A DNA stretch of 64,000 nucleotides from Archivesica marissinica (Eukaryota > Mollusca > Bivalvia > Venerida > Vesicomyidae), in contig CM026403.1 of NCBI GenBank assembly GCA_014843695.1, forward strand, positions 10,595,611-10,659,610. Reading direction: 5' to 3'. Below the pieces are notes generated by a model, which saw nothing but the letters and a program-made list of their open reading frames with translations, was not told where the DNA came from and searched no databases. Shown in pieces: positions 1 through 64,000 of this stretch (its first letter is position 1; each line of letters opens with the position of its first letter). The position numbers and the translations under genes are program-made.

Positions 1-63
1 TGAGGAGAGTAGATGTTTGGCTGATGAGAGTAGATGTTTGGCTGAGGAGAGTAGATGTTTGGC
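1..63. repeat. Short tandem repeat, about 3 copies of ~21 bp
   Basis: Three copies of a unit reading GAGAGTAGATGTTTGGCTGA run off the left edge, so the array may be longer outside the window. It would lie in NCLX intron 8 or beyond. No coding sense seen. Confidence 0.8.
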
Positions 64-221
64 TGGTGTATGTACAATCAATGGAAATGAAGACATGAGT
101 CGAAGTAGTTGGCCCGAAGGCTCCGTAAGTAAGGGACCAAAGAATACCCTTCACATCTTAATGATATGTTTTACGTTTGCATGGGTTAAATTGTGATGAT
201 AGCTGTCTACTTAGTCTATAT

Positions 222-420
222 GTGAGATGGCGGCCACCCAATATGACAGGTAGGTTTTTCTCTGGGTGTTCCGGTTCCTTCCCATACACATGACCACAAA
301 TACGCTTTCATCCATGTCGGCAAGAGAGTTTGTTTGTTTGTTTGTGTTTTACACCTGCTTCAGCACCATTTTGGGCTATATCACCGGTGGTCGACAAGAG
401 AGATTAATATAAGTTGCTAT
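222..420 (+). mobile_element. Headless tRNA-SINE (family A) split by an insertion
   Basis: The body matches the complete family-A SINE at 62868-63112 (segments like GACCACAAATACGCTTTCAT and GATTAATATAAGTTGCTA), but the tRNA-like head is missing. About 60-85 bp rich in TTTG repeats and ending near ACCGGTGGT interrupts it. The short motif CAAGAGAG occurs on both sides (about 319-327 and 394-402), as expected for a target-site duplication. The rest of 64-625 shows nothing else I can name. Confidence 0.6.
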
Positions 421-625
421 AGCTCTTTTCATAATCGCTGTAAAATTAATTACGTTTATCACGTTTTGTATTAAAGACCCATGAATTTATAAACAGTACA
501 TAATAAATAATTCAAAATTATTAGTACAAATACAAGGCATGTGACAAAGCGCTAAATTGTGAAAATGTTTAGTGAGTAAGAAGTTGCACAACAACAATTC
601 TAGGAGACTACCATGCTGGGCTCAC

Positions 626-715
626 CCAGCTCCTCGGGTGGTGCAGACGCTCGCAGGCTGGACTCACCCTGCTCCTCGGGTGGTGTGGGTGCTTGCACTG
701 TCTGTGCTTCATTGG
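626..715 (-). CDS. SLC8B1: NCLX exon 8 (regulatory loop) with duplicated in-frame donors
   Basis: The acceptor at 716-717 follows TTTTGCCATTAG; phase 1 is completed as ACC, giving TNEAQTVQAPTPPEEQ, an acidic, proline-rich loop like that after the TM block in NCLX. Two donors, GG|GTGAGTCC (exon end 668) and GG|GTGAGCCC (exon end 626), are 42 bp apart, so both keep frame. The longer form repeats the ending as APPEEL. Loop sequence is poorly conserved, so this exon rests on phase, splice sites and codon sense. Confidence 0.65.
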
Positions 716-3700
716 CTAATGGCAAAATAACGATAGTTTTATTTTAATGTCTTTTAATGAATGATATACATTTGTAAGTGAAAAAAAAACGATAAATGTA
801 TCCTCAATGTTTGGAAACAGTGAAATAACTGTTTTTAACGGCACTTTAACATTTTGCATGCTAGCCGTGAAAAAAAAACGCAATTTCATTAGAATTTAGT
901 TTTCAGCTGCAAATAAGAAAAACAAATTAACAAATTGTCGTCTGCTGCTAACTATTTATAGCCTTTAATTTACCCAGCATGCAGAGTTAAGCTGATCATT
1001 TCCAGCCACTGTTATTGAATTAATGGCAATGTGAACTTTGACTCGATCCATCAAAGACGCTATTTACGACATCATCTAAATGTGATGTTCTTGAACCATT
1101 TTAAATCAGCTTAGTTGAGGATTTCTGTAATCCAGGGATCGCAGGTTCGATCCCCCGTCTGACCCTAATAAAATTAACAGTCTCTCAGATGTGACTTTAA
1201 TCCGAGGTCTTGTGTCGGTGCTTTACACTGTGCACATAAAAGAACCAGAGGAGACTCTCGAATGGGTTTCTGTCTGTATCATTGCACTATCCTCCAAATA
1301 TCTAAAAGGACTATCTCTGCAGGAGGCCTCGCTCATTTGGGCAACCGGTAGCGACGATAAATAAACGCAGAACACACACATATTTCTGTAATAGTAATAT
1401 TTATATGTTATTTTTAAGGTTGGCAATGAGTAGCGATTGAGTACTTGGAAACAATCATTTGATTTTGTGCTATAATTATGTACATTACGTTAAATGGGAA
1501 CGTATCTTTGATTTAATTCCAGATATTTCCAGCGACGCTTGTCTGAAAACTGACGTTAATTTAGAAAGAAAATGGCGTAATTAAAATATGCTAAAACCCT
1601 CTCCTCAAAATATTTCTGCAACAAACTGCTAACACAGGACACCTGGTAATTACTTTCTTGAAGTATCTTCCCTTTATTCAAAGTTTATTCACATAATTAT
1701 ACTCTCCCTTGAAACGAGTATTTAACCTCAATTCAATGGTGCAAGCAATGTAGCTGCTAGCAACGCCACCTAGTTTATAAGCGGTTTTATTTTTCACATA
1801 AATAGAGAATATTAGGTTACTGTCTTATAAATTAAAATTTATAAGACAGTAACCTAATATTCTATTTATCCTACATTCTGAGTGTGCACCCGACACAAAA
1901 ACAAACAAACTAGCCATGATAGCTTACAAACTCGCTACGCACTTGGTAATATGTTGCGCATTGGTATTTCTATTTATATCCACGGTTAGCCCTATGACGT
2001 CACGAAAGCTTTATTAGGCACTGACTAATAAAGCAAAATTTATTAGGCAGGCCGTTTTGTACGTTATTTCGCATGAAGGTAGGATAAAGCATGTTATTTT
2101 GTTGAAATCTATAAGCTCTATTAATCATTTGTCATCTATTCCCTTTTAAGTCTGGTAGCATCGCTTTCTATACCAAAAATACATTTCTCAGCCTAAATTA
2201 TTCTGACTATTGGTTCGATTAAAGTTTATAATCAAATTATATTCCATTCATGAACATCAAAAGCTATCATTATCACTCGTGGCTAGCACAATTCGTTATA
2301 ATACAGTCAAACCTGCATTAGTGGTCACCTTAGTTAAGCAACCAACCTAAGCATCCAGTTTCCAGATACATTTGAATCTAATAATTCTAATAAGAAAACA
2401 ACCAGTGCTAAGCAGCCACGTTCTGTGATTCCATTGGCTGGCTGCTTAACACAGGTATTGCTAGTATAGTGTCATAGATTCCATTGGCTGGCTGCTTAAC
2501 ACAGGTATTGCTAGTATAGTGTCATAGATTCCATTGGCTGGCTGCTTAACACAGGTATTGCTAGTATAGTGTCATAGATTCCATTGGCTGGCTGCTTAAC
2601 ACAGGTATTGCTAGTATAGTGTCATAGATTCCATTGGCTGGCTGCTTAACACAGATATTGCTAGTATAGTGTCATAGATTCCATTGGCTGGCTGCTTAAC
2701 ACAGGTATTGCTAGTATAGTGTCATAGATTCCATTGGCTGGCTGCTTAACACAGGTATTGCTAGTATAGTGTCATAGATTCCATTGGCTGGCTGCTTAAC
2801 ACAGGTATTGCTAGTATAGTGTCATAGATTCCATTGGCTGGCTGCTTAACACAGGTATTGCTAGTATAGTGTCATAGATTCCATTGGCTGGCTGCTTAAC
2901 ACAGGTATTGCTAGTATAGTGTCATAGATTCCATTGGCTGGCTGCTTAACACAGGTATTGCTAGTATAGTGTCATAGATTCCATTGGCTGGCTGCTTAAC
3001 ACAGGTATTGCTAGTATAGTGTCATAGATTCCATTGGCTGGCTGCTTAACACAGGTATTGCTAGTATAGTGTCATAGATTCCATTGGCTGGCTGCTTAAC
3101 ACAGGTATTGCTAGTATAGTGTCATAGATTCCATTGGCTGGCTGCTTAACACAGGTATTGCTAGTATAGTGTCATAGATTCCATTGGCTGGCTGCTTAAC
3201 ACAGGTTTGACTGTATTGCTAGTATAGTGTCATAGATTCCATTGGCTGGCTGCTTAACACAGGTTTGACTGTATTGCTAGTATAGTGTCATAGATTCCAT
3301 TGGCTGGCTGCTTAACACAGGTTTGACTGTATTGCTAGTATAGTGTCATAGATTCCATTGGCTGGCTGCTTAACACAGGTTTGACTGTATTGCTAGTATA
3401 GTGTCATAGATTCCATTGGCTGGCTGCTTAAGACAGGTTTGACTGTATTGCTAGTATAGTGTCATAGATTCCATTGGCTGGCTGCTTAACACAGGTTTGA
3501 CTGTATTGCTAGTATAGTGTCATAGATTCCATTGGCTGGCTGCTTAACACAGGTTTGACTATTGCTAGTATAGTGTCATAGATTCCATTGGCTGGCTGCT
3601 TAACACAGGTATTGCTAGTATAGTGTCATAGATTCCATTGGCTGGCTGCTTAACACAGGTATTGCTAGTATAGTGTCATAGATTCCATTGGCTGGCTGCT

Positions 3701-6700
3701 TAACACAGGTTTGACTGTATTGCTAGTATAGTGTCATAGATTCCATTGGCTGGCTGCTTAACACAGGTTTGACTGTATTGCTAGTATAGTGTCATAGATT
3801 CCATTGGCTGGCTGCTTAACACAGGTTTGACTGTATTGCTAGTATAGTGTCATAGATTCCATTGGCTGGCTGCTTAACACAGGTTTGACTGTATTGCTAG
3901 TATAGTGTCATAGATTCCATTGGCTGGCTGCTTAAGACAGGTTTGACTGTATTGCTAGTATAGTGTCATAGATTCCATTGGCTGGCTGCTTAACACAGGT
4001 TTGACTGTATTGCTAGTATAGTGTCATAGATTCCATTGGCTGGCTGCTTAACACAGGTTTGACTGTATTGCTAGTATAGTGTCATAGATTCCATTGGCTG
4101 GCTGCTTAAGACAGGTTTGACTGTATTGCTAGTATAGTGTCATAGATTCCATTGGCTGGCTGCTTAACACAGGTTTGACTGTATTGCTAGTATAGTGTCA
4201 TAGATTCCATTGGCTGGCTGCTTAACACAGGTTTGACTGTATTGCTAGTATAGTGTCATAGATTCCATTGGCTGGCTGCTTAACACAGGTTTGACTGTAT
4301 TGCTAGTATAGTGTCATAGATTCCATTGGCTGGCTGCTTAACACAGGTTTGACTGTATTGCTAGTATAGTGTCATAGATTCCATTGGCTGGCTGCTTAAC
4401 ACAGGTTTGACTGTATTGCTAGTATAGTGTCATAGATTCCATTGGCTGGCTGCTTAACACAGGTTTGACTGTATTGCTAGTATAGTGTCATAGATTCCAT
4501 TGGCTGGCTGCTTAACACAGGTTTGACTGTATTGCTAGTATAGTGTCATAGATTCCATTGGCTGGCTGCTTAACACAGGTTTGACTGTATTGCTAGTATA
4601 GTGTCATAGATTCCATTGGCTGGCTGCTTAACACAGGTATTGCTAGTATAGTGTCATAGATTCCATTGGCTGGCTGCTTAACACAGGTATTGCTAGTATA
4701 GTGTCATAGATTCCATTGGCTGGCTGCTTAACACAGGTATTGCTAGTATAGTGTCATAGATTCCATTGGCTGGCTGCTTAACACAGGTTTGACTGTATTG
4801 CTAGTATAGTGTCATAGATTCCATTGGCTGGCTGCTTAACACAGGTTTGACTGTATTGCTAGTATAGTGTCATAGATTCCATTGGCTGGCTGCTTAACAC
4901 AGGTTTGACTGTATTGCTAGTATAGTGTCATAGATTCCATTGGCTGGCTGCTTAAGACAGGTTTGACTGTATTGCTAGTATAGTGTCATAGATTCCATTG
5001 GCTGGCTGCTTAAGACAGGTTTGACTGTATTGCTAGTATAGTGTCATAGATTCCATTGGCTGGCTGCTTAAGACAGGTTTGACTGTATTGCTAGTATAGT
5101 GTCATAGATTCCATTGGCTGGCTGCTTAAGACAGGTTTGACTGTATTGCTAGTATAGTGTCATAGATTCCATTGGCTGGCTGCTTAAGACAGGTTTGACT
5201 GTATTGCTAGTATAGTGTCATAGATTCCATTGGCTGGCTGCTTAAGACAGGTTTGACTGTATTGCTAGTATAGTGTCATAGATTCCATTGGCTGGCTGCT
5301 TAAGACAGGTTTGACTGTATTGCTAGTATAGTGTCATAGATTCCATTGGCTGGCTGCTTAAGACAGGTTTGACTGTATTGCTAGTATAGTGTCATAGATT
5401 CCATTGGCTGGCTGCTTAAGACAGGTTTGACTGTATTGCTAGTATAGTGTCATAGATTCTTTCTACAATGTGTAGTAGTACAGTATATTTCAATGTTCAT
5501 TGATACAAACATACATCTTCAATAAAATGATTTTCCCAAGTCCAATAGGACAACAGTGTTGTGCATAATAGTGGCATTTTTTTTATTGGTATTATTTTGA
5601 AGTGATGGTACTTACTTAAGGACGGTAGTCCTCTATGCTGCCGTGTATAGACATATCGACCAATAACAACAACCAACACATAGAATACATACAGCAGGAT
5701 AAAACCTGTAAATATAAATAGCATAAGCTGATATAGGATAAACCCTGTAAATATAAATAGCATAAGCTGACATAGGATAAATCCTGTATATACAGACAGC
5801 GTAAGATGACATTGGATAAACTCTGTAAATACACACTGCATAAAATGGCATAGGATAAACCCTGTAAATACACACTACATAAGAAGGCATAGGATAAACC
5901 CTGTAAATACACACTGCATAAAATGGCATAGGATAAACCCTGTAAATATAAATAGCATAAGCTGACATAGGATAAACCCTGTAAATACACACTGCATAAG
6001 ATGACATAGGATAAATCCCGTATATACAGACAGCGTAAGATGACATTGGATAAACTCTGTAAATACACACTGCATAAGAAGGCATAGGATAAACCCTGTA
6101 AATACACACTGCATAAGATGACATAGGATAAACCCTGTAAATACACACTGCATAAGATGACATAGGATAAACCCTGTAAATACACACTGCATAAGAAGGC
6201 ATAGGATAAACCCTGTAAATACACACTGCATAATATGATAATTATAGGATAAACCCTGTAAATACACAATGCATAAGATGACATAGATAGGATAAACCCT
6301 GTAAATACACACTGCATAATATGATAATTATAGGATAAACCCTGTAAATACACAATGCATAATATGATAATTATAGGATAAACCCTGTAAATACACAATG
6401 CATAAGATGACATAGGATAAACCCTGTAAATACACACTGCATAAGAAGGCATAGGATAAACCCTGTAAATACACACTGCATAAGATGACATAGGATAAAC
6501 CCTGTAAATACACACTGCATAAGAAGACATAGGATAAACCCTGTAAATACACATGAGGAGAAGAATTATATAAGACTCTGTCTTCCATTCTAATCCTGTT
6601 TCTGTATTCTGATTATGAGTGGTGTATGCATTGTTCAATATGTATTATATTGGGAAATAAAATATGTTTAAACTAAATACACATGACATAGGATAAACCC

Positions 6701-9700
6701 TGTAAATACGCACTGCATAAGATGACATAGGATAAACCCTGTAAATACACACTGCATAAGAAGGCATAGGATAAACCCTGTAAATACACACTGCATAATA
6801 TGACATAGGATAATCCCTGTAAATACACACTGCATAAGATGACATAGGATAAACCCTGTAAATACACACTGCATAATATGATATAGGATAAACCCTGTAA
6901 ATACACACTGCATAAGATGACATAGGATAAACCCTGTAAATACACACTGCATAAGATGACATAGGATAATCCCTGTAAATACACACTGCATAATATGATA
7001 ATTATAGGATAAACCCTGTAAATACACACTGCATAAGAAGGCATAGGATAAACCCTGTAAATACACACTGCATAAGATGGAATAGGATAAACCCTGTAAA
7101 TACACACTGCACAAGAAGGTATAGGATAAACTCTGTAAATACACACTGTATAAGATGACATAGGATAAACCCTGTAAATACACACTGCATAAGAAGGCAT
7201 AGGATAAATCATGTAAATACACACTGCATAAGAAGGCATAGGATAAACCCTGTAAATACACACTGCATGAAATGACATAGGATAAACCCTGTAAATACAC
7301 ACTGCATAAGATGACATAGGATAAACCCTGTAAATACACACTGCATAAGAAGGCATAGGATAAATCATGTAAATACACACTGCATAGGAAGGCATAGGAT
7401 AAACCCTGTAAATACACACTGCATAAAATGACATAGGATAAACCCTGTAAATACACACTGCATAAGATGACATAGGATAAACCATGTAAATACACATGAC
7501 ATAGGATAAACCCTGTAAATACACACTGCATAAGAAGGCATAGGATAAATCATGTAAATACACACTGTATAAGATGACATAGGATAAACCCTGTAAATAC
7601 ACACTGTATAAGATGACATAGGATAAACCCTGTAAATACACACTGTATAAGATGACATAGGATAAACCCTGTAAATACACACTGTATAAGATGACATAGG
7701 ATAAACCCTGTAAATACACACTGCATAAGAAGGCATAGGATAAATCATGTAAATACACACTGCATAGGAAGGCATAGGATAAACCCTGTAAATACACACT
7801 GCATAAAATGACATAGGATAAACCCTGTAAATACACACTGCATAAGAAGGCATAGGATAAACCATGTAAATACACACTACATAGGAAGGCATAGGATAAA
7901 CCCTGTAAATACACACTGCATAAAATGGCATGGGATAAACTCTGTAAATACCCATTGCTACTATGTACTGTGAACATACCCATTGCATCTATGTACTGTG
8001 AACATACCCATTGCATATATGTACTGTGAACATACCCATTGCTTCTATGTACTGTGAACATACCTATTGCTTCTATGTACTGTGAACATACCCATTGCTT
8101 CTATGTACTGTGAACATACCTATTGCATCTATGTACTGTGAACATACCCATTGCTACTATGTACTGTGAACATACCTATTGCTTATATGTACTGTGAACA
8201 TACCTATTGCTTCTATGTACTGTGAACATATCTATTGCTTATATGTACTGTGAACATACCCATTGCTTCTATGTACTGTGAACATACCTATTGCTTCTAT
8301 GTACTGTGAACATACCCATTGCTTCTATGTACTGTGAACATACCTATTGCATATATGTACTGTGAACATACCCATTGCTACTATGTACTGTGAACATACC
8401 CATTGCTACTATGTACTGTGAACATACCCATTGCTACTATGTACTGTGAACATACCTATTGCTTCTATGTACTGTGAACATACCTATTGCTTCTATGTAC
8501 TGTGAACATACCTATTGCTTCTATGTACTGTGAACATACCCATTGCTTCTATGTACTGTGAACATACCCATTGCTTCTATGTACTGTGAACATACCCATT
8601 GCTTTTATGTACTGTGAACATACCTATTGCATCTATGTACTGTGAACATACCCATTGCTACTATGTACTGTGAACATACCCATTGCTTCTATGTACTGTG
8701 AACATACCCATTGCTACTATGTACTGTGAACATACCCATTGCTACTATGTACTGTGAACATACCTATTGCTTCTATGTACTGTAAACATACCTATTGCTT
8801 CTATGTACTGTGAACATACCTATTGCTTCTATGTACTGTGAACATACCCATTGCTTCTATGTACTGTGAACATACCTATTGCTTCTATGTACTGTGAACA
8901 TACCTATTGCTTCTATGTACTGTGAACATACCCATTGCTTCTATGTACTGTGAACATACCTATTGCTTCTATGTACTGTGAACATACCCATTGCTTCTAT
9001 GTACTGTGAACATACCCATTGCTACTATGTACTGTGAACATACCCATTGCTACTATGTACTGTGAACATACCCATTGCTACTATGTACTGTGAACATACC
9101 TATTGCTTCTATGTACTGTGAACATACCTATTGCTTCTATGTACTGTGAACATACCTATTGCTTCTATGTACTGTGAACATACCCATTGCTTCTATGTAC
9201 TGTGAACATACCTATTGCTTCTATGTACTGTGAACATACCCATTGCTTCTATGTACTGTGAACATACCCATTGCTACTATGTACTGTGAACATACCCATT
9301 GCTACTATGTACTGTGAACATACCCATTGCTACTATGTACTGTGAACATACCTATTGCTTCTATGTACTGTGAACATACCTATTGCTTCTATGTACTGTG
9401 AACATACCTATTGCTTCTATGTACTGTGAACATACCCATTGCTTCTATGTACTGTGAACATACCTATTGCTTCTATGTACTGTGAACATACCTATTGCTT
9501 CTATGTACTGTGAACATACCCATTGCTTCTATGTACTGTGAACATACTATTGCTTCTATGTACTGTGAACATACCCATTGCTTCTATGTACTGTGAACAT
9601 ACCCATTGCTTCTATGTACTGTGAACATACCCATTGCTTCTATGTACTGTGAACATACCCATTGCTTCTATGTACTGTGAACATACCTATTGCTTCTATG

Positions 9701-12700
9701 TACTGTGAACATACCCATTGCTTCTATGTACTGTGAACATACCCATTGCTTCTATGTACTGTGAACATACCATTGCTTCTATGTACTGTGAACATACCCA
9801 TTGCTTCTATGTACTGTGAACATACCCATTGCTTCTATGTACTGTGAACATACCATTGCTTCTATGTACTGTGAACATACATTGCTTCTATGTACTGTGA
9901 ACATACCATTGCTTCTATGTACTGTGAACATACCCATTGCTTCTATGTACTGTGAACATACCCATTGCTTCTATGTACTGTGAACATACCCATTGCTTCT
10001 ATGTACTGTGAACATACCTATTGCTTCTATGTACTGTGAACATACCCATTGCTTCTATGTACTGTGAACATACCCATTGCTTCTATGTACTGTGAACATA
10101 CCCATTGCTTCTATGTACTGTGAACATACCCATTGCTTCTATGTACTGTGAACATACCCATTGCTTCTATGTACTGTGAACATACCCATTGCTTCTATGT
10201 TTGTTATCTTTTGATCCCATAGGACAGTGAACGTCCAGAACACAGCTGCCAGGTAGAAAATAATGTCACGCAGAAAGGGACGTTGCATGGCATCAAATGG
10301 ACAAATGATGGCTATAAACCCGGCTACTACGGTTGTAACAAATATACCCGCACCTGCAAACACAAATAAATGGAATCAGTACGGGAAAACTCGGCATGTG
10401 TGGCTTCTTTGGTCCAGTGGCAGAGAATTTGATTTTGGAATGGAGGGGTCACGGATTTGGAATGGAGGGGTCATGGATTTGGAATCGAGGGGTCATGGAT
10501 TTAGAATCGAGGGGTCACGGATTTGGAATCGAGGGATCATGGGTTTGGAATCGAGGGGTCACGGATTTGGAATCGAGGGGTCATGGATTTGGAATCGAGG
10601 GGTCATGGATTTGGAATCGAGGGGTTACGGATTTGGAATCGAGGGGTCACGGGCTTGGTACTCAGTCGCAGCACGAAAGTAGTGTCATTGAGCAAGGCAC
10701 CTCACACACATTGCTTAGTACTGGTCAACACCGCTAAGCCTGCCTAGGAAAACATGTCTAGGTCTGCACAAGGGGTTTGACATAATTGGTAAAAATAAAA
10801 TATGTGTACAAACAGTAGTATTGATATACCTGTACATTTGTACTATAAGCCATCTAAGATCATTGGAAGTCTGTATTGATATACCTGTACATTTCTGGTT
10901 TGATTTAATTTCATTTACATGAAGTATTCCCCTTCCAGGGCCCCAGAGTACTGTTCCCCTTGAGAGGCTCCATGTTTAAAATGATCAATATTCACAAAAA
11001 TACAAGTTCCAATTGAGAACTGTGAGGTTACCTTCTTTGTTCTATTTAATTATTTTAAAGTCCTCCATTAGAGTTGTTGCTCCTGTGTTCTAGAAGTGGT
11101 TCTCATGTATTTCATTTAAAGCGACACTACATCGGTGAAAACGCAAATGTCTGAAGAATGTAATTTGCTATTATATGGTATAATTGTTTTCCAAATATTT
11201 GCCTCAAAAACTGAGTATTTCAACAAATAAACCAACGTCGTATACGCGGTTTGTTGACATAACAAAATAATGTAAATAGGGTTGACATTCATGCGTATTA
11301 CAGCGCGTCTATCCTGAATAATACGAGGTATGGTACATATTTACTGTGATATAGCACATGTATGCCTATGCATATTTATTTGTAGACTAATCTTAATTAA
11401 ATTATCTCTAAACGAAAGTATCGCGTGTTTAGTATTGACTTCAATGACAACAAACGTCAGGAGCCTGGATGACCGTTATATGAAATCCTATTTTCACGGA
11501 TGAAAGTTTGTATACCACAAAAACACTGTTTATTGATTCAATGTTAGTGTTCAAATGTATTCAGAAGAATTTGTAGTAACAATTCATCTATATGTGAAAA
11601 AAATGCACTTTATTTGCTTTTTTCGATGTAATGTCGCTTTAAAGAAACATGTATATAAAACTATATACACATTACTACTATATCTTTTATGTCTTACAGC
11701 AATGTCTCTAAAATATTCAAAGTAAAAAAAATGTTTAATCCCAAAATAACATTTCCAAGATGTCAAGTTCTACAGTTTGTTGATCTTTAACGCACAGTCT
11801 AGAATAAATTGATTATTTATATATTTTAGATATTTACCAAACAGTGCTCCAATAGCAAGTCCAGCATCCCCGTTCTTGGCATTCCCGATGGCTGCGATAG
11901 CAGAGAATATGTCGGGTGCTCCATTGCCAAACGCTAGAAATGTTACCCCTTATCATGGGTTAAGAAAAACAAAATGAAGGATTATAAAAATACTGACCAA
12001 TAAACAGACAGTTTAACCATTAGCTAATTGCAGGCAAAATGAGCAGGATTTTCAATGAATAACAAGGGATTTTCAGTGAATAACAAGGGATTTTCAATGA
12101 ATAACAAGGTATTTTCAATGAATAATGAGGGCTTTTCAGTGAATAACGAGGGATTTTCAATGAATAACGAGAGATTTTCAATGCTTAACGAGGGATTTTC
12201 AGTGAATAACAAGGGATTTTCAATGAATAGCAAGGGATTTTCAGCGAATAACAAGGGAGTTTCAATGAATAACAAGGGATTTTCATTGAATAACAAGGGA
12301 TTTTGAATGAATAACAAGGGATTTTGAGCAATGAATAACATTGGATTTTCAATAAGGGATTTTTCAGTGAATAACAAGGCATTTTCAATGAATAACAAGA
12401 ATGATTTTGTGAATAACAAGGTTTATTTTTCTGCAACTCACTAGAGATATTTTAGTGAACCACGCAGTGAAAATTTATTAACAGAGGTCATGAACATATC
12501 ATAATCTCTGATGCGTATCCCCCCACAGGCCAAGTTCATGTTATGAATTCACTAGTGAAATTACAAGTGAAATTGCTTCATCATTTCACACATGGACAGG
12601 CACCTGGGTAGAACCACTAACCTTCTGCAATCAAGCTGCTTAGGTTACCAACACCCACCAGTAAGACTCGAAGTGGTAATCAGAGGTGACCCCTAACACA

Positions 12701-15700
12701 GGTTTGACTGTAGATACTTTAACCTTCATGTATGGAAAGGATATTGCTACATTATGGCTGAGCCTCAGTGTATCGGAAATGACGGCCAATGATGGACAGA
12801 AGCTGAAATATACAAGCAAAACATCGTGCATGTCATGATATGTGTTATTTGATTGGTTGGAAGTCGTGATAGCGCAGTGGATGCGTATTCGCTTCAGATG
12901 GGAAAGGTCCGGAGTTCGAGCCCCGCTGTCGCCGTTACGATTGTGCCCTTACAAGGTATTTAAATTCCACGTTGCCTCTTCTCTCTCCCTTGTGGCGATG
13001 GATTCGATCAGGAATGAGGTCTCGAGAGTGATTAATATAAGTTGTAAGAACTTGTGTCGCAATCAAGCTAAACATAATTTTGCATAAACTAAATTTGATT
13101 GGTCAAAAGTGTCGTGTTGATTTACTAAAACAATCTTAGATGAGCAACCTAAATATGTCATAACAAATGTCAATAATTTTCGTACAAAGAATTCATAGTT
13201 TAACCTTTTCTTTCATAGAGATTTAGGTTAATATACTACTATATCTCCATACAAATGACAGCCATTTAGCTATCATGCAATGAATAACTAGTCGCCATAT
13301 CTATCCCACCATCATAGATATTACTGGGACTACATGAGATTTAGGTTAATATACTAGTATATCTCCATACAAACGACAGCCATTTAGCTATCATGCAGTG
13401 GATAAGTAGTCGCCATATCTATCCCACCTCCATAGATATTACTGGGACTACATGAGATTTAGGTTAATATACTATCATATCTGCATACAACCGACAGCCA
13501 TTTAGCTATCATGCAGTGGATAAGTAGTCGCCATATCTATCTATCTATCTATCTACCTCCATAGATATTACTGGGATTACATGAGATTCTGGCATTTATT
13601 ATGAACATTGGTTTGGCTACTACATTGTCAAATGTATGTCGTATTGATAATGGCGTCAAGAGGTGCTTCCAGGCGCGTAGCTGGGCGTACGTAAATTTTG
13701 ACAGGTCGGAAAAATGAAAATGCGAAAAATGCAATAAAAAATGAAGCCTAAGGGGGGTGAGGGGTCAAATGTTTATTATCTTCAACAGTTATAACATATA
13801 TCTACAATTATGTGACACGACTGTTCGATATCTAGAGCCGTCCAAAGCAACACGTGGTTACGGTACTCGAAGTCTGCCGGAGGAGTATACTGCGCCCCCT
13901 GTCACATTTTCGCACATGTAGAGAAGAAAGCCTTCGTATCGGTAGCAGCGACCGACCCCAGCAACCTCGGCAAAATGATTGCTAACCACGGAAAGAGTGA
14001 TATGCATATCAGCTCTACGGAGGCTGCGGAAAACTTCAAATATGTAATGACGGGTGACAAAAAGGATATCATGAATTCAATCTCCACATCATATAACACG
14101 CTAGTGGAAAAAAATCGCAAAATTCTCAAAGCTATTGTAGACACGATCATACTGTGTGGAAAGCAACACGTTGCCTTACGAGGTCACGACGACAAAGATA
14201 GCAACTTCATAGCTTTACTAGAGTATCAATCGAAATATAACACAGTCCTACGTGATCACTTGGAAACTGGGGACCCAAACACCAAATATACTTCGCCCGA
14301 AATCCAGAACGAACTGATCGATATCTGTGGTGAACAAATCAAATCATCTATTGTAAAAAAGTGTAACAGTGCCCCATTCTTTGGCTTCATAGCAGACGAG
14401 GCCACCGACTCTTCCACAATTGAGCAGATGGCTCTGTTTGCGATATTTCGACTACGATACACTAGCCGTACGTGAAGATTTCATTACGTTCGCCGAATGC
14501 GACGCCACGACTGGTGAATCACTTTCCGATGCATTTCTGAAGAACTTGAGACTTGCAGGCGTAGACGTAGATAAAATGAGGGGCCAGGGATATGATGGCG
14601 CTTCGAACATGTCCGGGAAGTTCCGTGGGGTACAAGCACAAATTAGACAGTCGCTGCCCAAAGCAGTGTACACTCATTGCAAAGCGCATTGCTTAAATTT
14701 AGCTATAGTACATGCGTCGGAAGAGCCGTTGGCCAGGAATATGATAAACACAGTTCAAGAAATTGCGTTTTCCTTTAATTATTCCGCGAAGCGACTATTG
14801 CGATACAAGGAAACGCTAGCGAATGATGCCGGAAGTAAAATTGCCATGGAGCACAGAACAAATTACAATCCTTATGCGAAACAAGATGGGCAGCAAGAGC
14901 GGACGCGCTGAACACCTTCCAGTCTTCATACATAACGGTCGTGGAGGCACTGGCTGACCTCTGTCTACACTATGGCGATAGCAAGGCCGGTGCATACAGA
15001 ATAGCCATCATGCAGTTCGGGTTCATCGTGTGTCTTGTAGCTATAGAACATGTGCTCTCGGGATTAATGCCACTGTCCAAAATGTTACAAAACAAGTCAT
15101 GTGACCTTATTGAAGCTGTCAAAGAAGCTAACGTCATCACTCGCCAAGTTACGGATGAGCGAAATGATCCAGCTGTGTGGGATGTCCTGTACGCGAAGGC
15201 TGTTGAAATGGCAGAGGCTGTTGGTGTGCAACCATCACGACCTAGAGCCCCGAATAATCGGCGTCAGCAACATCGTCAAAATGCTCCGGCAGATACCGTT
15301 TCTGACTATTGGAAGAGAAACATGTACTTACCTTTCGTCGATCATTTGGTAACAGAACTATCTGATCGTCTTATTGAGGATGGCGACAGATTCAATGCCC
15401 AATTCCTGATACCAGGCGATATAGGTAATCTTACCGAGGATATAATTGCGTCCATATATAAAACATTTGAGGAGGATCTCCCCGCGGTTGATTCAGAAAG
15501 ATCGTTCAGCAGCATGCGCCGCTTGAAAACGTACCTTCGGTCAACAATGACAACAGGCAGATTGTCGTGCCTAGGACTGATGAACATTCACAGGGACAAA
15601 GAGATAAACACTGACATGGTTATCGATGTCTTCGCTAGACGGAAGGAGCGGCGCCTTGCCTTTGTGTTTCGTGTCTAAGTAATAGTTAGAGCGCTGTACG

Positions 15701-18700
15701 TCAGTCTGTACGAAGAGATAATTCCCGAGATTTAGCGAGAGGATTATCGATCGTACAGGCTGAAAACAGTGCTCTAACTGTTTTGTGTCACCCCCATGCC
15801 CGTACCATGTCTCTACTTGTAATAACACATCTTGGTTAGTCACTTGGTGTTGGTTTTCATTGTAAAAAAATCTCGTAAAACTCATTAATTTAAACTATTT
15901 CCAGCAGTATTTTGTGTACATATAAGTTGTAAAATACACTCTAAAACTCACCTACGGCTGTATAGCAAAAACAAAAATTCTGGGGGAGCATGCCCCCGGA
16001 CACCCCTAGCGCCGGTGCGTATCTACATTTTAGTCCCAGCTACGCGCCTGGCTTCTATGAGGGAAAGGGTTAAAAACATGTTGGTGTTCATTTCAATGAA
16101 GCTAAATAATTACCTGGTATATTTTAGCAACATCGATAAAAAATTGATTACAAGATTCTGGATCATATATAGAACATTATTACATCCTATATATTCCATC
16201 GGGGTATGAACTACATTGGGCATGGTTAAAGTGTGTGGAGGCCTAAGGCAGAAAATATAGCACACTTTGCATTTAAAATGTTTTTAATCCGGATTTGCAG
16301 CTTACCGTGTGCCGGAATGTGATCATCCTTGGAACAGCGTAAACTGCAAGACACACCTTTTCTCGCGACAAACGCTGCCTAACATAGCGAATGCGCATGC
16401 CCGTAACTTCGAGTGCGCATGTCAGCTGCATATCATTAGTTGGAAACCCTCATACGAAAATGTATACAATCAGGGTACATACGTTCGTCAAGGAAATGCA
16501 ATAGCGATGTAAATATAGACATATAAATAAACTTACAAGTTGTCAGCTGTAACAGCAAGCCCAACAAACAGAAACAACAACCAGATCACCTGAAATCATA
16601 CAATATATAATTATTGAGGATTTCGGCCTGATTAACAATTAACCCGTAAAAGACCTGCCGAATAAATTGGATGGAATGTGCAAACAAAATAGATCCAGAT
16701 CAGCCGCTGCGTAATGCCGTGTCTGGTCAGGATCTATGTTGTTTGCTATTCAGACAAGCTCCACTATCCAAGTAGCAAACAGTATAGAGCATGATCAGAT
16801 GGTACATTGTAGATGGCAACATGGGCGAAGTAGTTGCCCTAGGGACCATGACTTTGCCATGTCAGGGCAAATAAGATGCACTGGCCATTGTAAAGCACTC
16901 CTTCTATTCCAATGTTGTACTTAATAGTCATAATCTGTACTTTAACCCTATTTTGTAGACATTTATCAAATAATACCTTTAGGGACGTAATCACGCTTTC
17001 TGACTTCTCCCAAAAATTCTGACAAAGGATGACGTCTTATGCATAAAATGTTCAAACATTATCTCTTAACATTTATTTTACAGCATTTCATAATGGCTTC
17101 CGTTATTTTTTTTTAAACTTTATTTATTTTACAACGATTGCGAAGCAAGTTTTAACAACTTATATTAATCACTCTAGTTGGCGCGGATGAAAGCGTAAGT
17201 GTGGGAGGAAACCAGAGTACCAGGATAAAATCCATATGTCCAATCTGGCGACCATCGTACCATCTCGCATACTTCCCGGTCCGTGGATCAAACCCAGGTT
17301 GCATTGGTGAGAAGCGAGCGAGCTAACCACTGCGCTAATTGGACAGCCGTTTATCAGGCACAGTGACATATATACATGTATGTTCTAATGTTTCCAATCC
17401 TTTCAAGTCTGTTCGATCGAGATTATAAACAATGGTCACTAAAAAATTAATACCAGATCATCAGCTGTTTTTTCAAACACAAGCCCTGAACAATTTCCAG
17501 CTACTATTTAATGCATTCTGAAATATAAGTAACACTTACGAGTAATATAACACCAAGTGGTAGTAATTTGGAACTAAAATCGCAGTAGACAATGTAGGTG
17601 TAGTCAATAAAACCTTCTCCTATGTGACAGTCAATAGTTGCATTGATAAATGCACATCGGTCAGCCATCGCAGCATTATGTACGTCATTACACTGAAATT
17701 GGACAAACAGTTTTTAATATTGGTGTAATGAATGAAGTGACTAAGCAAAGAAAGAGCGAAGTGGGGTTTAAACCCATGTCAATCTGAACACTAGTCGATC
17801 AGCTCTACCAACTGAGTTAGCCGGGACGATGTTTTACCTACGCCGAATTATATTACAATTTTCACTCTTTTTTGCTTAGGAGCCGCATTCCAATCCCACG
17901 AGCCGCACACATATTCCTTTGGCCACTACCAACCATATATCCTTGTTGTCATTGAAATGACCAATCAAAGATAAGTGGAACGTACACATACTCCTTTGGC
18001 CACTACCAACCATATATCCTTGTTGTCATTGAAATGACCAATCAAAGAAAAGTGGAAAAGTTAGCTACCAATTGTGGGTCTCGAACCCACAACCTCCCAA
18101 ACACTAATTGGACAGCTCTACCAATTAAGATAGCAGGGCCGATGTCCTACCCATGCCAAACTAGCTATCTGCCACTGACATCCATATAATAATCAGAAAA
18201 TGATTGATGGACAGTAATTGAAAAATTCAGTAATTGAAAAATTCAAAGAAGATGGACTGGTAACTTCAAATCGGAGGCAAATTAACAGATTAAGTCTCTA
18301 TTATTAATCAGAATTATATCTGTAGTGAATGGCAATTGGGTTCATTGAGAGCCACAGTCCGACGCAGAGGATGGAGACACCGTCTGGACCGGGAGTGATG
18401 CATTCTGGGAACCAGTGTGAAGCAAGCATGCCACAGACGTTCAGACAACACTGCAAATCAGGCATATTTATCCTGGTAAATAGTAGCTGCTATAGAGTAC
18501 CCGATACGTAAGTTCCCTGGTCCTATAGCGACTACTTCATAGATCTATCGTCAATTAGAATTTGTGCATATAATGGAAGTGAATAATAATGATTATCATT
18601 AAATGGAACAAACCATAACACATCAATTAACAATTCTATATAAACGTCTACTGGTGTCTTACATCTGCACCCGAACCATTACTATCCAGAACTTGTACAA

Positions 18701-19091
18701 GTGCTGAGGAATTCCATTCACTTCCGGTGTGGAGTTGCTTCCCCTGAGAGGACTGGAATTCATGTTGATCGTGGGCTTGCAACCACTGGAGATTTCTACT
18801 TTTCAGTTTATTTGGTATTTCTTGTCTATATGCACCCGCCTGTAAATGTACATTATTATATTTTCCGGAAAATGCGACATTAGCGTTATCATGTCTACTT
18901 TCACTTTCAACAAAAACAGTTCCAAAAGTAGTCGCTTTAGAATGAAAATACCACAGCACAGAAAGAATGACAGCGAAAATCACAAGTTTTGTAAAGTGTT
19001 TTATCTTTATGTCCATCATTTTAGCCAATTGTGGACCATTCGTATTGGTGCAGAAGCTAACCACAAGCGTGTTTATCAGCAGCATCCTCAC
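626..19091 (-). CDS. SLC8B1: Mitochondrial Na+/Ca2+ exchanger NCLX, N-terminal half (8 exons; 3' end off window)
   Basis: Established role of the family: exports Ca2+ from the mitochondrial matrix in exchange for Na+ or Li+ across the inner membrane. Seen here: exons 18663-19091, 17540-17692, 16537-16589, 12745-12802, 11838-11949, 10186-10353, 5616-5705 and 626/668-715. Reading phases agree at every junction except intron 4, which needs a non-canonical end. The joined protein has an N-terminal hydrophobic segment, a Cys-rich loop (ADCNDVH...ADRC...DCHIGEGFIDY), transmembrane segments, the FCPSL/LSHNVAGVTFL region, the alpha-1 ion-binding repeat FGNGAPDIFSAIAAI with its conserved Asn and Asp, then GIFVTTVVAG and LYVFYVLVVV before a polar loop. 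These follow NCLX rather than plasma-membrane NCX or NCKX. The alpha-2 repeat should lie left of position 1. Several introns are dominated by minisatellites, two of them made from the gene's own splice junctions. Confidence 0.9.
1118..1398 (+). mobile_element. tRNA-derived SINE, family C
   Basis: Contains the B-box-like GATCGCAGGTTCGATCCC and the body GTCGGTGCTTTACACTGTGC, AAAGAACCAGAGGAGACTCT and GCAACCGGTAGCGACGATAA found in the complete copy at 59920-60205. The 5' tRNA head is degraded. Pol III-type retroposon; no coding. Confidence 0.75.
1798..1869. repeat. Near-perfect palindrome (about 33-bp arms, almost no loop)
   Basis: The arms are ATAAATAGAGAATATTAGGT... and its reverse complement ending AATATTCTATTTAT, meeting at AAATTAAAATTT. 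The only clear difference is a 2-bp indel near the outer end. Likely a tiny foldback/MITE relic or a palindromic tandem inversion; it would extrude as a cruciform or fold into a long RNA hairpin in the intron. Confidence 0.85.
2300..5458. repeat. Minisatellite, 50/58-bp unit, about 55 copies, seeded by a dispersed element end
   Basis: The core unit is GTCATAGATTCCATTGGCTG then GCTGCTTAACACAGGT and ATTGCTAGTATAGT (50 bp). A variant adds TTGACTGT after ACAGGT (58 bp). Short and long variants occur in blocks, and a linked C-to-G change (TTAAGACAGG) fills the last nine or so copies, so arrays have spread by local homogenisation. The piece CTTAACACAGGTTTGACTGT matches the terminus of a dispersed repeat also at 12675-12711, and 2309-2335 carries the inverted partner (CAGTCAAACCTGCATTAGTG). 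Confidence 0.9.
5616..5705 (-). CDS. SLC8B1: NCLX exon 7
   Basis: Phase 1 in and phase 1 out, 90 nt. It encodes GFILLYVFYVLVVVIGRYVY followed by TRQHRGLPSL: a transmembrane segment with the family LYVFYV motif, then a basic cytosolic start. Acceptor TATTTACAG|GTTTTATCC, donor TTAA|GTAAGTACC. The first 9 nt of this exon and the acceptor are the template of the 39-bp array immediately upstream. Confidence 0.9.
   Translation of the reverse strand, partial: VLSCCMYSMCWLLLLVDMSIHGSIEDYRP
5706..7945 (-). repeat. 39-bp minisatellite made of copies of the NCLX exon-7 splice acceptor (about 57 copies)
   Basis: On the minus strand each unit reads ...GTGTATTTACAG|GGTTTATCCTATGTC..., matching the real junction TATATTTACAG|GTTTTATCCTG. 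The array begins at the exon boundary itself. Because 39 is divisible by three and the units lack stops in the relevant frame near the exon, an upstream acceptor copy would add 13 hydrophobic residues (such as GFILCQLMLFIFT) in frame. The long ORFs on either strand here are products of this periodicity, not genes. Confidence 0.92.
6553..6680 (-). mobile_element. Small insertion in the 39-bp array
   Basis: About 125 bp of non-array sequence (AGGAGAAGAATTATATAAGA to GAAATAAAATATGTTTAAAC) splits the array. Its right end matches, in inverse orientation, the start of the insertion at 54147-54280 (AGTTTAAACATATTTTATT), so it is a short dispersed element of unknown class. Confidence 0.55.
7946..10185 (-). 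repeat. 28-bp minisatellite made of copies of the NCLX exon-6 splice donor (about 80 copies)
   Basis: On the minus strand the unit is TACATAGAAGCAATGG|GTATGTTCACAG, repeating the exon-6 end ACATAGAAGCAATGG and the donor GTATGT. The array starts at the true junction and runs without a gap into the acceptor array near 7945. Unit length 28 is not divisible by three, so a downstream donor copy shifts frame unless three units are added; the frame then meets stops. Each unit also offers CACAG before and GTATGT after a 16-nt piece, a possible pseudo-microexon. Confidence 0.93.
10186..10353 (-). CDS. SLC8B1: NCLX exon 6
   Basis: 168 nt, phase 1 to phase 1. It encodes GAGIFVTTVVAG, then IAIICPF, then RPFLRDIIFYLAAVFWTF and DQKITNIEAMG. 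The GIFVTTVVAG...PF...RPFLRDIIFY series is diagnostic for NCLX, following directly on the alpha-1 repeat. Acceptor TTTGCAG|GTGCGGG; donor ATGG|GTATGTTC. Its last 16 nt seed the 28-bp array. Confidence 0.95.
10385..10770 (+). mobile_element. tRNA-SINE family D with a 22-bp array grown inside its head
   Basis: The head GGTCCAGTGGCAGAGAATTT and the tail GTGTCATTGAGCAAGGCACC...CACACACATTGCTTAG match the copies at 31365-31505 and 58545-58735. Between them, at 10436-10660, about ten copies of GGGGTCATGGATTTGGAATC (22 bp) replace what is a single GGAATCGA...GGTCCCGGG segment in the other copies. The array expanded from within the tRNA-like region. Open frames here are periodic artefacts. Confidence 0.8.
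10771..11837 (-). other. Rest of NCLX intron 5
   Basis: AT-rich sequence between the SINE and the exon-5 donor (TTTG|GTAAATATC at 11837). I see no coding exon, tandem array or recognisable element; the phrase TTGATATACCTGTACATT occurs twice (about 10822 and 10873), a minor local duplication. Confidence 0.6.
11838..11949 (-). CDS. SLC8B1: NCLX exon 5 (alpha-1 repeat)
   Basis: 112 nt encoding GVTFLAFGNGAPDIFSAIAA then IGNAKNGDAGLAIGALF. FGNGAPDIFS is the ion-binding heart of the cation/Ca2+ exchanger alpha-1 repeat, with the conserved Asn, Asp and Ser present. To join exon 4 in frame the exon must start at 11949, directly after ATAA, so the intron ends AA rather than AG/AC; see the U12 entry. 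Confidence 0.92.
12045..12425. repeat. 21-bp minisatellite, about 18 copies
   Basis: The unit is GGATTTTCAATGAATAACAA plus G. It lies in the middle of the candidate U12 intron and I cannot match it to either flanking exon. Both strands stay open because 21 is divisible by three; the predicted peptides are meaningless repeats. Confidence 0.9.
12593..12713. mobile_element. Dispersed element remnants (family G piece and CAGTCAAACCTG element end)
   Basis: GGCACCTGGGTAGAACCACT at 12599 matches a dispersed molluscan-type repeat piece also seen near 42477. It is followed by the terminus CCCCTAACACAGGTTTGACT ending near 12711, the same terminus that seeds the array at 2300-5458. Short remnants; class unknown. 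Confidence 0.5.
12745..12802 (-). CDS. SLC8B1: NCLX exon 4
   Basis: 58 nt; the first base completes the Phe codon begun in exon 3. Encodes FCPSLAVISDTLRLSHNVA, matching the family FCPNL...LSxNVA block immediately before the alpha-1 repeat. Acceptor TATATTTCAG|C; donor is the U12-like ATATCCTT. Confidence 0.92.
12863..13075 (+). mobile_element. tRNA-SINE family B
   Basis: Head GTCGTGATAGCGCAGTGGAT with B-box-like GGAGTTCGAGCCCCGCT, then the body TTGCCTCTTCTCTCTCCCTT, GGCGATGGATTCGATCAGGA and the tail GATTAATATAAGTTGTAAGA. The tail is close to that of family A. Other copies: 42980-43165, 54443-54653 and 47455-47670 (minus). Confidence 0.82.
13218..13585. repeat. 118-bp direct repeat, about 3 copies
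   Basis: GAGATTTAGGTTAATATACT recurs at 13218, 13336 and 13454, and CCATTTAGCTATCATGCA and TAGATATTACTGGGA recur in each unit. The last copy has a small (CTAT)n expansion. It sits in NCLX intron 3. Confidence 0.9.
13975..15678 (+). pseudogene. Broken hAT transposase (DUF4371/ZMYM1-like plus C-terminal dimerisation domain)
   Basis: Three overlapping or adjacent open frames form one protein: 13975-14475 (FFGFIADEATDSSTIEQM, the DUF4371-type region), about 14420-14911 (GQGYDGASNMSGKFRGVQAQ and HCKAHCLNLAIVHA, the RNase H-like core) and 14941-15678 (ending VDSERSFSSMRRLKTYLRS, the hAT dimerisation motif). Two frameshifts, near 14450 and 14880-14940, stop it being made as one chain. The start may lie upstream of the ATG at 13975, since reading continues in from about 13900. 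Confidence 0.85.
15684..15779. repeat. Imperfect inverted repeat just 3' of the hAT ORF
   Basis: AGTTAGAGCGCTGTACGTCA and its partner (reverse complement AGTTAGAGCACTGTTTTCAG) pair over about 45 nt with a small loop around TTCCCGAGATTTAGCGAG. It could be a terminator-like hairpin or a nested foldback inside the transposon. Confidence 0.75.
16195..16525. mobile_element. Dispersed repeat shared with 58165-58530
   Basis: GGGGTATGAACTACATTGGG, then ATCATCCTTGGAACAGCGTA, TTAGTTGGAAACCCTCATAC and GGAAATGCAATAG occur in the same order at 58165-58530 in SLC13 intron 1. This copy lacks the outer palindromic arms. Class unknown, no coding potential. Confidence 0.75.
16537..16589 (-). CDS. SLC8B1: NCLX exon 3
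   Basis: 53 nt encoding VIWLLFLFVGLAVTADN plus two bases (TT) of a Phe completed in exon 4. Hydrophobic transmembrane segment matching the WLL.LF..LG.TA...FC pattern of the family. Acceptor ATTTCAG|GTG, donor ACTT|GTAAGTTTA. Confidence 0.9.
16625..16930 (+). mobile_element. Degenerate copy of the 43.65-kb piggyBac-like MITE
   Basis: ATAGATCCAGATCAGCCGCT and GTCAGGATCTATGTTGTTTG then GCTATTCAGACAAGCTCCAC match the minus strand of 43651-43893. The outer TIRs are not clear here. Confidence 0.6.
17113..17348 (-). mobile_element. tRNA-SINE family A
   Basis: Reverse copy of the element at 62868-63112: tail TTAAACTTTATTTATTTTAC first, then GTGTGGGAGGAAACC, and the tRNA head CCACTGCGCTAATTGGACAG last. 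Internal deletion around the GTGGTCATTCGTG segment. Confidence 0.85.
17540..17692 (-). CDS. SLC8B1: NCLX exon 2 (Cys-rich loop and first TM start)
   Basis: 153 nt, phase 0 to phase 0, 51 codons. Encodes CNDVHNAAMADRCAFINAT, then IDCHIGEGFIDYTYIVYCDF and SSKLLPLGVILL. The cysteine spacing (C..V......DRC.FI....DC....G.IDY....YC.F) is the NCLX extramembrane signature. Acceptor AATTTCAG|TGT, donor CTC|GTAAGTGTT. Confidence 0.93.
17740..18175. mobile_element. Two tRNA-like SINE heads plus a 78-bp direct duplication
   Basis: 17785-17828 and 18078-18143 read on the minus strand as tRNA-like sequence (AACTCAGTTGGTAGAGCTGA; TTAATTGGTAGAGCTGTCCA with B-box GGGTTCGAGACCC). Between them CCTTTGGCCACTACCAACCA repeats at 17915 and 17993. 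These are retroposon remnants in NCLX intron 1, not functional tRNA genes, since 3' halves do not fold into a complete cloverleaf. Confidence 0.6.
18663..19091 (-). CDS. SLC8B1: NCLX exon 1 (N-terminus)
   Basis: 143 codons from the first ATG (19091), ending GCAGAT|GTAAGACACC, phase 0, so that ...SGAD|CNDVH joins exon 2 as in the family. Met codons at residues 1, 3, 25 and 26 are all possible starts; residues 34-49 (TKLVIFAVILSVLWYF) form one hydrophobic helix after basic residues, suiting a targeting/anchor segment. Residues 60-143 are polar and low in conservation. The upstream 19092-19340 should contain the promoter; no TATA box stands out. Confidence 0.75.
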
Positions 19092-19339
19092 GTGCTTTTT
19101 CCGAACTCTGACCTAGATAAAAATTACGTATGTAAAATACGGTATCCGGTATCATATCTTCACTGAAACGGTGAGTTCATTAATTTCCGTTTTCACAAAT
19201 TTCCGTTTTTTATTGACAATAGGAATATTGCATTGATTGGATTCTTTATGCTCAGTAATAAACGATATATTGTAGTTCTTCTTTGCTGGCATCACACTTT
19301 GATTCATATGTACATTTGAGGTAAAATGTCAGCATCAAC

Positions 19340-19420
19340 TTGAATTCGATCCTCATACCCTTGTGTTACCATTGCACAGCTTTTCCAATTGAGCTGCCGA
19401 GGCGATCATAATTGACAAAT
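19340..19420 (-). mobile_element. tRNA-like SINE head remnant
   Basis: Minus strand GCCTCGGCAGCTCAATTGGA then GGTAACACAAGGGTATGAGG with a B-box-like GGATCGAATTC. Similar in style to the heads at 17.8 and 18.1 kb; degraded. Confidence 0.4.
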
Positions 19421-19679
19421 CGTCCACCGAAGTAAAGAGAAATCAGAGAATCCGCATACATGTAATAGTAACAATGCAGTAGTTCATGAGACATCTAAAG
19501 CATATCACCTAACAATTGAAACAAAACACCTTCAACTTCAATACTCATCAAGATCCGCCAGGCAGACATAACGACGAGATATGCAGTTTAAAACGTGTGC
19601 ATGTGCATCGCCAGACGCTTTGAACGTGAAACTATATGTTCCTTTAAAATCTTCAACTTGTATTTACACTACACATGTC

Positions 19680-20475
19680 TATTTATATTTAAATCCTCGC
19701 CCCTGGCTGGACAGCTTCTTTGAAACTGTCCAGTGAGTCCATACCGATGATAGAGTCTGGGAGCCTATTCCACAAGACAATAGCTCTCGGGAAGAATGAG
19801 TGTTGATATAAGTTCAGTTTACAATGGTATGGGATGAATCTTACGGTGTCCACATATCGTGGCGAACGTTGCGGATAATATGAAGATGGTACAGCTATTC
19901 GATTGTTCACGACGTTGTACATGAGAATAAGGTCAGAGGTGACTATAGACGTTGTTCCAAAGTTGGCCAGTTCAACTGCTGAAGTAGAGATGTTACACTA
20001 CACGGATTTTCATGATTGAATGGTTTATTGAGCACAAATCTAGTTGCATTTCTTTGCACTTGTTCTATTTGTTTATTTTGTGTTACTTGATGAGGATTCC
20101 ATATTGTTGTATACTATATTCAAGTTTTGGACGCACTAACGGCTCGTTCGTTTATTCACTTGTTTTGGGCAATGTCTAAGGTTTCTCTTAATAAATCCTA
20201 AGACTCTAGAAGCCTTTGAGGTGATGTTATCTATGTGTAGGTTGTACTTCATATTGTTAGTGAGTTCAACTCCCAAGTATGGATGATGAGTTACGACTTC
20301 CACATTTTGCCCTTTCATTTTACAATCGAAGTTTGATTGATTTCGTTTTGTAGTGATGTTCATTATGACACATTTACTGATATTGAATTCCATTTGCCAT
20401 GTTTCACTCCAGCTTACTAGTGTATGAAGATCGTATTGGAGTATCTGGGCACCTGTGTTTGAGGGGGGATTTAAG
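19680..20475 (-). mobile_element. 5'-truncated non-LTR retrotransposon (reverse-transcriptase C-terminus)
   Basis: Minus-strand peptides FNISKCVIMNIT, HPYLGVELTNNMKYNLHI and KASRVLGFIKRNLRHCP (20136-20393), then HSFFPRAIVLWNRLPDSI and SLDSFKEAV (19689-19922), are the usual end of jockey/CR1-like LINE ORF2 proteins. The two parts are out of frame, so it is dead. A family-A SINE is inserted at its left-truncated edge. Confidence 0.8.
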
Positions 20476-20696
20476 TTTAAACTTTATTTATTTTACAACG
20501 ATTGCGAATCAAGTTTTAACAACTTATATTTATCACTCTCGTTGATGCGGATGAAAGCGTTAATATGGTCATTCGTGTGGGAGGAAACCGGAGAAACCCC
20601 ACCTGTCCGATCTGGCGACCACCGTACCATTTCACATACTTCCCGGTTCGATGATCGAACCAGGGTTACATTGGTGAGAAGCGAGTGCGCTAATCG
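20476..20696 (-). mobile_element. tRNA-SINE family A with a 14-bp target-site duplication
   Basis: Tail TTTAAACTTTATTTATTTTA through GTGTGGGAGGAAACCGGAG to the truncated head GCGCTAATCGG. The 14 bp GAGGGGGGATTTAA lies on both sides (20461-20474 and 20697-20710), proof of retroposition. Confidence 0.88.
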
Positions 20697-20979
20697 GAGG
20701 GGGGATTTAAAGTAGCAACGGGTTATATGGCGACTAAAACACCTGTAAATAGAAAATACATGGCTTAAAGCAGCATTACATCGTAATAAAGGTTGTTTTG
20801 GGTAAAATATAAATACTAATGTGTGTGTGTTTACAAAAATCGAAATAGTCGCTCAGAAACGATATTCTTGTATACATTTTGTTAAGTGTATAATTGTTTA
20901 TATAATATAATTTCCTCTTTAATAGTATCACACATACCCGTAACTTCGTTATCTTTTATAACTAACTTATATATCACTT

Positions 20980-21300
20980 TCTTTTCAGCATTTTGTTATA
21001 GAAGTCATAAACATGTCTTAATGCTTTCGCTGTAATCATTAATCCGCTAAATTTTAAATTCAGTGTATTTTCTAAAAATCTCCGTTTTTCATCCAGTTTA
21101 TTTGTTAAATCCTCTACAGTTGCAACTTTTTGTATTATTTTATTTTCTAATAATTCTATATCTGAGATTAATTTCTCTTCATTCTTTCATTCTTCGTTTT
21201 TCTTATAAGTTGCATATTTAATGGTTTCATTTGGTATTGTCCCTTTGATAAGTTCCCATAGAGTAGGCCCTATTGGGATTTGCATTTTTATTTATCTCTG
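20980..21300 (-). mobile_element. Degenerate LINE fragment (L1/Tx1-like region after the endonuclease)
   Basis: On the minus strand TLWELIKGTIPNETIKYATY is followed by LISDIELLENKIIQKV, KLDEKRRFLENTLNLKFSG. The W-E-L-I-K-G-T-I-x-N-E-T-I-x-Y-A pattern and the coiled-coil-rich stretch before the RT domain resemble L1/Tx1-type ORF2. Contains an internal stop. Confidence 0.5.
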
Positions 21301-22189
21301 TTATTTCTGTTATGTTGTTTTTGATATTTATTTGATATTAGTATTATATAACGATGAGTTTGAAAATTTGGGTGATTATCACGTGACCCTTTGAAGAACA
21401 ATGGGGTTGTATCACACTACAGGAAAAAACCCATAATCGAGAACAATGGGGATTCTGGTCTGAACACGTTAGGGAAATCTCCAACGACGTCACCGTCCAA
21501 CCCTAATTATGTGACTGTCACAAGGGTCGGATTACGGGAAATCCCCAACGACGTTATGACCGCGCCCTATTTTGTTGTGTTTTTTCAGCATGACTCACCG
21601 ACCACTCCTTAATGTCAGCATTGCATTTTTATTCAGCTTCTTATTTCGTTACGTAAAATAAATCCATTCGATATCAATGTTGATTGGTTTCTCTTCAATA
21701 TTATAGCAATACCCGTATACGTTATAGCAACGAATGAACCACGATGATGCCCATTACGCAACCTTGTAGAAGAACAATGAAGAATGATATCACTTTAGTG
21801 CTGAACCCAGATTCCTCATCCGGGCACTCCTTAATGACATCTTGGAATGTTCCTCATCCGGAGAGGGCTGTAAATAATGTTGTTATAACTTGTAGCCCAA
21901 CCCATTTGCTGTTTTCCCCTTGACAAAACAAATGTAACGTATACTGCAATCATATAATTACATATTAATCTCTGATTTGTTCGTAGTATTGTATGTATAT
22001 ATGTAATGTATTGTATGAAAAAATGCAATAAAATATTATTAAACTACCAAATGACATCTTGGAATGTTCTCGTTGACTCACGCCACTCCTCCTTCACTAG
22101 ACATCTATAAGAACGAATAGCCAATCCGAATCATTCGATATCAATTTCGAATCTTCTATATTACATATATTATAACGATGGCAATGATT
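21301..22189. other. Intergenic, no assignable gene
   Basis: AT-rich with a short GC-richer patch at 21390-21620 that keeps a 73-codon frame, which I do not believe. 22000-22045 (GTATGAAAAAATGCAATAAA) looks like the 3' tail of a small dispersed element. Confidence 0.5.
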
Positions 22190-22442
22190 ACGATCCATGG
22201 ATCGCAGATTCGATCCCTCGTCTGACCCTATTAAAATTAACAGTCTTTCAGATTGGGACGTTAAACCGAGGTCTCGTGTCGGTGCTTTACACCGTGCACG
22301 TAAAAGAACAAGAGGAGACCCTGGAATGGGTCTCTCTCTGTATCATTGCACTATCCTCCTAAAATCTAAAATGACTAATCTCTTCAGGAGGCGTCGCTCA
22401 TATGGACAACCGGTAGCGACGATAAATAAACGTAAAACACAC
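22190..22442 (+). mobile_element. tRNA-SINE family C
   Basis: GGATCGCAGATTCGATCCCT, ACCCTATTAAAATTAACAGT, CGAGGTCTCGTGTCGGTGCT and CAACCGGTAGCGACGATAAA follow the consensus copy at 59920-60205; the first part of the tRNA head is missing. Confidence 0.85.
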
Positions 22443-23608
22443 GTGATTACGATACGATAGAGTGGTCTCTGTAGTTGATGAGACTCATATTCTGATGGGA
22501 GTGAAATCGGATTTTAGAAGGGGAGTCCAAGTGGATTTAAGGACCTTGGTGAGTAGATATGCCTTAATAATGAGTGGAAAATAGTAAACTAGGAGTTAAA
22601 ACCAGGACAATAAGCGTGTGTATGAAGTGTCATTATAACAGAAGCGGTACGTATAATTATGTACACACATATCGTCCGTTCAAACCCAACTTTAGTAGAG
22701 GCTTATTATTAAGTTGGTCTGTTTCTCAATTTGCATCTCGAAAAGCTCTTGGGTTGAAGAGGTTTGAATGCAAAGCACTTATCTGAAACGTGTTATCATT
22801 TCTGTCGACATCAAGATCATTATCTTTAACATTTCATGCCATATCTTTATGCTCATTTGATCTAGCGTCATCTACACATTGTGCAAAAGATAGAAAAAAC
22901 AAAACAAATCATATATTTGCACGAATAGATTATTATCATATATAAATAGAAATGTATTATATAAACACATTTATCTATTTATATATATTACCCATTGTTC
23001 ACCATGTAATATTATTATGTATTATGTATAATCGTCTGCTATTATTTTCGCGCCTAAATTATCAGTTCTCTGTTTGCGCGGGAACAAAATAATTTTGACA
23101 GCCGAGTGCAGCTGGTCAGTTATGTAAGATAATCGCCGTCGCTCTTGATGACATATAAACAATTAAACATGTAATAATAGTGTATAACATCACAGATGTT
23201 AGGCGCCGTAATGTCTGTTATTGATATTAATTCTGATATTTAAGAAATGAAAAATTATTAAGAAATTAGTGCATTCTTATCCAGCCATGGAGGCGTTAAG
23301 GAAATGATTTTACTAACTATTAGAATATAAACTGTTTCTATGATAGTTAGAAAAATTAATATTTAAAGAAGTATTAACTCTTAACTATTAAAGTCGTATT
23401 AAATATGTGAACGGAAGATAATTAGGCCTTTTAAGAAACGATTGTTTTGGCTAATATATCTATTGGAATAGTTTGATAAAGTGAAGGAAATTAGTATAGT
23501 AATAGAACTATTATGAACACATTGAAATAGTGAGGCGAATAATAAGATACGAGAAATCACGAATAAATGATACATGTTATAGATTTGAAATAAAGCGAGA
23601 TTGTTGTA
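22443..23608. other. Intergenic, nothing recognised
   Basis: Strongly AT-rich with no ORF above background, no array and no element that I can recognise. Confidence 0.5.
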
Positions 23609-23770
23609 GACCGTAGAGAAACCCCCTAGACAACTCCAGCGAGTCTACGATAGGATATACCCTGGTTAGAGCATTATTGAAGGACCGTAGAGAAATCCCA
23701 TAGACAACTCCAGCGAGTTTACGATAGGATATTCCTGGTTAGAGCATTGATATCGGAAAATAGACATAAG
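23609..23770. repeat. 84-bp direct repeat, 2 copies
   Basis: GACCGTAGAGAAACCCCCTA at 23609 and GACCGTAGAGAAATCCCATA at 23693; both continue with GACAACTCCAGCGAGT and GATAGGATAT...GGTTAGAGCATT. It lies just left of the large array. Confidence 0.85.
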
Positions 23771-23869
23771 AAGAAAGAGAGGCTCGTGACAACATTTTGA
23801 CACATCACTGCCACTGCATTATATTATTTTATGTATTCTACTTCGCATTTGTAAGCCGGGGGAGTGATA

Positions 23870-26445
23870 TCAAGCGAGTTCGTTTAGCGGGATGAGAGTG
23901 CAATAACGTGAGTCGGTATAGCCGGATGAAAGTGCTATAATGTGAGTCCGTATAGCCGGATGAAAGTGCTATAATGTAAGTCCGTATAGCCGGATGAGAG
24001 TGCTATTACGTTGAGTCCGTATAGCTGGATGAAAGTCCTATAGCATTGAGTCCGTATAGCCGGATGAGAGTGTAATAACGTGAGTCCGTATAGCTGGATG
24101 AATGCTGTAACGTGAGTCTGTATAGCCGGATGAGAGTGCTATAACGCGAGTCCGTATAGCCGGATGAGAGTGTAATAACGTGAGTCCGTATAGCCGGATG
24201 AATGCTGTAACGTGAGTCCGTATAGCTGGATGAATGCTGTAACACGAATGCTGTAACGCGAGTCCGTATAGCTGGATGAATGCTGTAACGTGATTCCGTA
24301 TAGCTGGATGAGTGCTGTAACGTGAGTCCGTATAGCTGGATGAGTGCTGTAACGTGAGTCCGTATAGCTGGATGAGTGCTGTAATGCGAGTCCGTATAGC
24401 TGGATGAGTGCTATAACGCGAGTCCGTATAGCTGGATGAATGCTGTAACGCGAGTCCGTATAGCTGGATGAGTGCTATAACGCGAGTCCGTATAGCTGGA
24501 TGAGTGCTATAACGCGAGTCCGTATAGCTGGATGAATGCTGTAACGCGAGTCCGTATAGCTGGATGAATGCTGTAACGCGAGTCCGTTTAGCTGGATGAA
24601 TGCTGTAACGCGAGTCCGTATAGCTGGATGAGTGTTGTAACGCGAGTCCGTATAGCTGGATGAGTGCTGTAACGTGAGTCCGTATAGATGGATGAGTGCT
24701 GTAACGCGAGTCCGTATAGCTGGATGAGTGCTGTAACCTGAGTCCGTATAGCTGGATGAAAGTGCTATGACGTTGAGTCCGTATAGCTGGATGAAAGTGC
24801 TATGACGGTGAGTCCGTATAGCTGGATGAGAGTGCTATGACGTTGAGTCCGTATAGCCGGATGAGAATGCTATGACGTTGAGTCCGTATAGCCGGATGAG
24901 AGCGATATGACGTTGACTCCGTATAGCCGGATGAGAGTGCTATGACGTGAGCCCGTATAGCCGGATGAGAGTGTTATGACATGAGCCCGTATAGCCGGAT
25001 GAGAGTGTTATGACATGAGCCCGTATAGCCGGATGAGAGTGTTATGACATGAGCCCGTATAGCCGGATGAGAGTGTTATGACATGAGCCCGCATAGCCAG
25101 ATGAGAGTGCTATGACGTGAGCCCGTATAGCAGGGTGAAAGTGCTATAACGTTGAGTCCGTATAGCCGGATGAAAGTGCTATGACATGAGCCCGTATATC
25201 CGGATGAGAGTGTTATGACATGAGCCCGTATAGCCGGATGTGAGTGCTATATCGTGAGCCCGTATAGCCGGATGAGAGTGCTATGACGTGAGCCCGTATA
25301 TCCGGATGAGAGTGTTATGACATGAGCCCGTATAGCCGGATGTGAGTGCTATATCGTGAGCCCGTATAGCCGGATGAGAGTGCTATGACGTGAGCCCGTA
25401 TAGCCGGATGTGAGTGCTATATCGTGAGCCCGTATAGCCGGATGAGAGTGCTATGACGTGAGCCCGTATAGCCGATGAGAGTGCTATGACGTGAGCCCGT
25501 ATAGCCGGATGACAGTGCTATGACATGAGCCCGTATAGCCGGATGTGAGTGCTATATCGTGAGCCCGTATAGCCGGATGAGAGTGCTATGACATGAGCCC
25601 GTATAGCCGGATGAGAGTGCTATGACTTGAGCCCGTATAGCCGGATGAGAGTGCTATGACATGAGCCCGTATAGCCGGATGAGAGTGCTATGACATGAGC
25701 CCGTATAGCCGGATGTGAGTGCTATATCGTGAACCCGTATAGCCAGATGAGAGTGCTATGACGTGAGCCCGTATAGCCGGATGAGAGTGCTATGACGTGA
25801 GCCCGTATAGCCGGATGTGAGTGCTATATCGTGAACCCGTATAGCCAGATGAGAGTGCTATGACGTGAGCCCGTATAGCCGGATGAGAGTGCTATGACGT
25901 GAGCCCGTAAATTCGGATGAGAGTGCTATGACGTGAGCCCGTAAATTCGGATGAGAGTGCTATGACGTGAGCCCGTATAGCCGGATGTGAGTGCTATATC
26001 GTGAACCCGTATAGCCAGATGAGAGTGCTATGACGTGAGCCCGTATAGCCGGATGAGAGTGCTATGACGTGAGCCCGTAAATTCGGATGAGAGTGCTATG
26101 ACGTGAGCCCGTAAATTCGGATGAGAGTACTATTACGCAAAGTCCGTATAACCGGATGAAAGTGCTATGACGTTGAGTTCGTATATAGCTGGATGAAAGT
26201 GCTATGACGTTGAGTCCGTATAGTCGGGTGGGAGTGCTATAATGTGAGTCCGTATAGCCGGGTGGGAGTGCTATAATGTGAGTCCGTATAGTCGGGTGGG
26301 AGTGCTATAATGTGAGTCCGTATAGTCGGGTGGGAGTGCTATAATGTGAGTCCGTATAGCCGGGTGGGAGTGCTATAATGTGAGTCCGTATAGCCGGGTG
26401 GGAGTGCTATAACGTGAATCCGTATAGCCGGGTGAAAGTGCTATT
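23870..26445. repeat. 32-34-bp minisatellite, about 78 copies
   Basis: Typical units are GAGTCCGTATAGCTGGATGA + GTGCTGTAACGC and GAGCCCGTATAGCCGGATGA + GAGTGCTATGACGT. Variants form blocks (CTGGATGA in the left third; CCGGATGTGAGTGCTATATC and AAATTCGG variants centrally; CGGGTGGGAGTGCTATAATG at the right), with visible multi-unit higher-order repetition around 25150-26100. It runs directly into a gypsy gag remnant. Confidence 0.92.
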
Positions 26446-26840
26446 AGTCCGTAAGTTAATACCAATCAATAAATCAATCATACATTTTAATTTAGGTAAC
26501 ATCTGGCGTGATATGAAAGACCGTAAGTTAATACTATACATTTTATCGAAGTTTGTTTCTATTTCTAACGCACTTTTAAAATCCAACTTCGGCTCCGGCA
26601 CCACCCTAATTCCACTAACTAATATGTCTTTTAGCATTACTTCTAAATTATCCTTAAAGTCACTGTCTGAAATCTTTCTAAATTCTGCAACAAAGCCGGT
26701 CACACTTTCGCCATTGCTATGAAATCTGCTATGAATGTTGTAAAACTTCTGATGGGTTGGGATGGTGATGATCTTGTAGATGTGTTGTATGATCCATAAA
26801 TCTCGTTTCTCCTTGTTTTGTGGGATACAATAAATTTCAC
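26446..26840 (-). mobile_element. Ty3/gypsy-type gag remnant
   Basis: Minus-strand reading FHSRFHSNGESVTGFVAEFR then KISDSDFKDNLEVMLKDILV and KLDFKSALEIETNFDK follows the gag capsid-like pattern of gypsy elements (FVAELR...LE.MLRDRLV.GI). No zinc knuckle, protease or LTR is present beside it. Its far end fuses into the minisatellite. Confidence 0.65.
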
Positions 26841-27119
26841 ATTAATTTATATGTTTTACTTCCAACACTTGACACAAAAATTGACAATCATCGCCGTCAA
26901 TTTACTAACTGTAACGTAGTTGTGATAATAATATCTTTACTAAGCAAGTGCAAGCATTCAACTACATGTACATAAGTACCAACTAGTATGACCCAGACTA
27001 TTCTATATTGTCTCTTTCAGCTAATGCATCATTACAATTACTATTGTTTTATTAATAATCGGTTAGAAATCTATATATAGGAGCTCTATTCCTACTGCTC
27101 TTCCTATTGTTTAAGAAAT
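26841..27119. other. Intergenic, nothing recognised
   Basis: AT-rich linker between the gag remnant and the palindromic MITE. Confidence 0.5.
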
Positions 27120-27261
27120 AATAAGTATCAACCGTGGTATATCGCAGAATAACCCGAGTTTGAAGTTCTTATAAGGCTTTACTAGGCCTTCGTGATATAT
27201 TTCTACGCATAAGAACGACAAACGAGGGTTATTCTGCGATATACCACGGTTGATACTTATT
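27120..27261. mobile_element. Palindromic MITE/foldback, 52-bp arms
   Basis: Left arm AATAAGTATCAACCGTGGTA...GCAGAATAACCC is the exact complement of the right end over 36 nt, and pairing continues imperfectly to about 52 nt (27120-27171 with 27210-27261); the loop is about 38 nt. No internal coding. The perfect outer arms suggest a recent insertion. Confidence 0.85.
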
Positions 27262-27295
27262 GTTTCGATTCTAACACGACTTACTTCTAATAATG

Positions 27296-27450
27296 TAATC
27301 ACCATCTATATAGATTCCTGTATCACCATCTATATAGATTCCTGCATCACCATCTATATAGATTCCTGTATCACCATCTATATAGATTCCTGTATCACCA
27401 TCTATATAGATTCCTGCATCACCATCTATATAGATTCCTGCATCACCGTC
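27296..27450. repeat. 24-bp minisatellite, 6-7 copies
   Basis: TCACCATCTATATAGATTCC + TGTA or TGCA. Each unit contains the self-complementary TCTATATAGA. Confidence 0.92.
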
Positions 27451-28185
27451 TTCTTTGAGTTAAGTTCTGTCTAATCTGAATGTCCTCCTAGTTATTTCCC
27501 TCTAATTCATCACTGTCACGTATACTACTTTTAAATTAAAGACATAAAACCAGTCAAATCTAGACATTTACCAATGTATTTATATATTGTTAAAGTATGT
27601 GTCCCGCTTTTCCCTTAACCCTTTCCAGTTTTAGCCCCTACAGTAGTGCTCAATATCCCCACTGTTTAGTCATGACTTCATTTATGAATATACATATTTT
27701 GGTAAAACAAAATCATTACTTGTGTTTAATAAATAGTCTGTGCGATGAAACATGTATCAGCTGTAGATATAATTGCCATTTCAGACCAACCAATTTACAT
27801 AGTGTGTATACATGGCGATGATGATGATGATTGAGCTTATTTACCCTCGCCGCCGGCGAACCATATGGGCGAGCTTTACATGGCGATGATGATATTTAGT
27901 GTTGTTACATACTATATTAAAATGATTGAAAATATAACACTCTTCCTGATATATTACATGTGTTATCTCGTATTGACAGACAATGATGTCTGCAATAGTT
28001 TATACCATCTTAGTTGTAGCTACAAGTCACTTATCTGGCATAATTTATTCGTCAACACTGATAGCCAAGGTTCGAGCACCTCTTAGAGCGTGTCTCTTTA
28101 TATGAAAACGTTGGCAGTTCCATGCGGAGGTTGGTGCACCAAGTACTGGTTACTCGCTGGAGCTTGCTCAGGAAATGTGTTGTTA
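27451..28185. other. Intergenic, nothing firm
   Basis: Contains a small duplicated phrase (ATGGCGATGATGATGAT at 27811 and CATGGCGATGATGATATTTA at 27879). No credible gene. Confidence 0.5.
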
Positions 28186-28245
28186 GGTAAACTGCCCGGC
28201 GCTCAAATGTGCAACCGGTAGCTACGTTTAATAAATTTAAATTAA
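28186..28245 (+). mobile_element. 3' end fragment of a family-C SINE
   Basis: GCAACCGGTAGCTACGTTTA and AATAAATTTAAA resemble the family-C end GCAACCGGTAGCGACGATAA. Immediately followed by the 57-bp array. Confidence 0.45.
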
Positions 28246-28254
28246 AAAAATCTG

Positions 28255-29850
28255 TACAATTGACCACTACCTCCATCAAAAGTACTATTCTACATCATGT
28301 TGTTCACGAGTACCATTGTTCACTACCTCCATCTAGTGTAGTCTAGTTGACGTGTGTTGTTCACCTGTACAGTTGTCCACTACCTCCATCAAACGTACTA
28401 TATTGATCTTATCTTGTTCACCTGTACAGTTGTCCACTACCTCCATCAAACGTACTATATTGATCTGATCTTGTTCACCTGTACAGTTGTCCACTACCTC
28501 CATCAAACGTACTATATTGATCTTATCTTGTTCACCTGTACAGTTGTCCACTACCTCCATCAAACGTACTATATTGATATTATCTTGTTCACCTGTACAG
28601 TTGTTCACTACCTCCATCTAGTGTAGTCTATTTTACGTGTGTTGTTCACCTGTACAGTTGTCCACTACCTCCATCAAGCGTACTATATTGATCTTATCTT
28701 GTTCACCTGTACAGTTGTCCACTACCTCCATCTAGTGTAGTCTATTTGACGTGTGTTGTTCACCTGTACAGTTGTCCACTACCTCCATCAAACGTACTAT
28801 ATTGATCTTATCGTGTTCACCTGTACAGTTGTCCACTACCTCCATCAAACGTACTATATTGATCTTATCGTGTTCACCTGTACAGTTGTCCACTACCTCC
28901 ATCTAGTGTAGTCTATTTGACGTGTGTTGTTCACCTGTACAGTTGTCCACTACCTCCATCAAACGTACTATATTGATCCTATCTTGTTCACCTGTACAGT
29001 TGTCCACTACCTCCATCAAACGTACTATATTGATCTGATCTTGTTCACCTGTACAGTTTTCCACTACCTCCATCAAACGTACTATATTGATCTGATCTTG
29101 TTCACCTGTACAGTTGTCCACTACCTCCATCAAACGTACTATATTGATCCTATCTTGTTTACCTGTACAGTTTTCCACTACCTACATCAACATCCACCAC
29201 GAGTACTATACTGATCTCATGTTGTTTACCAGTACACTTATCAACAACCTTCACCTCGAGTACTATATTGATATCATGGTGTTTACCAGCACACCTGTAA
29301 ACTACCCCCACAACGAGTACTATATTGATCACATGTTGTTTACCTCTACACTAAGTCTTGTTAACAACCTTCACAACAAGTACTATACTGATGTCATGTT
29401 GTTTACATGTACATTTGTCAACTACCCCCCACCACGAGTACCGTATTGATATCATGTTGTTTACATGTACACTTGTCAACTACCCCACCACAGTACTATA
29501 TTGATATTATGTTGTTTACCTCTACACGTGTCTACTTTCCTCCACCACGAGTACCATATTGATATCATGTTGTTTACATGTACACTTATCAACTACATCC
29601 ACAACGAGTACTATACTGATCTCATGTTTTTATTTTAAAGTACACTTGTCAACAACCTTCACCTCGAGTATTATATTGATATCATGTGGTTTACCTCTAC
29701 ACTTGTCTACTTACCTCCACAACGAGTACTATATTGATATCATGTTGTTTACATGTACACTTGTCAACTACCCCCATAACGAGTACTATATGTACCTCAT
29801 GTTGTTTACCTTGTCAACAACCTTCACCAAGAGTACTATACTGATCTGTG
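28255..29850. repeat. 57-bp minisatellite, about 27 copies, decaying to the right
   Basis: Unit GTTCACCTGTACAGTTGTCC + ACTACCTCCATCAAACGTAC + TATATTGATCTTATCTT. Left copies are near identical with an interspersed variant (TCTAGTGTAGTCTATTTGAC). From 29170 on, copies diverge steadily. 57 is divisible by three, so artefactual ORFs appear on both strands. Confidence 0.92.
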
Positions 29851-30599
29851 CGTCGGCCATTTTGTATGGTTTTAGCTTCCACACCACCAAAATGGGCCTA
29901 TGTTAACAGCCGATTACAAAGATAACAATCAGTAATAATGCAATCAGTAATATTGAATAGAAGGCTAGACTACTAACGTGTTGTTTAACACTCCTTTTTA
30001 AATTTGAAGTGACAGTTTGTCGTTGTGCTTATTTCTTGCATAGAATGTGTATGCTTGAAAAACAGTTTATGTTGTTATTTTCGGGGACGAATAGCCAGGT
30101 TCAGTGAAAAATATCACTTCGCGAAAATGAACTACGTTGAAAAGATCGTGAGTTTTTACAATATCTTAAATTGACAGTGTTATTTTGTTCATTCTTAGTG
30201 CAAAATGGCTCAAATGTGTTGGAGAAATAGTAATGAAAAAGTACGTTATTTATTTGAAAGAGATCTACATATATTTGTCAAATCGGGCTATATGTGTATG
30301 ACAATTTGTTGTTTTAATATTTGGCGAAAGGTAAGCATTATGTGGAATATAATTATTATTATGAACGTATATATAATAGTATCGAACAAACTAATGCAGT
30401 ACCATATTAGCCGATTGTCGTTAGATGTCATAGCGATAGATCGTAAAAGAATACAATTTGATATGTTTACATTATCAATAACGGTCAACGATATGACATA
30501 TAACGGTACATATTATTATTTTGTTTGATATTAATGAGTAATTTTTGCATAAGCTGTGTTCATTCAAACACTCAAATGCGTGTTTTTTCAAATTTTCAA
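29851..30599. other. Intergenic, nothing recognised
   Basis: AT-rich. A 107-codon frame on the plus strand (30205-30528) has no domain or composition that suggests a gene. Confidence 0.5.
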
Positions 30600-31350
30600 T
30601 CCATTGATTCTTGAGATTAATTAAGGAGTCTGCTGTTTTAGCAAACTTCGGAAGGAATCGTACCAGCAACACATTCCCACGAATCATCTCAAACCTCTCA
30701 GTGATTTTGGTAGAGATTATCCTAATTGAGTGGGCCGTTTCAGGATCTGGTCAAACACCATGTTCATATATGCAGAAACCTAAATATTGTGTCTCAGTTT
30801 CGCAAGAAATTGCATTTCTATTCGCTTCAACGTATGCTGAGGTAACCTGTCACAATCACAATGTGTAGGTGTTAACATGTTCATCTTCTGTTTTCGAAAA
30901 CATTAATATATCGCCAAGATAACTAATCGCAAATTCTAACCCATCCATGACAGCATACACTAATTGTGAGAATTCCTGATGTGCATTGCTGCAATCGAAA
31001 GGCAATTTGTTGAAGTTACAGAGGCCCTTGAAGGTAACGAAAGATGTTTGTTCTTTATCATTATTATCCATGACCTGTCAACCTGCCAATATCCGCTTTT
31101 CAAATCGAATAGACCGAACTTAGACAGCTCGAATTAATCAATAATACAAGACTGCCGTCGATAAGGGGTACTGGAAAATTGATTGATTTTGTAATTTTCT
31201 AAAGTCGGCACAATTGCGTACGATCATTTTTCAACGATGTCAACAGGGAAGCTCCATGCAGAAGTAATTTTGCTTATGATGCCTGTATCTAGCATTTCAT
31301 CTATTGCTTCTTATTGAGTATGTTCCATTAATGTCAAATCCCTTGCGGGG
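30600..31350 (-). mobile_element. Ty3/gypsy reverse-transcriptase remnant
   Basis: Minus strand shows FGLFDLKSGYWQVD (about 31074-31119), then, after a frameshift, TSFVTFKGLCNFNKLPF and ISYLGDILMFSKTEDEH (30856-31071). The catalytic box is YLGD where family members have YLDD, so a key Asp is lost. No LTRs or integrase adjoin. Dead fragment. Confidence 0.8.
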
Positions 31351-31364
31351 ACGTAGACATGTTT

Positions 31365-31505
31365 TCCTGTGCAAGCTTAGCTAAGCAATGTGTGTGAGGT
31401 GCCTTGCTCAATGGCACTACATACATGGTCTGAGCGCGCATCAAACCCGGGACCGATCGATTCCAATTCCGACGCTCTACCACTGGACCACGGATGCCAC
31501 ACTAG
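31365..31505 (-). mobile_element. tRNA-SINE family D
   Basis: Minus strand: GGTCCAGTGGTAGAGCGTCG head, B-box-like CCCGGGTTTGATGCG, then GTGCCATTGAGCAAGGCACC and CACACACATTGCTTAGCTAA. It is the intact form of the copy expanded at 10.4 kb. Confidence 0.85.
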
Positions 31506-31972
31506 AGTAGAATACGGTAACATTTAGATTTAATTTGTGAGTTTGAACTTGTGTCAATTTTCATTTTCACAGTATTTGTACTGGTGAGATCATGATAGGT
31601 AGCTGCAAATATATCATTATTTCTTTGTAATAACCTGGAAAACATAATCTTGAATGTTGTTGGACAATGTAGTTCTGCGTTCTTGGCTTCTCGCGAACCT
31701 TTTGATTAGTGACACATTCCTTAAAGAGACACTGCTTACTGACCGGATCCGCTCTCGCTACTGCACTACTTTCCTTAATTTAACTGTTTTTTGTGGTTGT
31801 TTACAATCATTAATGGAACTTTTCTAGTATTAATTTTAGCAAGATACTTAGTAACCATACGTCCTGGGTCTGACGCAATATAACCAATTGCAGCTGACGA
31901 AACTTCATATGCAGATGCATTGACCGCGGACGAGGAGAGTCAAGCTTAAATGTCGATGTAACCTTCCGGTAC
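31506..31972. other. Intergenic, nothing recognised
   Basis: No gene or repeat assigned between the SINE and the microsatellite. Confidence 0.5.
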
Positions 31973-32456
<484 letters not shown>

Positions 32457-32532
32457 TCACATTACAATACGTTAATGGGAAAACAAACTATGATTTAAAA
32501 GAAATCTTGACGCAATTAAGCCGTGGTCACAT

Positions 32533-32822
32533 AGTACGTAGTTGACCGTAGTAGGGAATGACCGTAGTGGACCGTAGTTGAACGTACAAAACGTAGTTGA
32601 GCGTAGTTACACGTAGTTAACCGTAGTTCAACGTATTAATAAACGTAGTTCGAACTTATGATTTGCCCGTAGTTAGCACATAATTTTTCAACATGTTCAA
32701 AAATTGTCTACGGTCAAGTACGATGCCAATACCGTACTGTGACCGTAGTTTGAACGTAGTTGACCTTAGTTAACCGTAATTGACCCTACTTCACCGTAGT
32801 TGACCGTAGCAAAAATCGTAGA
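32533..32822. promoter_or_regulatory. Left subterminal motif cluster of the Harbinger element
   Basis: More than a dozen copies of variants of GTAGTTGACCGTAGT and CGTAGTTNAACGTA lie between the TIR and the transposase gene. Inference: binding sites for the MADF/Myb-like partner or transposase; may also drive transcription of the transposase. Confidence 0.6.
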
Positions 32823-32918
32823 GGTCAAATAATAAGAAATCTGTCGCTACATTTCTGGGATTACACACATCTTGTTATTTGAGGATTCAATTATTCTTTT
32901 AACTGCATACTGTACACA

Positions 32919-34178
32919 ATGGGTGACAGAGTCACGATTGCGAAGTTCTTGGGTCAGGATAACATGGAACTTGCGGGTCTGGCAAGAAACCTTGTGGAAT
33001 TAGAAGACCTAGAGGAACAAGAAAGGAGGGATAATAATAGACAAAGGAGATGGTGGACCAGGGACTGGCTGCTGCGTAGACCAGTCCACGGTCAGTATGA
33101 GGCTCTGATGGCAGAGCTTCAAGTGGAGGACCCCCAGGCTTTCCAGCAATTTCTGCGAGTAGATGTGGCCACATTCCATGATATCCTGGCCAGGATTGAG
33201 GAGATGATCACCAAACAGACAACCACTTTCAGGTGTCCCATCTCTCCTGCGCTAAAGCTGGCGTTCACCCTCCGGTATCTGGCCACTGGAAACTACTACC
33301 GAGACCTCCGGTTCGGCTTCAGGGTAGCTCACAACACCATGTCTGGTCTCATTGTTGATGTGTGTCAGGCTCTGGTTGATGTCCTGGAACCAGCGTTTGT
33401 CAAGCTTCCCACAGAAGCTGAAGAGTGGCAGCAGGTGGCTCGGGCCTTTCAGCAGAAGTGGCAGTTCCCACACACCCTTGGTGCTCTTGATGGGAAGCAC
33501 ATCCGAATCAAGAAGCCGCCCCACTCAGGTTCTATCTACCACAACTATAAAGGGTTTGACTCCATTGTACTCATGGCCTTGGTGGATGCTGAGTACCGCT
33601 TCCTGTGGACACAAATTGGAGACGCCGGCTCTAGTTCGGATGGCCAGATATGGAACCATTGTGACGTTCGACAAGCTCTGCATGATGGTGTCCTGGGTGT
33701 CCCAGATGCAGATCCGCTACCAGGGGATGATGTAAACACCCCCTACTACATCATAGGGGATGGTGCATTCGCCATGAGGAAATGGCTGATGAAACCCTTT
33801 CCTCGACGCGGTTTGGACGATGGCCAGCAGGTCTACAACTACCAGCTGTCCAGTGCACGTCGTGTGGTGGAGAATGCCTTTGGCATACTTGCAAACCGCT
33901 TCCGCTGCCTCCTTTCCACCCTCCAGGTCCATGTGGATACTGCAACCCTCGTTGTGAGATCGTGCGTCTCCCTGCACAACTACTTGAAGGTGAGGAACCC
34001 TGCTGCAGACCAGCATCTTCGGGACCAAGAGCACAACGTCGTTGATGGTGCGTGGCGGGCCAATGCCAACCTGTTGGATCTCACTCAACCACAGTGTGGG
34101 AACTACGACAGTAGGGAAGCAAAACTGCAGAGGCTGTACCTCAAGCACTACCTGACGTCACCAGCTGGCTCGGTCTAA
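32919..34178 (+). CDS. Harbinger DDE transposase (HARBI1-like), 419 aa
   Basis: Cuts and joins DNA during transposition of its element. Residues 44-54 RWWTRDWLLRR and the GQYEALMAEL...FLRVD region are the usual N-terminal part with a helix-turn-helix-like segment near 105-150. The DDE_4 nuclease core spans about 186-345: first Asp at 191 (LGALDGKHIRIKKP), second at 281 (IIGDGAFAMRKWLMKPF) and Glu at 318 (RRVVENAFGILANRF). Length fits the family (350-450). Single exon with a good ATG and no internal stop. Ends within a CTAACC repeat, overlapping the antisense partner gene by 21 bp. Confidence 0.93.
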   Translation: MGDRVTIAKFLGQDNMELAGLARNLVELEDLEEQERRDNNRQRRWWTRDWLLRRPVHGQYEALMAELQVEDPQAFQQFLRVDVATFHDILARIEEMITKQTTTFRCPISPALKLAFTLRYLATGNYYRDLRFGFRVAHNTMSGLIVDVCQALVDVLEPAFVKLPTEAEEWQQVARAFQQKWQFPHTLGALDGKHIRIKKPPHSGSIYHNYKGFDSIVLMALVDAEYRFLWTQIGDAGSSSDGQIWNHCDVRQALHDGVLGVPDADPLPGDDVNTPYYIIGDGAFAMRKWLMKPFPRRGLDDGQQVYNYQLSSARRVVENAFGILANRFRCLLSTLQVHVDTATLVVRSCVSLHNYLKVRNPAADQHLRDQEHNVVDGAWRANANLLDLTQPQCGNYDSREAKLQRLYLKHYLTSPAGSV

Positions 34179-34736
34179 CCCTAACCCTAACCTCTGGCTG
34201 TTCCACCACGTCATTATGCGGTGACCATTCGCAATGGACCCTGAAAAATATGAATCAAGAAATATGTGTTAATACATGAATGAGTGCAGCATCTGAAAAA
34301 CATTGTTCCGTTATATATTCATGAATTTCAGCAATTTTATCATGATAATAGCATTAAATATAAATACCAAAATGTGCTACTCACCATCAAAGTCAGTGGC
34401 ATTCAAGGTGTCAGCAAGCTGTTGCCACAATGCCTGTTTCTGTCCAGTCTTCATGAAGTCAGGATGCCCCTTGCTATAGAGTTCCTGATGGGATTCAACA
34501 AACTCAAACACTACTTGCTCTTGATCCAGGTGCAGCCTGCGGGGAGGCCTCTTCTCCTTGAAAGCCCCAGTAGGAGGATCATTATCAGTCATTCGTGTCT
34601 CGTGGACATCACTTCCCTGAGTATCCAGAGGCTCTTCCACCCTCTCTGGCTCCTCATCATTACCACTCACAACACCCACCGCACAAGTATCAGCAGCATA
34701 TTTGGAATAACCTCGTTTCCTCTTCCTTGGCGGCAT
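34158..34736 (-). CDS. Harbinger MADF/Myb-like DNA-binding partner, spliced, about 144 aa
   Basis: Exon 1 34385-34736 begins MPPRKRKRGY (basic, likely nuclear signal), continues with an acidic linker, and has a MADF-like helical domain from about residue 71 (QEQVVFEFVESHQELY...QALWQQLADTLNATDFD). It ends GATG|GTGAGTAGC. An acceptor TTTTTCAG at 34241-34243 joins exon 2 (34158-34240), giving GSIANGHRIMTWWNSQRLGL and a stop 26 codons on. In Harbinger systems this protein helps bring the nuclease to the ends. An upstream ATG at 34847 in the same frame is possible but less likely. Confidence 0.75.
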
Positions 34737-34849
34737 GGTAGAATTACGTGATTTATTACAATGTTGACTCGTCAACATCCAAAAGCACAATGACCGTAGC
34801 TTACCCGTACTGCGCAGGCGCAGCCACGATGTTTTACCGTAGCTCAACG

Positions 34850-35140
34850 CGGTTGACCCTAGTTTACCGTAGTTGTGCGTACTTAGAACGTAGTTTATAC
34901 GTATTGTACCGTAGTTACCCGTAGTTAGACGTAGTGATACCCTAGTTAAACATAGCCACTCTGGTCGTAGTTCAACGTAGTTGACCGTACTTACACGTAG
35001 TTCAACCTAGTAGACTTTCAATATTTCCTCCTTTTGCCAATTTTGAACCTACTTCGAACCTACTTCAACGTAGTTGACAGTAGTTACACTACGGTGGACT
35101 ACGTTTGAAGTGAACTACGGTCAACTACGTGCATGACCGT
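34850..35140. promoter_or_regulatory. Right subterminal motif cluster of the Harbinger element
   Basis: Mirror of the left cluster: repeated CGTAGTT, ACCGTAGTT and GTAGTTGAC variants from the MADF gene's upstream side to the TIR. The inverted stretch GACAGTAGTTACACTACGGT around 35077 can fold. Confidence 0.6.
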
Positions 35141-35155
35141 AAATGTGACCACTGC

Positions 35156-35647
35156 TTAATAACGATACTTAAAATATAAAGCAACGCTGCCTTGCGTAGT
35201 GACGTCATGGTAATTTAGTGACGTCATGACACTTTGCACTGACAGTTGGCGCCAAAATGAAAGTAGCAGCGTTATCTTGTGCAAGCATATGAGTAAAGCC
35301 CAATATGGTAATGTGATAAAATGGGATCTTATACTCATGGTGATTTCATACCATATTTTATAACACTCGTTTTGGAATTTTGCTGCTAAGCTCTCCATAA
35401 GGCTCGTTTAATAGCAAAATCCAAAACTCGTTTAAATTATGGTAGGAAATTACCACTCATATACGATCCTATATATATATTTAAGCTTTACTACATGCTA
35501 TGAAATGGGATAACTTTGCTAAGATGCTAATAAGAGTCTACATTCAATGTAATGTTTCGATGACAACATTTTAATAGTCTCGATTGCTTACCCACACTAT
35601 GTTTCCATAGCATTCCTTACGAATTTTCAGGTGCAGTAATTGGTCAT
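35156..35647. other. Intergenic, nothing recognised
   Basis: Begins with the TTAA target site of the Harbinger element. No gene, array or SINE seen. Confidence 0.5.
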
Positions 35648-37602
35648 TGTATCTCGGTGCACATAGTGAGTAGATTGATGGCGCCTGTACCTAGCAACGT
35701 GTGATGGGGTAAGTGTACACGCATTAATACACAACTTCGATTTGATTATTGAAGTCGAATATCTTTAATATACCGGTATTAGACATGTAACAAAATGAAA
35801 GTGACCATATTAACTACTGTGTAGTTGAGTCCTCTATATCAATGGGTTTCAGAACATTTTGTCGTACCATTGAAACATTTATTCAGTGATTTTATCATAC
35901 ATTGGGACGAATGTATCTATACCAGATAAAGGACAGTGGTGTATTATTATATATCACTTTTAAGGGAAATTCCCGTTTATTTGATATAAATCCGACAAGT
36001 ATTAGCAGATTTGGGTTTATTCTGTTCAAATCACTGTTCCCTTTATCAGTGAAATTAACCTCCAGGGCCTGATAAGAACGCGCAGTCAATATTGTATGTA
36101 TCATATCGGCTGATAAACGCATGAAAAGATCGTGCGTGTACTCAGTGAGGACGCTATAACTTGGACACCCGCACATTGCACTGACATTACTCCGGGAACA
36201 TCACAATTGAATGTTGTGAATTGTACATGTGACATATTTGGGTATGTAACTATATATTATATTGTTCGTAGTTGTCATTAGAGGTTATTTTATCTGAAAC
36301 GTCGTCTAAAGCAACTGTCCGAGACGTTACCAGAAACATGTTGTAGTAAATCGTTATTCAATGTAGTTCTAGTGATTTACGACGATGAATATCTACTGTT
36401 CAGTACATACATAATAATTAACTAATAACTACTGTGGAATCAAGTGTTGAATATATGGCTGGGGCAGAGTTGTTATCAGCTGTTGTTGAAAGGGGTGTCA
36501 TGTACGCTCAAATTGCAGGAGCGGGGTAATAGGTCTTGAGTGGTTCTAAGTTTGTATATATACAGATATGCCATATTAGGTCATGATGGGTACGGAGTCA
36601 TTGTATATTTAGACCATGAAGGTCACCATGTGTATTGATTCTACATAGACGTGTGTGTATCTATGTCCAAGCATTATGGTAACTATTGTCTTGTTGTTGT
36701 ACAACAATGGTATAATATAAGGTGGTAATAAGAGCTGAGTAGATTGACGTAGCACAATGGTATTATATTTGTTATTGTTGTAGTCGCTTCACGCATGAAC
36801 CAGGAGCCGTGAGAGGTGTAGCTCAGGGGCGTAGATCCGGTTCAGAACGATCAAGATAACGAGCTGGGGCACGAGCCGACGGGAGAGTTTGCCGGCGTGA
36901 GCTGGTGACCTCCATAGACTGGAGCGTGTCAGCGGGTAGCGGTAGCTAAGCAGCATCGAGTCCGCCGTCAGTGGACAGGGTCCTTAGGAAGCAGGGAGTT
37001 AATCATCTTGTGCATTGTAAATCTAGTGAACTATCACTGTAATGGCAATACTTGCCAATCATTTAAAGTGTGCATTATATAGCACTGTGAAGGCAATACT
37101 TGCCAATCTTAACTATGTGCATTATAGCATTGTGATGGCCATACGTGCCAATGTTTAAATAGGTGCATTATAGCCTAAAGTTAAAGTCGAGTGTGGAAAC
37201 GGCAGCTATTTAGATCTCGGAACTGTTACATAAACTAACGGCATTACCAGCCGTAGACCGGACTCTATAGTTAAGCCACCATCTGTGAAGAGCCAAACTA
37301 CGGACAAACATACGTCTCCTACCATGCATTGTCTTTGTTGCTAGTGTTGTTTTATGTATATTAAAATTTGTAAATCTGCTTAGTCTTTATGCATACACTT
37401 GATCCTGGTATCCGTGACCCTGAGATAAGCTGGCCCACGTGTCATTCTGTGACACCAATGTATCTTGGTGTACATAGTGAGTAGATTGATGGCGTCTGTA
37501 CCTAGCAACGTGTGATGGGGTAAGTGCACACGCATTAATACACAACTTCGATTTGATTATTGAAGTCGAATATTTTAATATACCGATATTAGACATGTTA
37601 AT
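35648..37602. mobile_element. Element with ~145-bp direct terminal repeats (TRIM-like), about 1.95 kb
   Basis: 35648-35792 and 37459-37602 are direct repeats (TGTATCTCGGTGCACATAGT against TGTATCTTGGTGTACATAGT, then GCAACGTGTGATGGGGTAAG and TTCGATTTGATTATTGAAGT in both), with about eight differences. The left copy starts TG and may end CA. The 1.67-kb interior has no coding capacity that I recognise. A non-autonomous LTR element is the best guess; no clear target duplication, primer site or polypurine tract was confirmed. Confidence 0.5.
37005..37175. repeat. ~55-bp tandem repeat, 3-4 degenerate copies
   Basis: TGTGCATTGTA, TGTGCATTATA, TGTGCATTATAG and GGTGCATTATAG each precede a CTGTAATGGCAATACTTGCC-like segment. 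It lies inside the TRIM-like element. Confidence 0.75.
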
Positions 37603-37949
37603 AAAATGACAATAAATGATATTATCATGGTGTTTGATTTTATGTTGAGGTATATTTGAGCAAAGAACACATTACATAAAAGTAGTTCTATAATAATCTA
37701 CCAGTAACATACAGTGACCTAGTCACCATTTAATATCATATTATAAATATATTATATACACGCTTTATAAATCAACTGGGCGAACTCTTCGAACATGAGA
37801 ATGATCCAGAATGATCTTTTCCAATTATTTACTTAAAACAAGTTTCAACAATTCAGTCAATTTTGGTTAGTAAGTAGGCCCATTCAGTAGCTCAATGACA
37901 TATCTGGAGGTTCATGGTATCAACAATCTTATTTATAGCAATATATCTC
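37603..37949. other. Intergenic linker
   Basis: AT-rich; nothing recognised. Confidence 0.5.
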
Positions 37950-39470
37950 TCATACAAACCATGTAATTACATGTACATCTCTCATACAAGCCATGTAAAT
38001 ACATGTAAATCTCTCATACAAACCATACAACACATAAGCAACTCTCATACAAGCCATGTAAATACACGTGTAACTCTCATACAAACCATTAAATACACGT
38101 GCAACTCTCATACAAACCATTAAATACACGTGTAACTCTCATACAAACCATTAAATACACGTGCAACTCTCATACAAACCATTAAATACACGTGTAACTC
38201 TCATACAAACCATTAAATACACGTGCAACTCTCATACAAACCATTAAATACACGTGTAACTCTCATACAAACCATTAAATACACGTGCAACTCTCATACA
38301 AACCATTAAATACACGTGTAACTCTCATACAAACCATTAAATACACGTGCAACTCTCATACAAACCATTAAATACACGTGTAACTCTCATACAAACCATT
38401 AAATACACGTGCAACTCTCATACAAACCATTAAATACACGTGTAACTCTCATACAAACCATTAAATACACGTGCAACTCTCATACAAACCATTAAATACA
38501 CGTGTAACTCTCATACAAACCATTAAATACACGTGCAACTCTCATACAAACCATTAAATACACGTGTAACTCTCATACAAACCATTAAATACACGTGCAA
38601 CTCTCATACAAGCCACGTAAATACACGTGCAACTCGCATACACACCACGTAAATACACGTGCAACTCGCATACACACCACGTAAATACACGTGTAACTCT
38701 CATACAAACCATTAAATACACGTGCAACTCTCATACAAACCATATAAATACACGTGCAACTCTCATACAAGCCATATAAATACACGTGCAACTCTCATAC
38801 AAACCATGTAAATACACGTGTACCTCTCATTCAAACCATTAAATACACATGTAACTCTCATACAAAACCATTAAATACACGTGCAACTCGCATACACACC
38901 ACGTAAATACACGTGTAACTCGCATAATAACCATTAAATACACGTACAATTCTCATACAAACCATGTAAATGCACGTGCAATTCTCATACAAACCATGTA
39001 GATACATGTGTAACTCGCATAATAACCATTAAATACACGTACAATTCTCATACAAACCATGTAAATACACGTGCAACTCTCATACAAACCACGTAAATAC
39101 ACGTGCAGTTCTCATACAAACCACGTAAATACACGTGCAATTATCATACAAACCATGTAAATGCACGTGCAGTTCTCATACAAACCATGTAAATGCACGT
39201 GCAATTCTCATACAAACCATGTAAATGCACGTGCAATTCTCATACAAACCATGTAAATGCACGTGCAATTCTCATACAAACCATGTAAATGCACGTGCAA
39301 TTCTCATACAAACCATGTAAATGCACGTGCAACTCTCATACAAGCCACGTAAATACACGTGCAACTCTCATACAAGCCACGTAAATACACGTGCAACTCT
39401 CATCCAAACCACGTAAATACACGTGCAACTCTCATACAAACCACGTAAATACACGTGCAACTCTCATCCA
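37950..39470. repeat. 31-32-bp minisatellite with an E-box (CACGTG) in most units, about 48 copies
   Basis: Unit ACACGTGCAACTCTCATACA + AACCATTAAAT. From about 38080 to 38620 units alternate strictly between CACGTGCAACT and CACGTGTAACT, so the real repeat there is a 62-bp dimer. The right third has ACCATGTAAATGCACGTG and ACCACGTAAATACACGTG variants. It lies about 1.5-3 kb downstream of the SLC13 stop codon. Confidence 0.93.
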
Positions 39471-39737
39471 AATTCGCATGTTACCAATGTAAACATAAAC
39501 AAATCAACATCCAGATTAGCCGTATCACTATGGATACAACTTGACAGCTGCTGGACATATCAAACTTGAGCTGAATACGTAAAACACAAACAGAATTCGT
39601 AGATGTAAGAAACACATTATGAGGTACTGGACACAATCTGTGAATCATATATACATTTGTTATACAAACAACTCCTTTTCTCCCTACACCATACGGCGAA
39701 ATATATGCCTATGAATTCGGTACACATGTATTACGTA

Positions 39738-39743
39738 TTTATT
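39738..39743 (-). terminator. Candidate polyadenylation signal for the SLC13 gene
   Basis: First AATAAA found on the minus strand after the stop at 41025; none occurs in the 37-bp array. If used, the mature 3' UTR would carry the whole array. Confidence 0.4.
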
Positions 39744-39884
39744 TAATGTTAAACGTTATATTTCAACATTGCACCATGTTGAATTACTGAACTATTGTTG
39801 ATCCACACCTTGGTATTTTATCATGCAATCTTCACATATAACGCCGAAAACATTATCGGTAGCTGCATAGTAATCCACCGATCA

Positions 39885-41024
39885 TCACGATGACACCAGC
39901 AGGTTTACATAGTCACGTTAGTCTTGGTGACACCAGCAGGTTTACATAGTCACGTTAGTCTTGGTGACACCAGCAGGTTTGCATGGTCACGTTAGTCTTG
40001 ATGACACCAGCAGGTTTACATAGTCACGTTAGTCTTGATGACACCAGCAGGTTTACATGGTCGCGTTAGTCTTGATGACACCAGCAGGTTTGCATGGTCG
40101 CGTTAGTCTTGATGACACCAGCAGGTTTACATAGTCACGTTAGTCTTGATGACATCAGCAGGTTTACATGGTCACGTTAGTCTTGATGACATCAGCAGGT
40201 TTACATAGTCGCGTTAGTCTTGATGACATCAGCAGGTTTACATAGTCACGTTAGTCTTGATGACATCAGCAGGTTTACATAGTCACGTTAGTCTTGATGA
40301 CATCAGCAGGTTTACATAGTCGCGTTAGTCTTGATGACACCAGCAGGTTTACATAGTCACGTTAGTCTTGGTGACATCAGCAGGTTTACATGGTCGCGTT
40401 AGTCTTGATGACACCAGCAGGTTTACATAGTCGCGTTAGTCTTGATGACACCAGCAGGTTTACATAGTCGCGTTAGTCTTGGTGACATCAGCAGGTTTAC
40501 ATAGTCGCGTTAGTCTTGGTGACATCAGCAGGTTTACATAGTCGCGTTAGTCTTGATGACATCAGCAGGTTTGCATAGTCGCGTTAGTCTTGGTGACATC
40601 AGCAGGTTTACATAGTCGCGTTAGTCTTGATGACATCAGCAGGTTTGCATAGTCGCGTTAGTCTTGGTGACATCAGCAGGTTTACACAGTCGCGTTAGTC
40701 TTGATGACATCAGCAGGTTTACATAGTCACATTAGTCTTGATGACATCAGCAGGTTTACATAGTCGCGTTAGTCTTGATGACACCAGCAGGTTTACATGG
40801 TCACATTAGTCTTGATGACATCAGCAGGTTTGCATAGTCGCGTTAGTCTTCATGACACCAGCAGGTTTACAGGTTTGCATAGAAGCTTTGGTCTTGATGA
40901 CGTCAGCATGTTTGCATGGTCGCGTTAGTCTTTATGACATCAGTAGGTTTACATGGTCACGTTAGTCTTGATGACATCAGCAGGTTTACATGATGGCCGC
41001 GTTTCTCTTGATACACCAGCAGGT
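39885..41024 (-). repeat. 37-bp minisatellite made of copies of the SLC13 stop-codon region (about 30 copies)
   Basis: On the minus strand each unit reads AAGACTAACGCGACTATGTAA + ACCTGCTGATGTCATC, the same as the gene's last codons (AAG ACT AAC GCG ACC GTG TAA) followed by ACCTGCTGG. The terminal coding copy joins the array directly. Units differ mainly at TAGTCGCG/TAGTCACG and GACACC/GACATC. Confidence 0.93.
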
Positions 41025-41153
41025 TTACACGGTCGCGTTAGTCTTGAAGACCTCGGGGAACGTACCCAGGTCAAACATCGACATTCCCCAAGTATTAATG
41101 GCGAATGTCAGGATGAATACCGCGACAATATTGATTGGAAGTCCCGCCAAGAC
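41025..41153 (-). CDS. SLC13 last exon (C-terminus)
   Basis: 43 codons including [45 protein letters not shown]. Matches the final TM helix and the INTWG motif. The exon is squeezed between two arrays: a 66-bp array abutting its acceptor and the 37-bp array that starts from its own stop codon. Confidence 0.92.
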   Translation of the reverse strand, partial: VLAGLPINIVAVFILTFAINTWGMSMFDLGTFPEVFKTNATV

Positions 41154-44100
41154 CTATAATGTAACAACAAGGGCGTCGATGCATATAATGTACCGAAAAG
41201 GACCTGGAGACACCATAAATTATAATGTAACAATAAGGACGTCGATGCAGATAATGTACCGCAAAGGACTTGGAGACAACATAAATTATAATGTAACAAC
41301 AAGGACGTCGACGCATATAATGTACCGCAAAGGACTTGGAGACAACATAAATTATAATGCAACAATAAGGACGTCGATGCATATAATGTACCGAAAAGGA
41401 CTTGGAGACAACATAAATTATAATGTAGCAACAAGGACGTCGACGCATATAATGTAACGGAAAGGACTTGGAGACATCATAAATTATAATATAGCAATAC
41501 GTACGTCGATTTAATATAATTATAATGTTACAACATATACGTCGATACAACATAATTATAATGTCACAAAACTTACGCCGAGACAACATATAATGTCACA
41601 CAACCTATATTGGCAGGTATAGGAAATGGGTGTGTCTTTAAATTAAGTAATGTAGTCAGCTATGTGAATTTAATATACTTATTAAATCTGTTTTGAAAAA
41701 GTGTATAATTTACGAAATTCGTGTCCCGATATTACATGTATATACTTTTAGCAAGTGACATGATCAAGGATCGCAAGATATTAGAGCGTTTACTCAATGA
41801 ATGCCCTACTCACATGACACATATATAATGACATTGACGACAACAATCATTGTACATTCAACAGCTATATTGATGATGACGCTGGCGATGTAGACAATGA
41901 GCTTGAAGACAATGGGTACACTGAATATATAAGTGCATACTTACGAAGTGAAACAATACTACACTAGAGGACATAGAAAACGCACACCTGCATTATATGA
42001 TTATTATTACATGAACACGAAATACGAAGGATTCAATCAAAGATATATCACATCTTTATTGTAAAACACAAACTGAACAACTACAAATCTTCCAAAACGC
42101 TTAAAACTATGTATTTATATAGTTAACCGACGTATGCGTTTTCTATGTCCTCTAGTATATAGAAACGTTGCCAATGATGACACTTCAAACGACGTCGTCC
42201 AATATTACATACAATTGAAAGGCGTTGAGTCAGTAACATGTAAACGTTTCGCAAATGTACACATATACTTTAGTCTCAACATTTCAATCGTATCTATTCA
42301 AAAAATGGAAGAATTGTGAAAATCGGACAATAAATTCAGAAATTACAAACATGTTTGTATTTCCTTCGACACTGTGACACCATTATACTCACTAGGTCAC
42401 ACAATCAAGGTCAAGGTTAGACGGACATGTAAACCCGAATATCAATATGATTATAATGGAATAATGTAAATTGTTGGGTAGAACCACCGAGCGCTTGCAA
42501 TCCCGTTGGATATCTTCATCACATTAAATAATTCGAAATTCTAGTGGGATTCAAATCTAAAGATTCGAGGGAGAGTAATCTGATGACAATGACCATTACC
42601 ATCCAGCCATAGAGACCGGTTCAGCAACTATAAAATATACATACCATATCCGGAATAGTGAGATATCCCGTAGAGAAGACGATGGCGTTCGGTGGTGTTG
42701 CCACGGGTAACATGAAGGCGAATGAACACGCGATGGTTGATGACATCATCAGGTATGTCGGGTGGATTTGTGTTTGTAGTGCCTATTCATAATACAATAC
42801 AGTGTCTTGGAATATGTATATCAATATACAATATAGAAATAAAGGGAATTTACTGCCTTTTGCTGGAGCTTCTTGCATTCTTCGACCTTAGCTTATATAA
42901 TGGTGAGAACCAACTATATCATGGCATATCAGTCAACATGTTGGTGCAATTTCCCAATCATACGGAAATACTTGTGGAAGTCGTGATAGCGCAGTGGTCC
43001 GGAGTTCGAGCCCCACTGGAGCCGTTACGATTGTGCCCTTAGGCAAGGCATTTAAATTCCACATTGCCTCTTCTCTCTCCCTCGTGGCGATGGATTCCAT
43101 CAGGAATGAGGTCTCGAGAGTGATTATATAAGTTGAAATAACTTGTTTCGCAATCGAGCTAAAAAAAAATTGTATATATAAAAAAATATACTAAATTCCA
43201 ACAACCAATAGTTAAGAGATAAAGGTGGCGGAGAAGCTGTTCAATGTTCTTATAGTCGAATTACAAGTATTGTACAATGAACCAAATAAACAACTTTGTT
43301 TCCTTTAAGTTTATTTATCATCGCTACCGGTTGACCATATGAGCGACGCCCCCTGAAGAGATTGGTCATTTTATATTTTGGAGGATAGAGACAGAGATCC
43401 GTTCCAGAATCTTCTCTTGTTCTTTTACTTGCACGGTGTAAAGCACCGACACGATACCTCGGTTTAGCTTGTCACCCGAAAGACTATGATATGAGTCTTT
43501 TTAGTATGGTACAGCGGGGGATCGAACCTGCGACCACTGGCTTACATGTTCAGTGCACGCGTGTGTTAAGCACTGTACCACTGATCCGCTACAGACAAAC
43601 AAATATTACATAGATATTCTTATGAGTGGTCATCCACCACTGAACATTTTAACTCTTTCACCGCCAATGTCGCATAAAAGCGACTTTGTAAAAAAGTAGA
43701 GAACCCGATCGGACAGAACAGAACATGTCGTCTGATCAGGCTATATGCTGATTGCTTTTCAGACAGTGGAGCTGAAGCACCTGTCCGAATAGCAAACAAC
43801 ATAGATCCTGATCAGACGCGGCGTTACGCCGCGACTGATCTGGATCTATGTTGTTTACACATGCTCTGAATTTAATCGGCGCTGAAAGAGTTAAGCACGT
43901 TATTGAAACAGTATCAAGATGGACAGGTAGATCTTTATTGCCAAGATGACAAATTTGACATCCGCGGTTCATCACAAGTACAAATAAGTCTGACAATCTA
44001 CTAACTATTTTCTGGGCGAATGGGAATTTGTGTGATAAGAATTACAGGTATGTGTTCGTATTGTAGGTATTAAAATTGTCCAATTGTTTTCAGGGAACTA

Positions 44101-47100
44101 GTTCCAAGCTTCCATTGGTGTGCGCATAGAAATACAGACATGGGCTGGAATCCAGAAATGGCCAGGTTAATCTATTTACGCATGCAGTTGAAATTCTGCA
44201 ACAATAATTGGTTTCCATGTGATTCGCGGATGTTCCATCATCATCAGCCTCCGTCCGTCTTATGAGACGATGGATTGCGCTCTTGTTGAGGAACATCTTC
44301 TGCGGTGACTGAGTAGGCCTATTCTTGAGTGGCAGTCTCTGTTGCAGTCATCGCAGGTGAAGATCGAGTCATCCAGTTTGGTTGATGCCTTTCGCTTCTG
44401 TCATTTCTGCTCACGAAGCCGAGTTCGCTCAGCCTCGGCTCGTCTGACCCCAGCTTTCACAACGTGTCTCCATGATGACCGGTTTGATGCTGATCCTCCC
44501 AAGACTCTATGTAGATTTGCGCTGAATGCATGCCCCTCTTACAAGCGTCCCTGTATCTTAGGTGGGGGCGACCAGTTGGACGTGATCCTTGGTCAAGTTG
44601 ACCGTACAGTAGATCTTTGGGGATGCGTCCTTTGTCCATGCGTCGGACATGACCTAGCCAGCGCAGGCGGCGTTCACTGAGCATTGCATAGATGGTTGTT
44701 GAACTCGCTCTGCTGAGGACCTCTGTATTGGTGACCCTATCTTCCCAAGTGATTCCCAAGATCTTGCGAAGGCACCTCATATGGTATGAGTTCAGCTTTG
44801 TCTCTTGTCTGGCATATGTCGTCCATGACTCGCTGCCGTAGAGGAGCGTGCTGAGTATTCCATCAGGGATGTGGTATATACTACATGTATTATGCTGGAC
44901 AGGGTTTCATGTTATTATCAACATGTTTGCATTTAATTACTAAAGTATGCACTTTATATACAGTCATTCAATACACTATCCGAGTGTGTATTATGCAGAG
45001 TAAATGTTCAATCGTCCTTCTATTAATAAATATTACATGTTACATTTTATGTTGATACAAATAATCAAGAATTCAATCGTATCAGATTGTTTGTCTCAAA
45101 AATTTCAATGTACTCGTTTCAACAATGATATGCTACATATGTTTGTTAATTTCTATTTATAAATATATTATACGTACCAACTGGGCAAGAATTGGCATGA
45201 GCAATGTGGCACTAGCGGTATTGCTCGTCACGTTGGTGGCGCCGGCAACGATCAGGCATATTAGCATATTCATAACCCACATGTCCATTTCTGCAAACAC
45301 TTTCAGCTCGTTACCGACGGACATAGAAAGTCCAGATGCCTGTAGTTTATAGGATATATAATGTATATGCCTCGTACACATGTTGGTAAGCACACCCAAT
45401 GATTAATTATGTTGTTTGTAAAATCGGTGTCTTAGTGGCCTGTGAATTCAATGTCAGTTACTCGTCACCATTGTTGGTTCGACTCACAATGGACTCGTTG
45501 AATTAGTTTAAGTGAGGAACATATCAAGTAGGCATCGGAAGGTCGGTGGTTCCACCAGGGTGCATATCCATGCTTGCGATTCTGCTTGAAGTGAAGGGGC
45601 ACCAGGGTCTTCCTCCACCAATAATAGCTGGAGCATTGCCATAAGTATGCCCTAAGCTATTTGTGCGATGAGAAAGGAAACTTTGTAAAAGCACAATCAA
45701 TATTGACATAGATCAGCGCCAATATTTAGATACAGCGCTTGGGCAGGACATACGTTAGACAGGTTGCGGATGGTGAGGACAGGACACACGTTAGACAGGT
45801 TGCGGATAGTGAAGGCAGGACATACGTTAGACAGGTTGCGGATAGTGAGGACAGGACATACGTTAGACAGGTTGCGGATAGTGAGGGCACGACATACGTT
45901 AGACAGGTTGCGGATAGTGAGGACAGGACATACGTTATACAGGTTGCGGATAGTGAGGGCAGGACATACGTTAGACAGGTTGCGGATAGTGAGGACAGGA
46001 CATACGTTAGACAGGTTGTGGATGGTGAGGGCAGGACATACGTTAGACAGGTTGCGGATGGTGAGGACAGGACATACGTTAGACAGGATGCGGATAGTGA
46101 GGACAGGACATACGTTAGACAGGTTGCGGATAGTGAGGACAGGACATACGTTAGACAGGTTGTGGATGGTGAGGGCAGGACATACGTTAGACAGGTTGCG
46201 GATGGTGAGGACAGGACATACGTTAGACAGGTTGCGGATAGTGAGGACAGGCCATACGTTAGACAGGTTGCGGGTAGTGAGGACAGGACATACGTTAGAC
46301 AGGTTGTGGATGGTGAGGGCAGGACATACGTTAGACAGGTTGCGGATGGTGAGGACAGGCCATACGTTAGACAGGTTGCGGATGGTGAGGGCAGGACATA
46401 CGTTAGACAGGTTGCGGATGGTGAGGGCAGGACATACGTTAGACAGGTTGCGGATGGTGAGGACAGGACATACGTTAGACAGGTTGCGGATGGTGAGGGC
46501 AGGACATACGTTAGACAGGTTGCGGATAGTGAGGGCAGGACATACGTTAGACAGGTTGTGGATAGTGAGGGCAGGACATACGTTAGACAGGTTGCGGATA
46601 GTGAGGACAGGACATACGTTTGACAGGTTGCGGATGGTGAGGACAGGACATACGTTAGACAGGTTGCGGATAGTGAGGACAGGACATACGTTTGACAGGT
46701 TGCGGATAGTGAGGGCAGGACATACGTTAGACAGGTTGTGGATAGTGAGGGCAGGACATACGTTAGACAGGTTGTGGATAGTGAGGGCAGGACATACGTT
46801 AGACAGGTTGTGGATAGTGAGGACAGGACATACGTTTGACAGGTTGCGGATGGTGAGGACAGGACATACGTTTGACAGGTTGCGGATGGTGAGGACAGGA
46901 CATACGTTAGACAGGTTGCGGATAGTGAGGACAGGACATACGTTAGACAGGTTGCGGATGGTGAGGACAGGACATACGTTAGACAGGTTGCGGATGGTGA
47001 GGACAGGACATACGTTAGACAGGTTGCGGATAGTAATGTAGTACAACGGATGCGGTAAAAATAATACATTACTTCACTGGCTTGAGCAATGGCGAATCCC

Positions 47101-50100
47101 CCACCTAGCAACACTATTACACCCCACGGTAGATTGCGTGACACTGAATTCCACTGTAAAATGGGTTTGTAAGATGGATTTTCTGTAAATAATAAAATAT
47201 GACTTGAAATAATACTAATTGCTTCATCCATCTGAGATACATATATTTATAATTATACCAGATTTAACTGGTATCAGGGAGTGCACAGTGGTTACTCACC
47301 GGAATAAGCAGTTTGAAGCTGAATTGCAATTAAATAGTTAATAAATAAAGTTAAAATGTACATGCACGTGTAGTATAGTTCAATCAAACCAAATGAGCTG
47401 GCTTTCTCCTCAATCCTACATGTATGTACAAACTATTTATACTTAGTTTATACAAATTTATTTTAGCTCGATTGCGAAACAAGTTCGTTCAACTTATATT
47501 AATCACTCTCGAGACCTCATGCCTGGTGGAATCCATCGCCATGAAGGAGAGAGAAGAGGCAATGTGGAATTTAAATACCTTGCCTAAGGGCACAATCGTA
47601 ACGGCTCCAGCGGGGCTCGAACTCCGGACCTTACCTGAAGCGAACGCGCATCCACTGCGCTATTACGACTATTTATACTTGACTATGTTTATTCAGAGAA
47701 ATAAATATTGATTAAACTAAGCCAACTTAATGACTGATATCAATTAGGGGTATGTAATCATTCGTGTAAAACACACAGGTGATTAGGGTATGGACCGTGT
47801 TCTAGTGAGCGGTTCTGTTCCAAAATAATGTGATACACCATAAACGTTTAAACTTTATTTATTTTACAACGATTGCGAAGCAAGTTTTAACAACTTATAT
47901 TAATCACTCTCGTTGGCGCGGATGAAAGCGTATGTATGATCATTCGTGTGGGAGGAAACCGGAGTATCCGGAGAAAACCCACCTGTTCGATCTGGCGACC
48001 ACCATAGTAGTCCGAGGATCGAACCCGGGTTGCATTGGTGAAAAGCGAGCGCGCTAACCACTGCGCTAATCGGACAGCCTAAGATTTACCATAGGATTTA
48101 CCATAGGATTTACCATAGGATTGACACTATAACAATTGCAAGAAATACTTTGGCAACAGAATCATTCACCTGCCACTATGAAATATTGTCGCAGATCCCA
48201 AGCGTGTGTGCAAATTCTAGCTGAACAAAACTCAATTGACCTTTCAACAATGTTTCTTTAACTATGCATAGGTTAATGGTCGGTCAAGTTTAAGATTAGT
48301 TTGTATGCACTCGAAGCAATAGCCTTTCGGTTCAAGTTTATTTACATTGCCCTTCTCCGTGCATATTGTGGATTTTGAAAAATAAAAATTAACAGTAAAC
48401 TTAAATCAGTTTGGATCCAGAGTGTTGATGATTGAATGCTTACTGCTTCTGAAGCAAATATATTGAACTTATATCATGATATACGGTGAAACATTGAACA
48501 CACTGTGCATGCGATTTTCAAAGTATGTTCCCAGAGTGCAACTGGTGACCTAGCTATTATCAAAAGAGCCGATCAAAAGGCTATTAAGAGGCCATAGTGT
48601 ATTATACTTATGGTATACTTATATTATACGAATGGGACACTATGGCCTCTTAAAAACCTGCTACAAATGGCGATATACATTTATATGACTTGATTTACAC
48701 AGTCTGGTCACAGCTGAACATCTTCCTCCGTGGCCATACTATTATAATTTAGCTAGTAAACCTCTATCGATTATCGATCAACGTGTAATGCTACATTAGC
48801 ATGGGAACAGGCGTCGATATATTTTACCTGGTCAGTCAAATAAATATATTTTAACACCGATACTATTAATTGGACCGTATTGATTTTCTGATCATGTCAT
48901 TTTGCCAGAAGTTAAAAAGTGAAAAATCGACAGACTGGAACCCAGGCTATTGCTACATCTACATGAATCTACGGAACCTAGAGTCCATCAACTTGAAGAT
49001 AGCAATTGAATACTATCAATTAGTCGCTGCAATATGTCAGACACACGCACGAATGGAACACGCTCGCAGCAATACTTCGTGTATACATGTGAGTCAAAAT
49101 ATAAAGTAAAGTAAAGTATTTGTTTATTTATTATAGTGTCACTCCTATTTAAAGGGCCAGCCATTTCTGACTTATGAGACACCTCTTTTTATGAACATCA
49201 GTACTTTCCGTTTCCTATGCTTATATGCCAGGTGCCAGACTTTTAGGCAATCGGTAACTATTATTTAACTAGCTGGCGGCTCACCAACCGGCCATATCAG
49301 AACGAACCCCTGACGAGATTCGAACCTTCGACTCCCCGCTTCGTAGGCGGACGCCTTAACCACTAGGCCATGGAGACGATATATATTACAGTTAGATGCT
49401 ATATTCAACGATGTAGCATAAGTGTGGTGCCTCCGTTGTCGAGTTGTCGCTGAGTTCAAATCATGTGACCATCATCGCTGTTGGTTCTGTGCTTGCAATA
49501 CTGTTCGGAGGGTCATCCGGGGTCGGTCATCCTCCACCAATAATAGCTGGAGAGTCGCCATGTGATCTAAGCTGCTGGTGCGACATTAAACGCCAAAACC
49601 AAACCAAACAAAAACGCATAATTCTGCTACACCAACATATAGGCTTGATTACCTTTGTCATTAGTAAGATAGAACACCTTTGGAACTTCTGATGGTAGGA
49701 GAAACAGAAGAACACTGAGTAGCATGCACGGTGTGGAATCTGATACGTAACTGAAAACAAAGATCACTGAGTAACATGCACGGTGTGGAATCTGATACGT
49801 AACTGAAAACAAAGATCACTGAGTAGCATGCACGGTGTGGAATCGGATACGTAGCAGAAAACAAAGAACACTGATTAACATGCACGGTGTGGAATCGGAT
49901 ACGTAGCAGAAAACAAAGAACACTGATTAACATGCACGGTGTGGAATCTGATACGTAGCTGAAAACAAAGATCACCGAGTAACATGCACGGTGTGGAATC
50001 TGATACGTAACTGAAAACCAAGAACATCGAGTAACATGCACGGTGTAGAATCTGATACGTAACTGAAAACAAAGAACACTGATTAACATGCACGGTGTTG

Positions 50101-53100
50101 AATCTGATACGTAACTGAAAACAAAGAACACTGATTAACATGCACGGTGTGGAATCGGATACGTAGCTGAAAACAAAGAACACTGATTAACATGCACGGT
50201 GTGGGATCTGATACGTAACTGAAAACCAAGAACATCGAGTAACATGCACGGTGTGGAATCTGATACGTAACTGAAAACAAAGAACACCGAGTAAAATGCA
50301 TGGTGCGGAATATGATACGTAACCGAACTGAAAACAAATATAAAAGAGTAGCATGCACGGTGTGGAATCTGATACGTAACTGAAAACAAAGAACACTCAG
50401 TACATATACATGGGTATCATCTAATACGTAACTGATAGCAGCGAATAACTAGTAACATACACGGTGTAGAATCTGATAGAAGTAGAGCAGAAACCAAACT
50501 ACGCAGGAATGAATTAGCCTAGTGAATTCTGATCATCATAATGTAACAATCTGAATGCCATGATGAACTGTTTCTCTCCTTAACATGTAGAGCGTCTAGC
50601 GCACTCTGGTTAGTGAATAGAGCAGCCTTGCATACCGTGAGTGTCACGTCAGTCGCTACGTCATACTAGCCTAGTCAAAATAAGATTATATAGGTCAAGT
50701 ACATTACACATTTTAAAAGGTCATCTGTGACATATCGAGAGTGTAGTTTACGTTTATTTATTGTCGCTACCGGTTGCCCATATGAGTGATGCCTCTTGAA
50801 GAGATTAGTCATTTTAGATGTTGGAGGATAGTGCAATGATTGGTATTTTTGATATATGCGCATTAGGTGCTTACTTTATTTCTCTAGTTTTTATTAGTCA
50901 TACTCTTATGGCAGTTGCACTTCAGCGGCAAGCTGACGCTGTGACATATCGAGAGTGTGTTTTACGTTTATTTATCGTCGCTACCGGTTGCCCATATGGG
51001 CGATGCCGCCTGAAGAGATTAGTCATTTTAGATGTTGGAGGATAGTGCAATGATACAGACAGATACCCATTTCAGAGTCTCCTCTGGTTATTTTACGTGC
51101 TCGGTGAAAAGCACCGACACGAGACCTCGGTTTAAAGTCCCAGCTGAAAGACTGTTAATTTGATTAGGGTCAGACGGGGGATAGACCCTGCGACCCCTGG
51201 ATTACCAGTCCAGCGTGTTACCACTGGACTACAGATCCGTCTGTTTGACATAACGAGCATGATATACTTCCCATATATACAGAATGAACCAAAATATAAA
51301 TTTGATATAACGAAATATTTGACTTTTAACGAAATTTGATATAAAGCAGCGAGTTATATTGAATCGTGTTGTACGTGTATGCTTGTACTTACCCTGGCTT
51401 GAGACCCTCAGCAGATCCCCAACCAGACATGTTAGGTGGCGCTCGGAATAACCACAGGATGACCAATGCTACGAATACGCCTAACACTTCAATTTCACAA
51501 AAACTGAAAGAAATCATGGTTTAACAATACTTTATGAACCATTACGAACATGCATAACACGTGTATTATATTAATTATGGTCTTTTATTTAATGAGTGTA
51601 TTTATGTGTGTAGGTCAATCTTCCATAAGGCCCTCAAATCATGTTTAAAACAATGTGATGACGTCATACTTGCAGTCCATTATTATTAATATTGGACTGC
51701 TGTCAAAAGTCCAGAGTATTATATTAAATTCTACGTGTACATGTACGAAATTAACAATTTTAATTAGTAGGATCTTGTTATATAAGTGTGTGTGTGTTTA
51801 AGTAAAATTTAAACCTCAAACGGATCCAATATGTAAAATATTGGTACTGTCTTCGGCGCAATGTGCCTCATACAGTCCAACATTTTACATATTGGATCGT
51901 TTTCGGTTTACGTAAACGATTACTTTCCAGACGACATTTCCCTTGATAATATGGCAGTCCACATCTAAAATGTACGTATTTCTCTTCTTAGTAATTCACC
52001 GTATTATCTCCCCTTTTCACACAATGACAAATAATGCACGCATTTATTTTTAAGATAAGAATGCTTTTAACAACATTAGAGGGAAACAGAAAATACATAC
52101 GACAATGAACCCAGTGCTTTGACACGTTGTTGGATAGAAGCATTTATTGACGCTTTGCGATCCGGGTCCATTTTCTTGCAGCAGCTTTTTAAAAGATATA
52201 ATAAAATTGTATAACATTATATTATAGATATAATATATTATATAAATCCGAATATAGTTATGTCCTTGTGCAATGTATGAGAGGTATTACATTATATCTG
52301 TAAGGGAGACAACCTAAATGTTTTAATTCATCATGAACACGCGTTTATTACAATACCATACCATCTGATTTCAGTCTAAGTTAAATTGATATTAGTTCGT
52401 AAATGTTTTAATAATAAACATTATACAATACGAATATTTCAAGATACTAGAACAATGTGCATATTCCTGTCCAGGACCGAGGTGTCTATACTCATATAGC
52501 TCCGGAATGATTCGGTGTGACTCCGGAATGAGTCGGTGTGCCTCGGGAATGATTCGGCGTGATTCTGGAATGATTCGGTATGACTCCGGAATTATTCGGC
52601 GTGACTCCGAAATTATTCGGCGTGACTCCGAAATAATTCGGCGTGATTCCGGAATAATTTGGCGTGATTCCGGAATGATTCGGTATGACTCCGGAATGAT
52701 CCGATGTGATATCGGAATTATTCGGCGTAATCACTGAACACATAAACACGTATGCTATTTTGTCTTGTCACAAGGAATATATCATTGCATTGCACACGCG
52801 AAATTAATATGCACTTTAATGAGAAATATTGGTGAGTTACTGCTCCCTGAATACACAACCCATTTGCTAATTATGTATTTGTAATTTGTCTGTAATTGTT
52901 GCATTCAGGTATATACAGCAATAAAATATTATCCAAAAGAATTCATAACAGTAGATAGGTCCTCTTATTTGGTTTTCTCTGGTTTCGCCGTAGCTTCCTT
53001 TGCACCACATGGTAGCATTTTCAATCCGTATTCGTATCTTATAATTATGAAATTATTAAATAAAGAAGTAATATTTGTCTTTAGTTAGGTCTATATATTG

Positions 53101-55319
53101 GCGAATACAAATTTGGAGTTCTGGCGCGTAGGAATTAACAACGCAGACCACAGGCCTACGTTATGAATTCCTGCGCTCAGAACCACAAACAATGTGTAAT
53201 TCGACCATAAATAACGCAAATATAAAATATTAATTCGATTCTAACATGACTAAATTTTCTAAAATGTTCAAAAATAGCTGGAGCTAGTAATGCGTAAATG
53301 ACGTCACAAAACCGCAAACATTCTAGTAAATTCAAACACGTTTGACATCACGCGCTAAACATTGTTGTATTGCATCACACACTAATAAACCATACTGTGT
53401 ATTTAATTGGAACGTAACTGTAAACAAATGTTATCAACTAATTAACATGGTATGGTTAGGAACAACTGTAAACTCAACGGATTCCAACTCAAGGACCAAT
53501 ATACATTTCGGGATAAATCGGACTTTATCTGCAAAGGGAGGTAATAATAAACCGGCGATGTCGCTCATTGCATGTTCATTGATAGTCTGGGTGCCAGTCT
53601 GTCGATTTTTCACTTTTTAACTTCTGGCAAAATGACATGATTAGAAACTCAATACGGCCCAATTAATAGTCTCGGTGTTAAAATATATTTATTTCACTGA
53701 CCAGGCAAAATATATCGACGCCTGTTACCAAGCTAATTCATTGAGACCCAGTGTAACAAACCAGAATACAGATAAAGAGAATAGTCCATATATAAAGAGA
53801 ATAGTCCATAGATAAAGAGAATAGATAAAGAGAATAGTCCATAGATAAAGAGAATAGTCCATAGATAAAGAGAATAGTCCATAGATAAAGAGAATAGTCA
53901 TTACCCGCAGCGTATGAATAAGAGCACCATCCAAAGCCAAGCGAACACAGCTGTTATTACCGACAATGGGAATGCAAATCCCATCCACTTAGCAAACGAA
54001 ATATCTGACTCTGATTGGGTATACTGGTTGTATAATCTGAAAAACAGTAATTTTAAATGTTCCAATATGCTATAAAAAGTATAAGTAAAGAGTTTGTTTA
54101 TTATAGTGTCACCCATTTTTAAAGGGTCAGCCAGTTCTGACTTATGTAGTTTAAACATATTTTATTCAGTTTATTCAATATATATATGGTATATAAATAC
54201 AATAAGATATCTGAAATGGATTGGAAAACAAGCTGAGAGCTTATGTAAATTCCATTCCATGCTGACTTATAATATATAGGACTTATGTATGTACACCAGT
54301 ACTTCCCGAATCCTATGCTTGTATGCCAGGCGCCAGGCTGGTAGGAAATCGGTAACCATTATTTAACTAGCTATATGTGGCATTCATGATAAAGATCAAC
54401 ATCATTTACAAAATAATAATTCCATCTACTAGACATATATAAATCGTGATAGCGCAGTGGTAGGGCGTTCGCTTCAGATGAGAAAGGCCTGGAGTTCGAG
54501 CCCCGCTCGAGCCGTTGCGAATGTGCTCTTAGGCAAGGCATTTAAATTCCATGTTGCCTCTTCTCTCTCCCTCGTGGCGATGGATTCCATCAGGAATGAG
54601 GTCTCAAGAGTGATCAATATAAGTTATACGAACTTGTTTCGCAATCAAGCTAAAATAAATGTGTATAAGCTAACATATATAGAGGAAACGAGCAAAACAG
54701 CATACAAACAAATATACCGCTATTGTCATACTCAACATGCTATATTTAATAAGACGAGAACAACACGCGTCTTGTATATAGACATAGCTATATGTCCCGG
54801 ATATAATTTTTAAACAATTCAATTTAATTCAATACATCTCATAATTTCCACAATAGACTGCACCATATTAGATTTTATTGTATATACCATATTAGATTAC
54901 ATTGCTGTACATATGATATGGTTAATAACTTGCTTGTCAGCTTGCTGCTTGAAGACTAAATTTGGTGGGGAACCAGTGAGTGTGGCAATCCCTCCGATGT
55001 TGGCACCATAAGCCACGCTGAGAGCAAACGCCTTCGCCATCCGTCTCATCTCCGGCGTTAGTTTGTGCAGTCCCTCGTCAGCCTTCTTTTTAGTATCAAC
55101 ACCATCCGTCGCATCTGTAAAGGTATGTCTAGTGTAACAAGTCCTTGTGATAGGTAATGGTGTTTATGTTGATGTTTGTATGTTTTGTGACCCATCAACA
55201 GTATATATATATATATGTTTGTAGGACAGTAATATAGTGAGAGAGAGAGGGGAGGGGAGAGAGGGGAGAGAGAGGGGAGAGAGAGCGAGAGAGAGGGGAG
55301 AGGAGAGGATAGCGAGATG

Positions 55320-55356
<37 letters not shown>

Positions 55357-58300
55357 AAATAACACTGCATATGTAGCTAGATCTGATAGCTATTGTAACG
55401 TAGCGACTGATGTAGTCATGTATACATTGGCTCTCCGTGATCATTGGCTTAAGTATATTTAACCCACTATATACATTCACAAAACAATACATGCACACGG
55501 AATCAAAGAATAAAGTATATAACATAACATAACATAAAGTTTATTTGCATAAAACATTTACATGTTTATACATCAATCAATATGGTGAAATATAAATTCG
55601 CAAGTATAACTAGCATTAGCAAGGAAGAACTCATTATATACTAGTCATAATCAAATAATGCTGCATGGAATGAAACTTCATAGTAATATATATTACCTTA
55701 TTTTACGTTATTTGTGCTCTAAGTTTGAAAGCATGATATACAAATTTAGCTGTACTGTTAATAACTCTATCGCTGTTAGCATTCATAAGAGATGGAATAA
55801 ATAGGAAATGATTAAAACGGAAGCAGCGCTTACACAGTTTCTCTCCATGATCATTAGTTGGAATATTCCACAAATAACAACTATTACGAACAAAAACTGT
55901 TAGCTAAGTATTACTTTTAGAATGCATCGGGCCTGTAACATGTTAACATCATGTCTCGTGTGTAACCAGTAAACCCGATCATAGATAGTGCGCTATTTCG
56001 TACCACCTAAGAACAAAACGGTCAAATTCCCGTAAATTGAAGATTCGCCAATCAAGTTATCATAGCATTCCGATTGTTGCTTCAAAAGTATTCATAAACC
56101 AATCAGAATTCACTAGGCTAATTATTCCCTGACATAAAAGAGATATTTCTATGCGATACCTACATAATTCGATTAGAGCAGTAGCTGGATCTGGTCATAT
56201 TTCGAAAGGTGACACTTGGTACCCCTCTTGAATAAAATAAAAGCGAATAAAGGCTCTCTTTAAAAAGCAAAACTGCAATTGTTAGTTTTTAAACTTTATG
56301 TGAAGCAAGTTTTAACAACTTATATTAATCACTCTCGTTGGTGCGGATTAAAGCGTATATGTGGTCATTCGTGTGGGAGGAAACCGGAGTACCCGGAGAA
56401 AGCCCACATGTCCGATCTGGCGACTACGGTATCATCGCACATACGTCCCGGTCCGAGGATCGAACCCGGGTTGCATTGGTGAGAAGCGAGCGCGCTAACC
56501 ACTGCGCTAATCGAACTAGTCTCTATTTGAGCCAGGGTGATACAGTGAACAGTGTTGCTACTAGTATCTCAACAATATGCTATTATATTGTATGTGAAGC
56601 ATATATATCAAGATATGTGGGTGGTACAGCGTTGCACCATATCCAGAAGTACAAGCTAATATTGAACTATGAACGTTTTGCTTGCCCATCGATTCAGAAA
56701 CATCGCATTGGAGTTATATTTTAAGAATGAATATATACACTTATTTGTAAAATCATATAATGTTGAATAGATATTGTACAAACATCGATGAAATTGCCGC
56801 AACAATGACATTATTTTGAATTTTGAACATAATAATTATGCTATATTCCTTCATTCAGTAACATACTATCATAGATATTCTTGGTTATTCATTGTAATTC
56901 TTACAATATACATGGAAAAGTCGATATCAGTTAGATATAATGCACCTGAGGGATCTTCCAGAAGTGGTTTTTCGTTGTTTGGTATTGGTGTTTTTCTGTT
57001 GTTACTGTCGATCACTTGAAGTTCAGCGCCATTCTTGTCGCTTAGCGCTGCCTCGATGTCTTTATATGCCTCTGTAAACACAATAACAGATACAGCTCTG
57101 TAATATCTGGCATGTACAAAAAAGCATTTCTAGAATAACTGAACATCACGATAATTATCGCAGACATTTTGCTTTCAGTTATTTTCGCGTTTCTTTGCAG
57201 GGTGTGTTGTGAAAAAAGTGGTCAGTTACATATTGATATGGTCTATATTTGCGTTATAATGAGAAACTATGATGTTTTATTTTTTGGGTAGGTTTATTTG
57301 CCCCCCCCCCTTGTTGATCGGGTGACGTCTCCATAAGCATATTCAATTTAGTCATTTTACTTGGGGGGGGGGGTGTAGTGCAAGATATAGAAGACACACC
57401 AATTCCAGACGCATCCCAGGTTCTTGTACATGCTCGCGGAGACCTCGGTTTATAGTCTCATTTGAAGGACTGCTGATATGTTTATGGTCAGACGGTAGAT
57501 CCTACCTGGGTTCCACGGATTCGCAGTCTAATGTGTTAAGCGCTGGACCATTGACCAGTCTATTACTATGATGTATGCATGCTCGCTCGCCCGCCCGCCC
57601 GCGTGCCCGCCCGCGTGCCCGCCCGCCCGCCCGCCCGCCCTCCCGCCCGAAGGCATTGTAAGTGAAAGGCCAAGGTCGTTCACCATTTGTTTGTTGTCAG
57701 ACCCTAACGTGTACCTTTCACATCCTAATACGATTTGCTTTAATGTTGTGTCAAATTTGATTTCAAATTATAATGGGTGCTCTAGCATTAATACACTTCC
57801 CTACGCTTAATCTCGAAGTGTGAAATCGTGAAGGTAATGCACGACTTCCAAATAAAATCATGAAAATGTCAAGTATGATATAATGAAGTTTCGTACCAAA
57901 CAATTCATAATTCATACGTCCCCACAGTAATAAGGTCAACACCGGGCCTTCCGGTACAGGTGTGTGATTATGTGGCGATGTGACAGAATTCGGTCCTTAC
58001 CTTCAGCTTCTTGTATATTTTTCATGACAGCGTCTATAATAGGCAGCATCATAGATGTGGCTGCTGTGTTGCTGATCCACATTGATAGAAACCACGTGGT
58101 CGCCATTAGTCCCGCCATTAAACTGAAATAGATTTAAGGAATGAATCGCGGGTTAATAGTTTCCATTGGGGTATGAACTACATTGGGCGTGGTTAAAGTG
58201 CGTGGAGCCCTAGGGTATCCACGCTAACCCGCGATTCATTACTTATATTTACATTAATTATTCTTTTCAATGACACAAAGAAGTGTTTTAGTCCAGATTT

Positions 58301-61300
58301 GTAAATTACCGTGTGCCGGTGCTTACACCGGAACAGGTAAATAGATCATCCTTGGAACAGCGTAAACTGTAAGACACGCCTTTTCTCGTGACGAACGCTG
58401 CTTAACACTCCGAATGCGCATGTCCGTAACATGTCGGCTGCATATCATTAGTTGGAAACCCTCATACGAAAATGTATACATTCAGGGCACATACGTTCAT
58501 CGAAGGAAATGCAATAGTAATGTAAATATAGGTATGTATGCGTGTCTGTTCCATGTTTTCCTGGGTAGACTTAGCCGACCTAAGTGGCTAACTAATACTA
58601 AGCAATGTTTATGAGGTGCTTTGGCCAATGTCACTACATACGTCACTGTCGTGGCCTGATCGAGTATCGACCCCGGGACCGTTAGATTCCAAATCCGACG
58701 TCCTAACACTCGACCAAAGACGCAACACAGGTATGTTATAATCATGGGTCGCCTTTATGTTTTAATTTGAAGTTCAAAAATACTATCATATAGGATATTC
58801 ACTATTCAGATATCTGTTAGTTTAAACTTTATTTATTTTACAACAATTGCGAAGCAAGTTTTAACAACTTATATCAATCACTCTCGTTGGCGCAGATGAA
58901 AGCATGAATGTGGTCATTCTAGTGGGAGGAAACCGGAGTACCCGGAGAAAACCCACATGTCCGATCTGACGACTACCATACCATCTCACATACTTCCCGA
59001 TGCGAGGATCGAACCCGGGTTACACTGGTGAGAAGCGAGCGCGCTAACCACTGCGATAATAGCGTATCTGTGAGCTGGATGAAGGTCTTAGCTACGTTGC
59101 TGATTTATTCCTACAGAAACATGTGGTCACCTTTAATCCGGATGTTACTATTGGAGAGTGATATGCTATGTCACTGATAGAATGTCTGATGACAAAATCC
59201 TTAAGTCTAACAAATGTAAGCGTATATGTATTGTGCATGTTCAGAATTAGATTTAAAGGGACACGTATTATGAAGTATTTTGTAAAACTGTTCGTTGTAT
59301 ATCTGGCAGCTGAATAGAATTAATGAGTTTGAAATTTATCTTATAAACCTTATATACCCCAACTAAACTTTATTTATTTTACAACGATTTTGCGAAGCAT
59401 GTTTTAACAAGCTATATTAATCACTCTCGTTGGAACGGATGGAAGCGTAACTGTGGTCATGTGTGTGAGGGAACCGGAGTACTCGGAGAAAAGCCCACCT
59501 TACCATCTCCATACTTCCCGGTTCGAGGATCGAACCCGGGTTACACTGGTGAGAAGCTCGCTAACCACTGCGCTAGTCGGATACCCAAACTGATTTGGAT
59601 TAGACTATATCCGACCTGGATTGGTTTATAACCAACCTGAGATCTAGGTCACTGAACGGAACAAGAACGGTTATTCACTTTAATATATTGCGATATATAT
59701 TGTTTAACCTAAGCACACTGGTTAATCTCGAGTTGCCATGAAACAATGTCATGACCACAAGGGCCCTTGAGGGGCCCTTGAGCACCAATTGAGAATTGTG
59801 ACAACGATACAAGTACCGTGTCCCCATTTGCAGCATGATGCAACACGTAATACAACCTGCTAGTGCACCTACTTATAGCAGAATATATCAAGTATCTAAA
59901 ACACTACGAGAATAGCTTACAGACGGATCTATAGTCCAGTGGTAACACGGTGGACTGGTAATCCAGGGATCGCAGGTTCGATCCCCCGCCTGACCCTAAT
60001 CAAATTAACAGTCTTTCAGATGAGACTTTAAACCGATGTCTCGTGTCGGTGCTGTACACCGTGCACGTAAAAGAACCAGAGGAGACTCTGGCATGTGTCT
60101 CTATCTGTATCATTGCACTATCCTTCAAAACTCTAAAATGACTAATCTCTTCGGCGCCCATACGGGCAACCGGTAGCGACGATAAATAAACGTAAAACAC
60201 ACACGAGAATAGTTAGTTTAAAGTAGAGAAATGATACGGTTATAAACACGCTAGTTCCGTATTCTGAGATATATGGGGACTTGTTCTTGTAGTGTTCAAA
60301 TACTCCAATTCAAAGCAAACTATGCTAAAAGTATTTGATACTCAGTGTGCAGTGATGGTGGTGGAACTGCTGACCGGCACTAGCTCTTGTAATTGCTCGT
60401 TATTTCGTAAAACATATTTGATGCTAGGTTTGGGTAAATCTCTTTGGTGTATGCTAGGTTTGGGTAAATTTCTTTGGTGCATGCTAGGTTTGGGTAAATA
60501 GCTTTGATGCTAGGTTTGGGTAAATCTCTTTTTTAATGTTGGGGCAAAACAGTTAGTGTACAGATTTTTGATGTTAGGATCAATACGTAACGATGTAGTA
60601 TCGGTTACGTCCAGCATGGGTTGATATGTGTATTGCATGTTTCAATCAGTAAGTAAGGATGTAGTATCGGTTACGTCCAGCATGGGTTGATATGTGTATT
60701 GCATGTTTCAATCAGTAAGTAAGGATGTATTATCAGTTACGTCCAGCATGGATTGATATGTGTATTGCATGTTTCAATCAGTAAGTAACGATGTAGTATC
60801 GGTTACGTCCAGCATGGGTTGATATGTGTATTGCATGTTTCAATCAGTAAGTAAGGATGTATTATCAGTTACGTCCAGCATGGATTGATATGTGTATTGC
60901 ATGTTTCAATCAGTAAGTAACGATGTAGTATCGGTTACGTCCAGCATGGGTTGATATGTGTATTGCATGTTTCAATCAGTAGTAAGATGTAGTATCGGTT
61001 ACGTCCAGCATGGGTTGATATGTTATTGCAGTTTCAATCAGTAAGTAATGATGTATTATCGGTTACGTCCAGCATGTGTTGATATGTGTATTGCATGTTT
61101 CAATCAGTAAGTAATGATGTATTATCGGTTACGTCCAGCATGTGTTGATATGTGTATTGCATGTTTCAATCAGTAAGTAAGGATGTAGTATCGGTTACGT
61201 CCAGCATGGGTTGATATGTGTATTGCATGTTTCAATCAGTAAGTAACGATGTAGTATCGGTTACGTCCAGCATGGGTTGATATGTGTATTGCATGTTTCA

Positions 61301-62612
61301 ATCAGTAAGTAAGGATGTAGTATCGGTTACGTCCAGCATGGGTTGATATGTGTATTGCATGTTTCAATCAGTAAGTAAGGATGTAGTATCGGTTACGTCC
61401 AGCATGGGTTGATATGTGTATTGCATGTTTCAATCAGTAAGTAATGATGTAGTATCGGTTACGTCCAGCATGGATTGATATGTGTATTGCATGTTTCAAT
61501 CAGTAAGTAACGATGTAGTATCGGTTACGTCCAGCATGGGTTGATATGTGTATTGCATGTTTCAATCAGTAAGTAAGGATGTAGTATCGGTTACGTCCAG
61601 CATGGGTTGATATGTGTATTGCATGTTTCAATCAGTAAGTAACGATGTAGTATCGGTTACGTCCAGCATGGGTTGATATGTGTATTGCATGTTTCAATCA
61701 GTAAGTAACGATGTATTATCAGTTACGTCCAGCATGTGTTGATATGTGTATTGCATGTTTCAATCAATCAGTAAGTAACGATGTATTATCAGTTACGTCC
61801 AGCATGTGTTGATATGTGTATTGCATGTTTCAATCAATCAGTAAGTAACGATGTATTATCAGTTACGTCCAGCATGTGTTGATATGTGTATTGCATGTTT
61901 CAATCAATCAGTAAGTAACGATGTATTATCAGTTACGTCCAGCATGTGTTGATATGTGTATTGCATGTTTCAATCAATCAGTAAGTAACGATGTATTATC
62001 AGTTACGTCCAGCATGTGTTGATATGTGTATTGCATGTTTCAATCAATCAGTAAGTAACGATGTATTATCAGTTACGTCCAGCATGTGTTGATATGTGTA
62101 TTGCATGTTTCAATCAATCAGTAAGTAACGATGTATTATCAGTTACGTCCAGCATGTGTTGATATGTGTATTGCATGTTTCAATCAATCAGTAAGTAACG
62201 ATGTATTATCAGTTACGTCCAGCATGTGTTGATATGTGTATTGCATGTTTCAATCAATCAGTAAGTAATGATGTATTATCAGTTACGTCCAGCATGTGTT
62301 GATATGTGTATTGCATGTTTCAATCAATCAGTAAGTAATGATGTATTATCAGTTACGTCCAGCATGGGTTGATATGTGTATTGCATGTTTCAATCAATCA
62401 TTAAGTAAGGATTTAGTATCGGTTACGTACAGCATGGGTTGATATGTGTATTGCATGTTTCAATCAGTAAGTAAGGATGTATTATTAGTTACGTACAGCA
62501 TGGGCTGGGCACCGACTATTTTCATGACATACAGTGAGATACGTATGTGAAGTCCGCTCTCTTCTAAAGCTCTGGCGATGATTAGCCCCCCCAGAAACAA
62601 CATGGTCGTGTC
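41025..62612 (-). CDS. SLC13-family Na+/dicarboxylate(citrate) cotransporter, 12 exons (N-terminus off window)
   Basis: Family role: plasma-membrane symport of Na+ with di- or tricarboxylates (SLC13A2/3/5) or sulfate (SLC13A1/4). Exons: 62497-62612, 58001-58122, 56946-57071, 54934-55114, 53905-54036, 52101-52184, 51393-51503, 49653-49714, 47073-47182, 45178-45339, 42645-42782 and 41025-41153. All phases agree, giving about 490 residues against 550-600 for full members. Key motifs: [12 protein letters not shown] (first SNT Na+/substrate site), [55 protein letters not shown] (second SNT site), [16 protein letters not shown], and the C-terminal NTWGM. A conserved stretch like SDATVA between exons 7 and 8 was not found. 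Substrate class not decided. Confidence 0.92.
41154..41600 (-). repeat. 66-bp minisatellite abutting the SLC13 last-exon acceptor (about 6 copies)
   Basis: Plus-strand unit ATAATGTAACAATAAGGACG + TCGATGCATATAATGTACCG + CAAAGGACTTGGAGACAACATAAATT. The copy nearest the exon supplies the tract TTGTTACATTATAG that is the splice acceptor; other copies have ACATTATAATTT there, so they lack the AG. Copies decay to the right. Confidence 0.88.
41601..42644 (-). other. Rest of SLC13 intron 11
   Basis: AT-rich. Near 42475 GGGTAGAACCACCGAGCGCT is a short copy of a dispersed repeat piece also at 12600. No exon or other element seen. Confidence 0.5.
42645..42782 (-). CDS. SLC13 exon 11
   Basis: 46 codons, phase 0: [46 protein letters not shown]. 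The [12 protein letters not shown] block is a strong SLC13 signature. Acceptor GAATAG|GCA, donor ATG|GTATGTATAT. Confidence 0.96.
42980..43165 (+). mobile_element. tRNA-SINE family B
   Basis: GTCGTGATAGCGCAGTGG, GGAGTTCGAGCCCCACTGGA, TTGCCTCTTCTCTCTCCCTC and GAGAGTGATTATATAAGTTG. The middle of the head (about 24 nt) is deleted relative to 12863. Confidence 0.85.
43312..43590 (-). mobile_element. tRNA-SINE family C
   Basis: Reverse order: GTTTATTTATCATCGCTACC, GAGCGACGCC, GGTGTAAAGCACCGACACGA, GGGGGATCGAACCTGCGACC, and head TACCACTGATCCGCT. Differs in the anticodon-like part. Confidence 0.85.
43649..43895. mobile_element. MITE with TTAA-flanked TIRs and a long internal hairpin (piggyBac-like)
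   Basis: The left end TTAACTCTTTCACCGCC and the right end GGCGCTGAAAGAGTTAA are inverted repeats sharing TTAA at the edge. Inside, 43794-43856 forms a 30-bp-arm hairpin: AACAACATAGATCCTGATCA ... TTA ... and its complement GATCTATGTTGTTT with two mismatches. A related copy is at 16625. TTAA targets point to piggyBac-like mobilisation (inference). Confidence 0.75.
44095..44870 (-). mobile_element. Truncated LINE 3' end (RT C-terminal tail)
   Basis: Minus strand [79 protein letters not shown]. This is the typical tail of RTE/CR1-like LINE ORF2 proteins. The 5' part is missing; it lies in SLC13 intron 10 in the sense direction. Confidence 0.85.
45178..45339 (-). CDS. SLC13 exon 10 (second SNT site)
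   Basis: 54 codons, phase 0: [54 protein letters not shown]. The ASGLS start joins ...AQASE of exon 9 (family SE.SGLS), and [13 protein letters not shown] is the second Na+/substrate motif. Acceptor CTACAG|GCA, donor TTG|GTACGTATA. Confidence 0.96.
45535..45690. mobile_element. Dispersed repeat family G fragment
   Basis: GGTCTTCCTCCACCAATAAT + AGCTGGAGCATTGCCATAAG + GTGCGATGAG resembles 49495-49600 (GGTCATCCTCCACCAATAAT, AGCTGGAGAGTCGCCATGTG, GTGCGACATTAAAC). Common non-coding repeat; class unknown. Confidence 0.6.
45735..47036. repeat. 36-bp minisatellite, about 36 copies, in SLC13 intron 9
   Basis: Unit GTTAGACAGGTTGCGGATAG + TGAGGACAGGACATAC; variants G/A in GGATGGTG and GGGCAGG. It begins about 36 bp inside the donor of exon 9. 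I cannot align it to either exon. 36 is divisible by three, so both strands stay open for more than 400 codons; these are not genes. Confidence 0.95.
47073..47182 (-). CDS. SLC13 exon 9
   Basis: Phase 1 in (G|AA = Glu), phase 0 out: [50 protein letters not shown] is a family hallmark. The acceptor ATTATTTACAG|AAAATCC is chosen over the nearer TTTTACAG|TGG because only it keeps the phase and supplies the loop before W. Confidence 0.93.
47455..47670 (-). mobile_element. tRNA-SINE family B
   Basis: Reverse: TTAGCTCGATTGCGAAACAA, CACTCTCGAGACCTCATGCC, GAAGAGGCAATGTGGAATTT, GGGGCTCGAACTCCGGACCT and head CATCCACTGCGCTATTACGA. Confidence 0.85.
47846..48079 (-). mobile_element. tRNA-SINE family A
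   Basis: Reverse: GTTTAAACTTTATTTATTTT, GATTGCGAAGCAAGTTTTAA, GTGTGGGAGGAAACCGGAGT, GGATCGAACCCGGGTTGCAT, CCACTGCGCTAATCGGACAG. Followed by three copies of AGGATTTACCAT (48084-48121). Confidence 0.88.
48122..49117 (-). other. Middle of SLC13 intron 8
   Basis: Apart from the hairpin at 48584-48653, no exon, SINE or array is recognised. A piece at 48840-48910 recurs inverted near 53590-53720 (AAATATATTTTAACACCG; TGATCATGTCATTTTGCC against GGCAAAATGACATGATTA), a dispersed low-copy repeat. Confidence 0.55.
48584..48653. mobile_element. 70-bp TTAA-ended palindromic MITE
   Basis: TTAAGAGGCCATAGTGT and its exact complement ACACTATGGCCTCTTAA enclose about 36 nt. TTAA at both ends suggests piggyBac-type target use (inference). 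Confidence 0.65.
49118..49382 (-). mobile_element. tRNA-SINE family E
   Basis: Minus strand head TCTCCATGGCCTAGTGGTTA, AGGCGTCCGCCTACGAAGCG, B-box GAAGGTTCGAATCTCG, then body GTTACCGATTGCCTAAAAGT and tail GGCTGGCCCTTTAAATAGGA. Complete copy; a truncated one is at 54085-54375. Confidence 0.85.
49480..49605. mobile_element. Dispersed repeat family G fragment
   Basis: TCATCCTCCACCAATAATAG, CTGGAGAGTCGCCATGTGAT, GGTGCGACATTAAACGCCAA. Same family as 45535-45690. Confidence 0.6.
49653..49714 (-). CDS. SLC13 exon 8
   Basis: 62 nt: T completes Gly from exon 7, then [20 protein letters not shown] and G. Fits the family TM ending FxxPS followed by a polar loop. Acceptor GCTACTCAG|TGTTC, donor AAAG|GTAATC. 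The acceptor and first ~26 nt of the exon are the terminal unit of the 52-bp array. Confidence 0.85.
49715..50490 (-). repeat. 52-bp minisatellite carrying copies of the SLC13 exon-8 acceptor (about 15 copies)
   Basis: Minus-strand units read GCATGTTAATCAG|TGTTCTTTGTTTTCAGCTAC, against the true junction GCATGCTACTCAG|TGTTCTTCTGTTTCTCCTAC. Many copies keep the AG, and TTTTCAG a few bases later is a second acceptor-like site. Copies decay at the far end (50400-50490). Confidence 0.9.
50491..50741 (-). other. SLC13 intron 7 segment with a doubtful exon-like piece
   Basis: At about 50636-50665 the minus strand reads TAG|TAT GAC GTA GCG ACT GAC GTG ACA CTC ACG|GTATGC ([10 protein letters not shown]). 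It resembles the conserved SDATVA stretch missing from my model, but its phase (0/0) does not fit the phase-2 junction and would bring a stop. Confidence 0.25.
50742..51240 (-). mobile_element. Two family-C SINE pieces (partial and full)
   Basis: 50742-50835 is a 3' piece (GTTTATTTATTGTCGCTACC, TTAGTCATTTTAGATGTTGG) and 50948-51240 a complete copy (CGTTTATTTATCGTCGCTAC to GACTACAGATCCGTCTG). GACATATCGAGAGTGT occurs before each piece (50730 and 50942), consistent with a target duplication around a nested segment. Confidence 0.75.
51393..51503 (-). CDS. SLC13 exon 7
   Basis: 111 nt: [36 protein letters not shown], plus GG. Matches the LW.FR.P....GWG family block. Acceptor TTTCTTTCAG|T, donor CCAGG|GTAAGTAC. 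Confidence 0.92.
51504..52100 (-). other. SLC13 intron 6
   Basis: No exon or SINE. Contains the hairpin at 51819-51901 and a smaller one at 51680-51715 (GCAGTCCA...TGGACTGC). Confidence 0.6.
51819..51901. repeat. Imperfect palindrome, ~29-bp arms
   Basis: CGGATCCAATATGTAAAATA...TGGTACTGT pairs with ACAGTCCAACATTTTACATA...TTGGATCG, with a loop of about 26 nt. Likely foldback/MITE relic. Confidence 0.75.
52101..52184 (-). CDS. SLC13 exon 6
   Basis: 84 nt: C completes Gly, then [20 protein letters not shown] and VKALGSL, TC. Cytosolic loop with the family K.LG...F.E pattern completed in exon 7. Acceptor TTTTAAAAAG|C is a weak match; donor TTGTC|GTATGTATT. Confidence 0.85.
52185..53769 (-). other. 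SLC13 intron 5 body
   Basis: Apart from the 21-bp array at 52498-52735 I see no exon. 53040-53250 has a minor inverted pair (GGCGCGTAGGAATT, GAATTCCTGCGCTC). 53590-53720 is related to 48840-48910. Confidence 0.5.
52498..52735. repeat. 21-bp minisatellite, about 11 copies
   Basis: GAATGATTCGGTGTGACTCC + G, with GAATTATTCGGCGTGA variants. Both strands stay open by periodicity. Confidence 0.92.
53770..53898. repeat. 20-bp minisatellite abutting the SLC13 exon-5 donor
   Basis: AGAGAATAGTCCATAGATAA about six to seven times. On the minus strand it starts only about 6 nt after the donor GG|GTAATG; the unit TTCTCTTTATCTATGG shows some likeness to the exon end GCTCTTATTCATACG. Confidence 0.85.
53905..54036 (-). 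CDS. SLC13 exon 5
   Basis: 132 nt: A completes Lys, then [45 protein letters not shown]. The F..W..FAFP...... pattern is the family TM. Acceptor TTTTTCAG|A, donor TGCGG|GTAATG. Confidence 0.92.
54085..54375 (-). mobile_element. tRNA-SINE family E, headless, split by a nested insertion
   Basis: GTGTCACCCATTTTTAAAGG, GTCAGCCAGTTCTGACTTAT, then after an insertion (54147-54280) GACTTATGTATGTACACCAG and CCAGGCGCCAGGCTGGTAGG. GACTTATGTA borders the insertion on both sides (target duplication). The inserted piece is the family seen at 6553. Confidence 0.75.
54443..54653 (+). mobile_element. tRNA-SINE family B, near complete
   Basis: ATCGTGATAGCGCAGTGGTA, GCGTTCGCTTCAGATGAGAA, GGAGTTCGAGCCCCGCTCGA, TTGCCTCTTCTCTCTCCCTC, GAGTGATCAATATAAGTTAT. 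Confidence 0.87.
54934..55114 (-). CDS. SLC13 exon 4, ends at a GC donor
   Basis: 181 nt: [79 protein letters not shown] is a core SLC13 motif. The donor must be ACAA|GCAAGT, the standard form of a GC-AG intron, because the GT alternatives give the wrong phase. Confidence 0.94.
55195..55365. repeat. GA-rich microsatellite with (TA)n and G11
   Basis: Purine tract GAGAGAGAGGGGAGGGGAGA and related, ending in a G run, preceded by TATATATATATA. SLC13 intron 3. The opposite-strand SLSLSL frame is an artefact. Confidence 0.95.
55520..55990 (-). mobile_element. Possible LINE C-terminal remnant
   Basis: A stop-free minus-strand stretch reads [57 protein letters not shown], stop. The K-F-V-Y-x-A-F-K-L-R ending is like the last residues of some RT ORFs, and the following tail has (AACAT)n. 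Weak call. Confidence 0.35.
56000..56286 (-). other. SLC13 intron 3, no feature
   Basis: Nothing recognised. The phrase CAATCAGAATTCACTAGGCT recurs inverted near 50515, another low-copy dispersed piece. Confidence 0.4.
56287..56514 (-). mobile_element. tRNA-SINE family A, internally deleted
   Basis: TTTTTAAACTTTATGTGAAG lacks the TTTATTTTACAACGATTGC part; continues GTGTGGGAGGAAACCGGAGT, GGATCGAACCCGGGTTGCAT, CCACTGCGCTAATCGAAC. Confidence 0.85.
56946..57071 (-). CDS. SLC13 exon 3 (cytosolic loop)
   Basis: 126 nt, phase 1/1: [41 protein letters not shown]. Hydrophilic loop of variable sequence, recognised by exact phase fit to both neighbours and good splice sites (TGTTTACAG|AGGC; CTCAG|GTGCAT). 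Confidence 0.8.
57300..57565 (-). mobile_element. Divergent family-C SINE with C10 and G10 runs
   Basis: GCTCGCGGAGACCTCGGTTT, AGTCTCATTTGAAGGACTG, GTTTATGGTCAGACGGTAGA follow the family-C order on the minus strand. A run of 10 C (57301-57310) and of 10 G (57363-57372) flank a short segment. Confidence 0.55.
57580..57650. repeat. CCCG-rich microsatellite
   Basis: (GCCC)n with GCGTGCCC interruptions, standing out in an AT-rich intron. Confidence 0.9.
58001..58122 (-). CDS. SLC13 exon 2 of the window (first SNT site)
   Basis: 122 nt: T completes Leu, then [55 protein letters not shown] holds the first Ser-Asn-Thr Na+/substrate site. Acceptor CTATTTCAG|T, donor GAAG|GTAAGGAC. Confidence 0.96.
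58140..58530. mobile_element. Dispersed repeat (shared with 16195) with palindromic start
   Basis: AATGAATCGCGGGTTA (58140-58155) and its exact complement (58225-58240) bracket GGGGTATGAACTACATTGGG. Then ATCATCCTTGGAACAGCGTA to GGAAATGCAATAG run as in 16195-16525. The palindromic arms directly follow SLC13 exon 2's acceptor region (18 bp away). Confidence 0.7.
58545..58735 (-). mobile_element. tRNA-SINE family D
   Basis: CATGTTTTCCTGGGTAGACT, ACTAAGCAATGTTTATGAGG, TATCGACCCCGGGACCGTTA, ACACTCGACCAAAGACGCA. Unexpanded head, unlike the copy at 10.4 kb. Confidence 0.82.
58819..59069 (-). mobile_element. tRNA-SINE family A
   Basis: AGTTTAAACTTTATTTATTT, CAACAATTGCGAAGCAAGTT, GTGGGAGGAAACCGGAGTAC, GGATCGAACCCGGGTTACAC, AACCACTGCGATAATAG. 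Confidence 0.87.
59361..59585 (-). mobile_element. tRNA-SINE family A
   Basis: ACTAAACTTTATTTATTTTA, TGCGAAGCATGTTTTAACAA, GGAACCGGAGTACTCGGAGA, GGATCGAACCCGGGTTACAC, CCACTGCGCTAGTCGGATA. Confidence 0.86.
59920..60205 (+). mobile_element. tRNA-SINE family C, complete reference copy
   Basis: Head GACGGATCTATAGTCCAGTG + GTAACACGGTGGACTGGTAA + TCCAGGGATCGCAGGTTCGA (A- and B-box-like), body AAATTAACAGTCTTTCAGAT, GTCTCGTGTCGGTGCTGTAC, AAAAGAACCAGAGGAGACTC and end GGGCAACCGGTAGCGACGAT. The head is tRNA-derived, but the body shows it is a SINE. Confidence 0.9.
60421..60540. repeat. ~30-bp tandem repeat, 4 copies
   Basis: ATGCTAGGTTTGGGTAAATC + TCTTTGGTGT, then TTTCTTTGGTGC and AGCTTTG variants. 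Confidence 0.9.
60575..62490 (-). repeat. 66/70-bp minisatellite carrying copies of the SLC13 donor junction (about 28 copies)
   Basis: Minus-strand units read CAACCCATGCTGGACGTAAC + CGATACTACATCCTTACTTA + CTGATTGAAACATGCAATAC + ACATAT. The real junction is CAGCCCATGCT|GTACGTAACTAAT..., contiguous with the array. In most copies the donor GT is GG (CTGGACGTAAC); one copy near 62421-62436 keeps GTACGTAAC. Right-hand copies have an extra CAAT (70 bp). Confidence 0.92.
62497..62612 (-). CDS. SLC13 first exon in the window
   Basis: 116 nt: [41 protein letters not shown](T/N)[11 protein letters not shown]...LH.RI.L is the SLC13 N-terminal signature. Acceptor CTTATTTCAG|GAC shows that at least one more exon lies upstream, beyond the window or unrecognised in 62613-64000. 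Confidence 0.96.
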
Positions 62613-62867
62613 CTGAAATAAGAAAGGTTAACAAATTGCGAAATAATGTGACGTCATAATCAAGATGAACTACAGCATGCCCAGGATCTGTCACAACAGG
62701 AATATATAGCAAACGATATATGTTTGAGTTTCAAAGGGATAAATATTTATAAAAACAGCGTGTTTTGGCTGTGTATTTAATGTCCACTTTTTGTATAATG
62801 TTGATCTCAAAATATAACGGTTGCACTGTTGGTTAATGACGCTAGTTTATATGTACTTCCGTTGTTC

Positions 62868-63112
62868 GGCTGTCCGATTAGCGCAGTGGTTAGAGCGCTC
62901 GCTTCTCACCAATGCAACCTGGGTTCGATCCTCGGACCGGGAAGTATTTGAGATGGTATGGTGTTCGCCAGATCGGACAGGTGAGTTTTCTCCGGGTACT
63001 CCGGTTTCCTCCCACACGAATGACCACATATACGTTTCATCCGCGCCAACGAGAGTAATTAATATAAGTTGCTAAAACTTGCTTCGCAATCGTAAAATAA
63101 ATAAAGTTTAAA
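62868..63112 (+). mobile_element. tRNA-SINE family A, complete reference copy
   Basis: Head GGCTGTCCGATTAGCGCAGT + GGTTAGAGCGCTCGCTTCTC, B-box GGGTTCGATCCTCGG, body GATCGGACAGGTGAG, TCCGGTTTCCTCCCACACGA, TTCATCCGCGCCAACGAGAG, tail AACTTGCTTCGCAATCGTAA and AATAAATAAAGTTTA. Confidence 0.9.
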
Positions 63113-63261
63113 TTTGTGATCCTATTTTGTTTCAGTGTTTTTGGACATTGAAAGTGTGTCTAGACAAGATTATCATATGATTGTATTCTTATTTCGGTAT
63201 TTACTCACGCTATAGCGTTATACTGTGACGTCACGACATAATTCAGGTGAGCTGCTTCATT

Positions 63262-63399
63262 AACACGGTATGTCGAGTGAATTGAATCTTTCAAATTATA
63301 TATGAAAAACACGGTATGTCGAGTGAATTGAATCTTTCAAATTATATATGAAAAACACGGTATGTCGAGTGAATTGAATCTATCAAATTGTATATGAAA
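63262..63399. repeat. 46-bp direct repeat, 3 copies
   Basis: AACACGGTATGTCGAGTGAA + TTGAATCTTTCAAATTATAT + ATGAAA, at 63262, 63308 and 63354. Confidence 0.93.
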
Positions 63400-63641
63400 G
63401 TCAGAATACTCTGCTGAGGATGAACATATACAGTATAGTAACAGTTTTACAAGAGTAAGCCAGCTATATCAGATGTTAACATGGCTCGGCATTTTGTCTG
63501 TAAACGCAAACAAGGAATTTACCGTGCTTTAATCTGCAATAAAACATTGTTCGCAGTTTTATGACGTCATTTAAGCAATCTAAAAATAACACAAAACCAT
63601 ATTTTTGCGCGTTTTAGATACTTTGTTCGGTCATGTTAGAA
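63400..63641 (-). other. SLC13 upstream intron, no feature
   Basis: AT-rich; no N-terminal SLC13 exon could be recognised here. Confidence 0.45.
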
Positions 63642-63725
63642 TAATAATAATAATAATAATAATAAAGACTTTATTTAACGAGAGTACTCATTTAACAAAA
63701 GTTAATCTACCATGAGGCCCTCAAC
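63642..63725 (-). mobile_element. LINE 3' tail with (ATT)n end
   Basis: (AAT)8 followed by AAAGACTTTATTTAACGAGA and CCATGAGGCCCTCAAC. On the minus strand this is a 3' UTR ending in AATAAAGTC and an (ATT)n tail, as in CR1/L2-like LINEs. The remaining sequence to 64000 may be its body, but shows no RT frame. Confidence 0.5.
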
Positions 63726-64000
63726 ATATATACAATCAAATGCAATCAAAACATAGCACTATAAGTGAGAACTGCACATTGGAATAATATAGTGATGTAA
63801 AGCTGAAAAATAGAGAAACTATATTTAATATGTAATGGAAAATGATGATATATGGACTTGGCTAGCAGAGTAGAAAATGGGAATGAGACAATTTATGATG
63901 CTAGATCTTATCTAACAATATGCAGATTTGACTTGTAGTGGTATCTTCAAAATATGTATGAAATCAACTTAAAGACAGTCATATTTACGATTCTAATAAA

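Follow-up and report, generated by a model that had tools for sequence, protein, structure and literature searches.

Tandem arrays of its own splice junctions make up nearly all of NCLX intron 6 in the clam Archivesica marissinica, and such arrays recur at exon edges in sampled genes

Intron 6 of the mitochondrial calcium-exchanger gene NCLX consists nearly entirely of two adjoining tandem arrays that copy its own donor and acceptor junctions. Arrays over splice sites recurred at 20 of the 223 sites that we sampled in NCLX, SLC13, CCT, adaptin and MCM genes of the same 1.54-Gb genome. We consider it likely (probability roughly 0.8) that these arrays arose when short stretches across exon edges were tandemly duplicated in place, and that they are tolerated because the splice site nearest the exon wins. 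Positions are those of the window, the whole 64,000-nt stretch of DNA that was analysed.

Architecture of NCLX intron 6

The intron occupies 5706-10185 (minus strand, 4480 bp), as placed by splice motifs on that strand. The end of exon 6 (10186) reads ...ACATAGAAGCAATGG/GTATGT and the start of exon 7 (5705) reads ...TTTACAG/GTTTTATCCT, slashes marking the boundaries. The exon numbers 6 and 7 fit a count from the start-codon exon (start codon 19016), and an alignment with six bivalve NCLX proteins shows no insert at the exon 6/7 junction EAMG/FILL. The region is composed as follows:

10186-10353, minus strand: NCLX exon 6, 168 nt, last 15 nt inside the donor array (splice motifs, TRF, protein alignment)
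7948-10200, minus strand: donor array, 28-bp unit TACATAGAAGCAATGG/GTATGTTCACAG, about 80 copies (TRF 80.7 copies, 96% matches; TRF and unit reading)
7941-7952, minus strand: meeting point of the donor and acceptor arrays, ...AGCAATGG/GTATTTACAG/AGTTTATCC, with AATGG before GTATTTACAG (unit-by-unit reading)
5696-7958, minus strand: acceptor array, mostly a 39-bp unit with TATTTACAG/GGTTTATCCT (TRF 57.7 copies, 85%; TRF and unit reading)
6557-6673, no strand assigned: AT-rich insert of 117 nt in the acceptor array, between 13-nt direct repeats TCATGTGTATTTA at 6544-6556 and 6674-6686 (sequence reading)
5616-5705, minus strand: NCLX exon 7, 90 nt, first 10 nt inside the acceptor array (splice motifs, TRF, protein alignment)

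The earlier note had described an intron of 4480 bp made almost wholly of two abutting arrays, and its extent of 5706-10185 is confirmed. Its estimate of about 80 copies of a 28-bp donor unit agrees with TRF and with a unit-by-unit count of 80 units (75 of 28 nt, four of 27 and one of 26), and its estimate of about 57 copies of a 39-bp acceptor unit agrees with TRF, while the unit-by-unit reading gives 54 pieces (47 of 39 nt, five of 43, one of 29 and one of 159 containing the insert). The arrays do meet near 7945, as it had put it, and the single small insertion, placed earlier at 6553-6680, is now refined to 117 nt plus its direct repeats. Flanking direct repeats were found in intron 6 only around this insert. 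The insert is retroposon-like.

The real exon edges stand in register within the arrays, which supports local duplication. Since each array holds its own exon edge, the units of the two differ, the outer ends of both lie inside exons and no insertion junction separates array from exon, the evidence supports amplification of each boundary where it lies, rather than the landing of a foreign satellite in the intron. An inserted satellite or transposon is marked by insertion junctions and by the lack of any relation to exon sequence; neither mark was found in the NCLX arrays. The earlier proposal that both boundaries were amplified separately is thereby supported.

No unique intron sequence remains between the arrays, which share a 4-nt microhomology, GTAT, where they meet. 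This loss would also suit an intron that was itself born from tandem duplication, duplicated AG/GT segments becoming a new intron as in the gain described by Rogers in 1989 (as cited in PMC3087553), a route that the amphioxus globin paper proposes for mirages. The clam arrays resemble such gain in being tandem duplications whose copies each carry splice signals. However, one unit derives from the donor side of the junction and the other from the acceptor side, and neither includes sequence from both exons, as duplication of a continuous exon would produce; existing edges are amplified here, and no sign of a newly created intron was seen. We therefore judge the birth of the intron by this route improbable.

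Splice-site copies within the arrays

Mirages are described in amphioxus (PMC3087553 and PMC3902484) as minisatellites duplicating exon/intron boundaries in Adh3, the globins BflGb6 and BflGb9, and PGBD5. According to these sources, cluster edges can escape homogenisation and copy number differs between copies of a locus. A further mark of a mirage is that normal mRNA splicing goes on; for the clam, the evidence bearing on this is the protein alignment. The likeness to the clam arrays lies in the minisatellite-like tandem copies of a boundary, on the donor or the acceptor side, and in the retention of AG or GT in many copies. The NCLX units likewise reach over the exon-intron boundary, taking in 15 nt of exon 6 and 10 nt of exon 7, and many but not all carry the splice signal, GT being intact in 73 of 75 exon 6 donor copies and AG in 47 of 54 exon 7 acceptor copies. 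The dozens of near-identical splice sites noted earlier are thus real at the sequence level: the donor array has 79 GTATGT words and the acceptor array 47 TATTTACAG words, the real site included in each.

Thirty of the 80 donor units are identical to the exon-adjoining one, and differences from it rise with distance, from a mean of 0.2 in units 1-10 to 1.2 in units 71-80 (Spearman 0.40, P = 2.7e-4; block permutation P = 0.0024). The units nearest the exon are therefore the most uniform, the opposite of the mirage pattern, in which the inside is homogenised and the edge less so. In the acceptor array, the exon-proximal units diverge more than the others (mean 4.2 vs 1.8 differences), which agrees with the mirage pattern at that edge, although the array as a whole has no divergence gradient (Spearman -0.12, P = 0.43), so that a single growth model does not suit both arrays.

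Because 27 of 75 donor copies score above the real donor, the exon 6 donor in use is probably selected by position. The real exon 7 acceptor outranks 52 of 54 copies on a crude acceptor score. We also considered RNA pairing between the arrays that would bring the splice sites together; the duplex energy of -71.3 is not significant against 50 shuffles (mean -52.9, sd 14.4, minimum -84.4).

Recurrence of arrays at exon edges

The SLC13 gene in the same window carries further arrays:

60579-62504, minus strand: donor mirage, 66-bp array, 28.6 copies, overlapping the donor of SLC13 exon 62497-62612 by 8 nt
49702-50478, minus strand: acceptor mirage, array of a largely exonic 52-bp unit in 14.8 copies, at the acceptor of SLC13 exon 49653-49750
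39889-41051, minus strand: stop-codon array, 37-bp, 31.2 copies, running from the final 24 nt of SLC13 sense codons across the stop at 41025-41027
41155-41590, minus strand: arrays with units of 66 and 36 bp that reach to 1 nt short of the end of the last SLC13 intron (last exon starts 41153), non-spanning

At the donor of exon 62497-62612, the first two copies read GTACGT and the other 27 matched copies GGACGT; GT is intact in only one of 28 copies, so choice by position is not needed there. At a second locus (contig C18, 10.83 Mb), the exon end and the first five units are exactly as at this exon, the deeper units differ, and the array has 18 pieces as against 22 in the 3-kb SLC13 locus (28.6 copies in the window); this locus may represent either a paralogue or another haplotype. 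In the array at 41155-41590, the neighbouring copy has TATAA where the last SLC13 acceptor has TATAG.

Within the window, gene territory holds 15 arrays, five of which lie across an edge (a stop in one case, splice sites in four) where 0.84 would be expected (P = 8e-4). As this enrichment is post hoc and small, a wider sample was taken from the genome. Exon edges were placed by consensus near profile matches, several of them uncertainly, and the donor edges of L053, L071, L077 and L079 by eye. For CCT, 40 of 57 matches were fetched and 36 donors used (three last exons have none and L065 is unassignable); for adaptin, 27 of 29 matches (two long open frames left out) and 25 acceptors (L108 and L113 dropped); for MCM, 20 of 23 matches (three from a tandem copy left out). 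The SLC13 counts exclude the first exon, which was not located, and 37 of the 44 rows of its match set, which belong to paralogues (one of these being a partial repeat copy); placement by eye supplied two further NCLX donors and one further acceptor, giving totals of 27 and 28. On recheck, the overlaps at L053, L079 and L091 are 35, 4 and 17 nt (36, 6 and 18 in the count) and the array at L077 lies 40 nt away (49 in the count); the spanning counts are unchanged. Counted as non-spanning were the array at 45744-47034 (38 nt from the donor at 47073), a 27-bp array 15 nt from the NCLX donor at -20160 and a 20-bp array 5 nt from the donor at 53905. An MCM donor at L117, seen by eye to be duplicated (a 76-nt unit in two copies, then a masked stretch), was uncounted. 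Among the excluded SLC13 paralogues, one further donor array was seen (L034), and row L046 has the 62.5k array in common.

In this sample, arrays span 15 of 110 donors and 5 of 113 acceptors (Fisher P = 0.019), or, without the two window genes, 13 of 83 and 2 of 85 (P = 0.003). The donor arrays overlap the exon by 2 to 97 nt, 12 of them by at least 6 nt, and an array covers the stop codon in two of nine last exons. More than half of the copies retain the GT or AG in 14 of 15 arrays scored (16 arrays were taken, one of which, L071, had no matched copies, and four MCM arrays lay outside the scoring); at the NCLX exon at -15811 the signal is intact in 58 of 59 copies. Inactivation of decoy sites as a general rule is unsupported except at SLC13 62.5k.

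It is conceivable that duplication is not random and then filtered by selection but targeted to 5' splice sites via transcription or splicing (R-loops, U1-linked pausing or nicking). Of the arrays whose near end lies across a donor or up to 200 nt away from it, 15 of 29 span the donor against 4.7 expected from uniform seeds (P = 7e-6), and with a 100-nt limit 15 of 25 against 6.9 (P = 5e-4), while acceptors have no excess (5 of 32 vs 5.3, and 5 of 25 vs 7.3). Selection against decoy acceptors does not by itself account for this surplus of donor arrays above the uniform expectation. The expectation nevertheless assumes uniform seeding and equal detection deeper in the intron, which the fetched flank (~350 nt) limits, and donors and acceptors pooled reach no better than P = 0.048 at the 100-nt limit (0.07 once the window genes are excluded). 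Furthermore, the range of exon overlaps puts the break points off the junction, and the arrays over stop codons are unexplained by any splicing mechanism. We rate such targeting as unlikely.

The unit lengths of the 20 spanning arrays leave a remainder modulo 3 of 0 in seven, 1 in nine and 2 in four, a spread that keeps no reading frame; selection preserving the frame is thus unsupported. This bears on the suggestion that the arrays are functional, alternative copies tuning NCLX output or adding 13-residue hydrophobic blocks. The 39-nt acceptor unit would allow it, as an acceptor 1 to 4 units upstream leaves an open frame with 13-52 more residues (e.g. GFILCQLMLFIFT). Against it, a stop arises from five units upstream (5 to 7 tried), the donor unit shifts the frame, spanning units are multiples of three in only 7 of 20 arrays, and the six relatives have no insert at the junction; we hold this function to be very improbable. 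Each of the six donor shifts tried, by 1 to 6 units into the intron, runs into a premature stop.

Collapse, expansion or misjoining of arrays in the assembly is hardly credible to us. The copy number of near-identical arrays is uncheckable without reads, and one MCM locus has a masked stretch, but the spanning arrays in genes other than the window's two number 15, are spread over nine contigs (C1, C2, C5, C7, C8, C10, C11, C14, C18) and stand in the same relation to exon edges; variants occur in order along the units, and an insert is flanked by direct repeats.

Proposed origin and wider meaning

In the local-duplication reading that we favour, a short segment (28 or 39 bp) straddling an exon edge would have been tandemly duplicated in place into a minisatellite, which then expanded through repeated unequal exchange or slippage, lengthening the intron and leaving the coding exon intact. 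The copy adjoining the exon body would be the working splice site; the spliceosome would take this exon-proximal site, and hence the remaining copies, mostly with GT or AG, would be removed as intron. The unique middle of the old intron would have been lost, probably through deletion between the arrays at the common GTAT. This deletion step rests on 4 nt of microhomology. The same process elsewhere in the bivalve genome would yield more donor than acceptor arrays, perhaps because a decoy donor follows the real one in transcription and a decoy acceptor precedes it. The structure, the exon overlap, the recurrence in sampled genes and the donor excess are direct observations, while we infer the order of these events, the reason for the favouring of donors and the use of the exon-proximal site.

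The host sets these arrays apart from the cephalochordate mirages. The nearest named matches of the NCLX and SLC13 proteins are from the venerid clam Mercenaria (85% and 71% identity), which points to the same kind of structure in another phylum and not to an amphioxus element. The two BflGb6 haplotypes of amphioxus have 3 and 6 repeats, as against tens of copies here; in the clam, both edges of one intron are amplified until almost nothing else remains, arrays also lie over stop codons, and a counted splice-site sample shows a donor excess. Among the open-licence literature matches listed, we found no report of mirages outside amphioxus, which does not establish their absence from print. Internal tandem repeats of human segmental duplications are likewise minisatellites of ~30-bp units at exon-intron boundaries; according to PMC2812944, they average 4 copies with half in coding exons, unlike the clam arrays, and at boundaries are said to form new introns, whereas the clam arrays lengthen existing introns of conserved genes.

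A broader reading, which we offer as a tentative possibility, is that tandem duplication aimed at 5' splice sites has been a main route of intron growth in this bivalve lineage, with about one donor in seven of the sample lying in an array of its own copies and introns such as NCLX intron 6 rebuilt from copies of their ends, so that splice-site choice in them would be by position alone. The arrays at 20 of 223 clam splice sites suggest that exon-edge amplification may be one of the general ways in which introns lengthen. They are also natural constructs, holding equal donors or acceptors by the tens, that test the spliceosome's choice of the exon-adjoining site. The excess of donor over acceptor arrays agrees with, and opens to testing, the notion that a decoy would do no harm when transcribed later than the real site but would when transcribed earlier.

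Gene layout and the structure of NCLX intron 6

The layout of NCLX and of the neighboring SLC13 gene is listed below.

Gene features in the window
19016, minus strand: NCLX start codon
17692-17540, minus strand: NCLX exon 2
16589-16537, minus strand: NCLX exon 3
12802-12745, minus strand: NCLX exon 4
11948-11838, minus strand: NCLX exon 5
10353-10186, minus strand: NCLX exon 6
5705-5616, minus strand: NCLX exon 7
SLC13 gene, minus strand: upstream of NCLX; sense codons end at 41028 and exons reach 62612 and beyond

Since the start codon and exons 2 to 7 were located, the exon numbers used in the earlier note (6 and 7, counted from the start-codon exon at 19016) are right. The splice edges of intron 6 (5706-10185) are supported by protein alignment, in which the exon 6/7 junction (...EAMG/FILLYVFY...) carries no insert compared with Mercenaria, Mya, Ruditapes, Dreissena, Mactra and one unnamed NCLX; from this protein conservation, the exon-proximal site would be the one used. 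Among the matches listed for the clam NCLX, amphioxus NCLX proteins are 58-62% identical, and the SLC13 protein built from the exons is 71% identical to a Mercenaria protein; the animal is therefore a bivalve close to Veneridae and no amphioxus. NCLX intron 4 (11949-12744, minus strand; 5' end GCA/ATATCCTTTCC, 3' end TTTTCTTAACCCATGATAAG/GGG) resembles a U12-type intron by its consensus motifs, and SLC13 has a GC donor at 54934 (minus strand; CAA/GCAAGT).

The arrays of intron 6 were examined one unit after another. From the 5' end of the intron run 80 units of GTATGTTCACAGTACATAGAAGCAATGG, exactly 28 nt long in 75/80, and exon 6 ends in 15 nt of this same sequence; 15 exon nucleotides would match in register by chance with a probability of the order of 4^-15. 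The 54 pieces that lead to the 3' end are built around GGTTTATCCTATGTCATCTTATGCAGTGTGTATTTACAG (39 nt in 47/54), and exon 7 starts with GTTTTATCCT. The earlier note had placed the meeting point near 7945 and reported one small insertion only; both readings hold, as the join lies at 7941-7952 (AATGG/GTATTTACAG/AGTTTATCC) and the single foreign piece seen is an insert of 117 nt flanked by 13-nt direct repeats. In a predicted fold of the exon-6 end plus one unit of the donor array (7948-10200, minus strand), the donor TATGT pairs with a downstream ACATA, which would place the donor in a small hairpin.

In the donor array, the mean difference from the first unit rises from 0.2 in the ten exon-nearest units to 1.2 in the ten farthest (divergence versus distance from the exon, Spearman 0.40, block permutation P 0.0024). 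The edge pattern of the acceptor array is the reverse, the nine exon-nearest units differing from the consensus by 4.2 versus 1.8 in the rest (39-nt units only), with no gradient over its whole length (Spearman -0.12, P 0.43).

Under a human-type donor matrix the score of the real exon-6 donor is 5.9, which 27/75 matched copies and 31/79 GTATGT words exceed; by a crude pyrimidine score, the real exon-7 acceptor is equalled by 2/54 copies. Computed inward shifts of the exon-6 donor by one to six units gave a premature stop in 6/6 cases, located in exon 7 for one extra unit and within the array for two to six. Computed shifts of the exon-7 acceptor by one to four units keep the frame open and would add 13-52 residues, and a stop is met with five to seven units.

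Arrays at other exon edges and at stop codons

Further arrays that run across an exon edge with part of the exon inside (spanning arrays), and arrays over stop codons, were found in and near the window.

Other arrays of NCLX and SLC13 (copy numbers here, like those of intron 6, come from one assembly)
62497-62612, minus strand: SLC13 exon with a 66-bp spanning donor array
49653-49750, minus strand: SLC13 exon with a 52-bp spanning acceptor array
-15811, minus strand: NCLX exon outside the window with a spanning acceptor array, 73 bp x 60
SLC13 stop codon: array of 37 bp x 31
NCLX stop codon: array of 46 bp x 45

Stop-codon arrays occur in 2/9 last exons inspected (SLC13, NCLX, three CCT and four SLC13 paralogues). 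SLC13 matches cluster on C18, the contig that carries the window (10595611-10659610), at 10.70-11.09 Mb, and lie also on C7, C8, C11 and C19. At C18:10828578 the 66-bp donor array occurs again, identical over the end of the exon and the five units next to it and different farther in. In the SLC13 paralogue at locus L034 (C18:10709366), the end of an exon and its donor are duplicated in an array of 108 bp x 2.8.

A 32-bp array (37947-39472), 1.5 kb past the SLC13 stop, has the core AAACC(A/C)TGTAAATACAC in common with the NCLX 39-bp acceptor unit; the 17-nt core is identical, as compared by eye, with a T variant of that unit. The two align with a score of 37, whereas 200 shuffles gave no more than 23, and they rank first among 120 array pairs. 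An open frame with a DDE_Tnp_4 domain, of Harbinger-type transposases, lies between NCLX and SLC13 (32916-34172, plus strand), and a GACA array is at 31974-32456 (about 121 copies, 99% match).

Donor and acceptor edges in conserved gene families

In the 1.537-Gb genome we sampled exons of CCT (PF00118, 40), adaptin (PF01602, 27) and MCM (PF00493, 20) together with flanks of about 350 nt, setting splice edges by consensus near the profile matches. Spanning arrays were found at 5/36 donors and 0/40 acceptors in CCT and at 4/27 and 2/25 in adaptin; an excess of donors was predicted ahead of the MCM result, which gave 4/20 versus 0/20. NCLX and SLC13 taken alone have no such excess (2/27 donors, 3/28 acceptors). 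Summed over the three families and these two genes, arrays span 15/110 donors versus 5/113 acceptors (Fisher P 0.019), or 13/83 versus 2/85 without NCLX and SLC13 (P 0.0026), and 12 donors versus 4 acceptors have arrays with at least 6 nt of exon (Fisher P 0.039).

These counts were compared with random seeding, using arrays that cross an edge or have their near end within 200 nt (or 100 nt) of it. The expected numbers are derived from unit lengths and presume that seeds fall uniformly and that arrays are detected equally well over 100-200 nt. At 200 nt, spanning arrays make up 15/29 at donors versus 4.7 expected (P 7e-6) and 5/32 at acceptors versus 5.3 expected; at 100 nt the values are 15/25 versus 6.9 (P 5e-4) and 5/25 versus 7.3. 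The pooled excess is weaker than that of the donors: 20 versus 10.0 at 200 nt (P 0.001), 20 versus 14.2 at 100 nt (P 0.048), and 15 versus 10.5 at 100 nt without NCLX and SLC13 (P 0.07). Distances are off by a few nt at four loci, with the set of spanning arrays unaffected. Acceptor arrays therefore need no special process, whereas donor arrays are in excess, and since these overlap the exon by 2 to 97 nt, the breaks are not at the junction itself.

Known counterparts and a possible origin

Arrays of this kind are known as mirages in amphioxus (PMC3087553). A study of lancelet PGBD5 describes similar boundary-copy arrays (PMC3902484), and a survey of duplicated human genes describes tandem repeats at their exon-intron boundaries (PMC2812944). 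Among the papers listed in searches of an open-licence library, none was found to report them in bivalves, Mercenaria or clams. The kind of structure is thus already known; this case differs in its phylum, its larger arrays, the amplification of both edges of one intron and the coverage of stop codons.

Because of the array structure and its recurrence in the genome, we favor an origin in which a local segment straddling an exon edge was duplicated in tandem and the array then grew. The simplest account of the donor-acceptor difference would be that surplus donors, transcribed later than the real one, are harmless, and that surplus acceptors, transcribed earlier than the real one, are often harmful. 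This account does not explain why donor arrays exceed the uniform expectation, and a donor-directed process may play a part.
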